The position numbers were made by a program, and so were the translations under genes. 64,000 nt of DNA, taken from NCBI GenBank assembly GCA_947034885.2, contig OX344754.2, forward strand, positions 24,198,501-24,262,500. Direction: 5' to 3'. The notes below the pieces were generated by a model. That model saw only the letters and a list, made by a program, of their open reading frames with translations. It ran no database searches and was not told the origin of the DNA. Below are positions 1 to 64,000 of this stretch, in pieces (within the stretch, counting starts at the first letter, position 1; the number at the start of each line of letters is the position of its first letter). This DNA comes from Thuidium tamariscinum (lineage: Eukaryota; Streptophyta; Bryopsida; Hypnales; Thuidiaceae).

Positions 1-640
1 ATCTAGCCACCGCACAGTCTGGGGGATGATTCCTGAATGATCTGGTTCAGGCGAGAACATATTAAACAATCAGATTTGCTCGCTAGCTATTCCAACGGTG
101 TAGACGACGCTCACTCACCGTTCTCAACGCATCTTCAATGGCAAGATGCCCACGATCTTCCAACCTCTCGAGGCGCAAGTCGTCCACTTAATTTCCTGGA
201 GTTACGTTTCTTCAGACGAAGTGGAATCGTCATGCCCAACTGGAATCGAATTCGCCTGGAGTGTCTCTAGCTACTTGTTAGCCACTTCATTCTTGCCCTC
301 ACCTCTGGTAGCAGTGCAGCGGTGACAATCTGATTTCCGAGGTATGAAGTCGATATATCGAAGGGCTTGCATTCTGATCAAAGTTACGTCACGACCAAAG
401 AACTTGCGATCGAGGGGGGCAACAACGACGTGACCACGTTGGACAGGTGGTGAACTCAGGCTACGGCGACCCAAACGTACGAGGAGAATAAAAATAAACC
501 ACGTTTTCTGAGCCGGCAAATCGGACAGGACTAAGTGACTGTAAAAGGGAGCGGTCATTAAGAATTGCATGTAGGCAGTCCATGAAATCGTGCAGAAGTG
601 GATTAGAAAATGGCCTGAGGTGATGATGCGTGATTCCCGA
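1..640. other. Less AT-rich unique-looking stretch, no gene recognised
   Basis: This stretch is less AT-rich than what follows. Two short open frames lie here (37-270 plus, 271-570 minus), but neither has a recognisable domain, splice context or promoter. Part of it, about 410-560, reappears in diverged form at about 1535-1700, which suggests transposon-derived DNA rather than a gene. The window may cut a larger element on the left. Confidence 0.4.
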
Positions 641-897
641 GGAGCAGTTTTAAGACATTTAACATTCTATATGGAGTTACAGATTGTGTAGTTTGTGACT
701 CATTAATAAGTCTTTCAATTTTTCACAAGGAAATTAATATGATGGTAAGAAGCAATTGTCGGTGTAATAGTCATAACATTCAGTAGCCCATGGAAGGACT
801 GCCTTCCCCTTGGTGAAGTCCCCATCACCTAATTTCATCTGACATTTCTTGGAGTTGCAACTTTAGTTACTGATTGGAGTGGAATACCATTGGTGCT

Positions 898-985
898 AGA
901 TGGAATGGTGTGGAATATCCCACACCATTTCATTTGTTGGATGGAATAGTGTAAGATATTCCACATCACTTCATTCGTTGGGAGG
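898..985 (+). repeat. Two-unit short tandem repeat (about 43 bp each)
   Basis: Two imperfect units, each beginning GATGGAAT, running through AATATCCCACACCA or GATATTCCACATCA and ending TTCATT-GTTGG, follow each other. Nothing coding is seen around them. Confidence 0.5.
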
Positions 986-1534
986 CAATGTGACAGTTTG
1001 CTACTGAATGTAATGGTCTCTCTTTGCTTGCCAAGTGATTGAGAAAATGATTACAAAAGCTAGTGCAGTGAATTATATGGAATGCTCTATTTTTGACACT
1101 CTGTGTGCACTTTCCAAAACTCTCATGATTATATTGAGCCTCACATCAATTAATTTCTAAAGTCATTCATTGCATTGTAAGGCACAGTCCAATTCATGAT
1201 TGATGCAAACTATGCACAACAATAGTGCTTTATGGGGCTTTCCCTTTGAAAAATCAGAATTTATTTAATATGATTATCAAAATTACCAAAAAAAAGGCTT
1301 TCAATTATTTTCCATTTTTCTATGTACCCAAAAAAAATGGAAAGATTTGGAAGCACTGGTTCATCATCAGATGCATTTTTCTCCTTAGATGAGCCATTTC
1401 TAATGAGCCTCCTCCTAAAAGTTACTTGATACAATTGAATGGCACCATAGCAAACAACATGGGGAACTACTCCCCTTTATTTAATTTGAGGAAATGTTTG
1501 TCAAACTTGATTGCCTACAAATACTGTGAGGGGG

Positions 1535-1700
1535 GCATTCCAACATGGTGACTACGTTGGAGCAATGCTGAACTCAAGCTACAGCCACCAAAATGTTTTA
1601 ATTTCCTAGAGCATGTACTTATGAGAATAAAATAATAATAGGGGTCACGTTTTGGAAGCCGGCAACTCGGACGGCACTAGCTGACTACCATGTATGGAAT
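1535..1700 (+). repeat. Diverged second copy of the 410-560 segment
   Basis: Shared blocks occur in the same order as at 410-560: a run of G then GGCA-CAAC, ACGTTGGA, a CTGAACTCA-like block, an AGAATAAAA block, CCACGTTTT/TCACGTTTT and GCCGGCAA-TCGGAC. The two copies are direct and about 1.1 kb apart. They may be remnants of a retroelement or tandem duplication. I see no ends or coding capacity. Confidence 0.45.
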
Positions 1701-3068
1701 GAAAATATATGGTAGAAGGCTCAGAAAGCGCTCATCTAAGGGCTGGTTCGCATTTTTACAGTATTTCTTTAGATGGGAACATTTTTAGCTCATTTTTCAG
1801 ACCAAGAAAAATTGATGGAAAATCTAGCCCAAGTGGTTTCATATTTTTTGAAACATTATTGAATTACTTATGAATTTTCAAAGGAGATGTGTCCTAGGTC
1901 CCTATTTATGTTCCTAGGTCCTTCATATACTGTTCAGTTGCAATTCTAAAGAAAAATGGGGAAAGCAAAGACAATGATTGGCTCTTGCGATAAAGAATGC
2001 TTTTTCCTTCACTTCATTCAATGACTCGTAAGGTCAATTTATAAATTGCATCAAGTCCATTCTACAACCAGTTATAGGGGCGGTTCTTAATGCCCGAACT
2101 GTTTTCGAGCCCTCTACCTTAGAAAATATTTTTATCCATTAGAGAAATAATGGACTCTCCATATGACTGACACAAAGCGTTGAGAGGGCCCCTTACACAT
2201 TAACTTACATTTATTTTGCTTGAGGAACTTTTCTCCTATTTTTGCACTTCCATAGCCTCTCAAATGTTAGAGCATTCATTAGACTCAAGTACTAGCAATT
2301 AAATGGAGGATGTTGTCACAAGTGTTGTTTATATTTGAAAGCACCCCCTAAACACCTTCTTCTGATGATTGTAAATTAGAAAACTAAAATATACTTCTTA
2401 GAACCCTCAATATTCACACAAGAAGAATCTTTGTTTTTGTGAGAGATTTTCATTTTTGAGTAGGCCAGTAGGTTCTAGAAATAGACCGGCTTTTCAAAAG
2501 TTGGTGGCCTTTTGGAGAGCCCAAAAATTCTCTAAGTTAATGGTTATCACTCATGCATTACAGTTTGATAAGATGAGTTGTTTTGTCTTGGATGAAATAA
2601 GCTCAATTGCACTCCATTGACTGTATTGTAAGAGACAAAAAAGATCTAGGAAATTATACAAACTTAAATTAGTTATTGAAAAGCTACATTCAAACTCAAT
2701 TCCGAGTATTTTCCAAGAGCATCCCCACAACTGCCCAGCCAAAGGCGCAAACTAGGTATTTGGCTGGGCTAGGTGACAATCTGTACTCCACGGCATGTAA
2801 AATAGGGCTCAAAAATTGTCTAGCTATGGCCAAATTTATTGAGGAGACAACAAAATGTAGAGTGGCCGGCCTTGCCCGGCAAGAAGGGTTGATTATACTT
2901 TGGACTCCAAAATTGAAGTTGCTACAATGACACTCCAGCTATCCATCCAATTTGAATTTATTTTTAAAAATGAAATATTTACAAGCAATTTCATTAACAG
3001 AAATGAAGACTTTGCTAGTCCCAGAAAAGAAGAAAAATGAAATTAATCTAAGTTTATATTTTTCTATG

Positions 3069-3241
3069 TGAGAAGTGGAACTCACTATATCCTCTTGGAG
3101 TGGAAGAAAGTGTCCCAATCCATGTGGAATAAATGTGAGTATGAACTTGAAGGAACTCTTTCAAGTTCATACTCACATTTGTCCTACATGAATTGAAACA
3201 CCTCCATCTACTTCAAGAGGATGTAGTGAGCTCTACTTCTT
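3069..3241. mobile_element. Foldback MITE, about 173 bp
   Basis: The two halves are reverse complements with some mismatches. The outer arm pairs AGAAGTGGAACTCACTATAT with ATGTAGTGAGCTCTACTTCT. The inner arm pairs AAATGTGAGTATGAACTTGA with TCAAGTTCATACTCACATTT around a short loop near 3155. No coding capacity. Similar outer-arm sequence occurs in the hairpin at 36,655-36,815. Confidence 0.7.
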
Positions 3242-3265
3242 ATGGAAACTAATACCCTTTTATAT

Positions 3266-3380
3266 CCATATGAAGTGGATGGAGGGAACTCATTCTTTGG
3301 GGTCTCCCATTTTAGAACTAATTCCCTATCTAATTTACTCCAAAGGATGAGTTCCCTCCATTCACTTCATGAGGATGTAG
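3266..3380. mobile_element. Second foldback, partial arms
   Basis: Left arm 3267-3300 (CATATGAAGTGGATGGAGGG onward) pairs with right arm 3341-3378 (ending CCCTCCATTCACTTCATGAG). The loop is about 40 bp. It lies directly between two other hairpins, so 3069-3554 is a cluster of three foldback structures. Confidence 0.6.
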
Positions 3381-3392
3381 GAAGAAATGAGT

Positions 3393-3554
3393 TTGCAATG
3401 GAACAAGGCTCCTTGTATCTCTATAGGGTGGCGGGAGGTGCCCCAACCCATGTGAGATATATGATTTCCAACTAGTTGGAAATCATATATCTCACATGGG
3501 TTGGGGCACCTCCCGCCACCCTATAGAGATACAAGGAGCCTTGTTCCATTGCAA
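3393..3554. repeat. Exact 162-bp palindrome without spacer
   Basis: Arms 3393-3473 and 3474-3554 are 81 bp each and, read by eye, are perfect reverse complements with no loop. The centre is AACT|AGTT. The arms begin TTGCAATGGAACAAGGCTCC. A diverged relative sits at 36,655-36,815, so this belongs to a foldback family, but the lack of any mismatch sets this copy apart. Confidence 0.85.
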
Positions 3555-3951
3555 GTTACTCAAATTACTTTGAGTTCTTGTCAAGCAAAGACAATGAGTC
3601 AATGATATCTCAAATAATAGAAAATCAATTTTTTTGGTGTTCAAGTTTAAAACAAGATAAACTAAAAACTTTAGTAAGAGAATTTGTTCCTTTTAGAAGG
3701 TTGCCTTCATTGTTTTACAGTGGGGCAAACCACTATTACACGGCTCAGTTGATCCAAGAAAATGTAGGATCTTAGTCAATTAAGCTAAAATTTCTTCTCA
3801 GATTTCAATTAGCAAGTGGAAGAAAGCACGGCTTGGCTAATGAAATTGGTTGATGGACATGTACTGCTCTAACTTTGAGTGGAAATTAGGAGTTGCCTAT
3901 TGTCCCTACAATAGCTTCAATTTGCAGCCTCTTGCTTCACACGAGTGCATA

Positions 3952-4282
3952 TAAGGGAGGAGGTCCATAAAGCAACCATCTAAGAGTTAAAACTAAATTT
4001 TGAAGAGGTGAAGCTTCTAGAATTATTTTTTGTAAATTTTTCTTAAAAGACAAGCCAAATTGGCATCTAATTAAAGTCATTTCATATTTTTTGAAGCTTT
4101 GTGGAATTAGTTATGAATTTCTTAAGTCAAAATGGTATAGAGTTCTAAAACCATCTACCCCCTGAGTACATGTACATACTCTATACATTCTTGTAAAGAT
4201 GAAAAAAAAACATGTACAAACAATGTACATTTGCAAAGGTGGTTAGTTTTTGAGCCTTAGTGGTTTTTGAACCTCTTCTTTT
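3952..4282 (+). mobile_element. MITE, TAAGGTA-type family, copy 1
   Basis: About 330 bp, related along its length to 21,785-22,103, to 40,045-40,325 and in reverse to about 10,005-10,280. Shared blocks are AAGGGAGGAGGTCC at the left, GACAAG-AATTGGCATCTAA, TCATATTTTTTGAAGC, GAATTAGTTATGAATTT, and paired ACATGTAC/GTACAT blocks before the right end. No coding capacity. Confidence 0.55.
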
Positions 4283-4441
4283 GTAAAAAAAAAAATAACT
4301 ATGAGTCTTTTTAGATCAATGACTGTTGAAATTTGGCAAAAATGGAGTTTAATTGTCTTTTGTAAGCTTAAAGCCCAATTAAAGTGATCTCCTTGATTCC
4401 AACAATGTTAATTTTATTACGGTGCTGCATTTCAATTTGAG

Positions 4442-4860
4442 CTTTGGATCAGTAATACTCAATGTGTAGACTCTTTCAATCATGATCATTGAAGAACTCC
4501 TATCCTGTTCATTACTTCCTACTTTTGTGCTCACTAGTTTGGAATATGTATTATAAACTTATTAGTTTCAACCTTGAAAAAAAACTATGCATTCCAAACA
4601 CTATAAGAAACTCTAGTTAGAAATGTGTTCTAACCTTACTAGAAATAAATGTAGTCTATAGGTTGGCAATGGGATGCTGATTAGTTATGGTTGATTCTTT
4701 TTTTGTGTTTGTGAGGGTCCGAGTTGTAGGACATGTATAAATGGATGTGCATTTTGAAATTAAGGGACCAAAATATTGGTATGCAACACCCCTTTTTAAT
4801 CAAAATTGTTCAATGAACTCAATGAGCATTATTGAAGGAGAGCAAGCTCTTCCATAATGA
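4442..4860 (+). repeat. Interspersed repeat, contiguous copy
   Basis: Its first part (TCTTTCAATCATGATCATTG onward) is repeated in diverged form at 24,421-24,655. Its second part (GTGAGGGTCCGAGTTGTAGG onward) is repeated at 23,470-23,650. At the second locus the two parts are in swapped order and separated. This may be a decayed LTR-type element, but no LTR boundaries are clear here. Confidence 0.5.
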
Positions 4861-4869
4861 ACATAATTC

Positions 4870-5370
4870 CTTAAGATCTTTGACTATGCTTTCACCAAAA
4901 ATGCTCTAAAATTATCATTTCTAGTATAAGAATCAAATTTTGAAAAAACAACAACTCTTAAAGCCATAAAACTATAAGATCTTGTTGTATATTAATTTGA
5001 AAATATATAGAAAAAATTTCATAAATTTCCACTACAAGGATTGTAAGATATTGGCCGTTGATTTCACAAAAATCTTTTTTTATCCTTGCAAAAAATCCAA
5101 GTAGCTCCACTCCACAAGGTCACATTTGTATGAAAAAATGTCCAAAATAGTAGTTACTCTCTAAATTTATTCTCCAAGACAAGTTGGCTATATGCTCGAA
5201 ATTTTTTAAGTCATTTCAAATTGTACAACATACAAGAAAAAAATAGTAAGTTCAAAGAAATAGAAAACAATGCAAAACACAAAATTGTCAAGAATTTTAT
5301 TATGGAATTGAAAAATGCCAATCCCACTAGTAGCAATGTTTTTTAGGAAATATACATCCTATGATCACCT
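4870..5370 (+). repeat. Fragment related to the MITE modules inside the hAT element
   Basis: This stretch aligns with 58,820-59,300: blocks CATTTCTAGTA, ATAAGATCTTGT, TTCATAAATTTCCAC, TGTACAACATA-AGGAAAAAAATAGTAAGT, and ATGACAATCCCA-like. It is a non-coding repeat that exists both outside and inside the giant transposon, so it was not brought in by that element alone. Confidence 0.5.
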
Positions 5371-6145
5371 TTTTTTATATATCTATTGATAGTACCTAAA
5401 TATGTATAGACAAACTAATTTTTTAAATTTAAGCTTATTTAGCATTCCAGTGGAAATGCAATCTAATTGTCAACATATTTCTACTACTGTGAGACAAACT
5501 GTACTAATTGTTAATGTACAATCAAATAGGGGCATAAGGTGATTAGATAGTAAACAATTTAAGTAGTCTTAGATATAAAAAGAGGCAAATAGAATCATGT
5601 CTTTTCAATATGAATAGGTGTCACCTCCTAGGAGGATATAGGCTAGTTGGCTTCTCATTTGGAAGCTCTTAGTTGGAGCACTATTGGTTGGAGACGAGAG
5701 AATCTAGTGTTTTGTGTGTGTTTGTCTTGTGTGTATTGTGTTAATTGACAAATTAAAGTGTATAAAGTTGTAGGATGTAATTTGGCTACAAATTGTCCCA
5801 TTAAATTAGATATTTAACTTCTAAATCCCTAGTGAATGAACCTTTGTTACTATACTACAATAAAATTGACATTCCTACTAGGGTTGTTAATTTTTGCTTT
5901 GACAGTATGCACCAATCAAGTATTGACATATTATTCTTAATGACATTAATGCACTAATTTAGTTAGATTTCTAGATAGATTTTATTGTATTTGTGGATAA
6001 ATTTGAATGCTTGAATAGTTGAATGGATGGAATTGGGACAAAGTATAGAGTGATTGGAGACAAAATTAGACTACTTTAGTTTAATATTTAAAATGCCACA
6101 ACTTGCAAGCTAGGCAAAGCTACAACAACTAGTATTGAACTCATT

Positions 6146-6421
6146 TAAGGTAGGTACACCCAAAAGCGCCATGTTCCTAAAAGCGCCATTTACAATGCAC
6201 ATACATTTTCAAAATCAGTCATGTTAACACTCTATAGGTGAGACTTTCAAAAACAGCCTTTGAATGTGAATAACTTTTGCATATGGTATCCAAATCCTGC
6301 ATTCTTTGGTGCATTAGAACATGCTTTCACTTGCCAATAAGATTGCATAAAAATATGAACTAGCTAATAACAATAAATGACACAGTATGAATAAGTGGCT
6401 CTTTTAGGTATACCTACCTTA
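6146..6421. mobile_element. MITE, TAAGGTAGGTA ends, about 276 bp
   Basis: The left end TAAGGTAGGTACACCCAAAA and the right end TTTTAGGTATACCTACCTTA are near-perfect inverted repeats. The interior has no open frame. The terminal TAAGGTA is shared with other MITEs in this window (21,785; 40,045; 46,992). Confidence 0.65.
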
Positions 6422-6819
6422 GTTGCCTAGATAAAGGCTAAGCTCCAAGAAGTGATGTTGAACTAACTTACCTACCTAGATAGTAGCATTTGTAGCTTTA
6501 TGCATTTATGGATGGTTACAAGAAAGACTGGTTGTTTTTGGTAGCATTTTGCCAAAATTGCAATTTCTTTATTCAATATTAGGAGTATTTGTGATCTCAA
6601 AATTTTCAATTTTTATGTGAATTTGGCTTTCAAGGTGTAAATAGAGCTTAGAGTTAGCTCCATTTCCATTCCCATGTCTAACAGACTTGTAGATATTAAT
6701 TGAGACTTAAAAGGGTGTGAAATGGAAGAATTAGAAGGAACTAATTACAGAATTGGAAAGTCAAGTTGACAATGTGCCTCATGATGAAGAATTGTCTTCC
6801 CATTTTTGGAACTATATGT

Positions 6820-8500
6820 CCAAATGTCTAATTGTCAAGTCTTCAGTGTATATAGGTAGTATGATTTGCAGTGTACTCACTTTCAACTTGTCAATATATT
6901 CTAAGCTTTCCATTGTGCAAATTGTGTATGTCTACTTGATTTGGAGCTGAGACAATAGGTGGTTGTGAGCTCTTTGCTACCTTGTCTATTTATCACTTTG
7001 CTTTGTGAGTGTATTTTCAGCCCAGTTGGAGTGTAACTTTGTCTAATTGTCATTGTAATTTTATAGATTGTGTTATATTCTTCCTAGTGTCTAGTAGTCA
7101 GTATGATGGAGGGAGAGAAGTTGTAGCCTGTGAATGTGGTATGGAAGTCCATTTGACTGAGCAGCAAGCAATGGCTTAGACTGAATAATTTGTGAAAACA
7201 CCAATTATGTCAATTTGTCTTGAAGCTAGCCTATGGTAGTTTTGGAAGACCTTGCAGAAAATTGATGTGCAACATGGCTCCTCGATTACCATCCATATTT
7301 GTAAGCATAGTCTAATTGTCTAAGTAACTACAAATTCAATTAGGTAGACAGTGTGTTAGAATGTATTACGTTGATGGAATAACTCCAACTTATTGTAGTA
7401 TGCTAGGAAGATCATTGATGTCTAAAAGTCTCTGTGTGTAGAATTGTTGGCTAATTGACTGAGTTTCATGTTAATTTGTGTGTCACTTTGTTGTTATGAC
7501 TACCATATGCTTATGTAGTATAGCATAGGTGTTAATATTAAAGTCCATTTGATTGGTACTTTTGGAACAAAATGATTAATTGAATTAGAATCATTTATTT
7601 GTCATTGATTATAAAATGAGTGAATTTGTGTCTAACTGACTGAGCATAGTAATTTGTAAGTCAAGTCCATTGTGATTCTAATCACTAAGAAATTTATTGA
7701 TTTTTGAATAGTAATTTACAATGAAGTAAATATTGTTGATGAGTCTAATGGTCTGAGAGCATGTTGCTTAGTTGAAGTACCATGTCTAATTGTCAACCAG
7801 CATTGGTGCTGTAATCTAATTGACTTAGTAATTTGGCCTATCAGTTGTTGTGATTGGTGTATTGTTATAGTTTTATTGATTGGATAACGTCAATTTGATT
7901 ATAACAATACTCGTGTTTATACTTGTGTTTATAGGAAATTATGAATAGTTTTATGAATATGGTTGAATGGCAAGTATGTTGAATTGTCTGTGAAGAACTA
8001 CAACCTTGCATTGCTATGTCTAATTGATTAAGTATGATGGGGAATTACATGTGAATCTTCATATGCTAAATTGACAAATTGCATCTTGAATATTAAGTAT
8101 ACAATTAAATGATTTGTGACTGTCAAATTGACCATGTGGTAATGCTGAAATGAGTTAACTTACTGTAGATGTTTATTAAAATTTATTGAAAAACTAGATA
8201 TTGTGTTATGAGGAATTTTATAAATAAAATTGCATAAGTCTATTAGACAAAATAATATGTGTGTATAAATTGATTTGAGTCTAATAGACTGAACCACCTT
8301 GATTGTTGTGTCTAAATTATAAATATAGAAAATTTAATTAAGTTGACTACTTGACTGCTATATAAGATCTAATTGTAGTTAGAATTGTAAATTGCCATGA
8401 TTGTGCCTAAATTACCAACATATCTGGTAGGTGGGATTTGTTTTGATTGTAAAACTAAGTCTATTCATTGTTAGAAGATAGCATAGGTCTATTAGATTGA
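6820..8500. repeat. Region with a dispersed GTCTAATTGACTGAG-like motif
   Basis: Variants of the 15-mer GTCTAATTGACTGAG occur near 6827, 7041, 7150, 7311, 7451, 7633, 7744, 7787, 7814, 8010, 8237, 8280 and 8489. Spacing is irregular at roughly 30-230 bp. No gene is seen. It could be a decayed satellite or the motif array of a degenerate transposon. Confidence 0.45.
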
Positions 8501-8559
8501 GTAGTTAGCATAGATGGCTATTTGACATGATTCAACCAAATGGAACGGCTGAGACTATT

Positions 8560-9568
8560 TGACATGCTAAAGAGACTCAACTTGGCAATTTTCAGAAATA
8601 AAACATAAGGAAAGAATTTGAATTTCTTATATTTGAAATTAAATTATAAAATTATAATTAAATTAAGAGTGATAAAATTGTCATGTGAGAGAGCAAAAAG
8701 AGGAATAAAAAAATAAAAAAAATAAAAAGATATTTATATAAAAATTGCATTAAGTGGCTAGAACATGCATAAGATAAATTGACGACCCAAGACAAATTGA
8801 CGACAAAGATTTGACATGAACCACATACTAGGCAGGACTGGGACACCATACATAAGGTCTATATTATAGCATTGGGTTTGCGGACTGTGACAATTTGACA
8901 TTAGAGATTTTCCTTGGGTTTATTTTATTTAAAACAAAACATAAAACAAAGTAAATAAGTGTCCAACATACAATTATCATGACCTTAATCATACAAATGA
9001 TAGACTTATTGACCTTTCCATGGAAATAACCCCCTAATTAGTTGTCTTGGCATTTTTGTCAAGTAGACAAAATCTACATCACAGTACTATAAAATAGAAC
9101 AATTTCAACCATTGATTTGAAAAATCAATAGCTAATAGTGCCACTTTAAGTACTATGGCTACTTGCAAATATTGAAACAATACTATTTGGAAAAAAAAGA
9201 TAGTTTGTTACAAAAAAAAAGATATAATGAAGGATAAGTTAATAATAAATAAAAAAATGATGAACAAAAATACTCTAAAATTTAGCAATTTGTGAAGAGT
9301 TGATGGTGATCATATTTTACCTAAAAAATGAAGCGAAAGCCATCTTCAACATTTAGAAATACATGCGTACAGGAGACCTATTTATATAAATTTGGAGGCC
9401 TTAAAATAATGGATTTTTGGATTTTTCCTTTATAGATACATGGCCTTCTATTGTTAAAATAGACTACAAACATTAGATGAGATTTGGCTTTGTAGAGGGC
9501 CATTTCAAGCCAATTCCCTATGCTATTCCCGCAATAATGAAAGAACAGTTGATTGTTGTAAGCCCTCA
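8560..9568. other. AT-rich DNA, no feature recognised
   Basis: Simple A-rich runs and no credible gene. A short A-rich stretch near 8690-8740 is low complexity. Confidence 0.4.
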
Positions 9569-10457
9569 TTAACCCTTTAAGGACCGGTCAATCACTTTTG
9601 GGTTGATTTTTGCACTCTCGGTCTAATATTGTTCAAAATACATTTGATTACAAAAAACTCAAAGAATAATGAAATTAGAGTGTCTTTATGCACTTCAAAC
9701 AAAATCAATTTCAAAAGAATTGGAGCATTAATGCATTAGCTATGAGGTTGCAAACTCAAATGGCTTGAATCCTAAAATAGGAAGTGTTCAACAAAAATAC
9801 AAAAAAATATCAATCAATTTGTGAGATTTTTTGTATCTTGATGTTTTGACAAGGCATAAGTGTTGCTTTGAAATCTCCTGAATGCCCAAAGTAAACTTAT
9901 GCATTGAAATTTATGTAGCGCAAATTCTAAAGGATCATTTAAATCATTCATTTTTGAGGATTAAGGGAAACAACTCAAATTCCAACAAGGCTCTAAAAGA
10001 AAACATAATTTAGAGGTACATTTTGCTTTCTTCAATGTACAAAATCTGTACATTTTAGAAGGGTATTGCTTTTGATGACTACAAACAACCATTTTTTGTA
10101 AGCTTCAAAAATTTGTAACTAATTTCAAAAAGCTTCAAAAAAATACGAAACGACTTGGGTTAGATGCCTATTCTACTTGCCTCTCGAGAAAAATTTACTG
10201 AAAAATATTTAAAGATGTTCTTCTTCCCCAAAATTCAATTCTAACCCTTAAAAGGTTGATTTATGGACCTTCTACTTTATTTATAGCAATTTGTACCGTT
10301 GGATGAGTTTGATTTTTTTGTTAGGTTGAAGAATCTCCCTTATGATAACACTTTATATGGTTTGATCTAAGATTGCATCCTTAGAGTGACCACAAAATTG
10401 ACTTTCTTAAAGAACTACACCCGCCTCCCAAATCAACCACAGTCCTTAAAGGGTTAA
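9569..10457. mobile_element. MITE with TTAA target duplication, about 890 bp
   Basis: The termini are TTAACCCTTTAAGGAC and GTCCTTAAAGGGTTAA, a 16-bp perfect inverted repeat whose outer four bases could be a TTAA target duplication. Further in, GGTTGATTT pairs with AAATCAACC. There is no transposase. A second MITE is nested inside at about 10,005-10,280. The ends resemble those of the TTAACCCC-ended modules in the hAT element (49,180; 58,795; 59,879). Confidence 0.7.
10005..10280 (-). mobile_element. MITE, TAAGGTA-type family, reverse copy nested in another MITE
   Basis: Read on the minus strand it follows the same block order as 3952-4282 and 21,785-22,103: AAGTAGAAGGTCC, AATTCAATTTTGGGG, GAGAGGCAAGTAGAATAGGC, ACCCAAGTCGTTTCGTATTT, and paired TGTACA blocks. 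It lies wholly within the 9569-10,457 element and so inserted later. Confidence 0.5.
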
Positions 10458-13400
10458 TACTAAAAAAAATAAAAAATAAAAATTTAGTCTTGAAATTGAA
10501 AAAGAGATTGAATATATTTTCTTAAATTTGCAAAAACATCTAATGTGGCCGTCTTTCAATTACATCAAATCGTAGTAGTGACAAAGTTCTCAACGTTTTC
10601 AGAGTGTAGGAACTCACGGTCTTCTATAGAGCCAAATCTCCTCTAATGAATTTCAACTTTAGATCATTAATATTGGATATTCTCCAATACTAAACCCCCT
10701 AAAACCTTAAAGTGTAACAAATTAGCAAAACTGACTTTTAAATATAAAATAATTTTTAAATTATTAACTTAAAAAAATTTAAATTTAAATTTAAAAAAAT
10801 AAGGGATATGATTTCAATAAATTTATTGAAGTCCAATGGAAATTTCAAATTCATAAAGTTCTACCTTCAAAAGTTCTAGTAAGAAACAACTTCTTGACTT
10901 TGAATGTGATGAAAAATAGTACTTGTCTTTCTTGCAATCACCCTTATAGGCTATGTTCAAAGAATGCAAACAATGGCATCGATTGTAATTTTAGCACTAA
11001 ATTTACAAATCCTATTGGTATTTAAGGTAAACTAGCCCCTGATAGGCCAATTCCCTAGTACAAACATCTATCAAACGACTCACTAAAGTTTTCCATCAAT
11101 CTATTTCAAGTTTTTCTAATTAATGTAAACAAGAGGCTTCATTAGGTAGGTTAATGGTTGAAATTAGTGTTTTGAATGATGGTGATGAAGATATCAGAGA
11201 CTAGTGTAGAACCCTGTACCTTTCTAGTGTAATGCATTACATGAACTAACTTTTTTATTCCTTTATGTCATCATGTCCATGTTAGAAAATATTTCAACCA
11301 TGTTAGAAAATAAAGTAATTGCATTAGGTGGTTTGATGTGACCACCGTAATAGGTATATTTTTTGATGGCTTTGGAGTAGTCTAGAGACTGTTTTGAACC
11401 ATTTGTTTAGTTCACTTCAAAAATTTGTAGCAAATTTATACTTTGTCAAAAAATCAAATGCAATTGCTCTCCCCAATTCTCAAATTTGCCTTTACATAAA
11501 AAAAATTAAAATATTTCAAATATGTCAATAAAGCAAACCAGTCAATCTACTTGTCATAGGCTAATTACCTTAGTAATTGCATTGACGCTAGACAATGTGG
11601 TTACAATTTGATAGGAGTAATGATGTGAGGTACTGACTACTGAGGTTTGATTTTACAATAAATTAACCTTCAACAAAGTCTCATTCACGGTGACCCAATT
11701 TTTTATTTTAAATCCCTCCATGATTTTTTGATAGAATTTGTAGTAATAATAAGCCTATTACTCCTTTAATAACAAAATTCATTACCAAATGGTCAAACAT
11801 CATGTTTGACTTGAATGTAGCCTATTGAATTGGTTTTGAATATCAATGTTATGTTTTTATTACTTTGAAACTATGAATTATATATCATTGGGAGAAATAT
11901 CAATTTGTTTCATAAAAAATTATAATTGTTATCATTTTTTAATGCAAAAATTTAAAATGAATAATTAGAAATAGAAAAAAATCTAAATTATTTGAAATTT
12001 TCTCAAGGAGTGAGGATAAAGTAGAAATGGAAATTAGTGCAACAATTTTTCAATTGATTATTTTATTTTTTACACCCAAAACAATCATAGTAAAGGCCTT
12101 TATGTCAAATTCAACTATCAAACCCAATTTATCCTTTTATTTAATTGATTTATATCCTTTTGATATCTTATGCTAGTAGAAAACTGCATTTTTTATCTAT
12201 GATGTTTTGTTCAAAATTTTGATGGTATAATATAATTATTGTAACTTGAAGGTGGAAATAAAATTATATCATTTTTAATATATAGCAAAATAATCTAGAA
12301 TTTTACCACAATCAAGGATTGGAATGAAAAAACTAATTTTGTAATTTGAAGTGAAAATTTAAAAGGAGAAAATATATGAAATACTTTTCATACTAGGTTA
12401 TCATAATTTTAACACATGGAGCTTGTAATTTCAATAATTCTTTTAATTTTGGAATTTTGGAAAGAAGTCCTGTCAAGATTCATTTTTTTAATTTTAAATC
12501 AAATTTAAAGAAAGAAGTATTGAAATTGTGAAATTCTACAATTTCCTCATAAAAGATACATGAAGATGGAATTATGACTCTAAGCTATCTTCTTCTTTTC
12601 CAACCACAATGAGAGGCCTATGATTTATAATCTTAATTTGAGGAAGATTATGAGATCTTGGAATATTTCAATTCTTTCAAAGACAATAGGAATGATGATT
12701 GGGATCATGGTTCAAAACCATCTTTGTCTTTTCTAACTACAATGTGTCACCTATGATTCATAATCTTTTTTTGTTTGTATCCATGATAAAAGTAATAGGA
12801 AAGAACAATAACTTATAATTCTATAACTTCTATTCTTTTCATTCATTTGAAAATCTTCTAATTTACTTATGTAATAAAAAAGTTTAAAAAAAAGTTAGCG
12901 AATCATAATCTTTCTCTTTTCTTCGCCACAATCATTGCACATCCTTCACCAATTGGCTAGACAAAAACAAAATTATAATTGGATCTACTTGATGTTGTGT
13001 CAAACATCAAGTATCCATGTAATCTCTTAATCTTTCATGGTGATAATATAAAATACTTTTATCATTTTTTGCATTTTGTAACAATATTCATATTTTTTGA
13101 AGAACTTTAAAGTTGGAAAACCAATTTCTTTTTAGATTAATTAAAAGATAGGGTCCATTTAATTCAAAGGACAAAATTTTTATAGAATATGTGGGAATAT
13201 ATGTAGGACTACTATAGGATCTATGAAATGCTACACATTCTATTATAGATTAGGGTGTCTAAAAACATCATGTAGTAGGAATTTTTATTAATAAGTTAGC
13301 CTTAACAAATAGAAGCTATACAAATTCTTCATAGCACAATGAATATAGATGTGGATAGATATTTTCATATAAATGACAAAAATGTACACAATCAAGCTTA

Positions 13401-14869
13401 AAAAATCTATAGTGAAGGATAGCTCACTAAAATTTTGCCATGGTACCGATAGTATAAATAATTAAAATTAAGTACAAGTATAAGACATTGATCATAAATG
13501 ACAAAAATTGTCTCATTTGGCATGAATAGGGAGTTTATCTTAGTGGATTCAACAAACTAGAAATTATACAACATAAGGACAAAATATATAGTTCATTTAA
13601 CTTCAATATATGAAGCCATATAAGTTATACACAATCATATTAATTAGAATGTTTATGGAATAGTTTCAATGGAGATTATAGAGGTATTTAGACTTATTAA
13701 ACTTCTTATTTTCTAAAGCACATAGGGTGTTTTGGAAGAAGAAAAGTCCAAATAGCCAATTTTAGATGCATTTTTGAATTTTATTAAAAAGAATTCCAAT
13801 CATACAAAAAATCTATTGATCAAATGAGGTCATGTTTAGAAAAACATTCAATCCATTTGACCTTGTGGATTGAAAGATTATAATGTTTGAGGTGAGAATT
13901 TTTTTTATTCCTACAAAGAAAGGTCAATGAACTTTAAGCTTTTTTAGAGTAAAATTTTGTGACCATTCATGAATATATGATATTAGATTCATTTATGAAA
14001 AATTTCAAAAACAAATATGGAATTAAACTTATTCTAAATCAACCTAAAATGAAAGGATGTTAAATGCATTGGCAATACACTAGTCTTTTATGATGTTTTC
14101 TTGTACAATAAAGAAATTTTACTTCATGGGTTGCAAAAATATAGAACTTGAAGTTGGAAGAAAATATTTTTTTTGAAGTTGGCCCAATACATCTAACAAA
14201 GTTTGACTTAGACTCTTAAAATGTGATTGAGAACTAAATTTTTTTAGGACACTTGAATGTCATATTTTATTAGTTGCATACATGCCAAATTTCAAAAGTC
14301 AATGAATGTTTTTGCAAAAAATGTACTAGATGCCCAAATTGCCCAACCTACTAAAAAAGTTTAGGAAAGCATAACCTTGATTTGGATACCTAGTTGAAAA
14401 AAATTATATTTTCACTTAAAGACATCTTGTATTGAAATTTTATGAACATCCAACCAAAACTTACTTCATAGGAACCTACCCAAATTTTCAAATTGTCTAT
14501 TCAATGAACAATTGGCCTTTAGAGGTTAAAAATTACTACTTGGTCAATGGCACTTGAGTTGAATTCATTGTTTTTGATTTCATGATGTATATCTTATATG
14601 TGTATGTAGTAGAAGGAAAGAAAAATTTGTGAAGAAAGGTAGAGGTAGGAAAAAATTAGACACTTAAATTTTAAATGTAAGATAGCCCTACTTAAAAACC
14701 TACATGAATGTTAATAAAACTATAGTGTATTAGAAATATGCCCTTCATAGCTTTTTATAGAAAAATATAGTCATTATAAATACAAGAATTAAGGAAAATA
14801 TTCCCACACTAAATCCCCTCTTAATTCAAGTGTATAATTTAAATTACAAGGAGTGATTTCTCCAAGAAG
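10458..14869. other. Long AT-rich gene desert
   Basis: No open frame, splice structure or clear repeat end was recognised in these 4.4 kb. Composition is very AT-rich, with many A and T runs. Old, unrecognisable transposon sequence is the likeliest content, but I have no direct evidence for a family. Confidence 0.4.
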
Positions 14870-15460
14870 GTAATACCAAAGAAAATTTGGTAAAAAATTA
14901 TTTATGTAGGAGAATTCGAAAGGTGTCAAATCTCAAGAAAATAGATAGTTCAATATTTAAATTAATAAAAAATAGAAAAATTAAATTAAATCAAAAAATT
15001 AAAATTGTACATTTGTAGCAATTCTATGGAGTTAGTCATTCACCAAGGAAATCACCAAAATAATATTTCAAAATGTTTCAAAATGCAAGCAAAAATAAGC
15101 TCACTTTGTGGAATTCCATACTACATACAATTAATTATTCTTACAATTCTTTTAGACAATAGCTACAAGTCTCTTAAAAGATCATATTCTTATAATTTCA
15201 GCTCAAAAATGATTTTTTTGGATACTAAATAGTATTAAAATCCCTAAATTGACAAATACGACAAAACATTGGGGGCTACTTTTAAATATTACATATATTT
15301 TTTAAACTCCAAAATTTTCAAAAAGGTGTATAATAGTCATAATATCTTATTTGTGAATTTTGAATCATTTGGAGCCAAAATGCAAAAGTTATGGCCAAAA
15401 GACTAATCAATAGGCAATGTGTGATAGAAAGTTGTACAAGTGTTTTGTGCAATCACTTTT
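14870..15460 (-). mobile_element. Degenerate copy of the GGGTCATTGCAAGAAACACC MITE family
   Basis: On the minus strand it matches the middle and one end of the copies at 18,756 and 26,552. Shared blocks include the GAAATCTCAAG-AAATAG stretch, CATTCACCAA, ATCACCAAAATAATATTT, AAGCTCACTTTGTGGA, and an AAGTGTTTTGTGCAATCACT terminus. The other terminus is not recognisable. Confidence 0.5.
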
Positions 15461-16060
15461 TTATACAATAATATTCTTTTCATTAATTCTCAAATATTCT
15501 AAAAAAATTTCATTATCAATTTTGATAAATTTATAACATTGTATAACCAGGGAATGGTCTTTATAACATAATGGTTTTTAATTCAAGGAAAGCATAATGT
15601 CTTATTAAATGTCTACAATTAATTCAAAGATCGGAATTGGTCAAGGAAGCCATATAAAACAATTTCATTCTGAAATGTAGGGGTCTCCTTTTCAAGGATG
15701 CAAAAAACATTTCCGATACAAGCCACAATTTTATCCAATATATATATAGAGTCTCCATTTCAAACATGTCCACGGGAACCCTACCTTATTGAGTCATTTG
15801 TACACAACATTATGTTGCCCAAATCCAATGACAAATCTATGTTCTAATCTTTTGAGACTTTGTAGAGATGAAAGTCACAAAATTGTGATGGCTAGAATCG
15901 TACCAATTTAACTATATTGATAATCTTCTCACTTACATGACAAATGAGAATTTGCTAAACTTCACAATATTTAATATATAGTCATTATGGTTGCTTGCAT
16001 GAATTGAACCAACTAAAACATTTGTCAAGTATTTTTCAATTGTCAAATTGAAATCTCTCA

Positions 16061-16894
16061 TCAAGGCATGGCAACAAGTCCTTTTGATTTCTTTTCCACG
16101 GGCTTGGTTTTATACTTAAACCACCTTGCACACACCACAAATCCTACCAAATTCACCATTGTAATCCCAAGAAGCATTGCATAGAAGTAATCCAACCTTG
16201 CTTCATTCAAATTTGTCACCAACCACCCATGACTCCTCCCACCTGTCATCCAATTCACCATCAAAACTAGTATGCTACTTGTATAGTATCCAAATGTAGT
16301 AATTGTACACAAAAACAATGTTGTTGCCATACTCCTCATCCCCACAGGTGATTCCTCATAACAAAACTCTAATTGCCCAACGTATGTAAAAACTTCTCCA
16401 ACTCCCACTAGCACAAACTGGGGCACTAGCCAAAATACACTCATCGGCACCCCATTCTTCATTGCAATTTTCCTTCGTTGTGATTCCACGATGGATGCAG
16501 CAAGCATTGACAAAATAGTGAATACTAGCCTTACACTAATGCGTTGAAGAGTTTTGAGTCCACATTCATGACTTGTAAAGGACCGCATGAAGGAGACAAG
16601 CTTGGGTCCATAAAGAACAAGGAGGAGCATAACACTAAGCTCTCGGAAGACAAAGAAACCTGCTGGGGGTATTTCAAAGCCAAATTGATTGCGTTTCATG
16701 ATTAAGCCTTGAACAAAGGTGAAGGTGAGCATCTGGGCAAGGATAGTGGAAAAGATGATGGTGAGGAAAGCAATGGGGAGCATGCGAAGGAGGCATTTGA
16801 CTTCTTCAACTTCGGTGATGGTGGCAGGCTTCAAGGTAGAGGCAATGGCAGCTTTGTCAAGAAAGTGGAATTGAGGGGTGTGAGGGATCACGAT
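16061..16894 (-). CDS. NPF exon 4 (C-terminal half, intact)
   Basis: The acceptor is CTTTTAG before ATCGTGATCCC, and the stop is TGA at 16061-16063. The exon is open for 277 codons and starts in phase 0. It encodes PHTPQFHFLDKAAI followed by six probable membrane helices, including FEIPPAGFFVF, LVPQFVLVGVGEVFTYVGQLEF and YYTSSILVLMVNWMTGG, then a basic C-terminal tail ending KSKGLVAMP. All typical NPF C-domain blocks are present in order, with no internal stop, so decay of the gene must be recent or this exon is still under constraint. Confidence 0.85.
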   Translation of the reverse strand: MVIPHTPQFHFLDKAAIASTLKPATITEVEEVKCLLRMLPIAFLTIIFSTILAQMLTFTFVQGLIMKRNQFGFEIPPAGFFVFRELSVMLLLVLYGPKLVSFMRSFTSHECGLKTLQRISVRLVFTILSMLAASIVESQRRKIAMKNGVPMSVFWLVPQFVLVGVGEVFTYVGQLEFCYEESPVGMRSMATTLFLCTITTFGYYTSSILVLMVNWMTGGRSHGWLVTNLNEARLDYFYAMLLGITMVNLVGFVVCARWFKYKTKPVEKKSKGLVAMP

Positions 16895-18007
16895 CTAAAA
16901 GAAATGACAACGGTTAGTTTGACAATCTTAAGTGAAATAACTTACGTGACATTTTTGAACTTCAATGTAGGGAAGTTTGGTTTTCAATTATTAGAAAGAA
17001 CATTTTGAATGCAAGATTGCTCATGTATTATGAGTCACTATAGTAAGAATATATTCTTGTAGTGATATTGTAGAAGAACTCCAAACTTTCCATTCAAGAA
17101 TATTATGTATTTTCCAAATGTAATGTTTGTTAGATGAGAGAATCAAAACATCATAAGCAATTAATCTAGAAGAGGATTTGTTCCTAAAGCACTAACTCAC
17201 TTTTTAAGTAACATAGCTATTCAAATTTTTTCATGATAACTTCTATGAATGCAAAGCTTCCTTTCATTTGGTCCAGTGCCAACAAAGCTAATATGGCATG
17301 CACCAACTTTAATTGTTAATTTAAGTGTTTTAGTGTCTTCTATGTGGTCATATAAAGAGAGAATTGTGTTCAACAACATTCATAAACCATAGTTTAAAAT
17401 GTTGCACGTAAAATCTTAATTTTTTGCTAATCAAAAAATATATTAATTATATAAATTTTTGGACTAAAAATAATACATTATAGGCTCCTACAAGGGTTTG
17501 CAGATGTAGAAGGAAACAATACATTTGGAATCTTGAAGCAATAATAAAGAGTGATGCATGAATATTAGCCCCCATGAACAGCAACTATAACAATCTATTG
17601 AAGTTCTAATTAGAAGATGAAATTTTTTTTATCAACATTTGATTTATTGTTAGGTGTTCATTTTAGGCTCTAGGTACTTCAATGTGTCACTAATGAAACA
17701 AATTATAACACTATTCAAATGAAAGAAAATATAACACTATTCTCTATTAACAACTTACTTATTGTTCTCAAAAATAGTAGGAATGAGGTAAAATATTTTA
17801 TCTTTTTCACTAGCTAAAATTCAAAAAATGAGTTGTTTTTCAAAAAAATGTTACAATAAGGAATGCCATTACTTTGCAAAACACTTGATGACAAGAATAT
17901 TTCCTTTTGAGCCTTAATACAACAACAACAAAATCTTTTTGAAAAATCTAAGAATAATCCAATCAGTAAATGTTGATTCATAACAAAAATATCCCTTATG
18001 TGGGTCA

Positions 18008-18252
18008 TATTATAAGAAACCTGCATTTTTGGTGAGAAGCCCAAATTTTTTATACACAAGGTTTAAGGTGATGTTCAAGTGACGTCTAATGCAAAATATC
18101 CATGTTTTTATGTCAACATTGATGTTATGTTCAAGGATGTCTTTGTTGACATAAAAACATAGAATTGTTGCATTAGATGTCACATGGACATCACCTAAAA
18201 TCCGTTCAAGAAAATTGGACTTATCACCAAAAACATGGATTTCTTATATGAT
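18008..18252. mobile_element. CACTA-type foldback MITE in NPF intron 3
   Basis: Ends ATATTATAAGAAACCTGCAT and ATGGATTTCTTATATGAT are imperfect inverted repeats. A central hairpin pairs CATGTTTTTATGTCAACA with TGTTGACATAAAAACAT. It is clearly related to the MITE at 39,582-61,320 (shared TATAAGAAACC ends, ATGTTTTTATGTC hairpin, GTGACAT/ATGTCAC blocks) but more diverged. Confidence 0.65.
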
Positions 18253-18444
18253 CATATACCATAGACCATTTAATTTGATTCTCTTTTTGATACTTAGATT
18301 CACAGTAATGTTGCAAGAACCCTCCAACAAGGGGTGAAGAATGTTATGATTTGATTATGAAAAAAAACCATAAGCATTTTTACTTGAATCCAACAAATCA
18401 AACCACTACTCACATTAATATATTCCAAGGTCAGTTTCAATCAC

Positions 18445-18741
18445 TTGTGTATTCAACCCTTCAATTAGCGTTTCGTGTAAAAACTCTGTTGGTGGTAATG
18501 GAAGCTTTCGATTACAAAAGGCCTTTATAAATACAAGTATCACTTGGGAGATTGGACTTCCCTTCATGACAACTTGGTATGAATACATCCAGCCATCCGC
18601 ACACTGCCAACCAAAACAGCTATAGAGAGTAACATTGCTCCAGCACAAACACCAAAACCCCATCCTCGTCCCAATTTGATTTGAATGTAGACGAGGATCG
18701 TGATGGATAAGATGACACCGACTTCAATAGCCATGAAAAAC
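18445..18741 (-). pseudogene. NPF exon 3 with an 8-bp frame-breaking insertion
   Basis: The acceptor is GGACTAG before GTTTTTCATGG; the first G completes the Trp codon of FNW. The reading continues FFMAIEVGVILSITILVYIQ and LGRGWGFG, then LLSIAVLVGSVRM. The frame then breaks and resumes two bases off with YSYQ, SPISQVILVFIKAF and NRKLPLPP. Removing eight bases at 18584-18599 restores one open frame and gives an exon length of 289 bp, which fits the flanking intron phases (1 base in, phase 0 out). The proposed donor CAA|GTGATT at 18445 is weak; a stronger GTGAGT at 18413 follows an in-frame stop. Confidence 0.7.
18584..18599 (-). other. 8-bp duplication resembling a hAT excision footprint
   Basis: On the minus strand the two adjacent octamers are CGGATGGC and TGGATGTA. 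Both are one or two changes away from CGGATGTA, and every change abuts the junction. An 8-bp target duplication with altered junction bases is what hAT elements leave on excision. The ancestral sequence is inferred from the transporter family, not observed. Confidence 0.6.
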
Positions 18742-18755
18742 CTAGTCCAATATAT

Positions 18756-19487
18756 TGGATTGCAAGAAACACCTGTACTATTTTGTGTCACACGTTGCAT
18801 GTTGATCAGTTTCTTGGCCATAACTTTTGTGTTTTAGCTCCAAATGACTCAAGATTTATAGGGAAGGTAATCATAACTATTATACACCTTACTTGATTTT
18901 TTCATAATTTTCAAAAATAGTTTACTATCCAAAAATTAACCCCGATTGGATGTCACACTTGGCAGTTTAGGGTTTTTTAGTACCTGAGCTATACCTTTTT
19001 TTAATGATTTTGAGATGAAATTTGGATGAGATAGTCTTCTAGTAGATTTCTAGTTCTCCAGGGAAGTATTATTAAAAAAAGTTAATTTTGTGAGGTGTGG
19101 AGGTCTACAAAGTGAGCTCCCTTCTGCTTGTATTTTGAAACATATAAAATATTATTTTGGTGATTTTTTTTGTGAATGACCATCTCCATAAAGTTTTTCC
19201 AAATGGTACTTTTTATTTTTTGAAAATACTTATTTTTACTATTTTTCCCTAATTTTTGAATCAAAGTACCTATTTTCTTGAGATTTGGCACTTTTCAAGT
19301 TCTCCTACTTAGAGAAATTTTCTATCAATTTCCTTCGGTGAAAACCTTCATTTTAGAGGTATATACATTATTCCTATTTTTTTAATTTAAAAAAAAATTA
19401 GTTTTCTAATTTTATAGTACTCCTGAAAAATTCATGAGTACTGTTGCAAAACGCAACAAATAGGATAAGTGTTTCTTGCAATGACCC
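18756..19487 (+). mobile_element. MITE GGGTCATTGCAAGAAACACC family, copy in NPF intron 2
   Basis: About 732 bp, nearly collinear with 26,552-27,274. The left end is slightly eroded (TGGATTGCAAGAAACACCTG) and the right end is GTGTTTCTTGCAATGACCC. ATAT flanks both sides (18752-18755 and 19488-19491), which fits a 4-bp target duplication. It ends only 15 bp from the exon 3 acceptor, so its terminal repeat supplies the pyrimidine tract of that splice site on the minus strand. Confidence 0.8.
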
Positions 19488-20035
19488 ATATAAAGAATTT
19501 AACTCAATTAAAGTATTGTAGGGTTCAAAGTATTTGATGTCAATAACTTTATAGGAAACTATATAAACAAAGGACAAAGAATTGAAGTAGCTAGTTAACC
19601 CCCATAGATAGATTTCTCATTCATACTTGTTTAAATAGATTGGAGTCATTTTTTTGAAAGAAAGAATGGGAATGGGTTTCATTATTTCCAAGATTGAATT
19701 GAGGTGCAAGATTGGCAAGCTAACGATATTAGCACAAAGAAGAGAAGATTAGGTTCTAATTTCAAAAGCTTAAGTGCTTCCGAGAGTGCTTCATTTAATT
19801 AAATGATTTCAAGTGTAATTAAACCTTATTTTTGAACCTTCATAAGGTTAGAAATGTGTATCTCCTCCTAATGTCATAGGCCCATAAATGACAAATATAA
19901 CTTACTCTTTCAAATGCACAAAATACAATATTTGTTGGAACAATTTAGATTCATATGTGCATAGAGTATAAATACTGCTCTTTCAAAAAATACTCAACTC
20001 CTTATTCAAATAAATTGACATGTAGTTTCCCTTAC

Positions 20036-20482
20036 CAATTGAAGTACGCCAACTTGAGTTTCTTTTCCCGTTGATCCCCTTCATCAAATTGATCTGCCCC
20101 TAATGCACTTACACATGCCTTAATCCCTCCTGAGCCAAGCGCCACTAGGTACAATCCCATGTACAACGATACCATGGTCCAACCATGCGCAGGCTTGCAT
20201 TGGCTTAATTCACATCTCTTTACACGGAATATGGGCAAAGTGGCAGATAATGTGAGTACTATCATGCCGAGAAATTGCAAGCAACACCCCAACAGGATGG
20301 TGCGGAAGCGCCCAAACCATGTGTTGGCAAGGAATCCGCCTGGTATGGTTATAAGGTAGGCGGTGCCTATAAAGTTGGTGACAATATTAGCGGAGGTCGC
20401 CGTTGGGAGGTGGAGGTTGCTCACCAAGTAGGTGACTAAGTTGAGAGAGATGCCACCTCCGTGGTCACTAATCATTTTATTC
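20036..20482 (-). CDS. NPF exon 2 (N-terminal transmembrane core)
   Basis: The acceptor is ATTAGTAG before GAATAAAATG, and the donor is TTCAATTG|GTAAGG. The 447-bp exon encodes NKMISDHGGG, ISLNLVTYLVSNLHLPTA, ANIVTNFIGTAYL, GGFLANTWFGRFRTI, then LYMGLYLVALGSGGIKACVS and ALGADQFDEGD, ending FNW. These blocks line up without gaps to the NRT1.1-type family as I remember it. The exception is the helix-1 ExxER position, where both glutamates and the arginine are replaced. Confidence 0.85.
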
Positions 20483-21784
20483 CTACTAATCCTTCAATTG
20501 CTTTAGAGTCTACTACACCATTTTAATGGAATTGTTGGAATTCAAATACTTTGGCACCTTTACGAATGCACATTCCAAAACAAATATCCATCCTTGTTCT
20601 AGGTTTTCAACCTTTATGTACATTTATGTCATAATCTTTTTGGCACTAGAATATTGTCAATTTATAAAAAGTGACTATACAAACATGTAGACACACCAAT
20701 AATGATTCCATTATCAAACAATTCATGCATGTAGATACATTAACAATGAATCCATTATCAAGCAATTCAAGAAACAACTTATTTGTTCTAAGTAAATGGC
20801 AAATCACAGGAAGATTCCAAATTGTTCATTTGTGAAATTTTTTAAGCCAATTCTTTATATTGTCAATTGGTGACTTGGTGTTTAGGGAAGGTAGAATAAA
20901 ATACACTTAGAGATACTAGGAATGGAATTTGGACAAAAAAGGACATTTGTCTAATTTTCATATTATCTAGATTTCTTAATCCTGTAAAAGTTTCCTAATT
21001 TGACAATCTTCATTTCTTAAATATATCTCATCTTTGTTAGTGTAGATATTGTGAAATTGTTAGGATGAGACTAAATTTTTTGACTTTCATAGGAGGCTCA
21101 AAATCCAACTGGGTTCTCTGAACCACTCATATAGGGAGCTCAAAAATTCTACATGGGGATTGTAAAATTGTTTGAACTCTATTCATTGTGAAATTTAGTT
21201 GGAAAGTGGGTGATTTTTGGATGTTCAGTAAAGGAATCGAGGTATATCTACAACTAATTTAATTTTGCATTAAAGTGTGTTAAGATGCAACTAACATTAA
21301 AATACAATATGAAGTATATGTAGAAGGTGGCAAGTACTTTTCAATTGGTTTCTAAGCCAATTAAAAATGATGATGCCTTCACTAGTTTTGGGGATATTAA
21401 GTGCATGTATTAAGGACTGCAAGAAACCTTGATCTATGTCCACTTTCATTATTGTCTTCTTAGATTCATCTGGCTTTGTTTATAGCAATTTCAGATTTGT
21501 TTATTGTGGTACTCTATGAACACTTTTAAATACCTAGCACTTGTCACTTCCATAAATCCTCAATAATTCATATCAACTCTCAAAAATATGATGAAAATTG
21601 CTGCCGCACTGCACTTCACTCCGACTTCTGTTCAACAAAAATACCAAAAAAAACTCCTGGCCTTCTCATTTCTCCACAGACCTCCTCGTCTGCTTATATG
21701 GACGCTATAACAGCCTCCTACCATACCCATAGATTTAAAAAAAAGGGGAACTGCATTCTGGATTCCCTAATGACAGTGCCTCTG

Positions 21785-22103
21785 TAAGGTAAGAGGTCCT
21801 ATAATGGACCATCTAAGGGCTGAAACAGAATTTCAGGGAGGTAAAACCTCTAAAAATATTTTTCAGTAAATTTTCTTTGAAAAAAAGTAGAATTGACATC
21901 TAACCCAAGTCGTTTCATATTTTTCTGAGCTTTTTTGAATTAGTTATCAAATTTTGAAGTTGAAAGGGCATAGGGCTATAAAATGGTGCCCTAGCTACAA
22001 TGTACACTGCTGAAGGCTATGAAAAAGCAACATGTACAACTACTGTACATTTAAGATAGGGCACCATTTTAGAATTCGCTCCATTTAAGAGCCTCCTACC
22101 TTA
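21785..22103 (+). mobile_element. MITE, TAAGGTA-type family, copy in NPF intron 1
   Basis: About 319 bp. The ends TAAGGTAAGAGG and CCTCCTACCTTA are inverted repeats. The interior shares GACATCTAACCCAAGTCGTT, GAATTAGTTATCAA, TTGAAGTTGAAAGGGCATAG and TGTACA pairs with the copies at 3952 and 40,045. Confidence 0.7.
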
Positions 22104-22576
22104 ACTATGATTATTGTGACATCTGACTTTGCTTATTGGTCACTAGCTAGATGGACATACAGTATATGCAACCAAGCTCAGAGCGATTGGAAACGATTGG
22201 AAATATCGTAATCTCTATCTCGCACTTCGCACATCGATCTCTCATCGTACGTGATTGAACTCACAACAACATGCAATCAACAAACAATACGCTGAGCAAG
22301 AAATCGATCGGGAAACGCACCCACCAAGGCTGAATGATACGGAGAAGGCCCTCTCCGTAATTAAGCACTGGGGCTCATTGGAAACTCTACACCAGATGAG
22401 TTTTCGCCAATTTTGATAGCAATAGTCGAATTCAAGGTAGCAAGGAAGCTTGTGAATTTTCACTGTGACCATAGAGAGAGTGAGCTCTTAATAATTAATT
22501 AAATGACTGTTGATTAGTAGATGATCCACCGGGGAAAGTTAAGATTGAGAGAGCGGATAATTAATTAATTAATTAC

Positions 22577-22701
22577 GCACCGATGATGAGCGGTGTGGCT
22601 TTCCAGCCTCCGGTGTGGCGTTTGTCTGCCAGGTTGCCTTTGTAGTCCACACTGCCGTCGTGCACTAGCCATGGGTTTGGTTCTGCACTGCCACTCTCCA
22701 T
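22577..22701 (-). CDS. NPF exon 1 (start codon exon)
   Basis: ATG at 22699-22701 opens MESGSAEPNPWLVHDGSVDY, followed by KGNLADKRHTGGWKATPLII. The DGSVD-KGNxAxKxxTGGW pattern is typical of NPF N-termini. The donor GGTGC|GTAATT leaves two bases that join the first base of exon 2 in frame, giving GANKM. An alternative donor one step upstream (G|GTGCGT) would run into a stop in exon 2, so it was not chosen. The start is the only ATG in this frame that keeps the conserved N-terminal block. Confidence 0.75.
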
Positions 22702-23469
22702 TGCAATTGTACCCACCTGTTGATCGAATTAAACACGCATCCAATTTCAATCATCAGTAGCATGCAGTAGCTCAGCCCTGCTGATCGATTTCTTAATTTT
22801 CCTCAATCAAGTCAGAACCAGTACGTAGGTTTTCACGTTGCAACGAAAAATTCTTACGAACGTTCCAATGCACACTGCTCATCGACCAACGAATTGAAGG
22901 AGCTAGCAGTAGTTGCAAGGAAGTCGAGATCTAGATCGAGTCCCTTTAATTTGCTGGGAATTAATTGAATAGCCACTGTCTGGCTACTGTAAACTAGCTG
23001 CGGCAGTCTGATGCTTTATTTAAAAGCGAAGAAAAGATTCGAACGGCAGACACATAGTGTAGGAAACGAAATCTTACCACCATGAAAAAATATGATCAGC
23101 ACCGCGATCAGCACGCACTCGGAGCTAGCTTGCACTTGGGTATAATTGCAGTACTCAAGTCGGGAGCACATTCAAGCTACAGTAAATCAAACAATGCACG
23201 TGTGATTTATATCTGCTCTCCACTGGTCGAGTGTATCGTCAGAGACGAAAAACGTCCAGGGCACTAAATCAGTTACTAAAAGCTACAGACTCGATTCCGA
23301 CCGTCTCCTATATATCAATATATGGACTGACCACTGTTACGTACCATTCAACAGAAAATCATCTCGACCTATGTATGCTTAGTACCCAATTCAAGTGAAT
23401 GATTTCCCTGCCTCCAGTGACGTCAGTTCGGGCGTCAATTTCGTTACAGTGGTGCGATTCCGGCGCCAG

Positions 23470-24655
23470 AAATTGTGCCTTACGTGTTCGTGAGGGTCCA
23501 AGATGTAGCCAGGACGTGTTTGGACGACGTGCGTTCTGAAATTAAGGGGCCAAAATATTGGAATACTACACCCCACGTTTAATCAAAGTTGACGTTCAGT
23601 GAGTTCGATGAGCACTGTTAAGGAAGAGCAAGCTCCTACACAATGAACTCATGAGTGGTTTAGAATGCTGAGCGTGACGCAAAGAGTGACGTGCAAATGG
23701 TATCCGCTAGCTTGCAATAGTGCAAAGCTTGGAAAGAAATCACTGCACAAGAGCCTGTGAAGGTGCATACCTATCAGAGCCTAAGTTATATATCTTTCTA
23801 GAAGCCAACTTTAATGAAAGAGTAAATTGCTTCCCCATGTTGCTTGCTATGGTGCTCTTCATTCAATGGCCTCTCAGGAACTATCCATGATCGATGCCGG
23901 CTCACACAGCGTGGGCATGTAAATAGAATAATAAATAGGGATGACAACTTAAAAGTATTAAAGCCGGCGGTTAGTTCAAACAAATCGGTTGCAATAATTT
24001 GAAAGGTTGACAGAAAATTGGTGAAAAAATCTATAAAATTTCTATTTCAAGGAAAAAAAGTAAAAAACAGAGAAAACAACCGGTCCTAGCACAGTAGCAT
24101 TTGAAAAACCCGTTCAATTTGGGAATTGAAGGAAATTAGTGGTAAAATTCAAAAAATTGCCAAACATTGCTCCAAATGTTGCCCATGTTCAACAAGCTAA
24201 GGTAGAACCACTCATAACCAATCACTTAAAGTATTCTAGACATGATTTAGTGTAGAGCAAGGCAAAGCAAATATTTTGCGAAGTGCAACAATAGAAATGA
24301 CAGGGATTGCAAAAAGTTTGGTAATTTTACGACATGAGCTGAAATTACTAAGAATTTTGAAAGGCCAAAAGCTGAAATTACTAAGAATTTTGAAAGGCCA
24401 AAAATGATGCAGAACCATAGCCAATGTCTATACTCTTTCAATTATGATCATTGAAGAACTCCTTTCGTGTTCATTACTTCCTATTTTCTTGTTCACTAGT
24501 GTGGGACATATGTTGTGAACTTATTAGTCCCAACTTCCGACCATGAAAAGAAAAAACACGCATTCCAAGCTCTGGTTGGAAATCTGCTCCAGCCTTACTG
24601 GAAATGAATGAAGTTTACAGGTTGGAGATGGGGTGCTGATCGCTTGTGGGTGGTT
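23470..24655 (+). repeat. Rearranged, diverged copy of the 4442-4860 repeat
   Basis: 23,470-23,650 matches 4700-4860 (GTGAGGGTCC, GAAATTAAGGGGCCAAAATA, CAGTGAGTTCGATGAGCA-like and AGAGCAAGCTC blocks). 24,421-24,655 matches 4450-4690 (TCATTGAAGAACTCC, GTTCATTACTTCCTA, ACTTATTAGT, GCATTCCAA, GTGCTGAT). The order is swapped relative to the left copy, with about 770 bp between the parts. Confidence 0.5.
24338..24403 (+). repeat. Exact 33-bp tandem duplication
   Basis: The unit beginning GCTGAAATTACTAAGAATTT and ending AAAGGCCAAAA is present twice head to tail with no difference seen. Confidence 0.85.
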
Positions 24656-25067
24656 CTACCTTAGGTATTACAAGAGGATTCAGATTTGAGAGGCGGTCTG
24701 GATGTACACTTCGGATGCAGGAACGTCATTATCTCCAGTTGCTGGACTAGTGCACTGAGAGGTCGAGGGCATCTGCCATTGGGGGGAGCATCAGTTGGGT
24801 TAGTGAGATCATGTTTCCTGGCCTGACTCCCTGCATTGACAATACCAGAAGTTTCAATATCCAGATCTATCGATGCTGTTACACTCTGAACGTGCGTGGC
24901 CGGGGCAATTGAAGCTAAAGCGCGCGACGAACACGGTGATTGAATAAGGAGCACAACGTTTCCCTGCTACCAATCCGGAAACCAGAGACAATCTCTCGTG
25001 AAAGCAACATCGACAGAAGACAACCACAGTTGATTCCACGGAGCTGAGAGAGATATAAATTGACTCA

Positions 25068-26220
25068 ATGGGGGCACCCACGTCTGTACAACGTCTCACG
25101 TTCGTGTTCGTGTTTCTTTTCTCAACTGCAACTGCACGCACGCAGTTCTCTTTCCCTTCATTCTCGCCTGAATCGCGTGACAATTTCTTCACAGTTGGAG
25201 ATGTAGCATACGACGCCGCCAATCGTTCCTACATCATGACCGCAGGTACCAGGACGCTTGCTTCCAGAGCCTCTTGTGGAGCTTTGCGTTATGGGAAAAC
25301 CGTCCACATTCAAAATGTAGCAAAGAGGAGAGTGGCTTCCTTCAGCACCTCTTTCTCCTTCAGGTTGACCAAGCACGGCTTGCCTTGGGATTACAGTAAA
25401 CGAGTCTTGGAAGGGACCGGATTCAACTTCGCCATCACCAGGAAATTGTCCGAGGACATCCTCAACAATTTGGTCTCCCAACCAGGAAAGGTTGGTGGAT
25501 GCAGGCGGACACCAGTACATGTCCAAACCGTTCAAATCACTCGTACGATATTTCAAGTGAATTTCGAGACAGATTACATTCCGAATCTCAAGCAGAGGCT
25601 CAGCAATAACTTCATCCGGGTTGCGAAGAATATTGAACATGAATATGATCTGGAAGCGTACACCCACGACCTTTGTGGCAACGACACGCATTGCTCGTAT
25701 TTTGCCAATGGGAGAATATTAACGGCTTATATTGATTTCGATAGCTCATCTCAGACACTAGAAATCAGGATGGCAGACGGATCAGATCCCAAACCGTCGC
25801 AACCTCTGTTGCTCATTTCCAATTACGAATTTCTCAAGGTGACCGGAGATGACGCGTATCTCACGTTCTTTGGATCTTCGGATGCCCACCGTTTGCAAGA
25901 GCATGAGCTCCTGTCCTGGAGCTTCTCCAGCACCGAGATACCAGAGTCTCAGCTCCAAGTAATGCTTCAATATTTGAGGTCAAGAACATGGCTTAGTGTA
26001 ACCACAGGAGGAGTTCTACTTGGAACGCTTGCTGCTTCGGTGATTCTCTGGTTCATCTTTTCATTCTCAAAGCCACGAAGCAGTTACTCTGATTTGGGGT
26101 CTTCCACGGGACCACGTGTGTTTTCGTATAAGGAGCTCCGCAAGGCAACCCAGAACTTTGATGAAAGAAATCTGCTTGGGCGTGGCGGATCAGGAGCTGT
26201 TTACAAAGGCTCTTTTGAAG
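25068..26220 (+). CDS. Lectin receptor kinase exon 1
   Basis: Encodes the signal peptide, lectin domain, membrane helix and the start of the kinase up to GSFE. The ATG at 25068 is the first in frame and directly precedes a hydrophobic leader, LTFVFVFLFSTATA. The donor GAAG|GTGAGA matches the plant consensus. If the intron were retained, translation would stop at 26,378, giving a 436-residue secreted or membrane lectin with no kinase domain. Confidence 0.88.
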
Positions 26221-29200
26221 GTGAGAATTTGAGTTTCTGTACCTTAGAATCAGACTTTTCATTGACTTTTGGACATCCATCTGAGGAGATGGCCATTTCT
26301 TCAAACTTCAAAGTTCCTTGCATTGTATGCTTGCAATCATTTTGCAACTACGAGGTCCTAAAGCGGCTGAAGCTCTAAAAGCATTTGCTAACAAAGTTGT
26401 ATGTATTGCTTGCTTCAATGTACCAAATAATTGTATTTATCAATGTACTCATAGTCTTAGTGAATACATTTATTTAGGAGGTAGGCATCTTTAGAGCCCT
26501 TTGTGATGGGATGGACTGTTCAACACCATCTATTTAAACTAAGTGATCTAAGGGTCATTGCAAGAAACACCTGTACTATTTTGTGTCACACATTGCATGC
26601 TGATCAGTTTTTTGGCCATAACTTTTGTGTTTTAGCTCTAAATGACTCAAGATTTATAGGGAAGATACTCATAACTATTATACACCTTTCTTGGTTTTTT
26701 CATAATTTTCAAAAATAGTTTACTATCCAAAAATAGACCCCAATTGGATGTCACACTTGGTAGTTTATGGGTTTTTAGTACCTGAGCTATACCTTTTTTT
26801 AATTATTTTTAGATGAGATGGTCTTCTAGTAGATTTCTAGCTCTCCAAGGAAGGATTTCTTAAAAAAGTTAATTTTGTGAGGTGTGGAGGTCTACAAAGT
26901 GAGCTCCCTTCTGCTTGTATTTTGAAACATATAAAATACTATTTTGGTGGGGTTTTTTGTGAATGACCATCTCCATAAAGTTGTTGCAAATGGTCATTTT
27001 TTATTTTTTGAAAATGCTTATTTTTACTATTTTTCCCTAATTTTTGAATCAAAGTACCTATTTTCTTGAGATTTGGCACTTTTCAAGTTCTCCTACTTAG
27101 AGAAATTTTCTATCAATTTCCTTCGGTGAAAACCTTCATTTTAGAGGTATATACATTATTCCTATTTTTTAAATTTTTTAAAAATTCGTTTTCTAATTTT
27201 ATAGTACTCCTGAAAAATTCATGAGTCTTGTTGCAAAACGCAACAAATAGGACAGGTGTTTCTTGCAATGACCCCTAAAGACTCCTCCCAAGAATTGAAT
27301 AAAAAAACATTTTTTCATCCTTCACGCATCTCTAAAATCAGCCAAAGGTTACGAAATGTTGTCATAGGCATTTGTAGTGAACTTTAAAAGTTGAAATGCT
27401 TGAAAGGATAGTTTGTATTCTTTGGATAATTTCAAGGAAGGCCTCATAGATGTAAGAAATTTTTTTTTCATGCAAATCTTTTGGGGGGAATCTTTGAGCC
27501 CAATTTCAATAGAAATTGTTGTAAATTCTCTCCTTGAAGTATTTTTTTTCAACTAATTGCCTTGGAAAATTGGCAAATCCATTGGAAAATGTGTGAGGCA
27601 GTGACTGCCTCTTTTGAGCTCATTGTCATTGTGACAAACTGTGTCACAATGAGCTCAAAAACTAAAAAAATTTAAAATTAAAAAAAAAAATTTGCACCTC
27701 CCCCTCAGCCCCTCCCAATCTGATTTAATGATTTAAACATTAAATTTTAAATATTAATATTTTCAAGCCCCCTCCCCTCCCAAATTGATATAAATGTTAA
27801 ATTTTGAATTTTCAAATTTTTTTAATTTGTAAATCCCCCCTCCCCCCACCCCCTCTTATAATTCTAAGAGGGTGGGGTTGGAGACAAAGGATATGGGATA
27901 AAGGATTCAGTATACAATATTTTGTATTTGTATACCCGTATACCGTATTTGTATTCATCATATCTATATTCAATACTAGTATCCGTATTACGTATTAGTA
28001 CTCTGTATCCCTATACAGTATCCCTATATTGTATCAGTATTCAATTTCCGTATTCAGTATCCGTATTGGTATGCGGTATAAGTATCTGACGGTTGTTGAT
28101 TTTTCGTGGAGGGGGGTTGGGATTTTTTTAATTCAAATCCAACGGCTACTGATTTTTCTGATGAGGGGGGGGGTGGGAAAATTAATCACATCACAGTGAC
28201 TGCCTCTTTTCGTCACATTGTATAGTATATTATGACAATTTCATGATTGATAAAAGACATGTGGTTACATCTTTGAAAAATAAATACAAAACATTTCAAT
28301 CATATATAGTTATAAAATAGGAATATACAAAAAGAAGAACTTTTAGGTTTGTCATAGTAGTCAAAACGGCTTGTTGTTTGAAGTTAAGTAATCAATCATG
28401 CATATATATTGTAGTCAATCATGTAACAAGCCTTCAATCTATTCATCTATCTTGCTGAAACCAAAGGAAGACTTGTCATTCATAAAAAAAACCTTGTCCT
28501 AATTGGTCTTTTTGAGAATTGTAATTTTGAATGGGATATTTTCATAATTATATGTTTTAGGTATTCTTAAAAGTGCATTCCCAAAAATGAACAAGATGCA
28601 CAAATTTTTGAGTCTCAATCTCCAATGTGCTTTACTAAAAAAACGGTTGTAATGCCGTTATTTAAATTTAAAAAATATGATTAAATGTAGACACTTTTAG
28701 TGAAAAAACAACATAAGGCGACAAGAATATTAAACCTTCAACATAAAGATTTTCTTTTCCTAGCTTCTAAAACCCTAACTAGTAGATGCAATTGTTGTTT
28801 GAAATTTTTCACTTTATTAATTTTTTGAAGAAAAGCATCAATTAATTTTAGAATGTCCATTTTGGGATAAGTTAGTTCTATGTTTAAAACATGTACTATA
28901 AAATTGACTACTACTAAATTTTTATATAGTATTATCTATTTGGGGCATATTTGTCTTAGCTTTAGTATATTGTAATGTGTTAGAATTGCACTCGTTTAGA
29001 CAAGATATTCTTGAAATAGGATGTCCTGATTTTTTTTCAAGATTAATGGACTTTTATAGACATGTCTTTTTAGAAGAAAGTTTGACAAAAAAATAAATCC
29101 AAAAAATGAAAGAAGTTTTTGGTATAATTGGAAAAATTGATAAATGCACATTTAAAATTCAAAATCTTGGAACATTGGAAAATTTAAGACTATATTTCTA

Positions 29201-30395
29201 GAATTCCTAAAAAATTACTATCAATTCAAACATCCAATAGTTTTCTTGCCTCTATAATAAATACAGTCTTTATAAGACACATATGATTCAGTTCTTTACA
29301 AAAAAAGATTGAACTATTGAATCTATGTTTGAATTAGGTGGTCGTATTTTGGTGGCTATAAAAAAAATCAATATGATTGAAGATAAGCAAGTTCAAACCC
29401 TCTTCCATGCCGAAGTTGAAAGTTTAGGCCAAATCCGACATCGAAATGTGGTGAGCCTATACGGATGGTGTCAAGAAAAAGGAAAACTATTATTGGTGTA
29501 TGAATACTTGCCAAATGGAACTCTCAATGATTGGCTTCACAAAAACAAGGGCCAAGAAGTCCTATCTTTGGAAATGCGGCATTCCATTCTCAAAGGAGTG
29601 GCTGCAGCTATAAGATATTTGCATGAAGATTGTTGGACTTGCATTTTGCACCGAGATATCAAGTCTAGTAATGTGTTGTTGGATGCAAATTTCAAAGCCT
29701 ACATTGGAGATTTTGGACTTGCTCGTTTAATAGACCACCACAAGTTGGACAAGACCACTTTGATAGCAGGCACATTTGGCTACATGGCTCCTGAGTTGCC
29801 ATACACGGGCAAAGCCACAAAAGAATCAGATGTTTATAGTTTTGGCATCTTGGTTTTAGAAGTAGTATGTGGAAGGCCTCCCTTGAACTTAGAGACAAAA
29901 GAATCTGAAGATCTTGTATTGTTGTTCAAGGTTTGGCAAGCTCATGAAGGTGGGTCACTTTTTGGTATGGCAGATCTAAGGATGCTTGAGACTTTTCAAT
30001 CATCAAGCAAAAATTTTCCTAATTCTATTGAAAGTTTTCAAGTTCCTAGCTTGCCTTTAGATTCTTCTAATTTGAATTATAGCACTTCTCCAAGATCTAT
30101 AGTAGTAGAGTATTTAGACCCTGAAATCCAAACAATGATGGTTGTTAGTTTGCTTCAATTGGGACTCATTTGTTGCCTTCCAAATCCCAAGGCTCGACCT
30201 TCTATGAAAGAAGTGAATAGACTATTGCAACAAATTCAAGACATAGACTATGAGTCTCCAATCAAAGCAATACTAATGTCATCATTGCCAGCCACCAAGC
30301 CACTTGGACTTCATGATTCATTGGAAGTTTCAAGTAATGCTATCTTAAGCACTTTTGTTGGACCTCCTTCTACTTCATTGGTTTCAAGTTCATAA
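25068..30395 (+). CDS. L-type lectin receptor-like kinase (gene, two exons)
   Basis: Legume-lectin receptor kinases are plasma-membrane proteins that sense extracellular ligands and signal through a Ser/Thr kinase; many act in immunity. Exons 25068-26220 and 29338-30395 join at GAAG|GTGAGA...AATTAG|GT to give an open frame of 736 residues. Signal peptide about 1-24, lectin domain about 26-290 (FSFPSF start, FSTSFSF block, HELLSWSFSS end), membrane helix about 309-333, kinase from about 351. Kinase residues: glycine loop LGRGGSGAVYKG (370-381), VAIK lysine 393, helix C Glu410, HRD 489-491, DFG 509-511 and APE-like MAPEL. All are present, so the kinase should be active. The metal-binding segment of the lectin is atypical (VNFETD in place of the usual VEFDT). 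The 3.1-kb intron holds two mobile elements. Confidence 0.9.
26552..27274 (+). mobile_element. MITE GGGTCATTGCAAGAAACACC family, best-preserved copy
   Basis: 723 bp. The left end GGGTCATTGCAAGAAACACC and right end GGTGTTTCTTGCAATGACCC are perfect 20-bp inverted repeats. A 4-bp target duplication, CTAA, flanks it (26548-26551 and 27275-27278). No transposase is encoded. Other copies: 18,756; 31,728; 35,206; 62,029; and a degenerate one at 14,870. A 4-bp duplication does not fit hAT, Mutator or CACTA elements; the superfamily is unassigned. Confidence 0.88.
27590..28225 (+). mobile_element. C-rich/GTAT-array element, copy 1
   Basis: Related in reverse orientation to 33,555-34,065. Shared parts are the TTTTGAGCTCATTGTGACA region, CCCCTCCC runs, AAGAGGGTGGGG, an array of GTATCCGTATT-like units at about 27,905-28,085, and TCCAACGGCTACTGATTTTT. 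CAGTGACTGCCTCTTTT occurs as a direct repeat at both edges. No coding capacity. Confidence 0.6.
29338..30395 (+). CDS. Lectin receptor kinase exon 2 (kinase domain)
   Basis: Starts after the acceptor TTTGAATTAG; its first two bases complete Gly385. It encodes the catalytic lysine, VVSLYGWCQEKGKLLLVYEY, HRDIKSSN, IGDFGLARL, GTFGYMAPEL, SDVYSFGILVLEVVCGR, and the closing PNPKARPSM block. A Ser-rich insert lies between the last two (about residues 620-665). The stop is TAA at 30393-30395. No internal lesion is seen. Confidence 0.9.
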
Positions 30396-31727
30396 CAATG
30401 ATTCTAAATTATAAAAGCAAAGAGATGGTAATTGACTCTATTCTATTTTTTTTATTACAAAGGTATAGTTGAACATTTTTTTAATACCCTCTTTAATGTT
30501 TGGTTGATCTTGACTTTCTCCAATTTGCAATTCAATGGAACATTTCATTGGTACAATTTTGCTTCTTTATCAACAACTTTGGAGACATAAAAAAAATTCC
30601 ATATTGTCAAACTTCAAAAGCTTTCATTCTATATGTTATTTTTCATATGCTTATATATGTGTGTTTGTCTATCTATCTCTTTGTCTCTCTCTCCCTTTGT
30701 CTCTCTCTAATCTAGAACAATATGCAATACACATTTTTGAACTTATATACAAGCAATTGTACCTATTACCAAGCACATACCCACACAAAAAATCTCCAAG
30801 CAATTCAATGACTTACAAAAGTATGGCAAGGAAAGTAAAAATAAGAAATTATAAAAATTCTATTTTGACACCAATGGATCAATCCAATGGTATCTGTAGA
30901 CAATATATGGATTATGAAACTAACAATGATTATAGACATGTAGGTATTCAATAATGAACAAGTGTCATATTGTGAATTCAAGAAACAATAAGATGGATAT
31001 TTAGCATAGTAGGTAATAAAGCATTCAAAACCACAATTAAGCATGACAAGATGTAAAGACTACCATCATCTAGAGGCAAAATATAGTAGGAAAAATGACA
31101 CATAATGGGGAGCATTGATCTCGATAGCTTCCTGTTATTTTTTTCTTCCTAGAGTGTAAATAGATACAAATATGGAAGCAAAAACTCTGTGCAAGCTAGT
31201 GCAAAAACAAGGGAAAATTAGAACAAGTGAGGTTCTTGAAACCACCAGTTGAAGCAGAGTTGCTCTTGAAGTATCAACATGGGTAAAAAGGTGGGATAGA
31301 GATGTAGAATAAAGATGGTGTTTTCTTTGTGAGGGACTAATTTGTCTTGTGGTTGTGATATAGATAATAATTGGTTTTTATTCTAAAGAGACCTTGTATA
31401 CGCCATGATTCTAAATAATGTTTGTATTCTAGCATGGATGCAGGATAGGCACGGACCTTCAATTGCTAGCTTTCTGTAAATTCAATAGGAGGAAGTTTAT
31501 CAAGGAGATGAAAAAATATCTTTTTGATCAATCAGATTTAGGGGGTTTTACTAGTTTGGAAGGCTTGTTATCGCTATTATTATACATGCAAAACTTCTCT
31601 CAAGCAATGCAATAATACGAGTAACACAACTGGAAACACAACATGAAGGATATGAAGCTTAGTAGCCTAATATGTAGCATAGTCCAAGGTATGGATCAAA
31701 AAATTGATGTATTCAAAATGCCAATTT
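30396..31727. other. Intergenic, no gene recognised
   Basis: AT-rich DNA with a CT-rich microsatellite at about 30,665-30,710 (TCTCTCTC and TCTATC units). Short open frames here are low-complexity and have no coding features. Confidence 0.4.
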
Positions 31728-32455
31728 GGGTCATTGCAAGAAACCGGTCCTATTTCACGTCACAATGCGAACCACTTTTTTGTTTTCCACTATAACTTTT
31801 GGAGATTAAGTCCAATGAACATGAAATTTTTATTGAATATACCTAACTTGAATTTTATTAGATCCCTTATTTTTCAGATGTAAAAAAAATCATTTTATAT
31901 TTAAAAAACATTTTCGTTGAGCTGTCACAAAATTACGTTTATGGTTATCATTATGTTCACAATGTCTAAATTTAATGATTTGAAGACAAAACTTTCATGG
32001 TCTATTTGCATAGGTGTTAAACCTATAAATTCTAAATAAAAATCTAAAAATATGTTTTTTTATGTCCTCCACATGAGTACAAATTTTTCCCATGGCACGC
32101 AATTTTTGAACATTGATGATGGTTCTAAGATTGTTCCTTTGGTCAAATCTCATCAAAATCAACTTTACTCAAATGTCCAATTTTTAGTTTTTCTTAAAAT
32201 TGATTTTCCTATTTTTTACAAATTAAAATGTGGAAGTACTAATTTTCATGAGATTTTGCACTTTTTTGGATTTCCTACTTAGAGATTTTTCCTATGCCTT
32301 TTCTTTCTAGGGTACCTTCTTCTTAAAGGTTTATACATGAAACATATTTTTCACTTTTTTTAAAACTTGTTTTTCTAAGTTTAAAGTACTCCCGGAAAAA
32401 AAAGACTACGTTTAAAAACGCGACACTTTTTGCACGGTGTTTCTTGCAACGACCC
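31728..32455 (+). mobile_element. MITE GGGTCATTGCAAGAAACACC family, diverged copy
   Basis: 728 bp. Ends GGGTCATTGCAAGAAACCGG and ACGGTGTTTCTTGCAACGACCC. Flanked by ATTT on the left and ATCT on the right, a possible 4-bp target duplication with one change. The interior is diverged from the 26,552 copy but close to 62,029-62,775 (CATGAGTACAAATTTTTCCC-like, GCACGCAATTT, TCCACATG, CTACTTAGA-ATTTTCCTA blocks), so there are two subfamilies. Confidence 0.75.
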
Positions 32456-33554
32456 ATCTTGCCTTTCTAATGAAGGAATCATGCTATAGTAGTAAACCTA
32501 AGAATCTTAAAAAGCATACATATTGAAGCAAGTTTGTTTAGGCAAGTGTCATGAGCTTGGACAATGACTCTAAGCAAGATTAGCATGAGACAAAGTGCAG
32601 TGCAAGGTCTATAATGAAGCAAAAATAGGTCTACAATTAATCCCCCTTCAATCCTGATCTAAAAAATCTAATAGTAAGACAAGTAGATGAAATGGATAAG
32701 ACCATGAGATGTGTGCTCAAGTATCAAAACTTGAATTTTGTTTAAAAATGACTTGGAAATGCCCTGACATGGTCATGAATTATCTTTTCTTTCTCTCCTT
32801 CTCCCTTTCCCTCAAAAAGAGAAAATTTGCTATTAAAATGGAAAAAGGTACACCACTCCAAATAATTTTGGAATCTCATATATCCATAAGGCATATAAGT
32901 CATACAAATTCTACACACTCAAGTGGAAATATATTTTTTGCCAAAATACACCACACGGCCTACTATGGACAATATATGTCCAACAAATGGCTTCCAGAAT
33001 TATATAGTAAACAATACCACAAATACACTCATTCATCCAAAAATCTAAATGTTTTTGGAATAATTAACTAAATAATAGGCCTCATTCCTCCAAGTGTTAA
33101 TAATTATAGGTATATTTACCTAAAGAAGGTCTTACCCCACTGAATCACAAATATGAATAGTATATTAATTTAACAAAATACATACAAGAAGGAACAATAA
33201 CAAAGTACTTGTTGATGCAAAAGGAGACAATAACTTCCGATTATGAGTTCATCCAAAGGAATAAGTTAATACATGTATAAGGCTTGGGAAGCAATCACTT
33301 CCTATTATGATTGTCTCAAAAAAAATTTAGAAAACATGGCTAAGAAACTAGGAAACAGTTACTACTTTGATGCAATGCATTATAAAAATTGTATTTGTAT
33401 ACCACTAAGTACTTATTAATTTACACTAATCAAGAATTAGCACGGTGGAAAGGCCAAGGAAATTCATGTACTTTTTCCTTCTTTAACACATGGCATGTAC
33501 ACATCAAAACCACAGTACTCACATACATTAACTGAGGTACATCAAGCCTATTGG
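32456..33554. other. Intergenic, no gene recognised
   Basis: AT-rich. A CT-rich run lies at about 32,785-32,815. No recognisable ends or coding sequence. Confidence 0.35.
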
Positions 33555-34065
33555 CCCTACAATGTGACAAAAAGTGGCCGTCATTGTTTTTTATTAATTT
33601 TCCTACCCCCTCCCTCATCAGAAAAATCAACAGCCATTGGATTTGAATTAAAAAAAATCCCAACCCCCTCCAAGAAAAATCAACAACCGTTGGATATCGA
33701 TATGGTACAACATACGATACATCATATGAATACATGATATAGATATAGTATACGGATACAGAATATGGGTACGGATACAATATATGGATAATGATATTGA
33801 AGGTCATTTATCCCATATTCTTTGTCTCCCAACCCACCCTCTCAGAATTATAAGAGGGTGGGGGACGGGGGATTTACAAGTTTAAACAATTTTAAAATTT
33901 AAAATTTAATACTTATATCAGATTGGGTGGGGAGGGGGGTTAAAAAATTAAAAATTAAATGTTTAAATTAGATTGGGAGGGGTGCATCAATTTTAAAATT
34001 TTAAAATTCTTTTAGTTTTTGAGCTCATTGTGACACAGTGAAAAGTGGCAGTAACTACTACACTA
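33555..34065 (-). mobile_element. C-rich/GTAT-array element, reverse copy
   Basis: Reverse-oriented relative of 27,590-28,225, with the same block order on the minus strand: TTTTGAGCTCATTGTGACA end, GGGAGGGG runs, CCACCCTCTTATAATTCTGA, a shorter ATAC-rich array at about 33,705-33,795, and GGATTTGAATT beside TTGATTTTTCT. Confidence 0.6.
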
Positions 34066-34097
34066 TCCTACATACATATTTGTAGAAACTTGTAAGC

Positions 34098-35022
34098 AAT
34101 TAGAGCATATCCACCCCTACTTGCCAAATCTAGGCATGACAAGTTTAGTAGGGGCTAGTGGGCAAAGTAGCTTCCACCATGAAACTTGACATGCTTTTGT
34201 TTTTTCTTCGTGATACAAATGAATGGGGATTTTATGCTTAACATGGTTTTCAATACACTGGGCACTATAGATTTTGCCTATAAGAACATCTCCATGAAGG
34301 CTCAAAGAGAAACGCAGGCTTAAGAAATAACCGTGCCCAATCACAATACTTGCCCCATGGGAGGCACTGCAAGGCCAAGGAAGTGATTGGCTACAACCAA
34401 AAATGGCAAGTAGACGGTTAAATGATGAACACAACTCATGGTGCGATATGTCAAAGGACTCAATCTTCTAGGTACAAAGCACAATGTTCAAGACTTTTTT
34501 TCGCTTTCCATGACGACATGACACACTGACATTCTTGATTCATGTGTTGTGTTCCATTCCCTATGTATTGTGGTTGTCCTCTTGTGGGGTAAAGAAGCAC
34601 CTAGTGGCTAGCTAGAGTACTTGAGCTTTGTAAGCTAGCCCTCCTTGTACCTTTCAAACATGCAACCAATGGGATGCTCCAACTCTTTAGCTTAGTGTAC
34701 TCAATACAATTCAAGACTGGGCCTGGCAAAGTTGAATACTTGAGCATTGATTGATGGGACAATCTAGCTTCATTTTTCCTAAAAATAGAGTTTGTCCCAC
34801 TTATTTGTTGTTATATGAAATTATTGTTTTAATTTGAAATCCCCCAACATCATTACTATAGAGTGTATTAAGTGAGCTTATGAACTAATGGTGGGGGACT
34901 ACATGGTCTTTGTGCCTATGTCACATTGGGGGAGTATAGAGAGATTGTGCTTGGGGTGCCAAATGCCCCATCAATTCTAGCTTATAGTAGAGATTTGGTT
35001 ACCCTACAATGGCAATGCTCTT
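34098..35022. mobile_element. Probable MITE with TTAGAGCAT ends
   Basis: The left end TTAGAGCATATCCACCCCTA and the reverse of the right end TAAGAGCATTGCCATTGTAG share TNAGAGCAT, and further in both read CCAAATCT. The length is about 925 bp. GAGCAT-type ends are common in plant MITEs. No clear target duplication; moderate support only. Confidence 0.4.
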
Positions 35023-35205
35023 AAGAAAAACTTATAGCATCCCCATCGCATGGCTCAGAATTTGACTTAGGATGAGGCCCTTTCCAAGGTTCTTTAACTT
35101 TGGCCAAGCCATGTGATAGCAATTTGCCCTAATGCTGAAGAATGCAAACAACCTTCTAAAAAAATTTCTTTTAATCAAGGATTCTAGTTTATTTTACCTT
35201 AAATT

Positions 35206-36581
35206 TGGGTAATTGCAAGAAACACCTAGTTCGTTTTGTCACATCTTAGTTTCTGATTTGTTTTTTGGCCATAGCTTTTGTGTTTTAGCTCTAAATGACT
35301 CAAAATTTATAGGAAATCTACTCATAACTATTATATACATTAAACAAATTTTTAATATTTTTCAAAATAATTTACTATTTTTAAACAACCTCGATAATTT
35401 TTCACAATGGGTGATTTAGGGGGGTTTAGCACCATTTAAACCCCAAAAAACAAATTTTGAGCTGGAATTTTGAGATAATGGTCTTTTAGTAGACTTATAG
35501 TTGTTTTCCAAAGTAATTCAAAAATATTTATTTTCATGTGGAATAGAAGTCTACAAAGAGAGCTTTTTTCTACATTTTTTTCAAAGGTATAAAACATCAT
35601 TTTGGTAAGTTTTTTGGTCAAATTTCATAACCAAAAAGTCTTATCATATAGAATTTTTTTAGATTTTTAGAAAAAAAATCCTATTTTTTACAAATTGAAA
35701 TGTCAAAAGTTGTGTTTTCTTCACCAAAATTTAATGTGAATCTATGTCTAAAATTCTAGTAAAATTACAACTTTTGACATTTTAATTTGTAAAAAATAGG
35801 ATTTTTTTCTAGAAATCTAAAAAATTTCCATTTGATAAGACTTTTTGGTCATGAGATTTGACCATAAAAATTACCAAAATGATGTTCTATACCTCTGAAA
35901 AAAAATGCAGAAAGACCTAGGGGAGGACACTTCCCATTTTTTAATAACCTACGTGCAGCGGAATATAGGGTACATTTAAATAATCATAGGTAAAATTTAT
36001 AAGAAATTTACATATAAAATAGGGGACATTAAAAAAGCAAAGTGTTTTAAAAATAAAATAGGGATGATAATATGGCTGATTTTTCCGCTTTATGGTAAAA
36101 TAGGGACTCTTTTAATGTCGCCAAGTAATGATTACAAGTAATTGATAGCCCCCCTAAAAATACCCCACCGCCGCACGTGGGTGCCCCAAATATACAAGAA
36201 GTGTCCTCCCCGGGAGAAAGACGCTCTCTTCATGGACTTCTACACTACATGAAAATAAGTATTTTTAAAATTACTTTAGAAAATAGCTATAAATATATTA
36301 AAAGACCATTCTCTCAAAATTCTAGCTCAAAATTTGTTCTTTTGGGTTTAAATGGTGCTAAACCCCCCTAAATCACCCATTGTGAAAAATTATTGAGGCT
36401 ATTTAAAAATAGTAAATTATTTTTGAAAAATATTCAAAAATTATTTAATATATATAATGGTTATGAGTAGCTTTTCTTAAAATTTTGAGTGATTTAGAGC
36501 TAAAATACAAAAGTTATGACCAAAAAACAAATCAAAAACTAAGGTGTGACAAAACACATTAAGAGTATCTTGCAATCACCC
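35206..36581. mobile_element. Foldback member of the GGGTNATTGCAAGAAACAC family, 1.4 kb
   Basis: Ends GGGTAATTGCAAGAAACACC and ATCTTGCAATCACCC, with ATTT as a perfect 4-bp target duplication (35202-35205, 36582-36585). The two halves are long inverted copies of each other meeting near 35,740 (AATTGAAATGTCAAAAGTTG against CAACTTTTGACATTTTAATT), so it is a foldback derivative. A hAT MITE is nested at 35,917-36,214. Confidence 0.75.
35917..36214. mobile_element. Small hAT MITE nested in the foldback element
   Basis: 298 bp with ends CTAGGGGAGGACACTTC and GAAGTGTCCTCCCCGGG (inverted repeats, 15 of 17) and a perfect 8-bp target duplication AGAAAGAC (35909-35916, 36215-36222). Deleting it and one duplication restores the host element's GACGCTCTCTT-like sequence, as judged from the other arm. 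Confidence 0.8.
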
Positions 36582-36654
36582 ATTTGAATCCAAAACATTG
36601 TTTATTTTAATTTTTTGAGTCTCTCTCTTTGCTTGAGGAGATCTCACAATAATT

Positions 36655-36815
36655 TTGAGTTTGCAATGGAATAAGGCTCTTTATATACCCGTCAGGTGGA
36701 AGGAAGTGCTCCAATCCATGTAGGATATATGAATTCCAACTAATTGGAACTTGTTGACTTTCCTACTAGTTGGAATTCATATGTTGATCCTACATGTAGT
36801 GAGCTCCACTTCTTA
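36655..36815. mobile_element. Diverged relative of the 3393-3554 palindrome
   Basis: Begins TTTGCAATGGAATAAGGCTC like the palindrome arm, has AATTCCAACTAATTGGAA near the centre, and ends TGTAGTGAGCTCCACTTCTT like the right arm of the 3069-3241 foldback. The arms pair imperfectly. Confidence 0.6.
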
Positions 36816-36929
36816 TGGAAAATTCAATCTAAGATGAATTTTATTTTAATCTTTTTTGAGACAAGAAAAGTCTCAAATTCTAGAATTGCTTGTAAGTATT
36901 TCATTTCTTAAAAATTAAAAATTAAAATT

Positions 36930-38110
36930 GGAACTATATTGCAACTATATTGCAATATAGTTGCAAAATAATCTTTCAATTTTGCAATTATATTTGCAAC
37001 TATATTGCAACTTGTGTGCAACTGCTTTGCAACTAATTTCTGATTGCCTTGCAACTAGTTTACTATTAGTTTGTAACTTGTAAATTTATAGATTTTTTTA
37101 TCTTAATGATTGTAGATTTAAGAAACTGAATCTCAATGATCTATAGATTTTAGAATTTTAGATTTATCTTTTTTTAGATTATCAAATTCAAATATTGATA
37201 TTAAATAGATTTCACAAGTTTACCAAACTTTAAATTTCAAAAGTTTTAAAATTTCTTATACATTAGACATTAGAGGGGATTTGAGGCCTCCAAAGGGTTG
37301 TTTCGGGGCTGTTCCCAAAAACTATTTCCTAACTACTGGCCGTTGTCAAGCCAATATTTATCCAAACAAATAAATTTGGGTCCTGAAATATGAAAAAAAA
37401 GCCTAATTTTTTTTTAAGTAAATAAATTAATGACGTAGCACTCTCTCGACCACGTCAAATTTCAATTCACGTGGCAGAAACTGCGTTCCTGCAATCCAAG
37501 AATCCGCAGTCTTCTAATGGCCTCAAAAATCCTCTAATGCTTTAAACATTTGTAGATTTCTATAAATTGTAGAAATCTACAAATTGTAGAAATTTGCAAG
37601 TTGTAAAAATCTACAAGTTGTAAAAATTTACAAAGTGTAGAAATATTACAATTGTAATATTAAACTTTATTACTTAAAGATGGTATAGCTTACAGCTCTT
37701 ATCCATCCATTCTAATGGTACTCTTGACAATTGAGATGGGACAATTGATATAAAACTTGATTTAATTATTTTCTAGTTGTATTCTAGTTGCAAAGTAGTT
37801 GCATTCTAATTGAATTGTAGTCAAACTTAGATTATTACCAACTGTAGTTTGACACACTCGACTTTACAAAACCTAAAGTGGTCCATGTCGACAAGTGTGA
37901 CGAATTTTGGATGTAGAATACATTCCATAAATTCTTTTGTTAGATTCCTGTAATCTAAACTTCAACATGCAACTACTTTGCAAATACATGCAACTCGAAA
38001 CTTCAATCTACAACTACTTTGTGACTACTTTGCGACTATAGTAGTGTAAACATTAAATTTGGTGCAAATACAGAGGGTTGTAGTTGTAGGGAAGTTGCAT
38101 AGGACACATA
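36930..38110. repeat. Region rich in TTGCAACTA and TTGTAGAAATCTACAA motifs
   Basis: TTGCAACT variants are dense at 36,930-37,080, and GTTGCAA/CAACTACTTTG variants at 37,775-38,100. In between, 37,545-37,650 is a short tandem of a roughly 20-bp unit around TTGTAGAAATCTACAA. Motif arrays at both sides of a 1.2-kb block suggest a non-autonomous transposon with subterminal repeats, but clear termini were not found. Confidence 0.4.
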
Positions 38111-39578
38111 CTTAGCTGCATATTAGTCGGTTGCGGCGGACGTGATTTTCTTCTAGTGATGTATGGGTAGAGGGAAGGCCAAGACCTTCAAGCTTTAAAC
38201 ATATGTCAAAGATCTCCTAACATCACTTTGTAAAGTTTACACTAAACTTATAATTATTTTATTTTGTTGAGCTACATTAGGTACTTGGAATATTAGAATG
38301 ACTAGACTTCTTTATTTGTGGGAACATATAATATAATATTCCCACCCTTCCACCCCAACATAGGAAGGGATAACAAAATTGTAAAGCTTATGGTTAATAG
38401 TGAAAATACTTGGTACTTTGGTGACTCTAAGAATTTGCATATGAGAAATTGCATCATACTTGAACTTGCTATGAATTATTTACAATGTGTTGGACGTAAC
38501 AAGTGATGACTGAATCTTTTTTCTACTACAAGAGAGGCTAGCTATAATACACAAAGTCACATCATGCCTTTGGGTGCAGTTCAATATGCAATAGTTTTGC
38601 ATTTGCACTAAAATTTGTACTAGCATACTCATTCCTATTTTCATAGATTATTGATGACCTTCAACAAAAAATTCAAGATAAGTCCATGCTTACAATTTGT
38701 ATAAAATAAAAATTGAAAATAAAGAACAAAAAGTATGTATCTTTTAACCTTTAAAATTGAATCTTAGACTTTGAGTTTCAAAGTTAATCATTATTATTTT
38801 TTAATCTTGAAATAGTATAAACTTGAAAAAATAAACATTTCAATTGTAAAAATATATATTTAAAGAATTAAAATTTATGCCAATATTTTTTAATGAAAAA
38901 TATTAACTTAGTATGCACTCCAACATTAGGAATTACTCTTTTGATGCAAATTTTCCTATTTTGAGAACTCAAAGGTTTCTTGAATTTCTTTTTTGTAAGG
39001 TCAAATGGCCTAAGTAGACACTTTCCTTCAAAAATATGCATCCTTCTCAAATTCAAAATACATTTATTATGGATATTTTTCAAGTTTATTAAAATAATGC
39101 AATTTAATGCAAAGTTACCCAAATCAACTTGTGTACCTTGCATACACTCAAATAAATTTTAAGAAATAGTTTTTTCTCATATTGTAACAATCCCTATATA
39201 TTTTATAACATTAAATCACAATGGACTCCAAATGCAAATACAAAATATACTTAATAGACAAATTGTTTCACAAAAGCTCAAACCACGGTGTGACCCGCCG
39301 AGTGAGGATCGTTACTTGGAAACCGTGTCTCTTTATCCTTTTCTTCAGTGCAAGTTCGAGAGGAATTCTCTGGTTGCCGTGTCTCTAGGAGTGGAACCTT
39401 CGTCATGGTAACGGAATCTGTTGACTTTGACTCTGTAGACCCGACCATAGAGAGAGATCAATCTCCAAACTAAGAGAAAGTCTCCTCATCCTTGAGCTTC
39501 CTTATATAATGGAGACTAAAGACTGTTAGTCTTAAAAATAGACTAAAGTTCTCTTCTATCTTTCACTTTCTATCTTGG
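38111..39578. other. Intergenic; possible decayed LTR at the right
   Basis: Nothing recognisable before about 39,290. From there composition becomes less AT-rich, with a TTCCTTATATAATGGAGAC string near 39,500 reminiscent of a retrotransposon LTR promoter. The same unit may continue at 61,324 beyond the inserted elements. Boundaries not established. Confidence 0.3.
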
Positions 39579-39726
39579 GTTCACTATAAGAAACCTATGT
39601 TTTAGATGACGGATTTTAAGTGACATTCAATGATGCAACCCATGTTTTTATGTCCAAACTAATGTCCGCCATAACATCTTGATGTTATGGCGGACATTAG
39701 TTTGGACATAAAAACATGGGTTGCAT

Positions 39727-39734
39727 CATTGGAT
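39727..39734 (+). repeat. 8-bp target site duplication, left
   Basis: CATTGGAT, identical to 61,270-61,277. Eight bases is the hAT-specific length. Confidence 0.95.
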
Positions 39735-39749
39735 CAGGGCTGTGCGGAC
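39735..39749 (+). repeat. hAT terminal inverted repeat, left
   Basis: CAGGGCTGTGCGGAC; contains one GCGGAC core, so the terminal repeat itself carries the element's recurring motif. CAGGG is a common hAT terminus. Confidence 0.92.
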
Positions 39750-39975
39750 GTCCGGGCGTCCGCGTCCGCGTCCGGACGTCCAGCATCCGGCACCCCGTGG
39801 ACGTCCTATGACATTTGAATTTCGGAATTTAGTGTGCCCGATAAAATACAGAGGCGGACGGCTGCCCCGGCAGCCGGCGTCGGAGGTCCCGTCCGCCCGT
39901 CCGCCCCGACCGCCGGCGTCCGCCACGAAAGCGATCCCGTCCGCTCCGACCGAGCGTGTCCGCCACGCGTCCGTG
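39744..39975. promoter_or_regulatory. Left-end GTCCGC array (subterminal repeats)
   Basis: About nine GTCCGC/GCGGAC cores in 230 bp, including a direct run GCGTCCGCGTCCGCGTCC at the very end. In hAT elements transposase binds short motifs repeated near the termini; position and density here fit that role. Open frames across it on both strands are by-products of its GC-rich composition. Confidence 0.75.
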
Positions 39976-40044
39976 ATGGCGTCCACATCGACCCTGATGA
40001 GAATGTCTGGAAAAAAAATTAAAACTTTTCACCGTATAAGGTAA

Positions 40045-40325
40045 CTAGTCAATTTAAGAGCTGAAATTGAATTTTGGGGAGGGAAAACGTCTTAAAATAT
40101 TTTCCAGTAAATTGCCTTTGAAAGACAAGTGGAATTGACATCTAACCGAAATTGTTTTATAATTTTTGAAGTTTTGTGGAATTAGTTATGAATTTTTGAA
40201 GTTGAAAGGGCATAGGGCTTTGAAAACGCCCACCCCTGCAATGTACACCCTTTGTACATTGCTGAAGGCTACAAAAAGAAACATGTACAAGTAGTGAAAG
40301 TAGGCGGTTTTAGGCGCATTGAACT
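40045..40325 (+). mobile_element. TAAGGTA-family MITE nested in the hAT element
   Basis: Matches 21,785-22,103: TAAGGTAACTAG start, GACATCTAACCG, GAATTAGTTATGAATTT, TTGAAGTTGAAAGGGCATAG, then a TGTACA pair. The right end is not clear. Confidence 0.55.
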
Positions 40326-42446
40326 TGCAATTGGTGGGGAAATTCATAATTAATTTTTGGAACAATGTACTTGATTACTTGAACAAGTTAACAAGAAGAT
40401 CAACAAGTTGGTTTTCCCAAAAAAAAATTAATGATGAAGATTTTGATTTTATAATTCCTTTAGGCGTTAATAGTCAGTAGTCATCAATGATGGCAAATGA
40501 CCCTATTAAACTGATACTAAAAAAATTAATAATTTTGTTTCTAAATTAATTCAAGAAATTTAAATTTTACTAGTAAAAACATTGAATATTAAGTAGTATT
40601 AAAATAATTTTAAAATAATGATGAAAATAATAAAATAATAATAATCTTGAAAACAACATCTTTATGTGGTTACATTGATTCCACATTAACCCCTAAAATT
40701 TAGGCATAAAAAAAGTGGATGTGCCTTGTTCAACTTTGATTCTAACTTTCAATATAGCCATTTTGGTATTTGACTTAAAATAAGAAAATGAAGCTTGAAA
40801 ACTTTTCTTTTTATTTGAACTTAAAATTTTGAAAAATTCCAAGAATTGAAAAATTTATTGCAATTGCAAGTTCTATGTGTTGAAATCCGTGAAACACAAT
40901 ACATTGTCTTTTTCATTCATATTTATTCGTTTTAAGATCAATCCTTAATTTCAATTGCAATATTCAATTTTCCATTTAACATTCATTAATGGTGAAAATT
41001 TCAAACTATTCCAATATATAGTATAATTGATATAATTTTCTTAACTTTTTACTTTAAAATTATTACAATAATATGTAGTTTTCATCAAGCAATTTGTAGA
41101 AAAATAGAATATGTAGAAAGTAGAATTTTACAATAGAATTTCTCTTGATAATGTATAAAATCAAAAATTTAATTTTCTTTAATAGCCAAATTTGACTTTG
41201 AGGTCTTTGTTATTGTAGTTTTTGGTTCAAAATTTTTTAAAGGCAAATTGAAAATTATATATAGTGATCTCCATTTATACTTGTACCTTTGGAAGAAATT
41301 GAAAGTATTTCGGATTTTTTCTGCTAGTTTTCTTATATTTATTTTTAATTTTTGTAAAAAAATGATAACGATTAGAATTTTTCTCTAAATCAATTGCTCC
41401 CATTTTTGGTTCAATTGATAATCAACTATTGTTTCAATCAAATTTTTGTTTCAATTGATTTGGTTATTTTTGTTTCAATTAAAAATCGGCACAAAATCAA
41501 TTGAAACCAAAATATAAATTTGATATCGATAAAATTCATAGTTTCTATTCCATTTGGTCAAATATCATCCTTAAGCTAAAATAAGCATATCTTATTTTGT
41601 TCAAACATCAATCTTATATTTTTATTACTTGAAACTATGAATTTTATATCTCTATGAGGAAATTCAAATGATTTTGAGAGAAATTTTAGTCATCTTTTTA
41701 GTTGCAAATATTAATTGGTGGGGAAATTCACAATAAAATTTTGGAACGATGTACCCTATTACTTGAACAAGTTAACAAAAAGATCGACAAGTTGGTTTTC
41801 TTAAAAAAAATTTAATCATGAAGATTTTGATTTTTGACATTCCTTTCGGGACAAGTTTTTAGTGTTTTGAAGTGCATTTGGGGCACGAATCCTTCTGGGG
41901 TTAATGGCATTTTAGAATTTTGAATCATGATCTGTCCATGTCATGCTTTTATTTAAAATTGCCATAAATTTCTCAGAGCTCCGCAAAAAGAATTTTGTCA
42001 TTTGAATTTCATTTGTGAAACGTTTGTACACCTCTGAAAAATATATAACTCTCTTGAAGTTCACCCTAACATACTCAGATTGCAAGTCAGGGCGCTAATA
42101 GGTACTTCTACCTTACTTACTACTTAGACCTTATACATCATGCAAATTGTTACACAACCTTATCAAGTATCTATGTGCACAACAACATCTACCAACAATA
42201 AATACTATTGATCTCATCCCCCCCCGAATACGTTTGTCTATCAAATATCAAAGATCAAAAACATTAATAGCTGAAATTTTCAAATGCTTTCAGTAATTCA
42301 AAAAATATAATAGATTTCATTTGGGTTGCCATACATTGGTGCTCCGTATATATACTACGTATTATATATGCCGCACGTATACATTCTCTCTATAATATAG
42401 ACTACATATCATTCTATACTTACGTATGCTACTATACTATGCCGAT
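40326..42446. other. AT-rich spacer of the hAT element, no gene
   Basis: No coding sequence recognised. AATTGGTGGGGAAATTCA-AAT-AATTTTTGGAA and CTTGAACAAGTTAACAA blocks near 40,330 recur at about 41,710, a diverged direct repeat. A TAGGTACTTCTACCTTAC end-like string lies at 42,100. Confidence 0.4.
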
Positions 42447-43949
42447 CTATTCATACGAACGCCGAAAGTGCTCATTGGGAATTGACCAGTTGAAAGTACT
42501 GGTCCAACGATTGATGATGCGTGCCAAATCGCCCGCATTCTCCGGGCCGTCTTTGCAAGGGCGTTCCAAGTACGCACGAAATGACATTGCCAACGCTTGG
42601 TGATCAAATTTACTCATGCTTGCCGTTTCCATGTTCAACTTGTGGTACTCCTCTGACATGCAATCCCTGTTAATTGCCATGGCTATTTTGCACACCGTGT
42701 ACTCCTCCGTTGCAATGGATAAACTTGGAATTACTTGCACGTTTTTGTCTTTTTCGTGCAAATATGCAATCTTCGAGGTCACCCACCAACGGTTTTGCAA
42801 AGCAGCATCCATCTCTTGTTTGGATGTGAACACGTACAATGACTTCGGTGGTTCTGTAACGTACGAAGTCATGCCCCAATCGCACACTCCAATGTATACG
42901 CGCGACTCGTCCGTGGGAAAGTGCAACATAATGTTGTCCAGTGAAATATCATTGTGCAAATATCCTGCATCGTGCACCGCATGCATGATATGCAACAACG
43001 CCCATGCTAGCTCCGTACGTTTCTTCCGAAATCGTGCAAGATGACCTGCGGCAATGACATCCGCATCCGTTGGCGAGCTATATTGCAAGTGCATACCTAT
43101 GTTGTCTGGATAAGTTCTATCCAAATGCATCATCTTCCGCAAGGTCCCGCCATTCCACCAATATGCATATCCTTCATTCCTCCTTGCATGAACTGCATAA
43201 AACCGTATCACTCCGGGATGGCCAATCCGCACCGCCATGGACTCGTTTTAGTGTTCCGCCTTTGCAAGATGAAGTAGCGTCTGCTGTACATTAGATAGCT
43301 TTGCTGCAAACTCCCAATACTCAGGTATTTCACGGCATCCCCGAATTTGCACCCTCCGAATTGTTGCGTACCTGCCTTTGGTCACGACATCATCACAATA
43401 AATCACGGTCGCCGTGTCTGGAAGTGCTATTAGATGCTTCCTGCCTTCCGTCAATTCAACCATTCCATCCTTGGTTTTCCACCAACCCATAGATCCTCGT
43501 CTGTTCCTGGCAGACGCGAATGGAGCACATCGGCCGACAAACAATTCAGCCCTTAAAATGACTTGCTGAAATGCAGCATCATGTTCACGGTGAAACTTCC
43601 CATACTTCGTTAAGATGGCCTTTGCATTCCACAACGCGTCATGCACCTTATTTTTCAATAACTGCTCAAAGCCAATCTTATCCATTTCACTGTGCCATTG
43701 TGGAACAGAAACCGCATCCATCAATCGTTGCCACATGTCGTCCTTGAATTTTTTAGGACAGTCCTCATTGTAGTGAACATACTTCATCTGCAAGGACATC
43801 GTGCTCTCCGATTCGTAGAAGTCCACGATCACTTTAATCATCATATCATTCAATGCTTCAGAGGGCTTGTTTGCTTTTGCCTCCTCTTTAGATGGACCTG
43901 CCACCTCCTCCAGTTTCCTTTTACCCGCCTTCTTTGTTCGTCCCATCAT
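42447..43949 (-). pseudogene. Protein-kinase-like gene carried by the hAT element
   Basis: The open frame from ATG 43949 runs 233 codons to a TAA at 43,248-43,250, then continues in the same frame to 42,447 (501 codons in all). The second part has a kinase catalytic core: HPGVIRFYAV, WWNGGTL, then YLHNDISLDNIMLHF (HxD with catalytic Asp and the following Asn) and VCDWGM (in place of DFG). The first part has a lysine-rich start, MMGRTKKAGKRK, possibly nuclear, and a degenerate N-lobe (VVTKGRYATIRRVQI) with no plain VAIK lysine. Function unknown: host kinase-derived, perhaps acting on the transposase or host proteins. The stop falls between the N-lobe and HPGV, where kinases have no natural break, so it is a lesion unless recoded. 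A GTCCGC array and TATA box lie upstream. Confidence 0.75.
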
Positions 43950-44104
43950 GATAAAAATCACGTCAAAACTTCGAAAAAAAGCAACAAGGGGGCCCCAATA
44001 ATGTCACCCTTGCTTTCCCTAGGAGGGGAACCAATGGAGACTTAAAAAGCCACCAAGCTTTCCACTCCACGCTTGCAAAATGCAAGGGAGAAAACAAGAG
44101 TGAA

Positions 44105-44363
44105 GGCGGACGGCCTAAACCGCCCCTCTTATACCCTGGCGGACGCCCTAAACCTGTGCGGACGACCCGACGAGGCGCTGTCCGCCGTCCGATCGATCGG
44201 ACGGCCGCGGACGGGCCGACGGATATGCGTCCGCCTCGTCGGACGGCAGCAGTCCGTCCGCCAACGCAATGCACGTCGGAAACGCGTCCGCCCGATCAGA
44301 CGGACAAGAAGTCCGCTGTCCGATCGATCCGACGGATGACCATGATCGGGCGGGTGCCGTCCG
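44105..44363 (-). promoter_or_regulatory. GTCCGC array and promoter of the kinase-like gene
   Basis: About ten GTCCGC/GCGGAC cores in 260 bp. A minus-strand TATAAG box at 44,133-44,128 sits inside the downstream edge of the array, 180 bp before the ATG. CGATCGATCG/ATCGATC pairs also recur here. Confidence 0.75.
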
Positions 44364-44377
44364 CCTAATCCAACGGT

Positions 44378-45085
44378 CTACTTTGTAGAAGGCCTTCATT
44401 TGAAATTTCACGTGAAGAAGGGCCAAAAAAATATGGAGAGGTTGAAATTTCTTAGAACATTTGTGTTCTATGACAAATTTTCATTTGGAAATAGAAATTG
44501 CCTATTTTTTATGAGATTCCAAAAAATAGGCTCCCTTGCGATATTTGGAGTTTTTTGGTAAGTGCCCTATTCATTTGAAATTTCACGTGAAAAGGGGCCG
44601 ACAAAAATATGGAGAGGTTGGAATGTCATAGGACATTTATTTTCTATGACTAATTTCCATGCCACATTTGAAATTGTCTAGTTTTGATTTTATTTCAAAA
44701 AATACGCCCCTTAGCCATTTTTGGATCTACTTTGTAAATGGCCTATTCATTTCAAATTTCACGTGAAAAGGGGCCGACAAAAATATGGAGAGGTTGGAAT
44801 GTCATAGGACATTTATGTTCTATGACCAATTTCCATTCCACATTTGAAATTGTCTAGTTTTGATTTTATTTCAAAAAATATGCCCCGTAGCCATTTTTGG
44901 GTCTACTTTGTAAATGGCCTATTCATTTCAAATTTCACGTGAAGACGGGCCCAAAAAAATATGGAGAGGTTGGAATGTCATAGGACATTTATTTTCTATG
45001 ACAAATTTCCATTTGGAAATTGAAATTGCCTATTTTTTATGAGATTCCAAAAAATAGGCTCCCTTGCGATATTTGGAGTATTAGA
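44378..45085 (+). repeat. Tandem repeat of about 177 bp, four units
   Basis: Units begin near 44,378, 44,553, 44,729 and 44,907. Each has CATTTGAAATTTCACGTGAA (or CATTTCAAATTTCACGTGAA), then GGGCC, AAAATATGGAGAGGTTG, TTCTATGAC, and ends with CCATTTTTGG or GCGATATTTGGAG before the next. Units 1 and 4 share the TTTGGAAAT and GATTCCAAAAAATAGGCTCC form; units 2-3 share another. It lies in the gap between the kinase promoter and the 3' end of the next gene. Confidence 0.85.
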
Positions 45086-45371
45086 AAAGAGGGGAAAACA
45101 TTCCGATGCAATATTCATATTTAAATAATAACAATAGCTACACATTGGTTAAATTTAATACTACAGGTCAAAGGTCCCATCCATAGATCCAATATTGTAC
45201 TCACGCATTTCAAAAATTTGTATTTTCATAAATACTTATAGGTTCGTGAGTACCCCTCACTAACATTACAATACCATGCTTGCCACCACCTACGGTACAT
45301 GGCAGTGGATTACAATCATTATACCGTAGTGCGGACTAGCTACTACAAGAGTGTAGTCTTTTTGTTGTACT

Positions 45372-46445
45372 TCACTCGGAATCTGAGTCAGTATCATCTC
45401 TCTGACTATGGCCTACAGAACTAGATCCATACACCCCCATATATGGTCCTCCACCGTACACGTCTCCTGCTCCGCTTCCCGCTCCTCCTTGTCCATAGTT
45501 CCCGTAATGAGGCCCTCCAAAGGTTGGAGGAGGAACTGAATCTCCATAGTAGGAGCCTCCTTCATTTGAACGGCCATGGTAAGACCCTCCATGATGCCCA
45601 TAATTTCCATATGAACCACCTCCACTAGACCTCGAATGGTATTGGGAGCCTTCTTGGGTAGAAGGAGCATTGTGCGCGGTTCCGCGACTTCCTCCTACGA
45701 TTTGAGAACGACTTTGCCCACCTCGTGGGTCATGTGTACCACGTTCACGTCCATAGTACCCATCGTAACCATATTGTGGACCACGATCTTCTATGCTTCT
45801 CCGCATTGCCTCACGCATTTCATGCTCGTATTGAATGTCCTCTCGAGCTTCTCTACGTTCATGCCTCTCTCCACCGGCCACGGATGCAGTAGCCTCTTCA
45901 ACATCATCATCATCATCTGGGACGGGCTCCTCTGCATCCGGCATCACTGTTGTAGGAAATCCAAATTGGCCTCGATTGGACCATTCGGGCATGCAATCGC
46001 TTGCATTAGTCCAACTCGTATAAATGACTACTTCATTGCGATTGAGAGTCGCCACATCTTTTCCATATATTGTGCGCCAATCAACATCTTTGTGAAGTAC
46101 AATCTCTGCCCAGACCATGGCCATGTTCGTATAATTCATGACATTTGGTTTGGAGTCACGTATACCAGCATTACGCGTCACTTCATCGTATTGGTGAACA
46201 AAGTGCCTACTGAGACACGTGGATGTTTGCCCTTCCCAACGGCGAACTTGTTGCGCTGCACGGTCCGATGCCCACAATTTGGCAATGTGCGTCATTTTCA
46301 CGTACTTCTTGCACGTAGTGGCGGTCCAAACTTTCTTTGGTTCACTCTTCCATCCGGGTTCACCAACACACATTGGATCATTCCAATCATCCCAATTTAT
46401 GCTTTGGGATTTCCCCTTGTTTTTCTTGTTTTCATCACGAGGCAT
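45372..46445 (-). CDS. Gly/Tyr/Ser-rich protein with transposon-specific N-terminal domain
   Basis: A 357-codon uninterrupted frame; ATG 46445, stop TGA 45372-45374. Residues about 20-130 form a domain shared with the RING gene of the same element: GW...W....CKKYVKMTHIAKLW, SRHFVHQ, then AMVWAEIVL and VDWRTIY. A charged helix-like stretch (ERREAREDIQYEHEMREAMR, about 195-220) follows, then a low-complexity tail of GGSY, GYGR and GGSYYGDS units to an acidic end, DDTDSDSE. Such tails often drive condensation or RNA binding; that is inference. No known enzyme motif. Its promoter has the element's GTCCGC array and a TATAAAAA box. It is the only gene in the element with no visible lesion. Confidence 0.78.
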   Translation of the reverse strand: MPRDENKKNKGKSQSINWDDWNDPMCVGEPGWKSEPKKVWTATTCKKYVKMTHIAKLWASDRAAQQVRRWEGQTSTCLSRHFVHQYDEVTRNAGIRDSKPNVMNYTNMAMVWAEIVLHKDVDWRTIYGKDVATLNRNEVVIYTSWTNASDCMPEWSNRGQFGFPTTVMPDAEEPVPDDDDDVEEATASVAGGERHERREAREDIQYEHEMREAMRRSIEDRGPQYGYDGYYGRERGTHDPRGGQSRSQIVGGSRGTAHNAPSTQEGSQYHSRSSGGGSYGNYGHHGGSYHGRSNEGGSYYGDSVPPPTFGGPHYGNYGQGGAGSGAGDVYGGGPYMGVYGSSSVGHSQRDDTDSDSE

Positions 46446-46727
46446 GGTGGCGTTGACTAAAATGAGAGCAACGGATGACTTCGTTCACACTAATTCCAGC
46501 AATAAGAAATCAAAATGCTTCAAAGTTACAGTGCGATGCAGTTTAGATGAAGTTGTAGTCCCTCAGAACCTGATCATTACTTCAACTAAAGTTCGTGAAG
46601 CATTTTAGTGATGATTAATGAAGCACAACCGTTTGCACACAACGTCGGAAGGGGCGTGCAGAGCCACAGATTAAAATCAGGCACTGGATCGTCCACTCCG
46701 AAGGGAAACGGTTGTGGCGAAATGAGC

Positions 46728-46960
46728 CGTCCGCCCCGCTTTTTATACTGAGCCGTCCGCCCCCCACCGAGGCGGACGGCCAGATGCTCATCCGACGGCC
46801 GAGAGGCGGACGGCAAAATCCAGCGGACAGAAATCGGCGTCCGCTGGATCGCACGGACATCAGGCGGACTCACCGAGGGACGGACGACGCGGACGGCGCC
46901 CGTCGGGGGCGGACGCAGGGACGGACGGGCGGACGGCGGCACCGACGGAAGAGCGGACGG
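46728..46960 (-). promoter_or_regulatory. GTCCGC array and promoter of the Gly/Tyr-rich gene
   Basis: About eleven GTCCGC/GCGGAC cores in 230 bp, with TATAAAAA on the minus strand at 46,747-46,740 near the downstream edge, roughly 295 bp from the ATG. The sequence after the TATA box (GCGGGGCGGACGG) resembles that after the kinase TATA box (GAGGGGCGG). Confidence 0.75.
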
Positions 46961-46991
46961 ACGGGTGGGGGGTTTGAAACCCTCAAAGACC

Positions 46992-47352
46992 TAAGGTAGA
47001 AGCACCTATTACAGCCGAAGTTAGTTAGTTTGCAGTTTCAGCATAGTTGGAGGCACCTTTTCCTATAAAGAATATTTTTGTAGTATTGGCAACTCAAAAT
47101 CATGAATTTCCAAAAAAAAATTAGAATTTTTGGATGAGGCATCTAATTTCTGTGAATTTTCAAAGTAGGACTTAGTAGAGCACCTAAATCTGCACTCCTA
47201 GTAAATCTGCCTAGATTCTCACACCAAAATCTAAAATAATCAGAACCCACCAAGCACAACTAAAGTTTCAAGGTACTAGTGGGGACACTTTGTAAGAAAC
47301 TCTAATGTCAAACTATGGATACACTGAAAATAATGGGTGCTTCTACCTTACA
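46992..47352. mobile_element. MITE, TAAGGTAGAAG ends, nested in the hAT element
   Basis: Left end TAAGGTAGAAGCACCTATTA and right end TAATGGGTGCTTCTACCTTA are 20-bp inverted repeats with one mismatch. About 361 bp, no coding sequence. Confidence 0.8.
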
Positions 47353-49179
47353 TCGATACTTGAATTCGGATAATTCATTGAGTAAGCATGTTACACTAGT
47401 TTAGGTTCTGAAACCAGCCAAGTTGATGTTAAATCTTCTCGAAAATCAGAAATAAATGCTAGATTCTCTTTGCAATTTGCATGCATTTTGGGGAATTTGA
47501 ACACTTCATGGAATAACTATGACTTTAGGTTTCAATGTTCAAATTATATGTATCCAAAATTCACCTTAGGACCTGATAGAGAGGAATGATTTATATTACC
47601 GTAGTACGTTTTTAATTTCAACAGAAATTAATTTCTTTTGGAAGAATTTGTAATTCTAGGAAATTATAATGATACTAGTCTTAAATATTGGAAATTGTCA
47701 ATATCATTTGTTGAAATTCAGGTGATTCAAATTGTTCCAAACATAGTAACACACCTTCTATGACAATTGACAAAGGAATATTCAAATTTAATGAAATTCC
47801 AATTGAAAGTTGGAATCCTAAAGGGTCATTCACTTTTGGCCCTTGTGGGGAAAGATGGGATTTGTGGTAGTACCTGCGGGCTGAAATTTCAAATTCGATC
47901 CTTGTTTTTAGTTTTTAAAAACTTCTTCAAAAGATAAAAAAATTGATTAACTTCCATGGAATGTAATTTTTTTCACAATTGATTCCCAATAACAACATCT
48001 ATGATCCAATGAACTCAAAATATTGAAAATAAGGGACGGGGGGTTGAAAAAAACTAGAACAATCTCACCATTGAGATTATTGTGTTTCAATCCCATGTTA
48101 GAGCTATTAATGATTTAGTTTTTCTTTCAATCTTGGACTTACTTGTACTTAAGAATTTTTTGAATAATGAAAATCAAGCCTATTTTTCTTGAAATTTTTG
48201 TCTTAGAATTTCAACTCCCATCTAAGTTCTTCAAATTCCTTCAAAAATTTTAATTCAAGGTCCATACTCCGTACTCCATAGTTCCAAAAAATTCCACGAA
48301 TAGCGATCAAAGTCATCTGATATTTTTGCCACTTTTTCCTAGATAAGTAAAGTACAAGATCCTAAGGTTAGATCCAAAGAAAAGTATTTTCTTGGTTTTC
48401 TTATAGTGAACGCATCAGAAATGACAGTTCTGAGTGGTTTGTAACAAAAAAATGGCCTTGGTCCTTTAAGGGTTAACAATAAAGGGAGAGATTTATATTT
48501 TATAACCATATTTTATTGCAAGACATTCTCAACTCTCAAGTTCTAACTTGTAAGGGCCTAATATAACAATTTCTAAACAAATTAGATAAATGTATCACCA
48601 TACTTTCTACAATTCTACAGTTAGAAGATGGTGACATTCATGATTGCATTAGCCATTAGAGGATGAGTGAAATTTGAAAATGATGCAATTATACTTGAAA
48701 AAAGATTTCAAAATGTGAAAAATTATAGAATCCTTCATTTCAATGTAAGTGAATGTAAATATGAAGGAGTGTACTTCAAATGATTTTACCCCTTACTGCC
48801 TTACTGGTTTGCATTTAGAAATATGTAAAGAGTATATGTTTTCTCTATTAAAGTAGGGTGCATACATTTTTTAAATTAATAATGTGTTGGATCCTTGAAT
48901 CATTCATCAATTTATTTTCACTATTTATTATTTTATATGACACCCATATTCCCATAATGCAAAAATGATGAAGAAGCTAGGGTTTAGGTTCTAGGGTTTA
49001 AGGTTTAGGGTTTGGGCTTGTCTACACTCTACAAAAGTGGACGTCGATGCTATTCGGATAGGGTGTAGGGTTGAGGACTTACTTTCTTTCAAAAATTTAA
49101 TGTGCAGAATGAAACTCAATTTCACACATACATAATACATTGAACATTGGATGCTTTTTCCAACCCTTCCCATTTTTAT
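47353..49179. other. Spacer of the hAT element with telomere-like repeats
   Basis: No gene. 48,979-49,015 has imperfect TTTAGGG units (AGGGTTTAGG, TAGGGTTTAAGG, TTTAGGGTTTGGG), the plant telomere repeat, too short to be functional. A GGTCCTTTAAGGGTTAAC end at about 48,460-48,478 matches the right ends of the TTAACCC MITEs; a possible partner is CCTAAAGGGTC at 47,818. Confidence 0.45.
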
Positions 49180-50180
49180 CCCTAAAAGCCCGCACTTTTT
49201 TTTTGGGATGTGTAGAAATTTTGGGTAGGTACCTACTACTTACGAGCGGGGATATCCAGATTTGAGGCTAAAATTTGAATGGAATTGAGTCAATTGACCA
49301 ATGTGGGGGTGAGGAAGATCTGTCATATGCACCAAATTTTCATGGCATTTGAAAATACCGGTCAAAGGTTATAGCCTAATATGTTAATTTTTTTTGTAAC
49401 AGGGCATTTCATGCAAATAAGAGAAAATCACTTATTTCATAAACAAGAATTCCACAAATTCTTTTTCTAGAGTTCTGGATACGCATGAAGTTTTGAATCA
49501 TTCCATTTTGATGAATGAGTCAAAAGTGATGTGGATTTTCTGTTTCTGGGTAATTTTGGATTTCCTACTCTAAAATAAACTTTGAAATCCTTTATCTTAC
49601 CCAACTTCCAATATTTTTGGACGAAAATAAAATCTTAGGATGTAGATACATTATTACAACATTTCAAATTTGCAACCACTGGAAATTTGGGATTGGGAAT
49701 TTTCAATTCCATATTTCAACTGTAAATAATGTGGTGCGTTTTATCATTCTCTACTACTACGTATTTATTAATTTTTTCCTATACGTTGTACTATTCCAAA
49801 TGATTTGAAAATTTTTAAGCATGTGCCCAACTTCTGTAGGAAAACAAATCCAAAGAAGCACGACCATTTAGGTCATTTTTTCATTGAAATGTGAGCTTGG
49901 GAAGTGCAGCTGCCTTGCTTTTCGGCTTTCGCAGTGTAAAAAAAATGATTTCAGTTAATTTGAATGCTTATATCTTGTAATCCACTCGGTGGAAATGTTT
50001 GAAATTTTTACCACATGCTTTTGATACTATACAATACAATATCCTACGATCAGATATGTCAAAAAAAGTTTTTTTCCAAAGATTTTGGTACTTGTACTAG
50101 AAATGGCAGTTTTGGTTTTTTGGAGGCAATTGGAGCGCTTTTGGTGAAAGTATATTGACGGTCCTGCCTTTAAGGGTTCA
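49180..50180 (+). mobile_element. TTAACCCC-type MITE module A
   Basis: Collinear with 59,879-60,838: CTAAAATAAACTTTGAA, CCAATATTTTTGGA, ATTGGGAATTTTCAATT, GTGCAGCTGCC, GGTGGAAATGTTTGAAATTT, ATCCTACGATCAGATATGTC, TGTACTAGAAATGGCAGTTTT and a TTTAAGGGTT end. It lies directly before the RING gene's GTCCGC array, just as module C lies directly before the right-end array. Confidence 0.6.
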
Positions 50181-50287
50181 AGCTTTAAATATGACTTTTG
50201 GAGAACCCAATGTTCACTTTGGACTTGTGGAATCCAATGTCGATTTTTCACTTCTGGAATCCAATGTTCAGTTTGGACTTGAAATCT

Positions 50288-50480
50288 GAGCGGTCGGCAG
50301 GGCGGACGCCTTTGTCGGACGCCCAGTCGGCCGTCAAGGCGGACGGGCAGGGCCGAAGGGCGGACGGGCGGATGGGCGGTCGGACGACCCGAGGCGGACG
50401 CCCGGTTCGGTGACGGTCCGCAGTGGCCGTCCGCCGGTCCGGTGCCGGACCTGTCTAGGTCTGGCGACGGACGGGTATAT
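50288..50480 (+). promoter_or_regulatory. GTCCGC array and promoter of the RING gene
   Basis: Six exact GTCCGC/GCGGAC cores plus several TCGGAC and ACGGAC variants in 150 bp, followed by TATATGG at 50,476, 245 bp before the proposed ATG at 50,721. Confidence 0.72.
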
Positions 50481-50720
50481 GGTCGGATGGCCCCTTCATT
50501 TTCCCTCACTTCTTCTCTCCTCACGAAGTGACCCAAGTCGGATGGGCTGCTTATTGCCACGTGTGAGTGCGTGGTGCTAGTTGCTCCTACTTGGCGGAGA
50601 GAAGGGGTCATTACTTTTTCACGTCAAAGCTTTGACCGATTGTATTACGAAGACACGTTTCATACCCTTCGGTTCACAGAATTTTGATTTGCAAGGGCTT
50701 GTAAATTCGGATTCTCTATC

Positions 50721-53700
50721 ATGGCTACAAACAGCGGTGCAGGTACTGATGGGATGAATTCAGGAGGTGACCAGAAAAAGCGAAATAAAGCGAAGGGGAC
50801 TACACATGGATACACTATGAAATTTTGGATGATCCGAACATCATAGCAGAGAGCGGTTGGGAAAATGAGACCGCAGATTATTGGACCTCCAAACTATGTA
50901 AGCAGTACGTTAAAATGTACCACATCAACAAGTTGTGGCCTCGGGATGCACACGCACGCCAGACTGCGGATTTCAACTGTAAACCACACGGTTGCATTGA
51001 CCCGCACTTTGTCCATCGAGCGACAGAGGTGTGGGGGGCCATGTTTGGCCCTAAACCAATGTCTAAAGGGTACATCAACTACAGCTTGGCGTCCATGGTG
51101 TATGCAGAACTGAGATTGAAACGCAAGGTGGATTGGAGCACGTTCCAAACAACAAAGAAGAATCCTCTACTGCTGCAGCAAAATCAAAAGGATATTCCTG
51201 ATTCCTGGCCAACGACGGCGCAGAGGGTACAACCAAGCTTACAAAATCCAGCAACGCCTACAACGATGGCCTCAGCAAGCGCATGTGCGAAACCACAGTT
51301 GGATTCGAGGGAGACAACATCGAAAGTTATGGACGTTTCTGCGGTTCATGTGAATGACCAAAACAAATCTCCCAACCGGGAAGAGCTCGTCAACAAAAAT
51401 GGTGGCTTGTCTTCTCCGAAGACGGACCCCACGGATGAAGAGGTTGCAGGGGCCAATGTCACAATTGGACATTATGTAGACATCGGTGTTTTAGATAGTT
51501 TGGGATATGCAGCTCCAAATCCACAGTTGCCAACATCGGAGAGCCCATTGTGTACTCCAATCACTCAAGAGGACCTGTCAAGAACGAATATGCAACAATC
51601 CAATGCTGCAAAGACGAATGTGACAGTGGATACATATGAGTTTATAAAAAAGTATCCACATTTGTCAAGTTTAGACTCGACTAGCTTCAAGAATCTTGTT
51701 GCAATGCCACAGATTCCACATTTGGAAGGCTTGCTTGACCTTAGTATGAAGTGGAAGACAGTTGAAGAACGTTTGTTTCCATTTGAGCAACGGACTCAGC
51801 AGAACGAGCTAGAAAGCAGTACTCCACCGAAGAAAGTATATAAACCCGCTGACTTTCCACATGCCGCTTTGGCATTGACAAGAACTGCCACATGGATAGA
51901 TGAATTGGCTCCAAGGGTTGGTGCGTTTGCCGATGAATTAGCGTCCCTAGCTCCTACACTATTGAGCGGTGTGACGGCTTTCCTGCACTTCACCGATCAA
52001 ATGTTACCAATTCTCACGTCCGCGATTCATTGTGAAGAAAGTCACGCTCAATTGAGGGAGGAGCTAAAAGAAAGAGGAAGAGATATTATACGGTTGAGGG
52101 TTGCGCTCACCAGTGAACTTGAACAAGAGAAACGCGAGGACAGGATTCAAAGGATGGCTGAATCATTGAAATGTATTGAGCCAAGTCAAGGGACTCAAGG
52201 TAGCGATCAACTCTCTCTTCCAATGGACAAGGGCAAAGCTCATGTCGAGCCAGAGGAACGAACTTTGCCGATTGGCCGTAAAAGTTGGCTTGACTTGCAA
52301 AAAGAACTGGACCAGTCCAATGCCGAAAAAGCCCTTCTTCAGTCCAAGTTGGATCAAATGATACGAGTGCAGGCCATGGATGAATATTTGCCTAGGAGCG
52401 GATCGGAGTCTCGTTGGTTGGGATGGGTACAAAAACTTCAAGACCCACCCTTGTTAGCAGCTCGAGAAATGAATAAGCTTCGTATGATTGCATTGAAGGG
52501 TAACGATGAATGCAATGCTGTCGAGAAACATTTGAAGAAGTTCGAGAGCGAGGTGGATCGCCATCCAATTGAGAGTGCTTCAATCACATGTTGGGGAAAC
52601 ACAGATGCTATGATGGAGCGCTTGAACCACACAAAGAAAACGGAGGGTGGAAATATCAATTGGGCCTTGGAAGTAGAGGAAGGATGGGTCCCTTACCAAA
52701 TGCTTTCAGCACACATCAACAACAAGGAGAAGCGTGTTATGCATAATTTTGATGCAGGTCATAAAATGTTGGATGGTATTTGTACAATTTGCCAATACGG
52801 TTTTGGACCTGAAGGAGCCATAACCTTGGGCCATTGTGGCCACACTTTTCACGTGCGGTGCATCATTAAAGCATCAATGTTTAGCTCGGTTTGTACCGAA
52901 TGTCGTTCTCCTTTGAGTCCTAGGTTTTATGAATTGTTTGGACTCTTGGATGTTATGCCCCCCGGCCAGGAATACAACAGGTGGACCCTTCCATTGGACC
53001 AAGGGCCATACGAATTTGTGAATTATAAGCATTGGGGCAAACCTCTACAATGGAACCCAACAGAACGGAAGCATGCATTGTACGATGACGTCCGTGGTCC
53101 AGTGGATGCTTTCAATTGGATGACCCAAACGAATGAGGTGGAAATACGTGCCCGTTCAATTGACGATGATGAGGGTCGTGAATTGTTTTGTCGCAATATG
53201 GAGGGGCATTGGAGCGTGCAACGTAATAAGTTCTTCCGGTTTCTAGAGAAGCACGTGGAGAAAACGGAAGGTGGAGAATGGGTTGTCGTGGAGGATTCAG
53301 AAGAATTCAAGGAACAATATGCGGCATACGACCACGGTTTGATAGGTCGGGCCTTGTTGTTGTCAAAGTTGGAAGAAGCTGCCGAATATCGTACTTCCGT
53401 GGACATAGATGCGGAATGGAACACAAGCGAACCAATGGTGGAGGTGGTGGAGGCGTTTGACCGGCGGGTTGGGGAAATCATAAAGCAGTGGAGGACACTT
53501 CTATTCGAAGGATGTACAACCGAAAAATCATTGAATGAATTCTCATTTGAAGTGGCCAACAAAGTGGTAGACGAGGTCTTACTTCAATTGTAGTCTACTT
53601 TGTCAACCTTGAAGTTGAAGTCTGTGGATTTGACTCCGAAAAGAGAGAAGAAACGGAAGTTGGAAGATGATGATGATTATACAGTGGACACGGCAGAAGC

Positions 53701-53869
53701 ATTCAAAGTAGTTGAGCGGACTAACAAATCCGCACGACTAGTTGGCCCTGAAACGGTTGAAAGCCCTGAGGCCCAAGCTCGTCGAGAAAGTCTAAGAAGT
53801 GCAGCTCGACGCACTAAAGATGAATCGTCTCGTGGTTTGGGAGAGGGTAGTAGTAGTAAAACAAAGTAG
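50721..53869 (+). pseudogene. RING-finger gene carried by the hAT element
   Basis: The start is ATG 50721, whose short frame (DQKKRNKAKG...) matches the start of the Gly/Tyr-rich gene. The frame shifts by one base near 50,828, just before DDPNIIAESGW; aligning the two genes needs no gap if one G is restored. The main frame then runs to a TAG at 53,591-53,593 and, in the same frame, on to 53,869. Domains (residues counted from 50,825): shared transposon domain about 1-105; a long middle with coiled-coil stretches (LREELKERGRDIIRLRVALT, about 415-450; DLQKELDQSNAEKALLQSKL); and a RING near 653-697 (CTICQ, then HCGHTFHVRC, then CTEC) with all eight zinc ligands. The tail beyond the TAG has a nuclear-signal-like TPKREKKRKLEDDDD. 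RING proteins are usually E3 ubiquitin ligases; the target is unknown. Confidence 0.75.
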
Positions 53870-54867
53870 ACATGGACCTATACGTCTTGTATGAGTTTTT
53901 GATTGAACCATCGTATTGTATGGACTATGAATGGTTAGATGGTGATGTGGATTTTAGAAGGATAGAGCAATACTAGGTAAACATACACGGAATATGCTTT
54001 GACTTATTATCGGTTTTTAATATGAACATATATATGGAATTATTTATCTATCTATTCATTTATCTATCTATTTATGTATGTATCAATTAGTCAATGTACG
54101 TATTCACTATGCACAATACTTTTTGATGTGGAATGTATGCTATTAGAGGCATGGTATTGGATGTAAGAAATTGTGATTGAATATTATAATCTTTGAATTC
54201 TTAATTGATTTTGATTTGTTTTGTTTTTGTATATGATCTCTAATATGCCTAGTTTCAATTGGCACGGTTACCATGCAGAAAAAGAAATATACAACTTATA
54301 AAAATGTTTGTTGTTTGTTCAATTTGAACAAATTCGTCGATGCTCAAAAGAGGCCTTGGACATTTATGGGTAAACACTAGAGGTGTTTTCAATAAAATAA
54401 TATTTTCAGTAAACATGTATAGTTGTCAAAAAAATTCTAAGAACTACTTCCCTCGGTAGATTTGAAGTTGCTTTGTATGAGCAAATCCTTAGAACCTGAA
54501 ATTTGGCATACATATTATCAACACTGAGATGATCTCATGCCAAGAATTTCATGGCCAAATTTTAATTTCTCAATCTCTGCTTCTTTGGGAGGGTGTCAAA
54601 GTTGGTAGCATTGGAATTTTAGACACAACCACACATGTACGTAGATTTTGAAAAATCTTTTTCCGGGCAAATCTTTTGGCCTTGAAATTTGACGCATGTG
54701 TTATGAACATAGAGACGATCTTGTGCAGAAAATTAAATGTAAAAATAACAATTTTTGAGCCCTAGGGAGGGCGTCAAAGATGGTAGCAACAAGCAGGGGA
54801 TTTTTTTTTCCATGTGACAGCAAGAATTCGTAAATGAAGTAGACCTTACTGTATATGTTTTACGCAC
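53870..54867. other. 3' spacer with a duplicated 190-bp block
   Basis: No gene. A GATCT/TATTTATCTATC-like microsatellite lies at 54,045-54,085. A block at about 54,475-54,610 (GCAAATCCTTAGAACCTGAA onward, with GAGATGATCTCATGC and GAGGGTGTCAAAG) is repeated at about 54,665-54,785 (GCAAATCTTTTGGCCTTGAA, GAGACGATCTTGTGC, GAGGGCGTCAAAG). Confidence 0.5.
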
Positions 54868-54882
54868 GGCCAGTCCGCCTGG

Positions 54883-55090
54883 ACCGAAGTGGCTGTCCGC
54901 CCCCGACTGAACTGGCCGTCCACCCTCGACCGAACTGGCCGTCCGCCCTCGACCGAATTGGCTGTCCACCCCGACTGAAGTGGCCGTCCGCCCCGACCGA
55001 TTTTGCCGTCCGCTTCGATTCGGCGACTGTTGCAACGGGTATTAGACTGTCCGCCCCAACGGTCAGCTGCGCTTAGTTTACTATAAGTAG
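54883..55090 (+). promoter_or_regulatory. GTCCGC tandem array and promoter of the transposase gene
   Basis: Six to seven head-to-tail units of 22-23 bp of the form GTCCGCC(C)-CGACCGAACTGGCC at 54,893-55,030, then one more GTCCGCC at 55,049 and a TATAAG box at 55,082-55,087, 230 bp before the ATG. The array is more regular than the others and has an extended conserved half, CGACCGAA-TGGC, which may show the full binding site. Confidence 0.78.
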
Positions 55091-55315
55091 ACTGAGAGAA
55101 GTCATTTGTAAGCACTCCTGATGAACTGAACACTAAGATTTCCAAGGGCTAGGCGCTGCAAATTTATTTGTGTCCCTTGCTTGGTAATGCATAGTTTGGT
55201 GGAAGGGGGGGCTTTCATTTTGAAGGCTTTTTGCACTCAGTGCTTATTTGATTGTGGACTTTTACAACACAGTGCTAACGTTACCAATTACAATTGAAGG
55301 GAAAAAGAATTCAAT

Positions 55316-58300
55316 ATGAGCAAAGACTTCACCACTTGGTACACGATCCCGGAAACAAACAAAATACAATGCAAGGCTTGCAAGTGTGTGTTCGCCCGAA
55401 AAACTAGCCGTATGTTGAGCCACTTGGGATACGAAGGCCCTACGGGACAGCGTGATAGGGGCATCGGCTTGTGCTCGCAGTTGACATCTACAACAAAATC
55501 CTTATTTGTTAATTGCAAAGGGCTGTTTCCCAAAAGACCTGTTGCGGACGGAACGGATGGCAACGATATGCCAATGTCCACAAGCAATCTTTTGAATGAT
55601 AGGGGTACACCGTGTTCTATGCAAGAAGATTCATGCACCGCACCGGAAGAAGTGGTCGTTGTGTGTTCACAAATAACTCCAAATACGGAATCAGGTGGTA
55701 ATCGGCATACTTCGAGGGCATCAAGCAGTAGGCCTGCAACGCAGAGTAGGCTAGTGGATGGATTTGATGAAGTCAACAGACGCAAATTACATGCAACGTG
55801 GGCTCATTTTTTTTATTCAGCGAATATACCATTTTCAATAGCTCGGAATCCAGCCTTTCGGGAAGCGGTGAAGTTGACGGCTGAGTTTAAAAAGTCCTAC
55901 ACTCCTCCATCATACAATGATCTGCGACATAAATTGCTTGATCAAGCGAAGTCAGATATTCAAACGAAGTTGCTTCTGAGGACTGAAGATAGTATGAGGA
56001 AGTTTGGAGCAACACTGTCTTTTGATGGATGGAGCTCAGTGACCAACCGTCCATTAATAAATGCAATGCTCATATCTTCAGCAGGTGAACAATTCCTTGG
56101 ATCGGTAGATACGAGTGGACAGAAGAAGACAGCACCGTATGTGGCTTCTATCTTGGAAGAATTCATAGAGCAAGTGGGCCCCAAGAATGTAGTGCAAGTG
56201 ACTACGAATAATACCAATACAAACCCCGCAGCATGGAATTTGGTGTCCCATAAATATCCACACATATATTTTCAAGGATGTGTGGTGCATGCCTTGAACT
56301 TGTTGCTTAAGGATTGGGCGAAGCAACCATGGATCAAAGATTACGTGAAGGCTGCCGAGGTCGTTGTCAAATTCTTCAGGAAGAGGCACATGCCACTTGC
56401 CATATTTTGGAAATACGAGACGAGGTTCAGTTTGTTGAAGCCGTTGGAAACAAGGTTTGCTTCTTATTTCATCATGATTGACCGCTTGTTGGAAGTGAAG
56501 GATGCGTTGAAGCAGAGTGTGGTGGATCCACAATGGGTGGCGTACGTGAACACATTGGATGATAGAGACAAAGGCAAATCACGATCGTAGTCAAGGAACG
56601 TGTACAATACAGTTGTGGATGAGCATTTCTGGGACCGGTTGACCAATGTGCGGGAACTAACTGCCCCAGTTGTATTCGGTCTACGTGATTTGGATGCAAA
56701 GACGCCGTGCATGGGGAAGGTATTGCATATTATGCGGAATTTAGAAAAACATGTGTTTGGTCTACGAGGAGCACCTTTTTGTTTGGACCTTGACCGAGCA
56801 ATACCACTGGAGGAGTCCTTCGTAAAACGACGAAAGATGGGGGAGACAGACCTCCATTATGCAGGCGCTCTTTTGAATCCGTATCTTCTCCATGACAAAG
56901 AACTAGCCGACGATCAAGATGCAACAGAGAGATGCAAGAACGTTCTAACGAAGATATGTTCTACCGAAGAGTACGTGAAGGTGGTGAAGGAATTTGTAGC
57001 CTTCCGCTATAGGGACCCTCCATTCGATACCATGTTGGAGCCACAAGAACAAATGTTGTCGGCCCATGCTTGGTGGGATTTTGAAGGTGCATGTGGGAAG
57101 CTAATTGCTCCAATTGCCAAGAGGATTTTGGCCCAACCGGTGTCATCATCTGCATGCGAACGAAATTGGAGTAGCTACTCTTATGTTCACAACAAATCTC
57201 GGAACAAATTGGCAACAACCCGGGCAGCGGACTTGGTGTATGTGTACACCAATTCAAAAGTTGTGGGCGCATCGAAGAACAAGGATGAGAAGAAATGGTA
57301 CAGAGACAATGTGGACTACGAGTCCTCTGATGCAAGAAGCAATGCGGAAGACATCGATGATGGACTTCATCCACTTGACCAACGGGATGAAGGTGACAAG
57401 GACAATGACATGGACAATTTGTATGACGAAACGTACCGTAGTCCTAGTCCAATGAATGGTGGGTGGAGAGGCAATAATACAAGCATCTATGACTTTCACT
57501 CCGATGAGGAGAATGATGGGTACGGTGAAGATGAACCTCGTATAGCAAGATACGTGGATGGATCCAGATTTTTGAATAGCAAATCTATTCTATCGCAAAA
57601 GGAGGACGCTTTTGTAGAGATAGCGGAGGCGGATGGGACAACACTTCCCGATGGTGGGGATGGTGGCACGGATGAAGGCATTCATATTTGTCAATCTCCA
57701 TCCATAGGAGGGGTTCAAGAAAAGGATAATGATGAAGAAAATGATGGAGAAAGGGGTTGTACGAACAATGACGAGGTCCCGATCAATACAATTGCAGTAA
57801 AGGAAAATGGTATTGAATGTGTAGAAGAGGCCGAGAGTCCAAGCTTTGGCAATACACTCAAACGTAGAGAAGAGCTCATGCAAGATTCCCCAAAACCACC
57901 TCGGAGCGGTGCACCGGGTGCCATATTTGGAACTAGTAGCCAAAATCCGGACGATTCAAGGAGCTTAGGGCTTGGACATCGGCTTGTTAATGTTGGCAAG
58001 GCAAAGCAGCCTTGCATCGAATTTACTGCCACTGTATTATCATCCACCGATGATGACGGAGATGTGACATTGGCACAGATGAAACGTAATTTAGCTTTGC
58101 ACACCGCACCGCCACGATGCAATCTGAAATCAGCAACCTCTCCACCGCAATCTTCGAGGGCCACAAACATAATCGTTCATGGATGTCCCCAGGTAGTGAA
58201 ATTAGAAGTCAAAGTAGGCAATGAAGGTAATAAAAAAAGACCTATGCAGCCTTTCGCAGTTTCATTAGCGAAGAAATTGAATGCAGGTAGAACCCCCCTT

Positions 58301-58576
58301 CATATATGCCTACCTGTTGCGAAGAGGAAAATGAAACCGGTCGCGTGTATAAATTCTAGGGAAGAAATGAGCAAAGCCATATTGAAAGTAAAAGAGGAAT
58401 ACAAGAAGCCAATCAAGCGAAGGAAAGCAAAGAGAAGTAAGCAAGTAGAAGGCGCAGGATCTTCATTAGATGGTATGGAGAACACATCGAGCGATGAAGA
58501 CGTAGGATATAGACGAGGATGCGAGAGTAGTGGGGCAGAGGTGAAAGGAGATGATGATTATTGTCCTTCTAATTGA
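55316..58576 (+). pseudogene. hAT transposase with acidic C-terminal extension
   Basis: Cuts and joins the element's ends. ATG 55316; the frame runs 424 codons to a TAG at 56,588-56,590, then stays open in the same frame to TGA 58,576 (1087 codons). Order: BED-type zinc finger (CKAC at 19-22, HLGY at 36), DUF659-like part of the RNase-H fold with LSFDGWSS (Asp237, first catalytic Asp), QVTTNN (Asn298 where hAT transposases have the second catalytic Asp), then after the stop the hATC dimerisation domain WWDFEGACGKL, ending SSSACERNWS (third catalytic residue, Glu) and NKLATTRAADLVYVYTN. About 420 further residues are acidic (DDGLHPLDQRDEGDKDNDMD) and end in lysine-rich KKPIKRRKAKRSK, unusual for the family. 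With the stop and the Asn, this copy should not be catalytic. Confidence 0.88.
56588..56590 (+). other. In-frame TAG inside the transposase
   Basis: The codon lies between GKSRS and SRNVYNTVVDEHFWDRL, where other hAT proteins read through. The flanking sequence does not match the CARYYA readthrough context, and no plausible small intron removes it. Confidence 0.8.
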
Positions 58577-58794
58577 AGGGATGTAAGCTTAGGGCTTTAG
58601 ATGCTCATATATACCAAGAGTAGGTGATTACCATTTGTTGTTGAAGAAGACTTTAATAAACAAGGTTTGTTTTTGTCTTTCATAAATGGTACAACATCTT
58701 TGCTAAATCGGAGTATTGGACATCAAATGCAATATGAATGTTTAAATGTGCGCCTAAGGGATTGTAGTTTCACGAATGGGAATCGAAGAAAACC

Positions 58795-59741
58795 TAAACC
58801 CCTAAAGTTCCATGACTATGTATTCCCCAAAAACGCTCGAAAACTACCATTTCTAGTACAACTACCAATTTCCTTGATAAAAACATTTTTTGATACATGT
58901 AACCATAGGATCTTGTAGTATAATGTCTACAAAACATGTGGTAAAAATTTCAGAAAATTCCACCATGTGGATCAAAAGATATAAGCATTCAAATTCCCCT
59001 AAACCATTTTTTTAGTCCTGCAAAGAATTGGGCAGCTACACTTCACAAGCTCACTTCTCAAGGAAAAAATGTTGAAAATGGTGGTGCCTCTTTGAATTCA
59101 ATTTCCTAAACAAGATGGAGATATGCTCAAAAAATTTCATGTCATTTGGAATTGTACAACATATAGGAAAAAAATAGTAAGTAAAAAGAAGTAGAGAATG
59201 ATTCATAATACTAAATTGTTAAGAATTTAATTATAGAATTAGAAAATGACAATCCCAATGGTTGTAATGTTGTAATAATCAATCTACATCCTAGGGTTTT
59301 ATTTATTTTTTTAAATATTGAAATTTGAGTGAAATAAACAACTTCAAAGTTTCTTTGATAGTGGAGAATCCATTACTGCCCGCAAACAGAAAAACCTCAT
59401 AACTTTTGACTCTTTGATTGAAATGGAATGATTCAAAGCTTTCCACTTATATATACATGTAGAAAACCAGTTTAAAATTTTCATTTTAAAAAAAAGTGAT
59501 TTTTTCTGATCTTTTTTTAGTCCCGAAGACCTGAACTGCCCACTTACCAAAAAAAGCAACATATTAAGCCATAACTTCTGAGTCATATCTCCAAATGTCA
59601 TGAAATTTGATACACATGAAGATATTCCTCGCCCTACCTTCTATTAAAATTTGAGCCCAAAATATTCAAATTTCTAATCACACGTACCTGCCCAAAATTT
59701 CTATATAGCCCCTAAACGCATGTTGGTCCTTTAGGGGTTAA
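58795..59741 (-). mobile_element. TTAACCCC-type MITE module B (reverse)
   Basis: Ends TAAACCCCTAAAG and TTTAGGGGTTAA. On the minus strand it follows modules A and C: GGTGGAAT-TTCTGAAATTTT, ACATGTATC, CTAGAAATGGTAGTTTTCGAG. It is an inverted neighbour of module C with about 140 bp between them. Confidence 0.6.
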
Positions 59742-59878
59742 AATGTTAAAATATTTGCCTAAAATCTAAGGGGTTGTAGGTTCACAAATCCTAATTCAAT
59801 TTCAATATTGAAATGTTTAAATGTGTGGTTAAGGGGTTGTAGGTTCATGAATGGGAACCTAAAGAAACATTGAAATGT

Positions 59879-60838
59879 TTAACCCCTAAACGCCCAAACT
59901 GTGTTTTTTGGCAACATAGCAATTTTGGGCAGCTCACTACGAATGGAGTTTTTATTTTTTTTCTTTGAAATTCTCATACAACGTGTGTTCGAGGAGTAAC
60001 TTTAAGGCCCAACAATTTTCATAACTTTTGACAACATGAATAAAAAGTTATTGCATGATATGTGATTTCTTTTGCTCGGCGGGCAACCCGGGCAGTTGAA
60101 AACTTCTTCAGAAATCACTTTTTCTAAAATTTGAAATTTGAAATTCATTCTTTAGATTTTTATCTACTTGGAAAGCTTTTAATTATTCCATTTTGATTTG
60201 TGAAATGAAAGTTATGGGAGTTTTAGTTTGAAGGTAGTTTGTGGGAAGTTATGGAATCTCTACTCCAAAATAAACTTTGAAGTCCATTATTTTACTCAAT
60301 TTTTAATATTTTTGAAAAAAAATAAACACATTAGGTGAAGATTGTCTATTACAACATTACAACCATTGGGATTGGAAATTTTCAATTTCAAAAATTAATT
60401 ATTACTATTTTAATATTTTGATTCATTTTCTACCTCTTTCTACTTACTAATTGTTTTCTACATGTTGTAGAACTCCAAATGATTTGAAATTTTTTAGGCA
60501 TGTAGCTTACTTGACTAAAAGAATGAATCAAAAGAGTAACAACCATTTTGGACTTTTTTTCATACAAAAGTGAACTACTGAAGTGCAGCTACCCGGATTT
60601 TCGCAGGGACAAAAAAAGCATTTTTGACAATTCAAACACTATTATCTTGAGATCTATACGGTGGAAATTTCTGAAATTTTCTCCACATATTTTCAAACTA
60701 GTTTACTATAAGATCCTACGGTTACATTTGTCTTAAAATGTTTTTAAAAAAACGATTTTGCTGTTGTACTAGAAGTGGTAGTTTTAAAGTGTTTTTGGCA
60801 AAACATAGTCAAATACATTTAGGGGTTAAATATTCCCT
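59879..60838 (+). mobile_element. TTAACCCC-type MITE module C
   Basis: Ends TTAACCCCTAAACGCCC and CATTTAGGGGTTAA. Collinear with module A at 49,180 and inverted relative to module B. All three lack coding sequence. Confidence 0.65.
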
Positions 60839-60957
60839 TAGGACGTTGTACGTACACGAACCTGAATCCCAATAAATATGTGAATGTTAAAGAACACTAT
60901 GAACCCCCCTAAGACCCGAGGTCGAGGGTTGAAAAATAAAAAGGGGTCTGTCTAAAG

Positions 60958-61260
60958 CCGTCCGCCGTCCGCCCATTCCCCCGCCCCGTCCGCCATCGCA
61001 TCCGCCTGCCAGTCCTCCCGTCCGCCATGCCTTCCGCCAAAAGTCCCGCCGTCCGCCACAATACGCCCCGTCCGCCCGCCGTCCGCGCAAATTCAATGGC
61101 CCCCGATTGTCCCGCTTCCCTGTACTCGACGTCCGACAGCCCGTCCGCCGGGAAAAACGCCGTCCACCACGGTAATTTGGCCGTCCGCACATCCGCTGCG
61201 CCCCGCTGCGTCCAGACGTCCGGATTTTGGGCGTAATTTCCCAAAAGACGTAGAGTCCGC
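60958..61260. promoter_or_regulatory. Right-end GTCCGC array (subterminal repeats)
   Basis: About ten GTCCGC cores, nearly all in one orientation, in 300 bp up to the terminal repeat. The right end is thus longer and more uniform than the left-end array. Confidence 0.75.
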
Positions 61261-61269
61261 ACAACCCTG
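61255..61269 (-). repeat. hAT terminal inverted repeat, right
   Basis: GTCCGCACAACCCTG; reverse complement CAGGGTTGTGCGGAC, one mismatch to the left end. Confidence 0.92.
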
Positions 61270-61277
61270 CATTGGAT
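61270..61277 (+). repeat. 8-bp target site duplication, right
   Basis: CATTGGAT, identical to 39,727-39,734. Confidence 0.95.
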
Positions 61278-61323
61278 GTCACCTAAAATTTGTCATCTAA
61301 AACACAAGTTTCTTATAGTGGTT

Positions 61324-62028
61324 CTATCTTGAACCATACACTAAAGTAAAAGTCCTAGTTTCCTTCTCTAATCATATCTTATTTCTTATTCTAAATCATC
61401 ATCTTCTATTAGGAGTTATCATTCTAACTCCAAGTTTCAACACACTTGTGTTCATCTAGTGTACTATTCATCCAAGTGAAGTTGTACCACTAAGGTCCAT
61501 TGTTTGCATCCATTTATCTTTAGGCAATTCAGTGCTTTTGTCCTCCAATTGCAGTTGTCTAACTCTTATGTACAAATCCATCATTTGGAGATATCTATCT
61601 CCGAACAATCTTTGCTTATCCACTAGTGCATATTCTATCATGAATTAGTTCACGATCATTCATAAATGCATTCATCTATCAAGATAATGACAAAGATCAT
61701 CATCCAATCATCATTCTTATTGTCTATCAATGCATTTATTCATCTAAGATTGTGACAAGGATCGTAACAAATGCTATAATATAAAATATCATTTTTTGTA
61801 TCATTTCATATTTAAAAGCGTGATTATTGTCTTTTAACCTTAATCTCTTCACTAATTATGAGTTTAAGGCAATATAGCATTTTTAGTCATCTACTCATAA
61901 AAAGACTCGCAAAAAGAATTTTCATTTATCTTTTAAAAATTCAATAGAATTTTTACTCAAGGCCAGAATAGCTTAAAGGTGTAATAATTTTTATAACTTT
62001 CACTATACGGTTAAAAAGTTATTATATA
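61324..62028. other. Intergenic, possible continuation of a decayed LTR
   Basis: Many CATTCAT/ATCATC words and no gene. If the inserted elements are removed, this joins 39,290-39,578. Ends uncertain. Confidence 0.3.
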
Positions 62029-62775
62029 GGGTGGTTGCAAGAAACAATGGTCCTATTTCCTGTCACAATTGGAGTGATGTTGTTCATTTTTGCTATAAAT
62101 TTTGAATTAAAATATTCAAGAATATTAAATAATTATTGGACCTCTCTAACTTGATGGTTTTTACATCCCTTATTTTTCAGAAATTAAAAAATATATATTT
62201 TATATTTAAAATTTATTATTGTTAATTTGTCACAAATTAAAGTTTAGAGTTTTTTACTACGTTAGGAGTACCCAAATTTAATGATCTAAAGTTGAAATTT
62301 TCATGGTACATTTGCATAGTAGGAAAGCATATTTCTACTAAAAAGAATCTAAAAATACATTATTTTATGTCCTCCACATGCTTGCAAACAACACTCCTAT
62401 TGCACGCAATTTCTAACCATCGATAATGGATCTCAAATTATTTTATTGGTGAAATGTCATCGCCATCAACTCTTCCCAAATGGACAATTTTTAGATTTAA
62501 GAAAAATAACTTTTCATAATTTTTACAAATTAAAATGTAAATACACCAATTTCCATGAGATTTTCTACTTAGAAAATTATCTACATAGAAAATTTTCTAC
62601 TTAGAAAATTTTCCTAATCTTTTCCTTCATAGGGTACCTTCTTTTTAAGGTGTATATATTAGAAATATTTTTCATATTTTTTTTAAATTTATTTTCTAAT
62701 TAAATAGTACTCCGAAAGAAAAAGCGTCTATTTCAAAAATGCTACAGAAAATGGACGGTGTTTCTTGCAATTACC
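62029..62775 (+). mobile_element. MITE GGGTCATTGCAAGAAACACC family, diverged copy
   Basis: Ends GGGTGGTTGCAAGAAAC and GGTGTTTCTTGCAATTACC. The interior follows the 31,728 copy (TCCTATTTC-GTCACAAT, CTTATTTTTCAGA, TTATGTCCTCCACATG, CGCAATTTCTAACCATCGAT). No clear 4-bp duplication. Confidence 0.72.
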
Positions 62776-63715
62776 ATCTCTCACTCTTTCTCTCTCTGGA
62801 GAATTTTTGAATTTTGTCATATATATCTCTGTAGAAAATTCTAAAACTATTTCAGATATACCAAAGCAGGTACACATGAATTAGTACAAGGATTAAGACC
62901 ACATGAGCAAGTAGATATACAAGTATATCTACAAAACTCAAAAATGCTAAGTATGCTTAGCTCATAAGATATGACAGTTTGTAACATAGATTTGGAGACT
63001 AGTATCTGAGTTATCACTCAGAACCCTGGACCATTATAACGCCAAAGATACGACAATAATCACAATCCTCGGTATAAACTTCATATGCCAGAGGGATTAT
63101 CAGGTGAATTATGATGTTGCTCAGGACAGCTAGTCAATCGGCCTACTCCCTCAGTGACAACACAAAATTAAAACATCACCGTTAAGCAAAACCAGCCAAG
63201 TCACAGTGCTTCATCCATCCGCTCTAAGTAATGGTACACTAAACTGAAACCGAGCTGGATGGCAGAGCATGAGTTTCATAGCTTGGGAAAGTGTTCACTT
63301 CTCCGATATACAAGCTATTGTTTTTTTCTTACTCTAGTTGGAATCAGGAATTACAAGCATAATATGAAGGGATTGGTAGCTTTGCTTCAAGAAGCTACCG
63401 CACAGGGTCGGGGTTGCTATATTGCGAGTTCAGGAGCATGAGCCCAAGAGCCTAGGAGCCTAGGAATTTTTCAACATTTTTTGGAATTTTTGAAAGTGGG
63501 GCCTAAGACCGTGGAGAAAGTTTTAGGGCGGTTAAGAAATAGGGAACAGATGAAGTTAGAACACCAAAGTCCAACAGAGGGCATAGAAAGGTTTGGAAGT
63601 AAGAAAATAGCGGTTATACATTCAGTACAGTGATGGCTGATAGAACCAAATAGATAGCAACACAAAATATCATATACGAGTAAAGTGGGTTCAAAATCAG
63701 AGAGTCTAGGTGGGT
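62776..63715. other. Intergenic or 3' region of a gene to the right
   Basis: CT-rich microsatellite at 62,778-62,800. A tandem GAGCCTAGGA pair lies near 63,448. No coding sequence supported. Confidence 0.35.
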
Positions 63716-63958
63716 CTAGGTACTACTAGAAGACCCTGATGTAGAGCTCTCACCACTCAACGATAGATCACCGTTTGACTCTATAGCAGACTCATCTACA
63801 AACAATGATACTCGTGGATCCGTTCTACGAGATCTAAAAGATGGTTGAGTATCTATGGTCTGAGAATGCGTGGCTACTGCCTCAGCATACACGGGTAACA
63901 AAAAAGGTTTAGGAGGGCTAGGAAAAAACGTCGGTTTAGCAAAGAATGATCGGGATGT
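63716..63958 (-). CDS. Possible terminal exon of a gene extending past the window
   Basis: On the minus strand an 80-codon frame follows a potential acceptor GAAGATGTAG and ends in TAG at 63,716-63,718. It reads TSRSFFAKPTFFPSPPKPFL, later SFRSRRTDPRVSLFVDESA and a Ser-rich end, SGESSTSGSSSST. No family recognised. The codon mix looks more gene-like than nearby DNA, but the acceptor lacks a strong pyrimidine tract. Confidence 0.3.
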   Translation of the reverse strand, partial: TSRSFFAKPTFFPSPPKPFLLPVYAEAVATHSQTIDTQPSFRSRRTDPRVSLFVDESAIESNGDLSLSGESSTSGSSSST

Positions 63959-64000
63959 CTACATCTTCATTTCGGCTGCCTGCCTACAAAATCATGACAC

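Follow-up and report, generated by a model that had tools for sequence, protein, structure and literature searches.

Six arrays of the hexamer GTCCGC/GCGGAC mark both ends of a hAT transposable element and the promoters of all four of its genes. The element lies in the window, the 64,000-nucleotide stretch of Thuidium tamariscinum DNA analysed here. These arrays are putative binding sites of one element protein, most likely the transposase acting through its BED finger, and such binding would tie transcription of the four genes to the level of that protein. The positions of the element, its genes and its arrays are as follows.

39582..39734: left part of the MITE that is the insertion target, outside the element; contains hexamers 39664 and 39690
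39727..39734: left copy of the TSD, CATTGGAT
39735..61269, plus strand: hAT element of family A, 21,535 bp, with TIRs and an 8-bp TSD
39735..39749, plus strand: left terminal inverted repeat (TIR), GCGGAC at its end
39744..39963: left-end array, 9 GTCCGC/GCGGAC matches
42447..43961, minus strand: gene 1, protein-kinase-like (HND..DWG), one in-frame stop
44106..44364: gene 1 promoter array, 10 matches, spanning both sides of the TATA-like box
44128..44133, minus strand: gene 1 TATA-like box, TATAAG
45372..46445, minus strand: gene 2, 357-aa protein, N-terminal domain also in gene 3
46729..46958: gene 2 promoter array, 11 matches, spanning both sides of the TATA-like box
46740..46747, minus strand: gene 2 TATA-like box, TATAAAAA
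50302..50434: gene 3 promoter array, 6 matches
50476..50482, plus strand: gene 3 TATA-like box, TATATGG
50721..53868, plus strand: gene 3, RING-finger protein with the gene 2 domain N-terminal
54873..55054, plus strand: transposase gene promoter array, 6 matches, single orientation, tandem unit of about 22 bp
55082..55087, plus strand: transposase gene TATA-like box, TATAAG
55316..58576, plus strand: gene 4, hAT transposase (BED, DUF659 and hAT dimerisation domains), in-frame TAG at 56,588
60960..61260, plus strand: right-end array, 10 matches, single orientation
61255..61269, minus strand: right TIR, GCGGAC at its end
61270..61277: right copy of the TSD, CATTGGAT

Motif arrays at the ends and promoters

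Both strands of the window hold 62 exact matches to GTCCGC/GCGGAC, against a mean of 5.5 and a maximum of 14 in 100 dinucleotide shuffles, and the observation of the initial annotation is confirmed. The matches form exactly six clusters (gaps of at most 120 bp, at least three matches) of 11, 10, 11, 6, 6 and 10, located at both element ends and at the promoters of its four genes. The earlier claim of arrays at exactly six places thus holds for clusters, but eight lone hexamers lie elsewhere: three outside the element, at 8880, 25505 and 38136, and five within or next to its coding sequence, at 45331, 52018, 53716, 55544 and 57227. Two hexamers counted in the first cluster, 39664 and 39690, also sit outside the element in the hairpin of the MITE; the left array proper begins at 39744 and has 9. 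The counts per island (9, 10, 11, 6, 6 and 10) were reached in none of 1000 dinucleotide shuffles of each GC-rich island. Among 192 strand-merged hexamers with five G/C, six clusters arise only for overlapping words of this same motif (CGGACG, GCGGAC, CCGTCC and GGCGGA), and the full motif is longer than the hexamer, about GCCGTCCGCC.

Each of the four start codons has an internal array 160-513 bp upstream. When arrays were placed at random in the internal non-coding DNA of the element, 5 of 200,000 trials left every start codon with an array no more than 560 bp away. Three of the four promoters have hexamers in both orientations. TATA-like boxes occur where the initial annotation had put them, directly downstream of the arrays, but the gene 1 and gene 2 arrays straddle theirs. 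Copies C2 and C7 likewise have CTTATACC next to their gene 1 array, and in family A, 12 of 17 plus-strand loci have TATAAG at -234 of the transposase gene.

A hAT element inserted in a MITE

The transposase has BED, DUF659 and hAT dimerisation domains, which define the hAT superfamily. Pfam matches above cut-off are PF02892 (20.7 bits against a cut-off of 20.6), PF04937 and PF05699, and the six pieces scanned gave no Pfam match to a Mutator-type domain. The TIR CAGGGYTGTGCGGAC is present at both ends (CAGGGCTGTGCGGAC / reverse complement CAGGGTTGTGCGGAC), is short and CAGGG-like, and in family A includes GCGGAC; subterminal GTCCGC/GCGGAC repeats are present at the element ends. The right ends read for groups B, C and D appear to finish in CCCTG. 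Among four family-A copies examined, the 8-bp TSD is present in two, the window (CATTGGAT) and copy C2 (ACATTCAT), and absent in copies C11 and C7. With these domains, the 8-bp duplication and the CAGGG ends, the earlier assignment to hAT is confirmed.

Outer CACTATAAGAAAC repeats with GTT flanks had at first suggested a CACTA element. CACTA (En/Spm) elements are defined by CACTA termini, a 3-bp TSD and a CACTA-type transposase. This identity was rejected because inner CAGGG TIRs and an 8-bp duplication were found, and because the flanks, joined without one TSD, form a 196-bp near-palindromic MITE (182 of 196 positions self-complementary). The CACTATAAGAAAC ends are part of that surrounding MITE, and the transposase is of the hAT type.

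The window copy itself appears decayed. The frame of gene 3 changes before 50,825, a TAG follows at 53,591, and residue 298 of the transposase is Asn where at least 90% of aligned relatives have Asp; given this substitution and the in-frame TAG, the window's own transposase can hardly act as a regulator. Single in-frame stops in three genes prompted us to consider an alternative genetic code (TAA/TAG = Gln). Decay is the simpler account, since table 6 translation opens 41 frames of at least 200 aa across the whole window, gene 3 also carries a frame change, and the same genome holds many relatives of the element, several with an open transposase frame.

Arrays in family-A relatives

The initial annotation had named intact relatives without promoter arrays as evidence against its reading. 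Of 30 family-A loci fetched from the 47 matches listed, some of which are two pieces of one copy, 27 include the transposase 5′ end, and all 27 carry a promoter array (2-7 exact matches each), some together with a stop-free transposase frame; the reading was not refuted by this check. The count leaves out L035, L036 and L038, whose matches start within the ORF or at some later residue; the 1.5 kb preceding these matches contains 1, 1 and 0 exact hexamers, respectively. A near-complete second copy on C11 (about 97% identity) has all six array positions, and so do copies C2 and C7. At the positions fetched, copies C4:2391379 and C8:20712282 show just the arrays of the hAT promoter and the right end, C8 having that of gene 3 as well; most of their other pieces failed to align at the expected places.

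We compared CpG decay across 25 of these loci (L009-L033) as a proxy for methylation. The promoter array (0.115) resembles the ORF (0.106), and hence there is no sign by this proxy that the array is protected from methylation.

Motif classes in related groups

The relatives were divided by hand into groups A-D from frame length and identity. Subfamily B has the same motif at all six transposase promoters (5-9 matches each), with TATAAG 72 bp past the start of the last hexamer in each of the six, and again at both RING-gene promoters and both right ends. The more distant hAT groups C and D carry other motifs (GTCCGCGCCCTG and CCCGMKGTCGCC, respectively) at four of four transposase promoters each, and the one right end read per group carries its own group's motif. 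Motif classes therefore differ between hAT groups, and end and promoter arrays agree within each examined group, the C and D comparison being of a single right end each.

When 6 ends were compared with 11 promoters by their 7-mers, with no motif specified, the result was block-diagonal. Of 20,000 label permutations, 4 reached its within-class mean of 0.382, about the floor of a test in which same-group promoters are non-independent, because the labels permit only 4,620 distinct arrangements (11 promoters: 6, 3 and 2). The C right end bears a moderate resemblance to the promoters of A and B, with cosines of 0.18-0.22 for five of the six, and contains three A-type matches in the fixed-motif count. 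The D motif in that count was widened after the D right end had been viewed; a 9-mer taken from D promoters only has 5 matches at the D end against 0-1 at other ends. Two further approaches, in which the most frequent promoter 9-mer was picked blind or motifs were sought with an EM finder, gave a poorer separation of the classes than did the fixed-motif count and the motif-free test. The blind family-A word has 3 matches at the A right end against a shuffle maximum of 3, and 8 at that of C; the top B word also matched the C right end 5 times, and C and D were diagonal. The EM finder returned blurred motifs with some off-class matches.

The BED finger varies together with the motif: identity is 28 of 38 between A and B and 12-16 for other group pairs. 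This covariation may merely reflect relatedness, A and B being the closest pair anyway.

A candidate reader of the arrays

Because the array layout is kept in relatives and the group motifs agree at ends and promoters, one element-encoded protein probably reads both. We favour the hAT transposase as that protein, with moderate confidence. The reading of the initial annotation is supported in part, and the feedback circuit it suggested is a prediction. Its N-terminal BED zinc finger would bind all six arrays: many transposase copies bound at the ends would assemble a transposition complex, and the same binding at the four promoters would make transcription of all four genes follow the level of that protein. 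Our guess is that promoter binding would serve activation or anti-silencing while the element becomes established; repression at high protein level would fit the sequence equally well. A broader reading, which we hold tentatively and doubt slightly more than we believe, is of a hAT lineage whose transposase regulates transcription of the whole element. One code would then serve the ends and every promoter and be swapped everywhere upon a change of the BED finger, and several such families would share one genome as insulated self-regulating circuits.

The reader could instead be a cargo protein encoded by gene 2 or gene 3. Bound to ends and promoters in the manner of TnpA or VANC through the N-terminal domain that the two have in common, with its Cys/His positions, it would lift silencing and aid transposition. 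The two N-terminal regions are homologous to each other (36% over 150 aa, E 7e-22), are kept in relatives with an invariant C...HF, and are predicted confidently as a structure (block pLDDT 88-97, residues 11-150) for which no structural match of weight was found; gene 2 itself has no Pfam match at E up to 1. By the best 41 RING matches, a RING gene adjoins 12 of 17 hand-assigned subfamily-B transposases, and tblastn adds a thirteenth. We nevertheless consider a cargo reader unlikely: a CxxC pair common among gene 2 relatives lacks its first Cys in the window gene 2 and is missing from most gene 3 relatives, and the BED finger already varies together with the motif. No RING, gene 2 or kinase match was found in the C and D stretches examined, which are short enough to miss such genes.

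The setting of the arrays, islands of 66-74% G+C adjoining TATA-like boxes in an AT-rich element, is also what a host transcription factor favouring GC-rich boxes might use to drive the four promoters, the end arrays binding transposase by coincidence or promoter mimicry. A host factor would be expected to retain one motif, and the three promoter motifs among hAT groups of one host, each like its own group's end as far as read, therefore make this account very improbable. About as improbable is a history of copying only, in which duplication or gene conversion would have multiplied the arrays within each element and those at promoters would be functionless. The arrays do resemble tandem repeats and change fast: at non-CpG dinucleotides, divergence between copies is 0.116 for the transposase promoter array, partly through misalignment, compared with 0.030 and 0.040 for the 5′ UTR and the ORF, respectively. 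Their spacers, however, are not copies of one another, since the longest exact stretch common to any two of the six window arrays is 11-16 nt, about a motif and its neighbour, and arrays keep their place before the TATA box in two subfamilies despite different spacers.

If the arrays act as proposed, self-regulation by motif arrays, known in CACTA and VANDAL elements, would extend to a multi-gene hAT element. Fingers and motifs form a natural series within one genome (A/B, C and D), which makes two questions directly testable: how a transposase can acquire a new target code while both transposition and expression go on working, and how several genes of a large element stay active despite silencing by the genome.

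Comparison with known systems

We found no earlier description, in a limited literature search, of arrays at the ends and every promoter of a hAT element. TnpA of En/Spm binds repeated motifs at the element ends and promoter. VANDAL elements are Mutator-like and are defined by a Mutator-like transposase (VANA) together with the VANC protein, and MuDR has its promoters within its TIRs. By analogy, En/Spm TnpA and VANDAL/VANC work like the system proposed here, in other superfamilies. En/Spm is a CACTA element with a separate TnpA protein, whereas the present element is a hAT with arrays at four promoters and two ends. VANC is a dedicated anti-silencing protein. The transposase here is of the hAT type, which places the element outside VANDAL. 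The MuDR arrangement differs in that the promoters here are separate internal arrays.

In maize, the En/Spm element protein is reported to activate its element, correlated with DNA demethylation, and the MuDR transposase MURA is reported to induce DNA hypomethylation of its element (PMC10398659). Arabidopsis VANDAL elements have short motifs in dense, fast-changing tandem arrays in non-coding DNA, including introns and upstream of the transposase gene VANA21, and the motif varies among related families (PMC5735166; PMC10398659); the likeness to the present non-coding arrays, which also differ among element families, is one of working only. The available portions of these two sources contain no VANDAL promoter motif agreeing with the transposition ends. 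Closest by descent are Ac/Ds and other hAT elements, which, as here, have an 8-bp TSD, a short TIR and subterminal hexamer repeats, bound there by the transposase; the AAACGG repeats that the Ac transposase binds lie within the terminal 200 bp (PMC3260210, in part). Ac encodes one putative 807-aa transposase and has its hexamers in those terminal 200 bp (PMC3260210, same part), whereas the element described here spans 21.5 kb, holds four genes and has an array at every promoter.

Element structure and gene content

Removing the element and one copy of its target duplication from the window restores a 196-bp near-palindromic MITE, self-complementary at 182 of 196 positions; the element is thus a 21,535-bp hAT transposon seated within a MITE. 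Its exact bounds are now set by the TIRs, whose own terminus is GCGGAC, and by the 8-bp duplication, and the coordinates of the initial annotation proved sound.

Features of the element and its surroundings (window positions)
39735: start of left TIR CAGGGCTGTGCGGAC; its inverted partner ends at 61269
Both sides of the TIR pair 39735/61269: 8-bp target duplication CATTGGAT
39582-39734 and 61270-61320: MITE halves flanking the element, near-palindromic, CACTATAAGAAAC ends
39770-39781 and 61211-61224: GTCCGGACGTCC-like palindrome, found also before the right TIR of fetched loci L069 and L070, and in L081
45372-46445 (gene 2) and the N terminus of 50721-53868 (gene 3): conserved N-terminal domain, invariant C...HF

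The palindrome lies near the TIR in groups A and B, is less exact in C, and may be a separate transposase site beside the cleavage point. A related MITE-like hairpin occurs at about 18010-18250.

Pfam assigns BED, DUF659 and hAT dimerisation domains to the transposase (gene 4) and a RING finger to gene 3, with no match for gene 2; gene 1 is kinase-like. The N-terminal domains of genes 2 and 3 are homologous (E 7e-22), a CxxC precedes the C...HF in gene 2 relatives, and a structural search with a confident predicted model of this domain returned no match of weight. The window copy is decayed: genes 1 and 4 each contain one in-frame stop, gene 3 has a frame change and a stop, and transposase residue 298 is Asn, where at least 90% of aligned relatives have Asp. 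Protein-database relatives of genes 2, 3 and 4 have the same longest-contig figure (17,649), and pairs of gene 3 and gene 4 relatives share the figures 45,926 and 8,444; this coincidence suggests, without proving, that the three genes travel together.

Elsewhere in the window, two 81-bp arms meet without a spacer to form a perfect inverted repeat (3393-3554), and one arm has an 81% relative at 36656-36749. A tandem repeat of period 176 bp (44420-45071; 79-85% identical) lies just past the gene 1 promoter array, and an AT-rich repeat family (49415-50076, 58878-59387, 60237-60746 and 5092-5340; 71-78% alike) occurs in both orientations within and beyond the element. ORFs with a legume-lectin domain (25068-26378) and, 3 kb further, a kinase (29325-30395) are perhaps parts of lectin receptor kinases and indicate a plant host; another ORF (16061-16891) encodes a partial POT/PTR2 transporter domain.

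Motif arrays at the ends and promoters

GTCCGC/GCGGAC occurs 62 times in the 64-kb window, against 5.5 expected from dinucleotide shuffles, and the matches group into six clusters. The initial annotation had placed arrays at both termini and all four promoters; the six clusters stand, but two left-side hexamers, at 39664 and 39690, are MITE sequence outside the element. For each island separately, none of 1000 dinucleotide shuffles reached the observed hexamer count, and 52 island sites give a broader consensus of approximately GCCGTCCGCC. Each of the four start codons has an internal cluster 160-513 bp 5′ of it; random placement put a cluster within 560 bp of every start in 5 of 200,000 trials.

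The same genome (a 363-Mb assembly of 19 contigs) contains 3361 + 3331 occurrences of a two-hexamer pattern, and 187 + 150 of the pattern read backwards. The transposase matches listed there number 47 (85-100% identity), several of them stop-free. We fetched 30 family A loci and used the 27 with a transposase 5′ end: all 27 promoters carry two to seven exact hexamers between -485 and -266, with a repeat unit of about 22 bp, and 12 of 17 plus-strand loci have TATAAG at -234. Intact relatives lacking promoter arrays, which would speak against the earlier proposal that the transposase or a cargo protein controls transcription of the whole element, were therefore not encountered in this set. On C11 lies a second near-complete element, whose transposase frame is free of stops; it shows all six clusters (7, with part of the left end covered, 10, 15, 8, 5 and 16 matches), as do copies C2 and C7. 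C4:2391379 and C8:20712282 show arrays at some expected positions only. C2 has its own 8-bp duplication; none was seen at C11 or C7. CpG decay in family A (0.115 in the promoter array versus 0.106 in the ORF) gave no sign of special array protection.

Motif classes in related groups

Subfamily B, a second transposase group with many frames of 1117-1118 residues, has the same motif as A with different spacers. Six of six transposase promoters contain five to nine hexamers, each with TATAAG beginning 72 bp past the start of the last one. The two right ends read contain 11 and 12 hexamers, and both RING-gene promoters read are equally array-bearing, with 16 and 11. By list comparison, RING genes adjoin 12 of the 17 transposases assigned by hand to B, and tblastn located a thirteenth.

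Querying with a more distant relative yielded groups C and D; frames reach about 1240 residues in one of them and are 1082 residues long in the other. The motif is GTCCGCGCCC words in C transposase promoters (4/4) and GCGGTCGCC in those of D (4/4, GTCCGC once in each). The end comparison covers one right end per group, set against the promoters of the transposase gene: the C end carries the C motif and terminates in GACAACCCTG, and the D end carries the D motif and terminates in AAAACCCTG. With one mismatch allowed, all 18 regions counted are rich solely in the motif of the class they belong to, the highest off-class count being three (A-type words, C right end). When six ends and 11 promoters were compared by all their 7-mers, with motif choice left aside, similarity averaged 0.33-0.46 inside a class and 0.02-0.21 across classes; the top cross-class values pair the C end with A and B promoters, which have the GTCCGC core in common. 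The within-class mean was equalled in 4 of 20,000 label permutations, close to the minimum that this small number of labels allows. Separation was weaker, most of all for A, when motifs were sought by blind 9-mer choice or EM.

A candidate reader of the arrays

Judged from sequence, a single element protein most likely reads both end and promoter arrays. Such a protein would recognise the array at every location; at the ends, binding would bring the termini together for excision, and at the promoters it would set the element's transcription. Copying alone is an unlikely source of the likeness between ends and promoters, since identical stretches common to any two of the window's arrays do not exceed 16 bases. 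Reading by a host factor is also unlikely, because three motif classes coexist within one host.

As this element-encoded reader, the transposase, acting through its BED finger, ranks first: Ac transposase is reported to bind subterminal repeats of this kind (PMC3260210), the A TIR has the core, and the finger tracks the motif. A and B fingers are identical at 28 of 38 positions and have a common motif, whereas comparisons with C and D give 12-16 identities and the motifs differ, although this correspondence may simply follow relatedness. Next in rank as a candidate comes the domain common to genes 2 and 3.

Comparison with known systems

The A-D groups form a natural series for testing the array-reading idea. 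In Arabidopsis, VANC proteins are reported to bind short motifs that form rapidly evolving tandem arrays in the non-coding DNA of VANDAL elements; some arrays lie 5′ of the transposase gene, and the motifs vary by family (PMC5735166, PMC10398659), and Spm TnpA and MuDR MURA are further element proteins tied to methylation loss (PMC10398659). A search of open-licence papers found no report of matching end and promoter arrays for a hAT element. By analogy, the present element may work similarly to these systems, but it is a hAT transposon, and its promoter arrays match its own transposition ends.
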